From a virus, in the IMG/VR virus record IMGVR_UViG_3300008267_000419, positions 1 through 22,671 of that record: a DNA stretch of 22,671 nucleotides, one strand, 5' to 3'. Both the position numbers and the translations under genes were made by a program. Below are positions 1 to 22,671 of this stretch, in pieces. A model generated the notes under the pieces. That model did not search any database. It was not told the origin of the DNA and saw only the letters and a program-made list of their open reading frames with translations. Position 1 is the first letter of the stretch. Each line of letters begins with the position of its first letter.

Positions 1-232
1 TGAATTGGAGTGGTTGTTGTTTAGGTTTGAAGTACCTATGGTACCTGTACTTGAAAAGTATGGATATGTATTACCCACTGAAAACTTGGTGGACAATATG
101 TTGAAGTATGCTGAAGGTAAGAGTGTATTGAACATGGGTGTTGATCGTGAAGGTGTAGTTGTTCGTGGTCTTGAAAGGGAGTTTAGTTTCAAGGCTATTA
201 GCAATACTTACCTACTTGGAAACAAGGAATAA
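1..232 (+). CDS. RNA ligase, C-terminal fragment (5' end outside window)
   Basis: The frame is open to the left edge, so only the last ~76 residues of the gene are visible and the TTG at 5 is not a credible start. The fragment carries two hallmarks of the nucleotidyltransferase core of ATP-dependent RNA ligases (Rnl2/DRB0094-like families): REGVVVRG, which matches motif IV, and SFKAISNTYLL, which matches the motif V region with its catalytic-pocket lysine. Such enzymes adenylate themselves on a lysine (motif I, outside this window) and seal RNA 3'-OH/5'-phosphate ends. Phages use them to repair tRNAs cleaved by host defence nucleases. The protein ends a few residues after motif V, as expected for ligases that lack a C-terminal extension. 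A hairpin with a T-run follows the stop. Motif recognition is from memory; the subfamily is not certain. Confidence 0.75.
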   Translation, partial: ELEWLLFRFEVPMVPVLEKYGYVLPTENLVDNMLKYAEGKSVLNMGVDREGVVVRGLEREFSFKAISNTYLLGNKE

Positions 233-236
233 CTAA

Positions 237-271
237 AAGGGAGGTATGTAAAAGTACCTCCCTTATTTTTT
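237..271 (+). terminator. Rho-independent terminator-like hairpin after the RNA ligase
   Basis: GGGAGGTA (239-246) pairs perfectly with TACCTCCC (255-262) around an 8-nt loop. Two A-T pairs extend the stem at its base, and a T-run at 266-271 follows. It begins 4 bases after the RNA ligase stop, as a terminator should. However, the last T abuts the ATG (272) of the next gene, so it also fills that gene's whole leader and could instead act as an attenuator or RNA-processing element. Confidence 0.7.
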
Positions 272-502
272 ATGAAAAAGTATAATATCAAGATTAATGA
301 TATTGGTATGTGCATGAGTGTACGTTGTGATTTTTATCAGACTTGTGCAAACAATAGTGCAAATATGTTTTATAAGACCAAGCGCAAGTTTGAACCTGTG
401 CTTGACCAAGGTGCGTGTTTGAGTTATGATAGTGGAAAGAACACAAAAGATTATTCGGATAATTGTTATCCAAACTTACTAAAAAAGATTTATGTCAACT
501 GA
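272..502 (+). CDS. Small cysteine-rich protein, unknown function
   Basis: This 76-residue soluble protein has no signal peptide or membrane segment. Five cysteines (C14, C19, C25, C49, C65) are spaced C-x4-C-x5-C-x23-C-x15-C, which could coordinate a metal ion; that is inference, because the spacing matches no zinc-finger class I can name. The most distinctive part is CMSVRCDFYQTCANN near the N terminus. The start is the ATG at 272, directly behind the hairpin T-run, with no Shine-Dalgarno motif and no room for one. The 3' end overlaps the next gene by 11 bases, so the two are probably translationally coupled. I do not recognise the family. Confidence 0.7.
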   Translation: MKKYNIKINDIGMCMSVRCDFYQTCANNSANMFYKTKRKFEPVLDQGACLSYDSGKNTKDYSDNCYPNLLKKIYVN

Positions 503-1223
503 TGTTAAATTCGTAGAACTGCCACAAGCTGAATATGTGGTACCAATCAAAACTGAGAAAAAGTCTTTGAATACTTTTTTGAAGCATTTACCCACAGCAT
601 GCTCATTGGAGTATTTGATTGAGGTATTACCCAAGTGTAATACAGATGGACCTTGGATTGCTGGGGGTGCGTTACATAGAACTTATCGTAAACTACCATT
701 GAGTGATAGTGATGTGGATGTGTTTTTTAAGAACAAAGAACAATTGGATAAGTATTTGCTTGAATTAAATAGCAATGCTTTATCAACTGGTAAGTATAGT
801 GTCACGACTTATATTGTATCTGAGTGGCATCATACGATGGTAATATCCTATATGGAACATGATTGGAAGATTCAGTGTGTGAGTTTCAAGTATTTTGATA
901 CGATTGAAGATTTATTTAGGTCATTTGATATCAATGTGTGTTGTATTGCTTATGATGGTACTAATGTAGTTTATGAACACAATGCGTTGAATGAGATTAA
1001 CAATAATGTTATTCATTTTAATGCAAATAGTATTAACTATCCGAGTGTTACATTAAAGAGGTTGGTGAAGTATGTAAAGATGGGATATGATATTGAGGAT
1101 CATGATCTTAAAGTATTGACCCGAGCTTTTTACAAGTCTAAAAAGAAGGCTATTGATATTTTGGATCAAGATTTTTTGACCAAAAAAGATATACCAATCA
1201 ACAATTATCAAGCTTTGACTTGA
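492..1223 (+). CDS. Pol-beta superfamily nucleotidyltransferase-like protein
   Basis: This 243-residue protein carries the N-terminal signature of Pol-beta-type nucleotidyltransferases: a GG turn (G58-G59 in WIAGGAL) followed after ~13 residues by D72-S-D74-V-D76 in a strand-like context (SDSDVDVFF). Enzymes with this fold transfer nucleotides to RNA ends, proteins or small molecules using two or three acidic residues and Mg2+. Downstream, WKIQC (125-129), FDINVCCIAYDG (145-156) and YPSVTLKRLVKY (183-194) resemble the body of phage nucleotidyltransferases I recall from other genomes. The third acidic residue expected on the strand around 125-130 is not obvious, because a glutamine (Q128) stands there. 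The substrate is unknown. The start ATG overlaps the preceding gene by 11 bases; the RNA ligase lies two genes upstream. Confidence 0.65.
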   Translation: MSTDVKFVELPQAEYVVPIKTEKKSLNTFLKHLPTACSLEYLIEVLPKCNTDGPWIAGGALHRTYRKLPLSDSDVDVFFKNKEQLDKYLLELNSNALSTGKYSVTTYIVSEWHHTMVISYMEHDWKIQCVSFKYFDTIEDLFRSFDINVCCIAYDGTNVVYEHNALNEINNNVIHFNANSINYPSVTLKRLVKYVKMGYDIEDHDLKVLTRAFYKSKKKAIDILDQDFLTKKDIPINNYQALT

Positions 1224-1257
1224 GTTGTATTATATAAAAAATACTTATATTCATAAT

Positions 1258-1527
1258 ATGAAGAACGAAAAGAAAATTGTTGAGCAGTCTGAGTTAATTG
1301 CAACACGTATGCCTCCGGGTGATAGATGGTTATTGAAAAATGATCCACGTAAAATTGTATATAACTCATTAACCGAAGCATTGGAAGGTTATTTCATGGA
1401 AACCAAGTTCAAAGGCGAATATCGTCTTGCTCCGTTGGATAGCAAACTATATGCTATTAAAGTAATTGAAGAAGAAGTTGTGCCTGAAGCACCCAAGACC
1501 TTTAACATTTATGGAGATCCAATTTAA
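1258..1527 (+). CDS. Hypothetical protein, 89 residues
   Basis: I do not recognise this protein. It is charged, soluble and acidic at the C terminus, with a central KIVYNSLTEALEGYF stretch that probably forms a helix. It has no cysteines, signal peptide or membrane segment. An upstream in-frame TTG at 1225 would add 11 residues, but ATG at 1258 is preferred because 1224-1257 is a very A/T-rich leader (TATATAAAAAATACTTATAT) that looks like untranslated or promoter DNA. Its TAA stop overlaps the ATG of the fucose synthase gene by one base (TAATG), so the two are almost certainly co-translated. Confidence 0.7.
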   Translation: MKNEKKIVEQSELIATRMPPGDRWLLKNDPRKIVYNSLTEALEGYFMETKFKGEYRLAPLDSKLYAIKVIEEEVVPEAPKTFNIYGDPI

Positions 1528-2453
1528 TGAATAAAAGTGATAAGATATATATCGCCGGTCATAATGGATTGGTTGGATCTGCGTTGGTTCGTTTGTTGAC
1601 CAAGTTGGGATATACAAACATCATTACACGTACACGTAGTGAATTGGATTTGACCAATCAATTGGCTGTAACCAACTTCTTTGAAAGTGTTAAGCCTGAC
1701 TATGTGTTTTTGGCTGCAGCTAAAGTAGGTGGTATCAACTACAACAAAACATATCCTGCGGATTTTATTTATGATAATCTACAGATACAAAACAATATTA
1801 TTCATAGTAGTTATGTACACAAAGTAAAGAAGTTGTTGTTTTTGGGTAGTAGTTGTATTTACCCCAAGGAAAATCCACTTCCTATCAATGAAAACAGATT
1901 GTTGTGTGCTCCACTAGAACCAACCAATGAAGCATATGCTTTGGCCAAGATTACTGGGTTAAAGATGTGTGAGTATTATAAAAAACAATATGGTTGCAAC
2001 TTTATCAGTGTGATGCCATGTAATTTATATGGACCCAATGATTGTTTTGATTTGGAAAAGAGTCATGTTATTAGTGCTTTATTAAAAAAGTTTGATACTG
2101 CTAAAAACAACAATACCCAAGAAATTGTTATGTGGGGTACTGGTGCAGCAAAACGTGAGTTTTTGTATGTGGATGACTTGGCTGAAGCATTGTTATTGTT
2201 AATGAACGAATATAGCGGTGATTTCGTTAATATTGGAACAGGCACTGAGATCAGTATGGGTGAATTGTACCAAGAGGTGTCAAACACCGTTGTGTATAGC
2301 GGCAAACTTGTTTTTGATACGTCTAAGCCAGATGGTACGATCTCCAAAGTAATGGATATCAACAAGATACTAAGTTTGGGGTGGAAACCCAAGACCAACA
2401 TACGAACTGGATTGAAGTTAACGTATGAGTGGTATTTGAACAACAAGAGCTAA
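1527..2453 (+). CDS. fcl: GDP-L-fucose synthase (NADPH-dependent epimerase/reductase)
   Basis: This 308-residue extended short-chain dehydrogenase/reductase matches the usual length of WcaG/Fcl enzymes. They convert GDP-4-keto-6-deoxy-D-mannose to GDP-L-fucose by 3,5-epimerisation and NADPH-dependent reduction. Visible features are the Rossmann motif GHNGLVG (11-17), AAAKVGGI (63-70), catalytic serine in GSSCIYP (107-113), Y137-x3-K141 in EAYALAK, NLYGPND (166-172) and KREFLYVDD (209-217). All key residues are present, so it is predicted to be active. The partner GDP-mannose 4,6-dehydratase is not in this window and must come from elsewhere in the phage or from the host. It is translationally coupled to the preceding gene (TAATG). 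A GGAG lies 10 bases before the start, inside the upstream gene, and is the only Shine-Dalgarno-like site in the window. A strong terminator follows. Confidence 0.95.
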   Translation: MNKSDKIYIAGHNGLVGSALVRLLTKLGYTNIITRTRSELDLTNQLAVTNFFESVKPDYVFLAAAKVGGINYNKTYPADFIYDNLQIQNNIIHSSYVHKVKKLLFLGSSCIYPKENPLPINENRLLCAPLEPTNEAYALAKITGLKMCEYYKKQYGCNFISVMPCNLYGPNDCFDLEKSHVISALLKKFDTAKNNNTQEIVMWGTGAAKREFLYVDDLAEALLLLMNEYSGDFVNIGTGTEISMGELYQEVSNTVVYSGKLVFDTSKPDGTISKVMDINKILSLGWKPKTNIRTGLKLTYEWYLNNKS

Positions 2454-2485
2454 AAAAAAGGGATCCTTAATTGGATCCCTTTTTT
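2452..2485. terminator. Bidirectional terminator between convergent genes
   Basis: An A-tract (2452-2459), GGGATCC (2460-2466), a 6-nt loop TTAATT, GGATCCC (2473-2479) and a T-tract (2480-2485) form a perfect hairpin with a U-run on both strands. It sits exactly between the rightward fcl gene and the leftward gene ending at 2503, so it can stop transcription from both sides. Confidence 0.92.
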
Positions 2486-2502
2486 GATTTAAGTACTTAA
2501 CT

Positions 2503-2703
2503 TTATAGTGATACTGAACCAGCTGGGTTAGCTTGAACTTCAGGTGCTGATGTCAAACTACCTTGTTGAGCTTGTTGAACACGATTACCAATTTCTTGGT
2601 TAAGAACACGCAAATTTGATTGTGCGGCTTCCAAACGAGCTAGTTCATCATAAGCTAGGCTCTTTAGTTCAACTACTGTTAGGTCTGATAACTTTTTTTC
2701 CAT
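2503..2703 (-). CDS. Small helical protein, paralogue A of a tandem pair
   Basis: This 66-residue protein has a helix-forming N-terminal two-thirds (LTVVELKSLAYDELARLEAA, then NLRVLNQEIGNRVQQ) and a flexible Ala/Pro/Gly/Ser-rich tail. The spacing of leucines and isoleucines suggests a short coiled coil or helical hairpin able to oligomerise. Its core aligns without gaps with the neighbouring gene at 2723-2911 (ELK, AYDEL, NLR, LNQE and the following R and QQ are shared). Function is unknown. The position beside an Ig-like protein and tail fibres suggests a virion or assembly role, by inference only. There is no Shine-Dalgarno motif; AAAGTTA lies ~10 bases before the ATG. Confidence 0.75.
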   Translation of the reverse strand: MEKKLSDLTVVELKSLAYDELARLEAAQSNLRVLNQEIGNRVQQAQQGSLTSAPEVQANPAGSVSL

Positions 2704-2722
2704 ATGTTTGTAACTTTCTATA

Positions 2723-2911
2723 TTAATTGTTTAGTGGTTCTGCTACAACAGGTTCTGCGCCAGCAGCACCTTGTTGTTGACGTTGAGATAACTCTTGATT
2801 GAGAATTCTCAAATTGTTGTTTGCGACGTTAATCTTTATTAACTCATCATAAGCATATGCTTTTAATTCGTTGATATTGAATTGTGATAGGTTTACTTGA
2901 TTTTGTTCCAT
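2723..2911 (-). CDS. Small helical protein, paralogue B of a tandem pair
   Basis: This 62-residue protein is built like its downstream neighbour: a helical core (NELKAYAYDELIKINVANNN, then LRILNQELSQRQQQ) followed by a low-complexity Gly/Ala/Pro/Glu tail. It lies 19 bases upstream of the paralogue in the same direction and is probably co-transcribed with it. About half the core positions are identical, while tails and N termini differ, which indicates an old tandem duplication. The leader has AAAGTTA ~9 bases before the ATG, as in the paralogue, and no Shine-Dalgarno motif. Function is unknown. Confidence 0.75.
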   Translation of the reverse strand: MEQNQVNLSQFNINELKAYAYDELIKINVANNNLRILNQELSQRQQQGAAGAEPVVAEPLNN

Positions 2912-2934
2912 AGGTTATAACTTTATTTTGTTAG

Positions 2935-3564
2935 TTAGTTTGGTTGATTGACTGTCAAATAGGCAGTGTTGGATGGCATACTACCACCAGCATTAGATGC
3001 AATCACGCTATAATAAGTAGTGTCACTTACAGAAGCGCTCGTGATTGTATATGATGTGGAAGTTTCACCTGTGATAGCTGTGCTACTCTTGTACCATTGA
3101 TAGGTTAGTGGTAGGCTACCAGTTACTTCGACACTAAAGGTAAAATCATCACCGGCTGTAATTGTGCCACCAACTGGTTGTACAACGAATGTTGGAGGTA
3201 TTGGTGACCATGGTAGAGGAGGTGAAATTACTGGAGGATCAATTTGTGTATAAATTGCGTTTGAAGCAGCAGTTTCATAACTAGCTTTTTGTGTTGGACC
3301 CATACTTTCAAATGTCCAACTCAACACTTGTGCTTCAGTTAATTGGTTATATGGAGTAAATGAACTACCACTATGATACATTACACCGGTTGTACCATAT
3401 ACACGGCTGTTGTAGGTGCTTCCACTCAAACTGCCGGTTGCGACGGTCATATTACCTAGACAATCCCAATGGACTGTGAATACAACGTCTGTTTCTTGAT
3501 CATATTTTGGATAACAATCTAGGTTTGTTACTTTCCATGTAATTGTTGGTACGTTTTCGCTCAT
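2935..3564 (-). CDS. Two-domain virion-type protein with C-terminal Ig-like domain
   Basis: This 209-residue protein has three parts. Residues ~7-108 form a beta-rich domain (TITWKVTNLDCYPKY, then LTEAQVLSWTFESMG) of a kind I remember from many phage hypothetical proteins. Residues ~109-124 are a proline-rich linker (PPVISPPLPWSPIPP). Residues ~125-206 form an immunoglobulin-like domain, recognisable by FVVQP, T-x-x-G-D-x-x-x-F-S-V, YQWYK (W157) and the tyrosine corner DTTYYSV followed by ASNAGG. The canonical disulfide cysteines are replaced by hydrophobic residues, as is common in phage Ig domains. Ig-like domains on phage surfaces are thought to bind glycans weakly; that role here is inferred. 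It starts the leftward cluster with the two mini-proteins and is expressed from the 3565-3650 intergenic region. Confidence 0.8.
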   Translation of the reverse strand: MSENVPTITWKVTNLDCYPKYDQETDVVFTVHWDCLGNMTVATGSLSGSTYNSRVYGTTGVMYHSGSSFTPYNQLTEAQVLSWTFESMGPTQKASYETAASNAIYTQIDPPVISPPLPWSPIPPTFVVQPVGGTITAGDDFTFSVEVTGSLPLTYQWYKSSTAITGETSTSYTITSASVSDTTYYSVIASNAGGSMPSNTAYLTVNQPN

Positions 3565-3650
3565 AATATATTAATCTGTTTAACTAATAAATATAGTTTG
3601 AGTTGTACAAATTGTTAATTATATTTTAAACTATTATATGTATGTGTTGA
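3565..3650. promoter_or_regulatory. Divergent intergenic promoter region
   Basis: This 86-bp, ~85% A/T spacer separates a leftward gene (start 3564) from a rightward gene (start 3651), so promoters for both must lie here or very close. TAATAAATA (3585-3593, + strand) is one base from the T4-type late-promoter box TATAAATA and lies ~60 bases before the glycosyltransferase. The opposite strand reads TATATTTATT. Neither is proven; phage-encoded sigma factors are unknown here. Confidence 0.4.
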
Positions 3651-4292
3651 ATGAAAATATTGTTTTGTTTACCTGGTTCTGAATATAGTGGTAGGTTTTT
3701 GACTTGTTGGACAAATCTATTGATTCATTGTTTACAAAGAAACTATCAAATCAATGTAGCTCAGCGATCTCATGAGGATTGTTATAGTGTTAGAAATATG
3801 TGTTTGGGTGGTCCTAATCAAAAACCATTTGGTGGCAAGGTTGATTATGACTATATAATGTGGATAGATAGTGATATATTATTTACCCCACAACATTTGG
3901 AACAATTGTTGGATCATGATGTGGATATAATTGGTGGTGTATATCCAACTGAAGATACTAAGTACTATACGACTCTTCAATATTGGGATGAAGATTATTA
4001 TAGAAAGAACGGATGTTTTAAAATGATGAGTGTTCAGGAAGTTAACGATATGAAAAAACAATATGATACTTTTCCTGTGGTTGCAACTGGTTTTGGATTT
4101 ATGTTGGTTAAAAATGGTGTATTTGAAAACATGACATATCCATGGTTTAAACCTGAATTGTTTCGAGTTAAACGATTGAAATATTTTGCATCCGAAGATG
4201 TTAATTGGTGTATGGAAGCAAATAAGTTGGGATATAAGGTTATGATAGATCCCAACGTAGTTTTGCAACGAGAAGTTATCAAGATGGTATAA
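3651..4292 (+). CDS. GT-A fold glycosyltransferase (family 2-like)
   Basis: This 213-residue cytoplasmic protein lacks membrane segments. It has the features of phage GT-A glycosyltransferases: a nucleotide-binding N terminus (MKILFCLPG), a DxD-type metal/nucleotide-sugar motif D73-S-D75 in IMWIDSDILF, ATGFGFMLVK (145-154) in the acceptor region, and an acidic pair E182-D183 in SEDVNWCMEA that fits the catalytic-base position. The C terminus (IDPNVVLQREVIK) corresponds to the place where relatives often have an H-E-K motif, but here the histidine is replaced. The donor and acceptor are unknown; GDP-fucose from the nearby fcl is a possibility. It stands alone on the + strand, convergent with the fibre operon, overlapping the 3' end of the 90-residue gene by 14 bases. 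No Shine-Dalgarno motif precedes the ATG. Confidence 0.85.
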   Translation: MKILFCLPGSEYSGRFLTCWTNLLIHCLQRNYQINVAQRSHEDCYSVRNMCLGGPNQKPFGGKVDYDYIMWIDSDILFTPQHLEQLLDHDVDIIGGVYPTEDTKYYTTLQYWDEDYYRKNGCFKMMSVQEVNDMKKQYDTFPVVATGFGFMLVKNGVFENMTYPWFKPELFRVKRLKYFASEDVNWCMEANKLGYKVMIDPNVVLQREVIKMV

Positions 4293-4551
4293 AATAGCTA
4301 CCAACTACATTGTTTCTTATTTTTTGAAAATAATCAAGTAAACTTTGATTTCTATCTGTTAACTTTGAAAAAGCTAGATCACAAACTTCGGATTGAGTTT
4401 TACCACTTGCTTCTTCCAATGTAACTTGATGTTCCAGTGTACCTGAAGCGTTGGTGTTTGTATCTCTCACCAAAAATCCAACCGCAATTGAAGTATGAAA
4501 TTCAGGTGGGTAAAGTTCGTATCTACAAATTGTGTATTCTATATTATCCAT
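4279..4551 (-). CDS. Hypothetical 90-residue protein downstream of the giant fibre
   Basis: This is the last gene of the leftward fibre unit, starting 6 bases after the stop of the 3862-residue fibre. The N-terminal part looks beta-rich (EYTICRYELYPPEF, then AVGFLVRD); residues ~43-76 look helical (VTLEEASGKTQSEVCDLAFS). There is no signal peptide or membrane segment. Position and size would fit a fibre-assembly chaperone or small virion protein, but no sequence motif proves this. The stop codon lies inside the end of the convergent glycosyltransferase gene. Confidence 0.7.
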   Translation of the reverse strand: MDNIEYTICRYELYPPEFHTSIAVGFLVRDTNTNASGTLEHQVTLEEASGKTQSEVCDLAFSKLTDRNQSLLDYFQKIRNNVVGSYFIPS

Positions 4552-4557
4552 AAATTG

Positions 4558-7500
4558 TTAATTATATAATTGAATCCATTTTGTTGTTCCAGCAATAGAT
4601 ATTGGTAACCATCCATAGAATGTTTTACTATTAGATGTTGCGGATGTATTTATCGCACCATTATCCACACGAATTGCTGGATTTGTATTATCACCATTGA
4701 TGTGTAATCTGTTGGATGGATCTACCTTGATACCCAAACCAGTTGAACTCATACGAACCACATCATCGGCAGTAGCATTGGATGTATAAAAGGCTAGTAC
4801 GTTATCATCACTTTGTCTTAAATATATCCACCATTTTGTTGCTGCCGCGGTTTGAAATTGAATACCACATTGTCCGACAGCCGCAGATGTTCTATTTGCC
4901 AAGAAATATCTTGTGGTCAAGTCTGCGTTACTATCTCTGTAAGCAATTGTGCTTACGGTTGCGGCAGTTGCGGGATTGTTGAAACCGCTGATTGAAGCTG
5001 CTGTGCCTGTGACATTTATAGCCCAATTTCCACTTGCACCATTGCCTGTCAAACTAGGAGAATAACTATTGTAATTTGAACTATCCAACATTGTTCTCCA
5101 AGAACCAGCACTACCCCAGTTAACTCTTAGATACAATGGTGAAGTATTTCCATTACCTGCTACTAATTGATAACCATAATTATCTGTACCATCAGTATCA
5201 CCATTTGTATAGTGAAATGACTGTAAACCAACGAAATGTGTATATCCAGCACCGGGAGAATTACCTGGACTACCCCAGCTGTCGATAAATCCACATCCCC
5301 ATGTAACCATTGTATTGAAGTCTGTAGTTGACCATCCCATCATTCCTGTCCAATAATTGGTATCGGTTGTACTAACACTTCTTGGAGTTGCATTTTTATA
5401 AGTTAAACCAATTTGTTGTTTGAAATCTGCAACACCTTTGTAACGAACATATGCATCGTTTGAACAATATATTCTGTCGATACTTTCAGTATCAGGCATA
5501 TCACCTGATGTTGTATTAATCCAACCAGCTTGTATATAACCGTTACTATCGGTTCTTACTACTTTATTTGCTTCATTGTTTCTTCCGGTATGTACATCCA
5601 AACCATCTAACAAATCGGCATCAAGACCAGAACCAGATCCATCATTATTGTTGTTCCAGAATCTATTCCAAGTTCCAGGAGTTCCATTTGTGGTGGTTCT
5701 TGTATAAATGTCACCAAGATTTCCACCAGTCATTCTTACAGCAAGTGTGTTGCTATAATAAGTTACAGGATCACCATGACCCATACGAATAGCATTATAC
5801 CATTGTGTATCGGGATTTAAATTTGTATCTCCAGAAACTTGCCAATATTGTAATCTATTACCACCAACGTTTCCTGTATCTGAATTTACACATCCAGCGG
5901 ATGTAGCAGTTGTTGCTGATGTAGCAGTTGTTGCTGATGTAGCAGTTGCGGCGTTACCCGTTATGCTTCCGTTGATTGTATTTGAAACAGTCAATCCTGC
6001 AAATGAACAAGTATCTGAAGTTCTTACATTTTGGTTCATATTCCATGCGTAAGATGCATTAACAGAATCTAATATTGTAGCTTCTGTTCCTCCTCCATTA
6101 CTCCCTTTATGAATATAGCCGGTTCCAACAGACCATCTCATTTGCCATCCGATACCATTTCTATGAAATCCTACTTCGGTGCTATTTACCATCAAACTTA
6201 CACCAGATTCAAATTCAATACCATACCAACCATTTCTGGTCCCACCTATTTTCCAAGAACCATAACTGCCGTTATTAGCATAAAAAGTAGCACTATTTGC
6301 AGTACCAGTACAAGTACCAGCAGTAGTAGCAGTTGAAGCTAATGGCAAACCTATTGTATATGGTCCATCAACCGCTACGGAATTGTCTATATTACCAATT
6401 GTAACACCCCAAGTTCCTGCGTTCCAATCTATACTTCCAGGATTATTAAAGCCATTAGAAAACTCTGTTACATGAATTTGCGGATAAGACCAAGTTGTGG
6501 CATTTTCTCCAATCCAAATGCAACCAGATGTTCCATCGGTTCCATATCGTATTGGCAGTGCTATATTAGCATCAACACCCATTGCATATTGATATCTGTT
6601 GTATGCAGTGCTTGGATATAGATGACATCCACATTCAATTGTATATCCATTTCCTCTTGAACCATATTCATAAATTTTTATGGTCATTTTCCACATGCCA
6701 TGAACAGGCATTCCCGGTGGCATTTTAATTTTAATTGCTCCTGTGACCGAACTAGCCGTTGTTGTGTATGACGCTCCTTTTGGACGAGTTAATCCTACGT
6801 TAAATACGCCACCAGGATTTGTTTGAGCCGAAACATAATTTGCATATCCATTAATATTACCAGTAATAGTGTTTACAACGGTTAAGCCAAGTAGATTAGT
6901 AAGGCTACCTGGGTTTAAGTAGTAAGTATTATCACCATTTAAAAACAAATTGCCGTCTATAACCTTTCTAATGTCCCAATTAGCCCAAGCTGCATCTAAA
7001 AATCCGTAATCACCACCACCACTACCATATAATTGAAACGCAAATTGATCCGAAGCACCTCTTCCTAAAATACCAGCGTCAGTACCACTTGTACCTTTTA
7101 TCAACAAGTTTCTGTCGTTATATTTTTGGATAGTTAGGTTGGAACTAATTGTTAAACTTGCAAATGTAGGGCTATCACTGGTTCTAACATTTTGATTCAT
7201 ATTAGCTGCATATGAGTAGTTAGCACTATCCAATATACGAACCCAACTTGACCAATTTTGACAACAATCTCTTAATGATCTTGCATATATAGCTGGACCT
7301 GTTGTTGCGATCCAATCCATACTGATTTCCCAACCTTTACTACCATCAGTTACTTGAAGAGTATAATCATATGTAGTTGGTCTATTGGTGCCGGTACTAT
7401 AACCACTATAGTGACTTAAACCAGCTCTCTTTGTGGTTCTATCAATATCATAATTTAAGCCACTACCAAGACTTGCTACGAATGTTGATGAACCACCTGA

Positions 7501-10500
7501 GTTACCAGTGATATTACCAGTAATAGTATTTGAAACAGTTAAACCAACTAAATTACTTGTACCTGCTGGATCAACATAATAAGCACCATTATCTCTATCA
7601 TAGTATATAGTTGCTGCCATACTGCCAAAAACATCCAATTTTTGACCTGCTGATGTTGTGCCTATACCTACATTACCATCGGATTGTATACGTAATCTTT
7701 CAACACCATTTGTATAAAATCTTGTATTACCATGAGTGAAATTTGCGCTGTTTTTGGTCATTTGACCTATTTCAAGAGACCCTCCAGCTAATCCTGTTGT
7801 TGCTGGTGTATACGCAATTGCAATTTGTCTATCCCAATCCCAACTTCCACCTAAAATTAAAGTATTTGTAGCATTATTTCCAATCATCCACAAATTACCA
7901 TCATTATATCCTATCAAATCAAATCCATTATATCTAACACGTTCAAAACCCGGAGTCAATCTTACACTCACACTATTGCTACCAACTGCTCCCACATCCA
8001 ATTTATAAGCTGGAGTAGTATTAGCAATACCAACATTACCATCACTTTTAATTGTAACATGATCTGTTGCGCTACCGCCTGCTCTAAAATTAATATTTCT
8101 TGAAGTAGCTGAACAAATATATATTCCATCTTCACCAGTGTTGTGTGCAAATATTTTATTGGCACCATTAGCTAATCCACCAAAACCAACCGCAACATAT
8201 CTGCCTGTCCCTGATGTGCCATACGTACCATCATTTGATATTAATATAGGATTACCTACAGATGGAGTATAAGCAATTGTACCATTTACATCTAAAGTGT
8301 AGTTTGCTGTTTGCCCATTATTAATTGACAATCTCTTATTTGTTCCGTCAAACCAAGCAATATTTTCTCCTTTACCATTACCAACATTGAAATTTCTAAA
8401 TTGTGTTTGTCCATCATTATATCCACGGAAATTTATCCACATATCTGCAATACTATTAGCAAAATATGCAGAATTTAATGTGTTATTATTTGTTGGTGAT
8501 ACATAAATATAATCATTAAATATCGTTAGATTATTTATTGCAGTTCTAAATGTACCATTTACATCAAGTTTAGAACCAGGACTTGTGGTACCTATGCCAA
8601 CATTGCCGTTGGCTTTTATTACCACTTTTGTAGTAGGAGTATCTCTACCAGCATTAGCAGTTTTGAAATTTATTACACCATTATAATTGCCATCGTCACC
8701 ACAAGAAATAACTCCACCTATCCAATCATAATTAGTTCCAGATTGTCCTAATTTAAAATTGAATTCGGGTTGATATTCATATCTAGCAGATACTATTATT
8801 TTATTTGTTACAGCATCAAGAAAATTTCCAACTTCTAATTTATTACTTGGACTTGTTGTGCCTATACCAAGATTACCGTTATTATCTAACAATACTCTTA
8901 TTAAATTATTTGTTGCAAATGTAAGTGGAATATTTGCTGATGTGCCCAATGTAGCGTGATAACCAGCATATGGAGTAGATCCCCAGAACTGGCCAATGTT
9001 ATCCGACATTCCAATATAATATGCACCACCGGAGTTGTCTATTTGACCATATGTATAGCCAGTTGTCGCTCCTGTAAACCAAAGTACTCTACTATTATTA
9101 GAAGATGCAAGTCTTAATCTAGCAGATGGAGTAGATGAAGTACCTATGCTTATATCTCCCAAGAAATATCCACCACCGTTACCGTATAATAGAGTATTAT
9201 AAGTAGATCCATCATATATACCAAATGCATTAGTTGATGAATTAGCAACGTTTAATCTCAATCCGTAATCCCACCCAGTTTTATCAACTATAATACCCCA
9301 GTCAGAATTTGATCTATCAGAAACATATAAAACAGCATCGGTGTTACCAATTGTGCCTGGATTTGTATTTCTATAAAAAATTACTGATCCATTATTTACT
9401 CCACCGGCTATTAAAGAACCAACCACTTCTAACTTTGCCGTAGGAGATGACGTACCAATACCAACATTACCACCATCTCTTTGAATATATAAGTCTCTAA
9501 CTACACCAGCTGGTGTATAAGCTTGTATAACCGCACCATTATTTGTTGCGCCTCCGAATCTTAATTCACCAGTTGAACTACCAAGTCTAAAATGCCAAAC
9601 ATCGGTGTTGTTGTAAATAGTTAATGGAGAAGGAATGGTTGTTGTGCCTATGCCTAAATTACCACTACTATTTATGATTGCATAATTACTACTACCACCT
9701 CTGTTTCTGAAATAGTGAGTACTATTATCATAATAATTTGCAGGATCGCTGTTATTTCCTAGATACAATGCTGGATTACCTGCTGGTTCGTATATTCTAT
9801 TATAATTTCCAGAAAACCAAGCAATTGGAGAGCCAGCACTGGCTAGGATACCATTTACATCCAATTTATAAGCAGGAGTTGCAGACCCAATACCTACGTT
9901 ACCATTAGCTTTTAGAATAGTAAAATTTGTTGTAGCGGTTGTGTAGTTATAGACGTTGAAATTTTCTGTAGCATCACCTACATTCATACCTGCTGCCCAT
10001 CGATTGCTACCATTTGCTTGCCATACTATTTCTGAGTCACTGTTTGTACCATTAATATACAAATAAGCACCAGCTCTATTTATTATGATATTTCCATTGG
10101 TCCATAAATCTCCGGTAGATCTAAATGTTCCATTTACATCCAATTTATAAGCGGGTGCTGTAGAACCTATACCCACATTACCACCACTTAATATTGTAAA
10201 TAATGGTGTGCCTGAATGAATATGTTGAAATGCTTTTCCACTATCGGTATAAGTGTACATCGCCCCTGCTAATGCGCCATTGCTTGTATCAGAACTTGTA
10301 TTTTTAAATAAATAACCATTACTAGTACCATCATCCAATCGAATATATCCAAACGAACCACCACCATTTAATCTTATCCATGGATTGCTAGCTCTATAAA
10401 TATGAAGTGGTGCTGTAGCGGTAGATGTACCTATACCTACATTACCATCGGCTGCAAATTTAACAATATCTCCACTGTTTATTCTAAAGAAAATACCATT

Positions 10501-13500
10501 TGATGCGGTTGTATCGATGGCTGTTGCAGTTCCATAAGCTTCAAATCTCGCAGTATGATTATCATTTTGTGATATATATGTAACTCTATTTGCATTCTCA
10601 TAGATATGCAATTTAGTTGATGGACTTGTTGTACCTATACCCACACTGCCTATTGGTAAAGTAAATCCTAAACTTGATACACAAACGGTACTACTACCAT
10701 TGCCGGGATTGGTTTGACCAAGTGATCCAACATTTGTCCAAGTTACACCATCTACAATTTCAACTATATAGTGTGAACGATTTGTAAAAGCTGGTAATGA
10801 TAAATACAAATCATATGCAGTAGCACTTACTCCAGCAGCATTACCAACCCATTTTGGTGCTGGATCAGATGTGGTATATCCTTTTGTATAATACCAGCTA
10901 TTACCAGCAAATCCATTAGCATCAACACTACTTGCATTGGATGTTTTGAAGAAAATATCTAGATAATAATCTTGACTATTTAGAGCATTGAATCCGGCGT
11001 GTATATAGGCTCTTATATGAGCTGTATAACCATTTTGTGGAATTGTTAATGTACCAAGTTTTACCCATTGACCAGTACCACTTGTATCTACTACAGCATA
11101 ACTTTGACCTTGAATTACACCACGAACATCTAATCTTGTTGCTGGACTCTCAGTACCAATACCAACATTTAAACTCGGATCAAACGACATGATTACTACT
11201 TCAGAATTATTTGGAGCAGGATTTCCAGAACCTCTATAAAAATAAAATCTATTTGAATTAGCCGCGGCTCTTGAACTTAATGACCAATAAACTCCGTTCC
11301 AACCATCTTGATTTGCTGCAGCAGTATGTCCGAATAAAATATCCGATGGATAAGATGTTCCATTTGCATCCAATCTTACTGTCGCTCTATTTGCTAAAGA
11401 AAAATCTCTACCAATACGTACTCCAAGCGTATCTACTTTAGCAGTTGGACTCGATGTACCAATACCCAAATTACCATTAGCATCAATAATTGCAGATTGA
11501 GTGGTTCCTCTGTAAAATGCTATTTTACCAGTACCCCATGTATTCACTTCCATCTGGCCTGAAGAAACGCTCATACCTCCAATTGATGAAGCGTCTTCAT
11601 AAACTTTTAATTTAACATTTGCGCCTGGAGTATTGCTAAATGTTCCTCCCAAACTTAGTTTTTCTGTAGCAGAAGTTGAGGTGCTTGTAAGATTTCCTAT
11701 TTGAAATTTTGATGCGGGACTTGTTGTGCCTATGCCTAAATTACCATCACTATTAATTACCGCATAAATGGTATTTCCGGCTCTATTTCTAAAATAATGA
11801 GATGCGTTATTGTAATAATTTGTTGTATCATTTGCGTTACCAAGAAGCAATGCGATATTTCCACCTGGCTCGTATATTCTATTATAATTTCCATTCCATT
11901 CAGCAAACGCAACTCCTCCACCCAATCCGATTATGCCATTTACATCCAATCTATAATTCGGACTGGAAGATCCAATTCCTACACTGCCACCACTTGTCAT
12001 TACAAAGCTATTACCAAAATTAGATTTGTAACTTAATATTGCTAAATTATTTCCTGTACCTGTAGCATCTGCATCTACCCAATCCCAACCATCGGCATAA
12101 GCATCATTATAATTGCTACTATACATGCTTTCCACATATAATTTAGGCCAATAGCCGGGGCCTACTAATACAATACAAACTTTGGGTGTACCTGAAGAAT
12201 CCCAATCTTCAGCAGATAACTTAACCGTTGGAGCATAACTACCAGCTGAACTAATTGTTGGGTTATAAAAAGTACTCAAATAATAATGCCAACAAATCAT
12301 CAAACTAGTACTTTCTACGCCACCATATCTGAAACCTTTGATATTAATGGTGAAATCTGCTGCTCCAGATGCAAAAGGAATTTTTGTTCTGATCTTTATG
12401 AAGTTTGGTGTAACTCCACTATTGATATCCAAACCAATTAGTGTAAGTTTACTGCCATCACCAAAACTAGCTTCTCCATCAACAGCTAATTTTATTGATG
12501 GACTACTGGTACCTATACCAACGTTACCACCTGTAGTAATACGCATCTTTTCACTACCATTATATTGAAAAGATGTATCTCCGTTAAGGCTGTTAATATT
12601 AAATAATCCATTATATGCACCAATTCTTCCAAGAGATATGGTATTACTTGTATCTCCAAAACCAATCCACGCTCCACTTGCATTTCCATATATGCTAGTT
12701 CTATAAGAACTTTCTCCCGCCATTGCATATCCAGCAACTTCTAATCTTTGAGTTGGACTTGTTGTGCCTATACCAACATTGGATGTGGCTAATAAAATTG
12801 CAGTTTTAAATGTACCATCTGCGGCTGGTATGCCACTAGCATCATATTCACCCCAATTTAATATACCATTTGCATCCATCCAAACACTCTTAGAGGCTCT
12901 ATTTGCCCAATGAAAATTGAGATTTGGAGCATACTTATCAGCCAATTGAGTATTTGATACCTGATCTCTTTCTCGTATGCTTATTGGACTATTTGCCCAA
13001 TCTTCACCATTTGTCAGATTTGTATAAGATACCAACATTCTGGTGCTTAAACCACCATTGAAAGCTAAATCACCATTTACTGTTAATTTATAACCAGTAA
13101 CTGTTGTGCCTATGCCAATATTACCACCATCTCTTTGTATATAAAGATCTCTAACGGTTGAGCTACCAGGAACAAATGATTGTATAACAGCACCGCTACT
13201 TGTTTGTCCACCTATTCTTAATTCTCCAGCTGCACTACCAAATCTTGCGTGCCATACATCTGCATTATTATAAACATTTAAAGTAAATGTTCCTGATGTG
13301 GTACCTATACCAAGATTGCCACCACTGGTTATACGCATTCTTTCACTATTACCTGCACCAAATGCTAATCCAGCACTACCACCTGTGTTCATTAAAGTGG
13401 TTAAATTAGTTGCAGTGGTAATTTGTAAATCACTATCAGAACCATTTGTTTGAACATAACCAGTACCATTAACTCCATAATTTACATACAAATTTCCTCT

Positions 13501-16146
13501 AACATCAAGTTTTGACAAAGGACTTGTTGTACCTATACCAACATTACCATCGTATAAAATACGCATTCTTTCTTGTAAACTACCATTGTAATTTGTAAAG
13601 ACAAGATCGGTTGCTGCATTGCCTGTGTTTCTTAATACTGCGCTTATTATACTTGTTGCTGAATAATTGCCAGCTACTATAAAAGACATTGCTGACTCAT
13701 TACTAATTGTAGCTGTTGCGGTATTTGCTAATGTCAAAGTATGTACTCTGCCAGCGGCACTAGAACCACCAATTCTTGCAATAACACTATTATCATTAAC
13801 GACCGCTGAGGAATTTGTTCCAACCTGCAACGTAGCAGTTGGACTACTTGTGCCTATACCTACATTACCATCAGATGATATTCTAACTCTTTCAGCATCA
13901 TTAAATGAGAATTGTAATGAATTTGCAAATGTTGCACTTGCAGGCACTCTTACTTGCCATCCACCACCATAACTTTGTAAATCCACACCCGTATAAGCGG
14001 CAGCACCACTATTTTGGTTGTTTATTCTTACATAAGTTGCACTATTTGCTGTATTTAATACTTCTAGTTTATGTGCAGGCGATGTAGTACCTATACCGAC
14101 ACTACCACCATTCAAAAGGGTCATCAAAGTGCTGGTATCAGCCGCATTAACAAAATTAAGCATTGTTGTGCCTGTATAAATGTAATTATGCGTTCCACCA
14201 CTACCCGCGAATAATCTTTGACTACCTATTGAATGATATACGTTGGCGGTAAACACCGTTGCGCCACTATTTACTACTTTAAATCTACTTACCCAGTTTG
14301 CATGAGATACTGATCCACCTGTATAATAACCTATATCTGTCAATGGATTGGTTCCGCCACCATAATCACCAACCAATCTTAAACCAGCGGTTGCTTGATC
14401 CATACCTATGCCAGTATTTGAACCATAAGTATTTATGAATAATGGATTATTTGGAACCGTAGTACCAAATGATAAAGCAATTGTGGTGTTGGTACCTGCT
14501 ATATCTAATTTAGCGGCCGGACTTGTTGAACCTATACCAACATTTCCAGTAGTCGCAATTGTCATGAATTCAGTTGTACCACTATTACTGAAGAATTTTA
14601 AGTTGCCACCCGCACCACCATAACCGATGTACATACCATCATTCAGTGATGCACCTCTCAATACTCTAATATTTCCATAAATGTCGGCTGCGTTACCCGC
14701 ATTTAAATCAAAGTTGGTGGTTAATACCGTTGTACCTCTTACAGATACAGGTCCATATATGTCTAATTTAGTAGCAGGACTAGTTGTGCCTACACCCAAA
14801 CTACCAGCTTCAGTCAAAACCATTCTTTCTGCGGAATTTGTATAATTATACCATCTTAAATTATCATCGCCGGTTTCACGTAGTCCAACAAACCACTTAC
14901 TATTATTGGCCGTATAATAACCCAAACCAGTCCATACATTTGTAGCACTTCTTTTTAATACAAAACTAAAATCATTATCAATAGTTGAACGTACAGCACC
15001 AACAACATCTATTTTATAACTAGGACTTGTGGTACCTATGCCTAAATTACCAGCAGATGTAAAATAGAATTTACTTGTTACTGTTTCTGAACCCAATGTA
15101 GCTGCGTTACCAGTTAGAATGTTTAAATTGCCTGAGTCATTTCTGATATGAATTGGATATGATGTGGTAGCACTGGCTCCATCTGGTCTATACAAACGAA
15201 TTCTAGGATTATTGCTACCATCTGTATCTACCACAAATGCTCCGGCAGAAACCCAACTTGAATCAGGACGAACATCAAATCTGCCAACTGGACTTTGCGT
15301 GCCAATGCCAACATTGCCTGTATTTACTACATATAGACCTCTATTTGTTGTACCTTCAAATCTGTTTGCTCCAACCGGAAATTGATAAGCATTGTTACAT
15401 AATAATCCAGCAATAGTTCCACCTGTACCAGTTGTGCTTTGTTGTGTAAATGTACAATTGGTTTTGATAGAAACATAAACAATCATGTTTCCACATGAAT
15501 CACCTAGCGATCTCAATCTCAATTCTATATTTGCAAAATTTGCGCTTAATCTAGCATCTACAGTAACTCCAGTTAAAGCGCCTGTGTAGGAGATATTATT
15601 TATAGTTGGTAATTGTACCCAATCGGTTGTTGTTCCGACATAATATGGACTAACCAATTCATATTTTATGTATTCGATTGTACCGCAATCGTGATGATAA
15701 ATTTCAATAGTGGCGTGATCTGATTTACCAGTTGGAGTTAAATAACCCAATAAAGTTGTACTACCGGCTGCACTTGCCACTGTTCTATTGAGAGCATAAA
15801 ATATTTCACGGGATGTTGCGTCGTTGTTTGGATCGGTTAATGATGTTCCAATTACAGCTAGTTTGGCACCAGGACTGGTGGTGCCGATACCAACGTTTGT
15901 ACCATTGTCATAAATCAAGCTATTTGCTATGGTACTATTGCCTGTAAATTTGCTTAAATAGTTGGATGTTGGTTGTGTTGATGTTACGAATGCTCCACCA
16001 CCACCTGTTGATATGGAACTGGCACTTAATGGACCTGTGACAAGCAATGTGTTGCCTGTTAATCTTAAAGTGTTGGTTACATTTTCACCTTTGGTTGTGA
16101 AAAAATCAATTTTACCAATCGCTGGATTTATTACGATATCTGCCAT
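4558..16146 (-). CDS. Giant repeat-built tail fibre (3862 residues)
   Basis: A single intact reading frame of 11.6 kb encodes a very large fibre-like protein. The N terminus (~1-80) is unique, starts MADIVINPAIGKIDFFTTKG and has no signal peptide. From ~80 to ~2850 come about 27 copies of the degenerate module GNVGIGTTSPxxKLDV, separated by mostly 70-130-residue inserts rich in Gly, Ser, Thr and Asn. Four longer inserts (~95-256, ~1222-1395, ~1672-1835, ~3102-3266) look like beta-sandwich modules. From ~2850 on the architecture changes to DNGAYYVDPAGTSNL and YYLNPGSLTNLLGL elements, pyocin-knob-like segments (~2900-2990, ~3450-3510), ADLLDGLD and a tip ending in TTKWIQLYN. This organisation is typical of trimeric phage tail fibres that bind host surface glycans. 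It is preceded by a second giant fibre 41 bases upstream. No Shine-Dalgarno motif is visible. The fibre call is strong; the receptor is unknown. Confidence 0.9.
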   Translation of the reverse strand: MADIVINPAIGKIDFFTTKGENVTNTLRLTGNTLLVTGPLSASSISTGGGGAFVTSTQPTSNYLSKFTGNSTIANSLIYDNGTNVGIGTTSPGAKLAVIGTSLTDPNNDATSREIFYALNRTVASAAGSTTLLGYLTPTGKSDHATIEIYHHDCGTIEYIKYELVSPYYVGTTTDWVQLPTINNISYTGALTGVTVDARLSANFANIELRLRSLGDSCGNMIVYVSIKTNCTFTQQSTTGTGGTIAGLLCNNAYQFPVGANRFEGTTNRGLYVVNTGNVGIGTQSPVGRFDVRPDSSWVSAGAFVVDTDGSNNPRIRLYRPDGASATTSYPIHIRNDSGNLNILTGNAATLGSETVTSKFYFTSAGNLGIGTTSPSYKIDVVGAVRSTIDNDFSFVLKRSATNVWTGLGYYTANNSKWFVGLRETGDDNLRWYNYTNSAERMVLTEAGSLGVGTTSPATKLDIYGPVSVRGTTVLTTNFDLNAGNAADIYGNIRVLRGASLNDGMYIGYGGAGGNLKFFSNSGTTEFMTIATTGNVGIGSTSPAAKLDIAGTNTTIALSFGTTVPNNPLFINTYGSNTGIGMDQATAGLRLVGDYGGGTNPLTDIGYYTGGSVSHANWVSRFKVVNSGATVFTANVYHSIGSQRLFAGSGGTHNYIYTGTTMLNFVNAADTSTLMTLLNGGSVGIGTTSPAHKLEVLNTANSATYVRINNQNSGAAAYTGVDLQSYGGGWQVRVPASATFANSLQFSFNDAERVRISSDGNVGIGTSSPTATLQVGTNSSAVVNDNSVIARIGGSSAAGRVHTLTLANTATATISNESAMSFIVAGNYSATSIISAVLRNTGNAATDLVFTNYNGSLQERMRILYDGNVGIGTTSPLSKLDVRGNLYVNYGVNGTGYVQTNGSDSDLQITTATNLTTLMNTGGSAGLAFGAGNSERMRITSGGNLGIGTTSGTFTLNVYNNADVWHARFGSAAGELRIGGQTSSGAVIQSFVPGSSTVRDLYIQRDGGNIGIGTTVTGYKLTVNGDLAFNGGLSTRMLVSYTNLTNGEDWANSPISIRERDQVSNTQLADKYAPNLNFHWANRASKSVWMDANGILNWGEYDASGIPAADGTFKTAILLATSNVGIGTTSPTQRLEVAGYAMAGESSYRTSIYGNASGAWIGFGDTSNTISLGRIGAYNGLFNINSLNGDTSFQYNGSEKMRITTGGNVGIGTSSPSIKLAVDGEASFGDGSKLTLIGLDINSGVTPNFIKIRTKIPFASGAADFTINIKGFRYGGVESTSLMICWHYYLSTFYNPTISSAGSYAPTVKLSAEDWDSSGTPKVCIVLVGPGYWPKLYVESMYSSNYNDAYADGWDWVDADATGTGNNLAILSYKSNFGNSFVMTSGGSVGIGSSSPNYRLDVNGIIGLGGGVAFAEWNGNYNRIYEPGGNIALLLGNANDTTNYYNNASHYFRNRAGNTIYAVINSDGNLGIGTTSPASKFQIGNLTSTSTSATEKLSLGGTFSNTPGANVKLKVYEDASSIGGMSVSSGQMEVNTWGTGKIAFYRGTTQSAIIDANGNLGIGTSSPTAKVDTLGVRIGRDFSLANRATVRLDANGTSYPSDILFGHTAAANQDGWNGVYWSLSSRAAANSNRFYFYRGSGNPAPNNSEVVIMSFDPSLNVGIGTESPATRLDVRGVIQGQSYAVVDTSGTGQWVKLGTLTIPQNGYTAHIRAYIHAGFNALNSQDYYLDIFFKTSNASSVDANGFAGNSWYYTKGYTTSDPAPKWVGNAAGVSATAYDLYLSLPAFTNRSHYIVEIVDGVTWTNVGSLGQTNPGNGSSTVCVSSLGFTLPIGSVGIGTTSPSTKLHIYENANRVTYISQNDNHTARFEAYGTATAIDTTASNGIFFRINSGDIVKFAADGNVGIGTSTATAPLHIYRASNPWIRLNGGGSFGYIRLDDGTSNGYLFKNTSSDTSNGALAGAMYTYTDSGKAFQHIHSGTPLFTILSGGNVGIGSTAPAYKLDVNGTFRSTGDLWTNGNIIINRAGAYLYINGTNSDSEIVWQANGSNRWAAGMNVGDATENFNVYNYTTATTNFTILKANGNVGIGSATPAYKLDVNGILASAGSPIAWFSGNYNRIYEPAGNPALYLGNNSDPANYYDNSTHYFRNRGGSSNYAIINSSGNLGIGTTTIPSPLTIYNNTDVWHFRLGSSTGELRFGGATNNGAVIQAYTPAGVVRDLYIQRDGGNVGIGTSSPTAKLEVVGSLIAGGVNNGSVIFYRNTNPGTIGNTDAVLYVSDRSNSDWGIIVDKTGWDYGLRLNVANSSTNAFGIYDGSTYNTLLYGNGGGYFLGDISIGTSSTPSARLRLASSNNSRVLWFTGATTGYTYGQIDNSGGAYYIGMSDNIGQFWGSTPYAGYHATLGTSANIPLTFATNNLIRVLLDNNGNLGIGTTSPSNKLEVGNFLDAVTNKIIVSARYEYQPEFNFKLGQSGTNYDWIGGVISCGDDGNYNGVINFKTANAGRDTPTTKVVIKANGNVGIGTTSPGSKLDVNGTFRTAINNLTIFNDYIYVSPTNNNTLNSAYFANSIADMWINFRGYNDGQTQFRNFNVGNGKGENIAWFDGTNKRLSINNGQTANYTLDVNGTIAYTPSVGNPILISNDGTYGTSGTGRYVAVGFGGLANGANKIFAHNTGEDGIYICSATSRNINFRAGGSATDHVTIKSDGNVGIANTTPAYKLDVGAVGSNSVSVRLTPGFERVRYNGFDLIGYNDGNLWMIGNNATNTLILGGSWDWDRQIAIAYTPATTGLAGGSLEIGQMTKNSANFTHGNTRFYTNGVERLRIQSDGNVGIGTTSAGQKLDVFGSMAATIYYDRDNGAYYVDPAGTSNLVGLTVSNTITGNITGNSGGSSTFVASLGSGLNYDIDRTTKRAGLSHYSGYSTGTNRPTTYDYTLQVTDGSKGWEISMDWIATTGPAIYARSLRDCCQNWSSWVRILDSANYSYAANMNQNVRTSDSPTFASLTISSNLTIQKYNDRNLLIKGTSGTDAGILGRGASDQFAFQLYGSGGGDYGFLDAAWANWDIRKVIDGNLFLNGDNTYYLNPGSLTNLLGLTVVNTITGNINGYANYVSAQTNPGGVFNVGLTRPKGASYTTTASSVTGAIKIKMPPGMPVHGMWKMTIKIYEYGSRGNGYTIECGCHLYPSTAYNRYQYAMGVDANIALPIRYGTDGTSGCIWIGENATTWSYPQIHVTEFSNGFNNPGSIDWNAGTWGVTIGNIDNSVAVDGPYTIGLPLASTATTAGTCTGTANSATFYANNGSYGSWKIGGTRNGWYGIEFESGVSLMVNSTEVGFHRNGIGWQMRWSVGTGYIHKGSNGGGTEATILDSVNASYAWNMNQNVRTSDTCSFAGLTVSNTINGSITGNAATATSATTATSATTATSAGCVNSDTGNVGGNRLQYWQVSGDTNLNPDTQWYNAIRMGHGDPVTYYSNTLAVRMTGGNLGDIYTRTTTNGTPGTWNRFWNNNNDGSGSGLDADLLDGLDVHTGRNNEANKVVRTDSNGYIQAGWINTTSGDMPDTESIDRIYCSNDAYVRYKGVADFKQQIGLTYKNATPRSVSTTDTNYWTGMMGWSTTDFNTMVTWGCGFIDSWGSPGNSPGAGYTHFVGLQSFHYTNGDTDGTDNYGYQLVAGNGNTSPLYLRVNWGSAGSWRTMLDSSNYNSYSPSLTGNGASGNWAINVTGTAASISGFNNPATAATVSTIAYRDSNADLTTRYFLANRTSAAVGQCGIQFQTAAATKWWIYLRQSDDNVLAFYTSNATADDVVRMSSTGLGIKVDPSNRLHINGDNTNPAIRVDNGAINTSATSNSKTFYGWLPISIAGTTKWIQLYN
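5900..5948 (-). repeat. Short tandem repeat, 18-bp unit, in the fibre gene
   Basis: GATGTAGCAGTTGTTGCT (+ strand) occurs twice in direct tandem (5900-5917, 5918-5935), followed by a 13-base partial copy. In the protein it encodes an Ala-Thr-Ser linker (ATSATTATSATTATS) just before the pyocin-knob-like segment. It is in frame, so unit gain or loss would only change linker length. Confidence 0.85.
9450..9855 (-). repeat. Duplicated fibre segment, fused copy of two distant modules
   Basis: Two modules are adjacent here: one with NYNRIYEP and HYFRNR (~9640-9855) and one with YNNTDVWHFRLG and RDLYIQRDGG (~9450-9630). Each has a partner elsewhere in the same gene, at ~11710-11940 and ~13105-13290. 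A 24-base stretch is identical between 9788-9811 and 11870-11893. The rest has diverged at DNA level while the proteins remain clearly alike. Confidence 0.8.
11710..11940 (-). repeat. Partner copy of the NYNRIYEP module
   Basis: This encodes NGNYNRIYEPGGNIALLLGN and SHYFRNRAGN, aligning with GNYNRIYEPAGNPALYLGN and THYFRNRGGS at ~9640-9855. It shares an exact 24-base match (11870-11893). It is followed by an ordinary GIGTTSP module with different downstream sequence, so only this module was copied. Confidence 0.8.
13105..13290 (-). repeat. Partner copy of the DVWHARFG/RDLYIQRDGG module
   Basis: This encodes YNNADVWHARFG, AGELRIGGQ, GAVIQS and RDLYIQRDGGNIGIGT, aligning across its whole length with the module at ~9450-9630. 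The flanking modules differ, which points to single-module duplication or exchange. Confidence 0.8.
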
Positions 16147-16187
16147 ATGATTATAAATATAACATTTGTGACACTAACCAAGACTAA
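16147..16187 (-). promoter_or_regulatory. Leader between the two fibre genes
   Basis: The 41-base spacer upstream of the 3862-residue fibre reads, on the coding strand, TTATATTTATAATCAT just before the ATG, with no purine-rich ribosome site. No hairpin terminator for the upstream fibre gene is seen, so the two are probably co-transcribed, possibly with an extra AT-rich promoter here. A TATAAATA box exists only on the opposite strand. Confidence 0.35.
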
Positions 16188-19100
16188 TTATGTTTCTACT
16201 TGCAATTCTGGTACATCACATCTTGTTGCGGTAAAATCCCAGAAAAATTCATAGTTTTTATAACTTTCCAACATAGATTTATCATATTTGACGGTGAAAT
16301 AATTATTTTCTACAGATATTTCATCAACATAAATTACTTTACCACACTTAATTGGGGTAATTTGAATGTTTACACTATCTGACATAACCAATTTGCAAAT
16401 ATAATCAGGTAAATTTACAACGCATTTACCACCAACCAATGTATCTTTACCTGTTAATCTTACACCATGATATGGACTTTCGAGACTACCATATACCAAC
16501 TTTTTGCCTGGTTTGGTAGGATGATCAATTTTGAAACTCTTGGTTGAAGCAGCAAAACTACCATTTACTTCCAACTTATAAGCTGGTGCAGTTGTTCCAA
16601 TACCTACGTTACCACCGCCCAATATAGTTAATCTTTCGTTGGATGTACTCTTACTTGCGCCTGTTCTTGTATGAAAATGTATCGAAGCTGCATCATCTGC
16701 ATAAGTTGTGGACAAATGAACATCACCTATCGTATTTGAATACCAAATCTCAAATCCTTCAGCAGACATATTATTGCCTTGACCCGTCATTTGTAACAAT
16801 GCATCATATGATACATTTGCAGGAGTCAATCTTGCAATTACATCCGATGCACCAGCTTCATATACATGCAATTTTGTACTTGGTCCAGTTGTTCCAACAC
16901 CTACGTTACCACTTCCAGAAATAAATAATTGAGCCGCCGTGGTATCTCCATTTGCTGAGAGTCTAATATTGCTACCTCCTGCATATCCGGTTTTTATATT
17001 TAAATCTAAATCCGATCCATGTGTAGCTGAATTATAATAACCATACCAACCTTTAAATGTTCCTGCCGCGGTTGTCAATCCCAAATGAGCTTGTGATCCT
17101 TTGATATTAATCGTACCAACCGATGCTACACCTGTACCTACTACTTGTAACATTGTTGGTGAACTTGTGGTGCCTATACCCACACTGCCACCATCCGCTT
17201 TGATAGACATACGAGTGGTCATTGTTCCCGCTACATTTTGTCTAAAATAGATGTCACCAAATACTTGACCTGTACTAGTAGGATAAGTATTATCAATATA
17301 AGATACAGCGTTATTTGGATTATAAAGCAAATGCAAACCATGTGTTTCAGAATTGTTATAACTTATTTTTATTCCTTGATCACCAGTAGAAGCATTATTT
17401 ATTCTGACAAAAGGATTGGTACCTTGTACGTGTAACAATGTGTTTGGACTTGTTGTGCCTATACCAATATTACCAGTACCATTTTGAATAGTTAATCTAT
17501 AAGTACTATCGAAGAAATAAAATTGATTATTATTTGTACCATTTCCACCATTATTTGTTCCTACTTGCCAATCTCCATTCAAACTTACAAATCTTATGTC
17601 CTGTTCACTCGAACTGCCATTACCTATTCTTATGTCACCCCGTACATCTAAGAGATAACCGGGACTACTTGTTCCAATACCAACATTACCATCAGTAGCA
17701 ATTCTCATTCTTTCACTGCCACCTGTACTTATAGCGATTGGTACATATCCACCACTATAAAATGTTGAAGAAATTGCAATTAAACTTGTAGTAGGATCAA
17801 TTTGTAAAATTCTTGTACCAGTTGCATCTGTAAATCTACCAACTCCATAAACTTCAAACTTTGTAGCAGGACTATTTGTACCAATACCAACACCTGTAGA
17901 ATTTAAAGTCATCGTGGTACCATATGTCAAATCAAGTCTACTATTAGTATAATAAATTAATCTAGCATCATAATCATCAGTACCCGAATTACCTAAATCA
18001 ATATAAGCACCACTCGCACCTATTATTTGTAATTGAGCATAACTATCTGGATAGTTGAAACCCATTGCTCCAACTTTGCCTAATTGATATCTACTGCTAC
18101 CACCAGTTGTACTTGGATCACTAATTAGGAATGGCCAATTACTATCTCTATTTGCATTTAGTGTGATTGAACCAGTTACATGCAAACTGCCTGTTACTCT
18201 TGTTACTGATGTGGTACCACTACCTACTTTTACATCGCCAACAACATCTAACTTAGCAACAGGAGCAGTAGTACCTATACCCACATTGCCACTACTAACA
18301 ATTTCTATTGCGCCAGTTGCACCACTTAAATAACCACTATGTACTATTTGAAGATTATCATTGCTTGTGTTCCATCTAAAACCACCCCATTGACCTGCGC
18401 TTGTACTATCACCCAACAAAATTCTTTCGTTGGTAGCACCAAATGCCCAAATTTCACCATTGTTTACATGTAGTAGTGTCTGAGGACTGCTCGTACCAAT
18501 ACCAAGATTACCATTGGTATCCAATCTCATCTTTTCACTAGTAGTTACTGCACTACCAATAGCAACCGTTTGTACACCACCTGTATACCATTTATGATTT
18601 GCACCATCTTGTGTATATGCTGATCTATAAACATTAACACCAGTTGAACTTAAAAATGCGCCTGTACCGGATGTAGATGGTGTTACACCATATCCTAACA
18701 TTGGACCACCACTACTATATTCTGTACCTAATACTGTTAAACTACCATTAGTATAATAACCAGCAATTATTGTGGTACCACTAGTTGATACTCCTGTACC
18801 GGCAGTTATAAATCCACTTCTTACATCAAGAAGACTTATTGGTGATGTGGTACCAATACCAACATTTCCATTAGATGCAAAATATACAGCGTTTGTTGTA
18901 CCGGCTGGATGAAATGCAAATCCACCATTGCTGGTGTATAAATTCATAGAATCTGCACCACCCCAACTTGTACTGCTTCTATTTTTGAAGAATTGTGCGT
19001 TACCTGTACTTGTTGTCCAAAGAAGATTTGTAAATAATGTATTATTTGTACTACCTAAAATTAATCCAAAACTAGTTTGATTGTTATAAAATCTAGCTAC

Positions 19101-22100
19101 ATCTTGATTTCCATCATAAAGATCAAATTTATAAGCAGGACTACTAGTGCCTATACCAACATTACCACTCTTATTAATAACCATGTTCAAGTCCCAACCT
19201 GAACCATTATAATCATAAAATGCTATTTTACCAGCATCGGCAGAAGCATTATCTGATCTTCCAATTATATGAACTTGGCCTGGGTATGTAGCATGATCCT
19301 TACCCCACAAATACATACTTGGTTGTGTACTATCTGTGGTATGAGTTATTGCGGTAACACCTGTAGTAGATGCTTCACCAAATACACTATTTAACTTTAC
19401 GTTACCAACAACATGCAATACTTGAGATGGACTTGTGGTACCTATACCTACATTACCACTGCTATCTACTCTAACTCTTTCAGAAGAATTTGTTGAGATT
19501 GTGAGAGAACCTGCTTCTGATACAAATAATTGTAGTTGGCCTGTTCCTTTATGTTCTAATCTACTATTTGAGTTTGCGCCACTATCATAACGAATCAATC
19601 TTAAACCATAATCAGTATATGTAGCATCACCAATTAAATCTAAATAAGAATTACCGTTACCACTTCTACCACTTCCAACTTCTATTCTTGCATCTGAGGT
19701 TGTTGCGGTTGTTACTAAAAACACATCTCCAACTCTGGCTGTACCACTTACATCTAACTTATAAGCAGGACTTGTTGTACCTATACCTACATTACCACCA
19801 CCATCAATCCGCATTCTTTCAGTATAACTTCCGTTATTCCAAGTAAATGATCCTGTTCCTCTTGTATAATAGCCAGTATTTAAATCTTTACCTACACTTG
19901 CTCTATCAATTGTTTCTATATAACAATTTGACGAACCAACTCCAAATTCAAATCCTCCACCAGCACTATATACATGTAATCTTGTTGCGGGACTTGTTGT
20001 ACCTATACCAACATTACCTGATGAATCTATAGTTAATCTTCTATATCCTCCGCTATCTGCTTCTCCGTTTGATCCTCCTGATGTTGTCCACAAGTGAAGT
20101 TTACCACCATAACTTCCATTACCTGCTGATGTTTGTTTTTCTGCTGATATTGTAGCCCATTGATAAGGAGAAACTGCGTTTCCACTATAACCTATAAATT
20201 CTACTGCGCCTGAATTTGTTTCAGAAGTATTTGTATTTCTTAATTTGAGATTTATAGTTCCAGGACCATAAGTGCCCATTGTTGAAGATACAGCAATATC
20301 TAATTTTCCACTAGGACTGCTTGTTCCTATACCAACATTACCGCCGTTTGGATTCAACAATAATGGATAATTATCAGCTAAGCTAGTTTCATCTGTAGAT
20401 TGTAACCAAGCTCCAGCACCTCCGCCTCTCATACCAATATCTAACACTGCATTATCAGTGGTATTACTCAATCTTACTATACCACCTTGAACGGTACTTG
20501 AAGTAGCAGGATTACCTACAACACCGTCTATGTGAAATTTCTGAACCGGATTACTTGTACCTATACCTACATTACCATCAGCAGCTACTCTAACTCTTTC
20601 TGTGTTACTTATTATGAATTTAACAGGATATGGACCAATTGCACTGCCTAATGTCATGCTGCCATCACTATCATCGTATCTTATTTCTTGTATTTTTGTA
20701 CCACTACTATTTTTAAATTGAATTGAACCAGTGGTCACCCCAGTCATCTTTAATGCCATGTTACCACCAAACATTTCAAACTTAGTAGCAGGACTGCTTG
20801 TACCAATACCAATATTACCACTGGTTAATATAGTCAATAAATCAGTACCAGATCCAAAGTCACCTTTTTGGAAACTAAATGCTTTGGCTGATGAAGGAAA
20901 AATATTATTAAAGTATGTATCACCCACACTTGAATCGTATGTGAGTCTAAAACCTTCACCTGTAGGATTGTTGTTATCGGTTAAAAGAATAGCTGCATCA
21001 TTTGAACTATTAGTATTATCTATTCTTAATGTGGTAGTAGCAACAGAACTTTGTAAATGTAAAAGTGTGCCAGGACTACTTGTACCAATACCAACATTAC
21101 CCATTAATATTGCGGCGGGTACACTTGATGAACCTGTTATATGTAATTTAGCTAATGGACTACTTGTGCCTATACCAACGTTGCCATTGGTATCGATTGT
21201 CATTCTGGTACTTCCATTGGTTTCAAATGCAAGTGCCGATGCATCATTTGTACCAAGTGTAGCTGTTGTTCCAAAGCTATTGCCACCTTGTTTAAAATAT
21301 GAAGATAATTGTGGTATAGATCCACTAAAACTACCTGTAAAATTAGTAGCCCACACATTGCCAACTACTCTCAACTTAGCATCTGGACTGGTTGATCCGA
21401 TACCTACGTTGCCTGTAGAATCAATTCTGAATTTTTCAGAAGTATAAATGTTAAATGTAATTGGTGCACCGTCTTCTGTTTGGGTTGTAAATCCACCTGT
21501 ACCACGATATAATATCAAACCCAATCCATTCTGGCCAGAATTTCTTATTAATCGTAATCCATATGTAGTATATACAGTATCAGAAACTAAATTAATATAC
21601 GATGGTCCGTCACTAGGTCTTTGATATCCTATAATTAATGATGAATCTTGTGGACTAACGCTTCTAATATAAATGGTTTCTATAAACTTTGCTGTACCTT
21701 CTACTTCTAACCGACTGACAGTCGGTATCGTACCTATACCAACCAATCCTCCAGCTGTTATTCTAACCTTTTCACTATTATTTACTGATAGTCCAATTGG
21801 ATAATTATTGACCGTACCAAAGTAAGCGACGTTGTTAAATGGATTTATTTGTATTACAGTTGTACCATCACTTATAGCAAATTTAGTGGTTGGATTTGTG
21901 GTACCAATACCAACATTACCATTGATATCAATACGCATTCTTTCTTGGTTACGTAAAAAAGGACCAGAACCTACATTGAATGCCATGTAATCATTACCAA
22001 GAATAGCGGTGGTAATACTATGTTTCATTACACCAGCACTTGCAAAACCATAACCAACTATATCAGTACCACTTACACTTGGATTATCTATAACAATAGG

Positions 22101-22671
22101 ATAGGTTGTACTATTAGCAACACTTCCACTTTGTACATGTAATCTAGCAACTGGCACAGATGTACCAATACCAATTTTATTGCTTAATTCAAATACTGGT
22201 GTAGTTGTATCACCAATGGTTGTGCCACTAGTAAACTTAACCAAAGTATTGGTTGTACCTCCTACAGCCACACTTGTACCACTAGTACCAGCACTTCCAC
22301 TACTTCCGCTACTGCCACTACTACCACTGGTACCTGAACTGCCTGATGTACCATTTATACCACTCGTTCCACTTGAACCACTTGAACCGCTAGTACCACT
22401 TGAACCAGATGTACCACTTGAACCACTTGTTCCGTTTATACCACTCGTTCCACTTGATCCGCTTGATCCGCTTGAACCACTTGAACCACTTGAACCACTT
22501 GTACCATTTATACCACTCGTTCCACTTGATCCGCTTGATCCGCTTGAACCACTTGAACCAGATGTACCATTTATACCACTCGTTCCACTTGAACCACTTG
22601 AACCGCTAGTACCACTTGAACCACTTGTTCCGTTTATACCACTCGTTCCACTTGATCCGCTTGATCCGCTT
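16188..22671 (-). CDS. Giant repeat-built tail fibre, 5' end outside window (at least 2160 residues)
   Basis: The frame has no stop up to the right edge, and the in-frame GTG at 22269-22271 lies inside continuous coding sequence, so the true start is beyond 22671. In order, the visible protein has ~133 residues of collagen-like Gly-X-Y repeats; an entry segment (GGTTNTLVKFTSGTTIGD); about 22 GNVGIGTTSP-type modules with 60-110-residue inserts; and a distinct C-terminal domain of ~115 residues beginning KSFKIDHPTKPGKKLVYGSL. That domain, with ESPYHGVRLTG, NLPDYICKLV and VNIQITPI, recalls a C-terminal domain I have seen after the same repeats in other phage and bacterial proteins. No peptidase S74 chaperone signature is apparent. 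It is the first visible gene of the leftward fibre unit, with the second giant fibre following 41 bases later. Confidence 0.9.
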   Translation of the reverse strand, partial: SGSSGSSGTSGINGTSGSSGTSGSSGSSGTSGINGTSGSSGSSGSSGSSGTSGINGTSGSSGSSGSSGSSGSSGTSGINGTSGSSGTSGSSGTSGSSGSSGTSGINGTSGSSGTSGSSGSSGSSGSAGTSGTSVAVGGTTNTLVKFTSGTTIGDTTTPVFELSNKIGIGTSVPVARLHVQSGSVANSTTYPIVIDNPSVSGTDIVGYGFASAGVMKHSITTAILGNDYMAFNVGSGPFLRNQERMRIDINGNVGIGTTNPTTKFAISDGTTVIQINPFNNVAYFGTVNNYPIGLSVNNSEKVRITAGGLVGIGTIPTVSRLEVEGTAKFIETIYIRSVSPQDSSLIIGYQRPSDGPSYINLVSDTVYTTYGLRLIRNSGQNGLGLILYRGTGGFTTQTEDGAPITFNIYTSEKFRIDSTGNVGIGSTSPDAKLRVVGNVWATNFTGSFSGSIPQLSSYFKQGGNSFGTTATLGTNDASALAFETNGSTRMTIDTNGNVGIGTSSPLAKLHITGSSSVPAAILMGNVGIGTSSPGTLLHLQSSVATTTLRIDNTNSSNDAAILLTDNNNPTGEGFRLTYDSSVGDTYFNNIFPSSAKAFSFQKGDFGSGTDLLTILTSGNIGIGTSSPATKFEMFGGNMALKMTGVTTGSIQFKNSSGTKIQEIRYDDSDGSMTLGSAIGPYPVKFIISNTERVRVAADGNVGIGTSNPVQKFHIDGVVGNPATSSTVQGGIVRLSNTTDNAVLDIGMRGGGAGAWLQSTDETSLADNYPLLLNPNGGNVGIGTSSPSGKLDIAVSSTMGTYGPGTINLKLRNTNTSETNSGAVEFIGYSGNAVSPYQWATISAEKQTSAGNGSYGGKLHLWTTSGGSNGEADSGGYRRLTIDSSGNVGIGTTSPATRLHVYSAGGGFEFGVGSSNCYIETIDRASVGKDLNTGYYTRGTGSFTWNNGSYTERMRIDGGGNVGIGTTSPAYKLDVSGTARVGDVFLVTTATTSDARIEVGSGRSGNGNSYLDLIGDATYTDYGLRLIRYDSGANSNSRLEHKGTGQLQLFVSEAGSLTISTNSSERVRVDSSGNVGIGTTSPSQVLHVVGNVKLNSVFGEASTTGVTAITHTTDSTQPSMYLWGKDHATYPGQVHIIGRSDNASADAGKIAFYDYNGSGWDLNMVINKSGNVGIGTSSPAYKFDLYDGNQDVARFYNNQTSFGLILGSTNNTLFTNLLWTTSTGNAQFFKNRSSTSWGGADSMNLYTSNGGFAFHPAGTTNAVYFASNGNVGIGTTSPISLLDVRSGFITAGTGVSTSGTTIIAGYYTNGSLTVLGTEYSSGGPMLGYGVTPSTSGTGAFLSSTGVNVYRSAYTQDGANHKWYTGGVQTVAIGSAVTTSEKMRLDTNGNLGIGTSSPQTLLHVNNGEIWAFGATNERILLGDSTSAGQWGGFRWNTSNDNLQIVHSGYLSGATGAIEIVSSGNVGIGTTAPVAKLDVVGDVKVGSGTTSVTRVTGSLHVTGSITLNANRDSNWPFLISDPSTTGGSSRYQLGKVGAMGFNYPDSYAQLQIIGASGAYIDLGNSGTDDYDARLIYYTNSRLDLTYGTTMTLNSTGVGIGTNSPATKFEVYGVGRFTDATGTRILQIDPTTSLIAISSTFYSGGYVPIAISTGGSERMRIATDGNVGIGTSSPGYLLDVRGDIRIGNGSSSEQDIRFVSLNGDWQVGTNNGGNGTNNNQFYFFDSTYRLTIQNGTGNIGIGTTSPNTLLHVQGTNPFVRINNASTGDQGIKISYNNSETHGLHLLYNPNNAVSYIDNTYPTSTGQVFGDIYFRQNVAGTMTTRMSIKADGGSVGIGTTSSPTMLQVVGTGVASVGTINIKGSQAHLGLTTAAGTFKGWYGYYNSATHGSDLDLNIKTGYAGGSNIRLSANGDTTAAQLFISGSGNVGVGTTGPSTKLHVYEAGASDVIARLTPANVSYDALLQMTGQGNNMSAEGFEIWYSNTIGDVHLSTTYADDAASIHFHTRTGASKSTSNERLTILGGGNVGIGTTAPAYKLEVNGSFAASTKSFKIDHPTKPGKKLVYGSLESPYHGVRLTGKDTLVGGKCVVNLPDYICKLVMSDSVNIQITPIKCGKVIYVDEISVENNYFTVKYDKSMLESYKNYEFFWDFTATRCDVPELQVET
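16191..16545 (-). other. C-terminal domain of the upstream fibre
   Basis: About 115 residues differ in composition from the Gly/Ser/Thr/Asn-rich repeats: richer in Lys, Val, Asp and aromatic residues, with three cysteines. Landmarks are HPTKPGKKLVYGSLESPYHG, LPDYICKLVMSDSVNIQITP and EFFWDFTATRCDVPEL. It follows the last GIGTTAP module directly. It may be a trimerisation or tip domain; the role is inferred. Confidence 0.7.
16590..22190 (-). repeat. Array of ~22 degenerate GIGTTSP modules (upstream fibre)
   Basis: Copies run from KIGIGTSVPVARLHV near 22170 to GNVGIGTTAPAYKLEV near 16590. Inserts are shorter and more uniform than in the 3862-residue fibre. Many modules are preceded by an S-E-R-(M/V)-R-(I/V) strand (for example SERMRIATDGNVGIGTSSP), a phrase also frequent in the other fibre, so the full repeating unit is about 25 residues long. 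Confidence 0.9.
22272..22671 (-). repeat. Collagen-like Gly-X-Y coding repeat, runs off the edge
   Basis: About 44 consecutive 9-base units encode Gly-Ser-Ser, Gly-Thr-Ser and occasional Gly-Ile-Asn triplets. A higher-order unit is marked by TTTATACCACTCGTTCCACTT (+ strand) at 22354, 22435, 22507, 22570 and 22633, giving spacings of 81, 72, 63 and 63 bases. All are multiples of 9, so length changes keep frame and triplet phase. Collagen-like tracts form trimeric rods in phage fibres. Confidence 0.93.

Follow-up and report, generated by a model that had tools for sequence, protein, structure and literature searches.

A giant single-chain tail fibre, probably of a T4-like phage, with an array of capping-loop modules that appear to be exchanged at their motifs

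The giant gene that fills half of this environmental viral record is real, well explained and extreme in length. We consider it likely that it encodes a side tail fibre of a T4-like phage made from a single polypeptide, in which a trimeric rod of modules would be followed by knobs and a tip, and in which cassettes bounded by a recurring motif would be exchanged. The window, that is, the whole 22,671-base stretch of DNA that was analyzed, is an entire IMG/VR record, and the virus it comes from is probably larger. The most interesting addition made here is the apparent motif-bounded traffic of modules between adjacent giant fibre genes.

Results

Features of the window, with residue numbers referring to the giant fibre, are as follows.

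16188..22670 (-), upstream fibre gene of at least 2,160 aa, running off the record; 22 capping-loop motifs
4558-16146 (-), giant fibre gene, 3,862 residues
15898..16146 (-), N-terminal region, residues 1-83; 82-100% shared with nine contigs
7612..15897 (-), array of 26 capping-loop motifs, residues 84-2845; from a motif profile scan and PHROG and PDB MAT matches
13087..13896 (-), modelled representative array segment, residues 751-1020; AlphaFold2 and Foldseek
5647..7611 (-), knob/linker zone with a second repeat type, residues 2846-3500; homologous blocks in other fibres
5900..5948 (-), 18-bp tandem repeat, 2.7 copies, coding for a SATTATSATTATSA linker (residue ~3404)
4942..5646 (-), LDADLLDG...NYNSYSPSLTGNGASGNWAINVTG knob domain, residues 3501-3735; a relative in phage DSL-LC03
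4561..4941 (-), C-terminal end, residues 3736-3862; degenerate capping loop at 3802 and terminal beta hairpin GWLPISIAGTTKWIQLYN
4279..4551 (-), 90-aa ORF directly downstream of the giant fibre; no detectable family
2935-3564 (-), DUF7936 and Ig-like protein (PF25590, PF13927; Hoc-like PHROGs)
492-1223, 1527-2453 and 3651-4292 (+), nucleotidyltransferase-like, GDP-sugar epimerase and glycosyltransferase-like genes

A preliminary description, made from the sequence, had pointed to an uninterrupted 11.6-kb frame of 3,862 residues covering half of the window, and this was confirmed: the frame has an ATG start and no internal stop, and it takes up 51% of the record. From base composition, an open frame of 3,871 codons would arise by chance with log10 P = -132, and the remaining five frames hold 183 to 428 stops each; the frame is thus not a chance one. 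GC content by codon position was taken in bins whose size is not divisible by three, so that three-base periodicity can be read from them and phase cannot. Wherever relatives allow a test, the giant fibre is under purifying selection, with dN/dS of 0.02 to 0.29 in 12 of 12 tested pairs.

The zones proposed earlier stood up well, as residues 1-83, 84-2845, 2846-3735 and 3736-3862, but the N terminus is not unique, as had been claimed; the first 92 residues are 82 to 100% identical in nine IMG/VR contigs whose arrays and C termini differ. The N-terminal sequence starts MADIVINPAIGKIDFF and closes with a NYLSKFTG..STIANSLIYDNG leader. Its conservation (dN/dS of 0.07 for the region of residues 1-83, compared with the related contig L010) is consistent with a probable virion-attachment end, and these residues would probably fasten the fibre to the particle.

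The array that follows is built on the motif GNVGIGTTSPxxKLDV. A profile built from the family picked out 26 high-scoring copies, which begin at residues 84, 278, 367, 449, 535, 682, 761, 868, 944, 1009, 1123, 1208, 1388, 1469, 1559, 1660, 1834, 1902, 1990, 2083, 2163, 2227, 2425, 2515, 2704 and 2825. Successive motifs are 64 to 198 aa apart. With a weakly scoring, degenerate 27th copy at residue 3802, this agrees with the earlier count of about 27 modules. Beyond the array, a second type of repeat reads YYVDPAGTSNLVGLTV..NTITGN, plus a variant, with YYVDPAGTSNLVGLTVSNTITGN at residues 2856 and 3075 and MNQNVRTSD occurring twice, at 2986 and 3373. Blocks homologous to residues 2846-3500 are present in the fibres of contigs L097, L098 and L074; no match to this stretch was found in Pfam or PDB. 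The knob domain (3501-3735) is 57% identical to part of the 3,161-aa fibre of DSL-LC03 and has weaker relatives in several contigs. For the last ~100 residues (beyond ~3760), no relative at close range was found in the viral collection. The structure model of the C terminus was poor (pLDDT 50.9), too poor for a fold search.

Several lines of comparison connect the array to tail fibres and to the solved MAT fibres of Bdellovibrio. Two PHROG families of tail fiber proteins match it, PHROG 9942 with E = 2e-72 and PHROG 18345 with E = 2.3e-66. A profile of a 270-residue array segment, made from 76 relatives, matched five Bdellovibrio MAT fibre sequences with a best E value of 5.3e-30 (8OND at 5e-30, 8OML at 1e-16, and 8OJN, 8OL4 and 8ON4), and single-sequence searches also matched MAT fibres. 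The AlphaFold2 monomer of residues 751-1020 is all-beta, with a mean pLDDT of 68.7 and about 85 or more around the motifs. With this model, Foldseek ranked Bdellovibrio MAT fibres at all of positions 1 to 15 in PDB (best E = 1.7e-5). At E <= 1e-3 it also returned 199 viral proteins, with several tail fibres among those that carry names. TM-scores to MAT chains are low (0.2 to 0.5), as expected when one chain of an intertwined trimer is modelled by itself, and we therefore infer trimerization of the array from its homology to MAT fibres. The capping loop of MAT proteins, with the consensus V-G-G/N-pi-X-X-P-X-X-X-L, closes trimeric beta-helix modules, and diverse MAT tips serve glycan recognition (PMC10769870). 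Compared by reading, the 26 copies and the degenerate one agree with this consensus. Residues 84-2845 would probably assemble as a homotrimer into a rod with about 25 beta-helix modules, each closed by a MAT-type capping loop, and residues 2846-3862 would provide knob domains and a terminal tip, with module surfaces and knobs perhaps binding host surface sugars.

How long such a rod might be can be estimated from the rise per residue of MAT fibres, solved or modelled, reported as 142 Å for 370 residues, 95 Å for 334, 60 Å for 135 and ~550 Å for ~782 (PMC10769870). These figures give the giant fibre an estimated length of ~108 to 270 nm; the lower estimates, 108 to 171 nm, come from crystal structures, and 270 nm would be reached if all residues rose as in the Bd3182 full-length model. 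The T4 long fibre measures ~145 nm. The idea of an extremely long or heavily branched appendage, put forward in the preliminary description, draws on the 3,862 residues in one chain and on the upper estimate, but we regard it as unlikely: the overall range (~110 to 270 nm) overlaps the T4 fibre, the crystal-structure values lie within its reach, there is no sign of branching, and the knob zones lie in line along the sequence. As an appendage it may be unremarkable, and the unusual feature is its construction from one chain.

A chain of this size could also be matured by proteolysis into shorter pieces, so that the virion would contain no 3,862-residue fibre. Some related fibres do carry the self-cleaving S74 chaperone, including the L010 ortholog (Pfam PF13884, 6.5e-11). 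However, the C termini of the orthologs are of different kinds, with S74 in L010, another end in L011, L012 and L014, and a third kind in the giant fibre, in whose last 1,020 residues no PF13884 was found at E <= 1. S74 removes only the C-terminal chaperone, and no other protease domain was seen, making this route distinctly improbable. We favor a full-length fibre whose tip would do without the S74 chaperone.

An assembly artefact, with a shorter true fibre whose array was inflated or chimerically joined through repeats, was one case that the preliminary description named as able to overturn its observation, and the observation holds. Motif copies do share up to 29 to 31 nt of exact identity, the gene is the longest among its orthologs, and a scan with exact probes at 8701 and 5281 turned up no other contig covering the C-terminal two thirds, so the exact length of the fibre rests on one assembly. 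Nor did a near-identity DNA search among phage records match the window. Against this, the longest exact repeat within the gene is 31 nt, inside a short tandem stretch, and most are below 25 nt, shorter than an ordinary read; the gene is without long exact repeats able to mislead an assembler. The modules are diverged, not copies, and a single frame runs across 11.6 kb with no frameshift. An independent contig is 100% identical across 14343-20070 (5.7 kb), which covers residues 1 to ~600 together with the boundary to the upstream gene, and orthologs with 23 motifs arise independently in L010 and L012, from other metagenomes. We judge the artefact very unlikely.

A bacterial surface adhesin (MAT-like or of Bacteroidota) in bacterial DNA misclassified as viral is extremely improbable: the closest relatives among solved structures are surface fibres of bacteria and the window holds glycan genes rather than phage hallmarks, but the MADIVINPAIGKIDFF N terminus reads as having no signal peptide, the best-matching families are phage tail fibres, neighbouring genes match PHROGs that include Hoc-like Ig proteins and a nucleotide-sugar epimerase of phages, and the N terminus recurs in nine IMG/VR contigs, one of them 86 kb long with T4-type replication and assembly genes. 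By reading rather than by profile, the N terminus, MADIVINPAIGKIDFFTTKGENVTNT, has no hydrophobic stretch that could serve as a signal, nor is the conserved N-terminal domain of MAT proteins (~130 aa) evident, the first capping loop coming already at residue 84. Because a signal peptide, a defining feature of MAT proteins, is missing, we class the protein among phage tail fibres that use MAT-type modules and outside the MAT proteins proper.

The relatives place the gene further. In contigs G005 and L097, a tail-fibre-assembly gene (phrog_4912) lies downstream of the fibre; in G005, the 86-kb relative, it comes two genes after it (5e-16). This gene was not detected in the window, where the 90-aa ORF occupies about the same place and could be a replacement chaperone. 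Taken together, the PHROG families, the conserved N terminus with a variable remainder and the assembly gene of the relatives identify the giant gene, as judged by homology, as a tail fibre; fibre identity, module array and trimeric fold, as first described, are all supported. The window contains no head, tail-tube or replication hallmark gene, so the T4-like placement rests on relatives, among them G005 with its T4-type clamp loader and NrdB.

Orthologs of 1,679, 1,843, 2,357 and 2,501 aa, with 15 to 23 motifs each, form a set whose length varies with array size and of which the giant fibre is the longest member. Because orthologs already reach 1,679 to 2,501 residues, it is extreme in length and not a new kind of fibre. 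The earlier statement that it is far beyond ordinary tail fibres is right for textbook phages but not for the environmental contigs compared, among which fibres of 1,679 to 2,920 aa are common, or for DSL-LC03, which has an annotated one of 3,161 aa. The contigs L011, L012, L014 and L017 have three fibre-like genes between their two giant fibre genes, which are missing in the window; by reading, these appear LamG-like, and one matches a virion structural PHROG.

In the window, only 41 bases separate the upstream fibre gene from the giant one. The upstream protein begins within a ~130-residue Gly-Ser-Ser/Gly-Thr-Ser collagen-like stretch (PF01391, E = 7.8e-17) and has its own C-terminal domain, ending in KSFKIDHPTKPGKKLVYGSLE..., and module types in common with relatives of the downstream, giant fibre. 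The 3,862-aa protein has no collagen-like Gly-X-Y run. Among the other neighbours, a protein similar to the DUF7936/Ig-like one adjoins the fibre in L010, and tandem small ORFs (66 and 62 aa) at 2503-2703 and 2723-2911 (-) look like paralogs. G005 appears to carry many glycosyltransferase- or methyltransferase-like genes at 33 to 74 kb, named by reading.

Modules were compared by the variable part between motifs, using 141 modules from nine fibres, which fell into 33 shared types and 44 singletons. Their order is not collinear; types R, F, D, E and G are arranged otherwise in L012 and L014 than in the giant fibre. Nor do they keep to one gene. Two modules of the upstream fibre have close counterparts in orthologs of the downstream one, J in L010 (97% identity) and Y in L012 (94%), and conversely the V module of the downstream fibre recurs with 76% identity in L014's fibre of the upstream type. 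Where blocks of DNA similarity break off, a motif is at most 45 nt away in 32 of 36 cases, compared to 11.1 ± 2.8 expected for randomly placed blocks (0 of 5,000 trials reached the observed count); since the motif's own conservation attracts alignment ends, this test shows where homology stops and not the mechanism of recombination. The pattern suggests that the unit of exchange is a single module, with homology ending at the motif, and modules appear to have been traded between neighbouring fibre genes and related phages. Synonymous codon likeness in both fibre genes is 0.525 at the motif and 0.452 ± 0.013 elsewhere. This uniformity was considered as a sign of recombination and set aside, since common descent of the repeat copies explains it equally well.

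Discussion

We imagine that the gene gains and loses motif-bounded cassettes and swaps them internally, with the fibre gene next to it and with phages related to its own, presumably by recombination, and that this would change both the length of the fibre and its binding. Such trading probably varies what the phage sticks to. This gives a concrete, testable picture in which neighbouring genes may swap cassettes and thereby alter fibre length and specificity. Frequent swapping would be relevant to how aquatic phages keep pace with the changing surface sugars of their hosts; were it not frequent, the giant fibre would be no more than a long example of a widespread type of fibre. One can envision a stronger version, about which we are rather doubtful, in which the two genes form a paired cassette array, the capping-loop DNA serves as the crossover point, and modules move between both genes and between co-infecting phages fast enough to generate receptor-binding diversity. 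If true, this would be a recombination-driven counterpart of reverse-transcriptase-based diversification.

A hint of the host comes from start sites in G005, where Shine-Dalgarno sequences are at 2%, equal to background, positions -3 to -5 are A-rich, and T is found at -1 in 74%. Bacteroidota naturally lack Shine-Dalgarno sequences (PMC6847099), and the start sites suggest a host of that type. For the clamp loader and NrdB of G005, the closest matches come from an uncultured phage and from cyanophages and reach only 46 to 50%. A cyanobacterial host was considered and not adopted, since start sites that are A-rich and without Shine-Dalgarno sequences fit Bacteroidota. An S21 gene, looked for on the question of host, was not found.

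Among known systems, the T4 long tail fibre (gp34-gp37) is likewise trimeric and extended, with host recognition at its tip. It is made from four gene products, whereas the giant fibre would be made from one, and no sequence match was found between them. The profiles of PHROG 9942 and PHROG 18345 match significantly along the array, in 9 to 11 stretches each; they have 1,178 and 956 positions, and the giant fibre is 3 to 4 times longer, with different ends.

The orthologs in L010, L011, L012/L017 and L014 have the same module family and an N terminus 82 to 92% identical to that of the giant fibre, and all but L010 have, like the window, a second giant fibre gene nearby. They differ in being shorter (1,679 to 2,501 aa), in module order and content, and in their C termini. 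Synechococcus phage DSL-LC03 (OR003938), a metagenome-assembled genome (PMC10611076), also has adjacent giant fibre genes, WJZ47902.1 and WJZ47903.1, of 2,241 and 3,161 aa, the latter with a C terminus that is S74-like by reading. As a direct parent type it was rejected, because it shares only the one knob domain with the giant fibre and its arrays hold only one or two GIGTTSP motifs.

The closest solved structures are the MAT fibres of Bdellovibrio bacteriovorus, Bd2133 (8OND), Bd1334 (8OML), Bd3182 (8OJN) and Bd2439 (8OL4) (PMC10769870). In common with the giant fibre are the class of capping-loop motif, homology across the array, a chain of beta-helix modules and exchangeable tips. Unlike them, the giant fibre is phage encoded, is without a signal peptide or an evident MAT N-terminal domain, has a different tip, and has 26 motifs in 3,862 aa, compared to MAT proteins of typically ~1,000 aa. 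The beta-helix design with capping loops, known structurally from a predatory bacterium, thus appears extended in environmental phages to 26 modules in one chain. The tail fibres and spikes with which phages bind receptors are known to keep exchanging protein fragments (Smug et al. 2023, PMC10684548). What may set the giant fibre apart from such shuffling is its unit, a single capping-loop-bounded module in long arrays, crossing between two adjacent genes.
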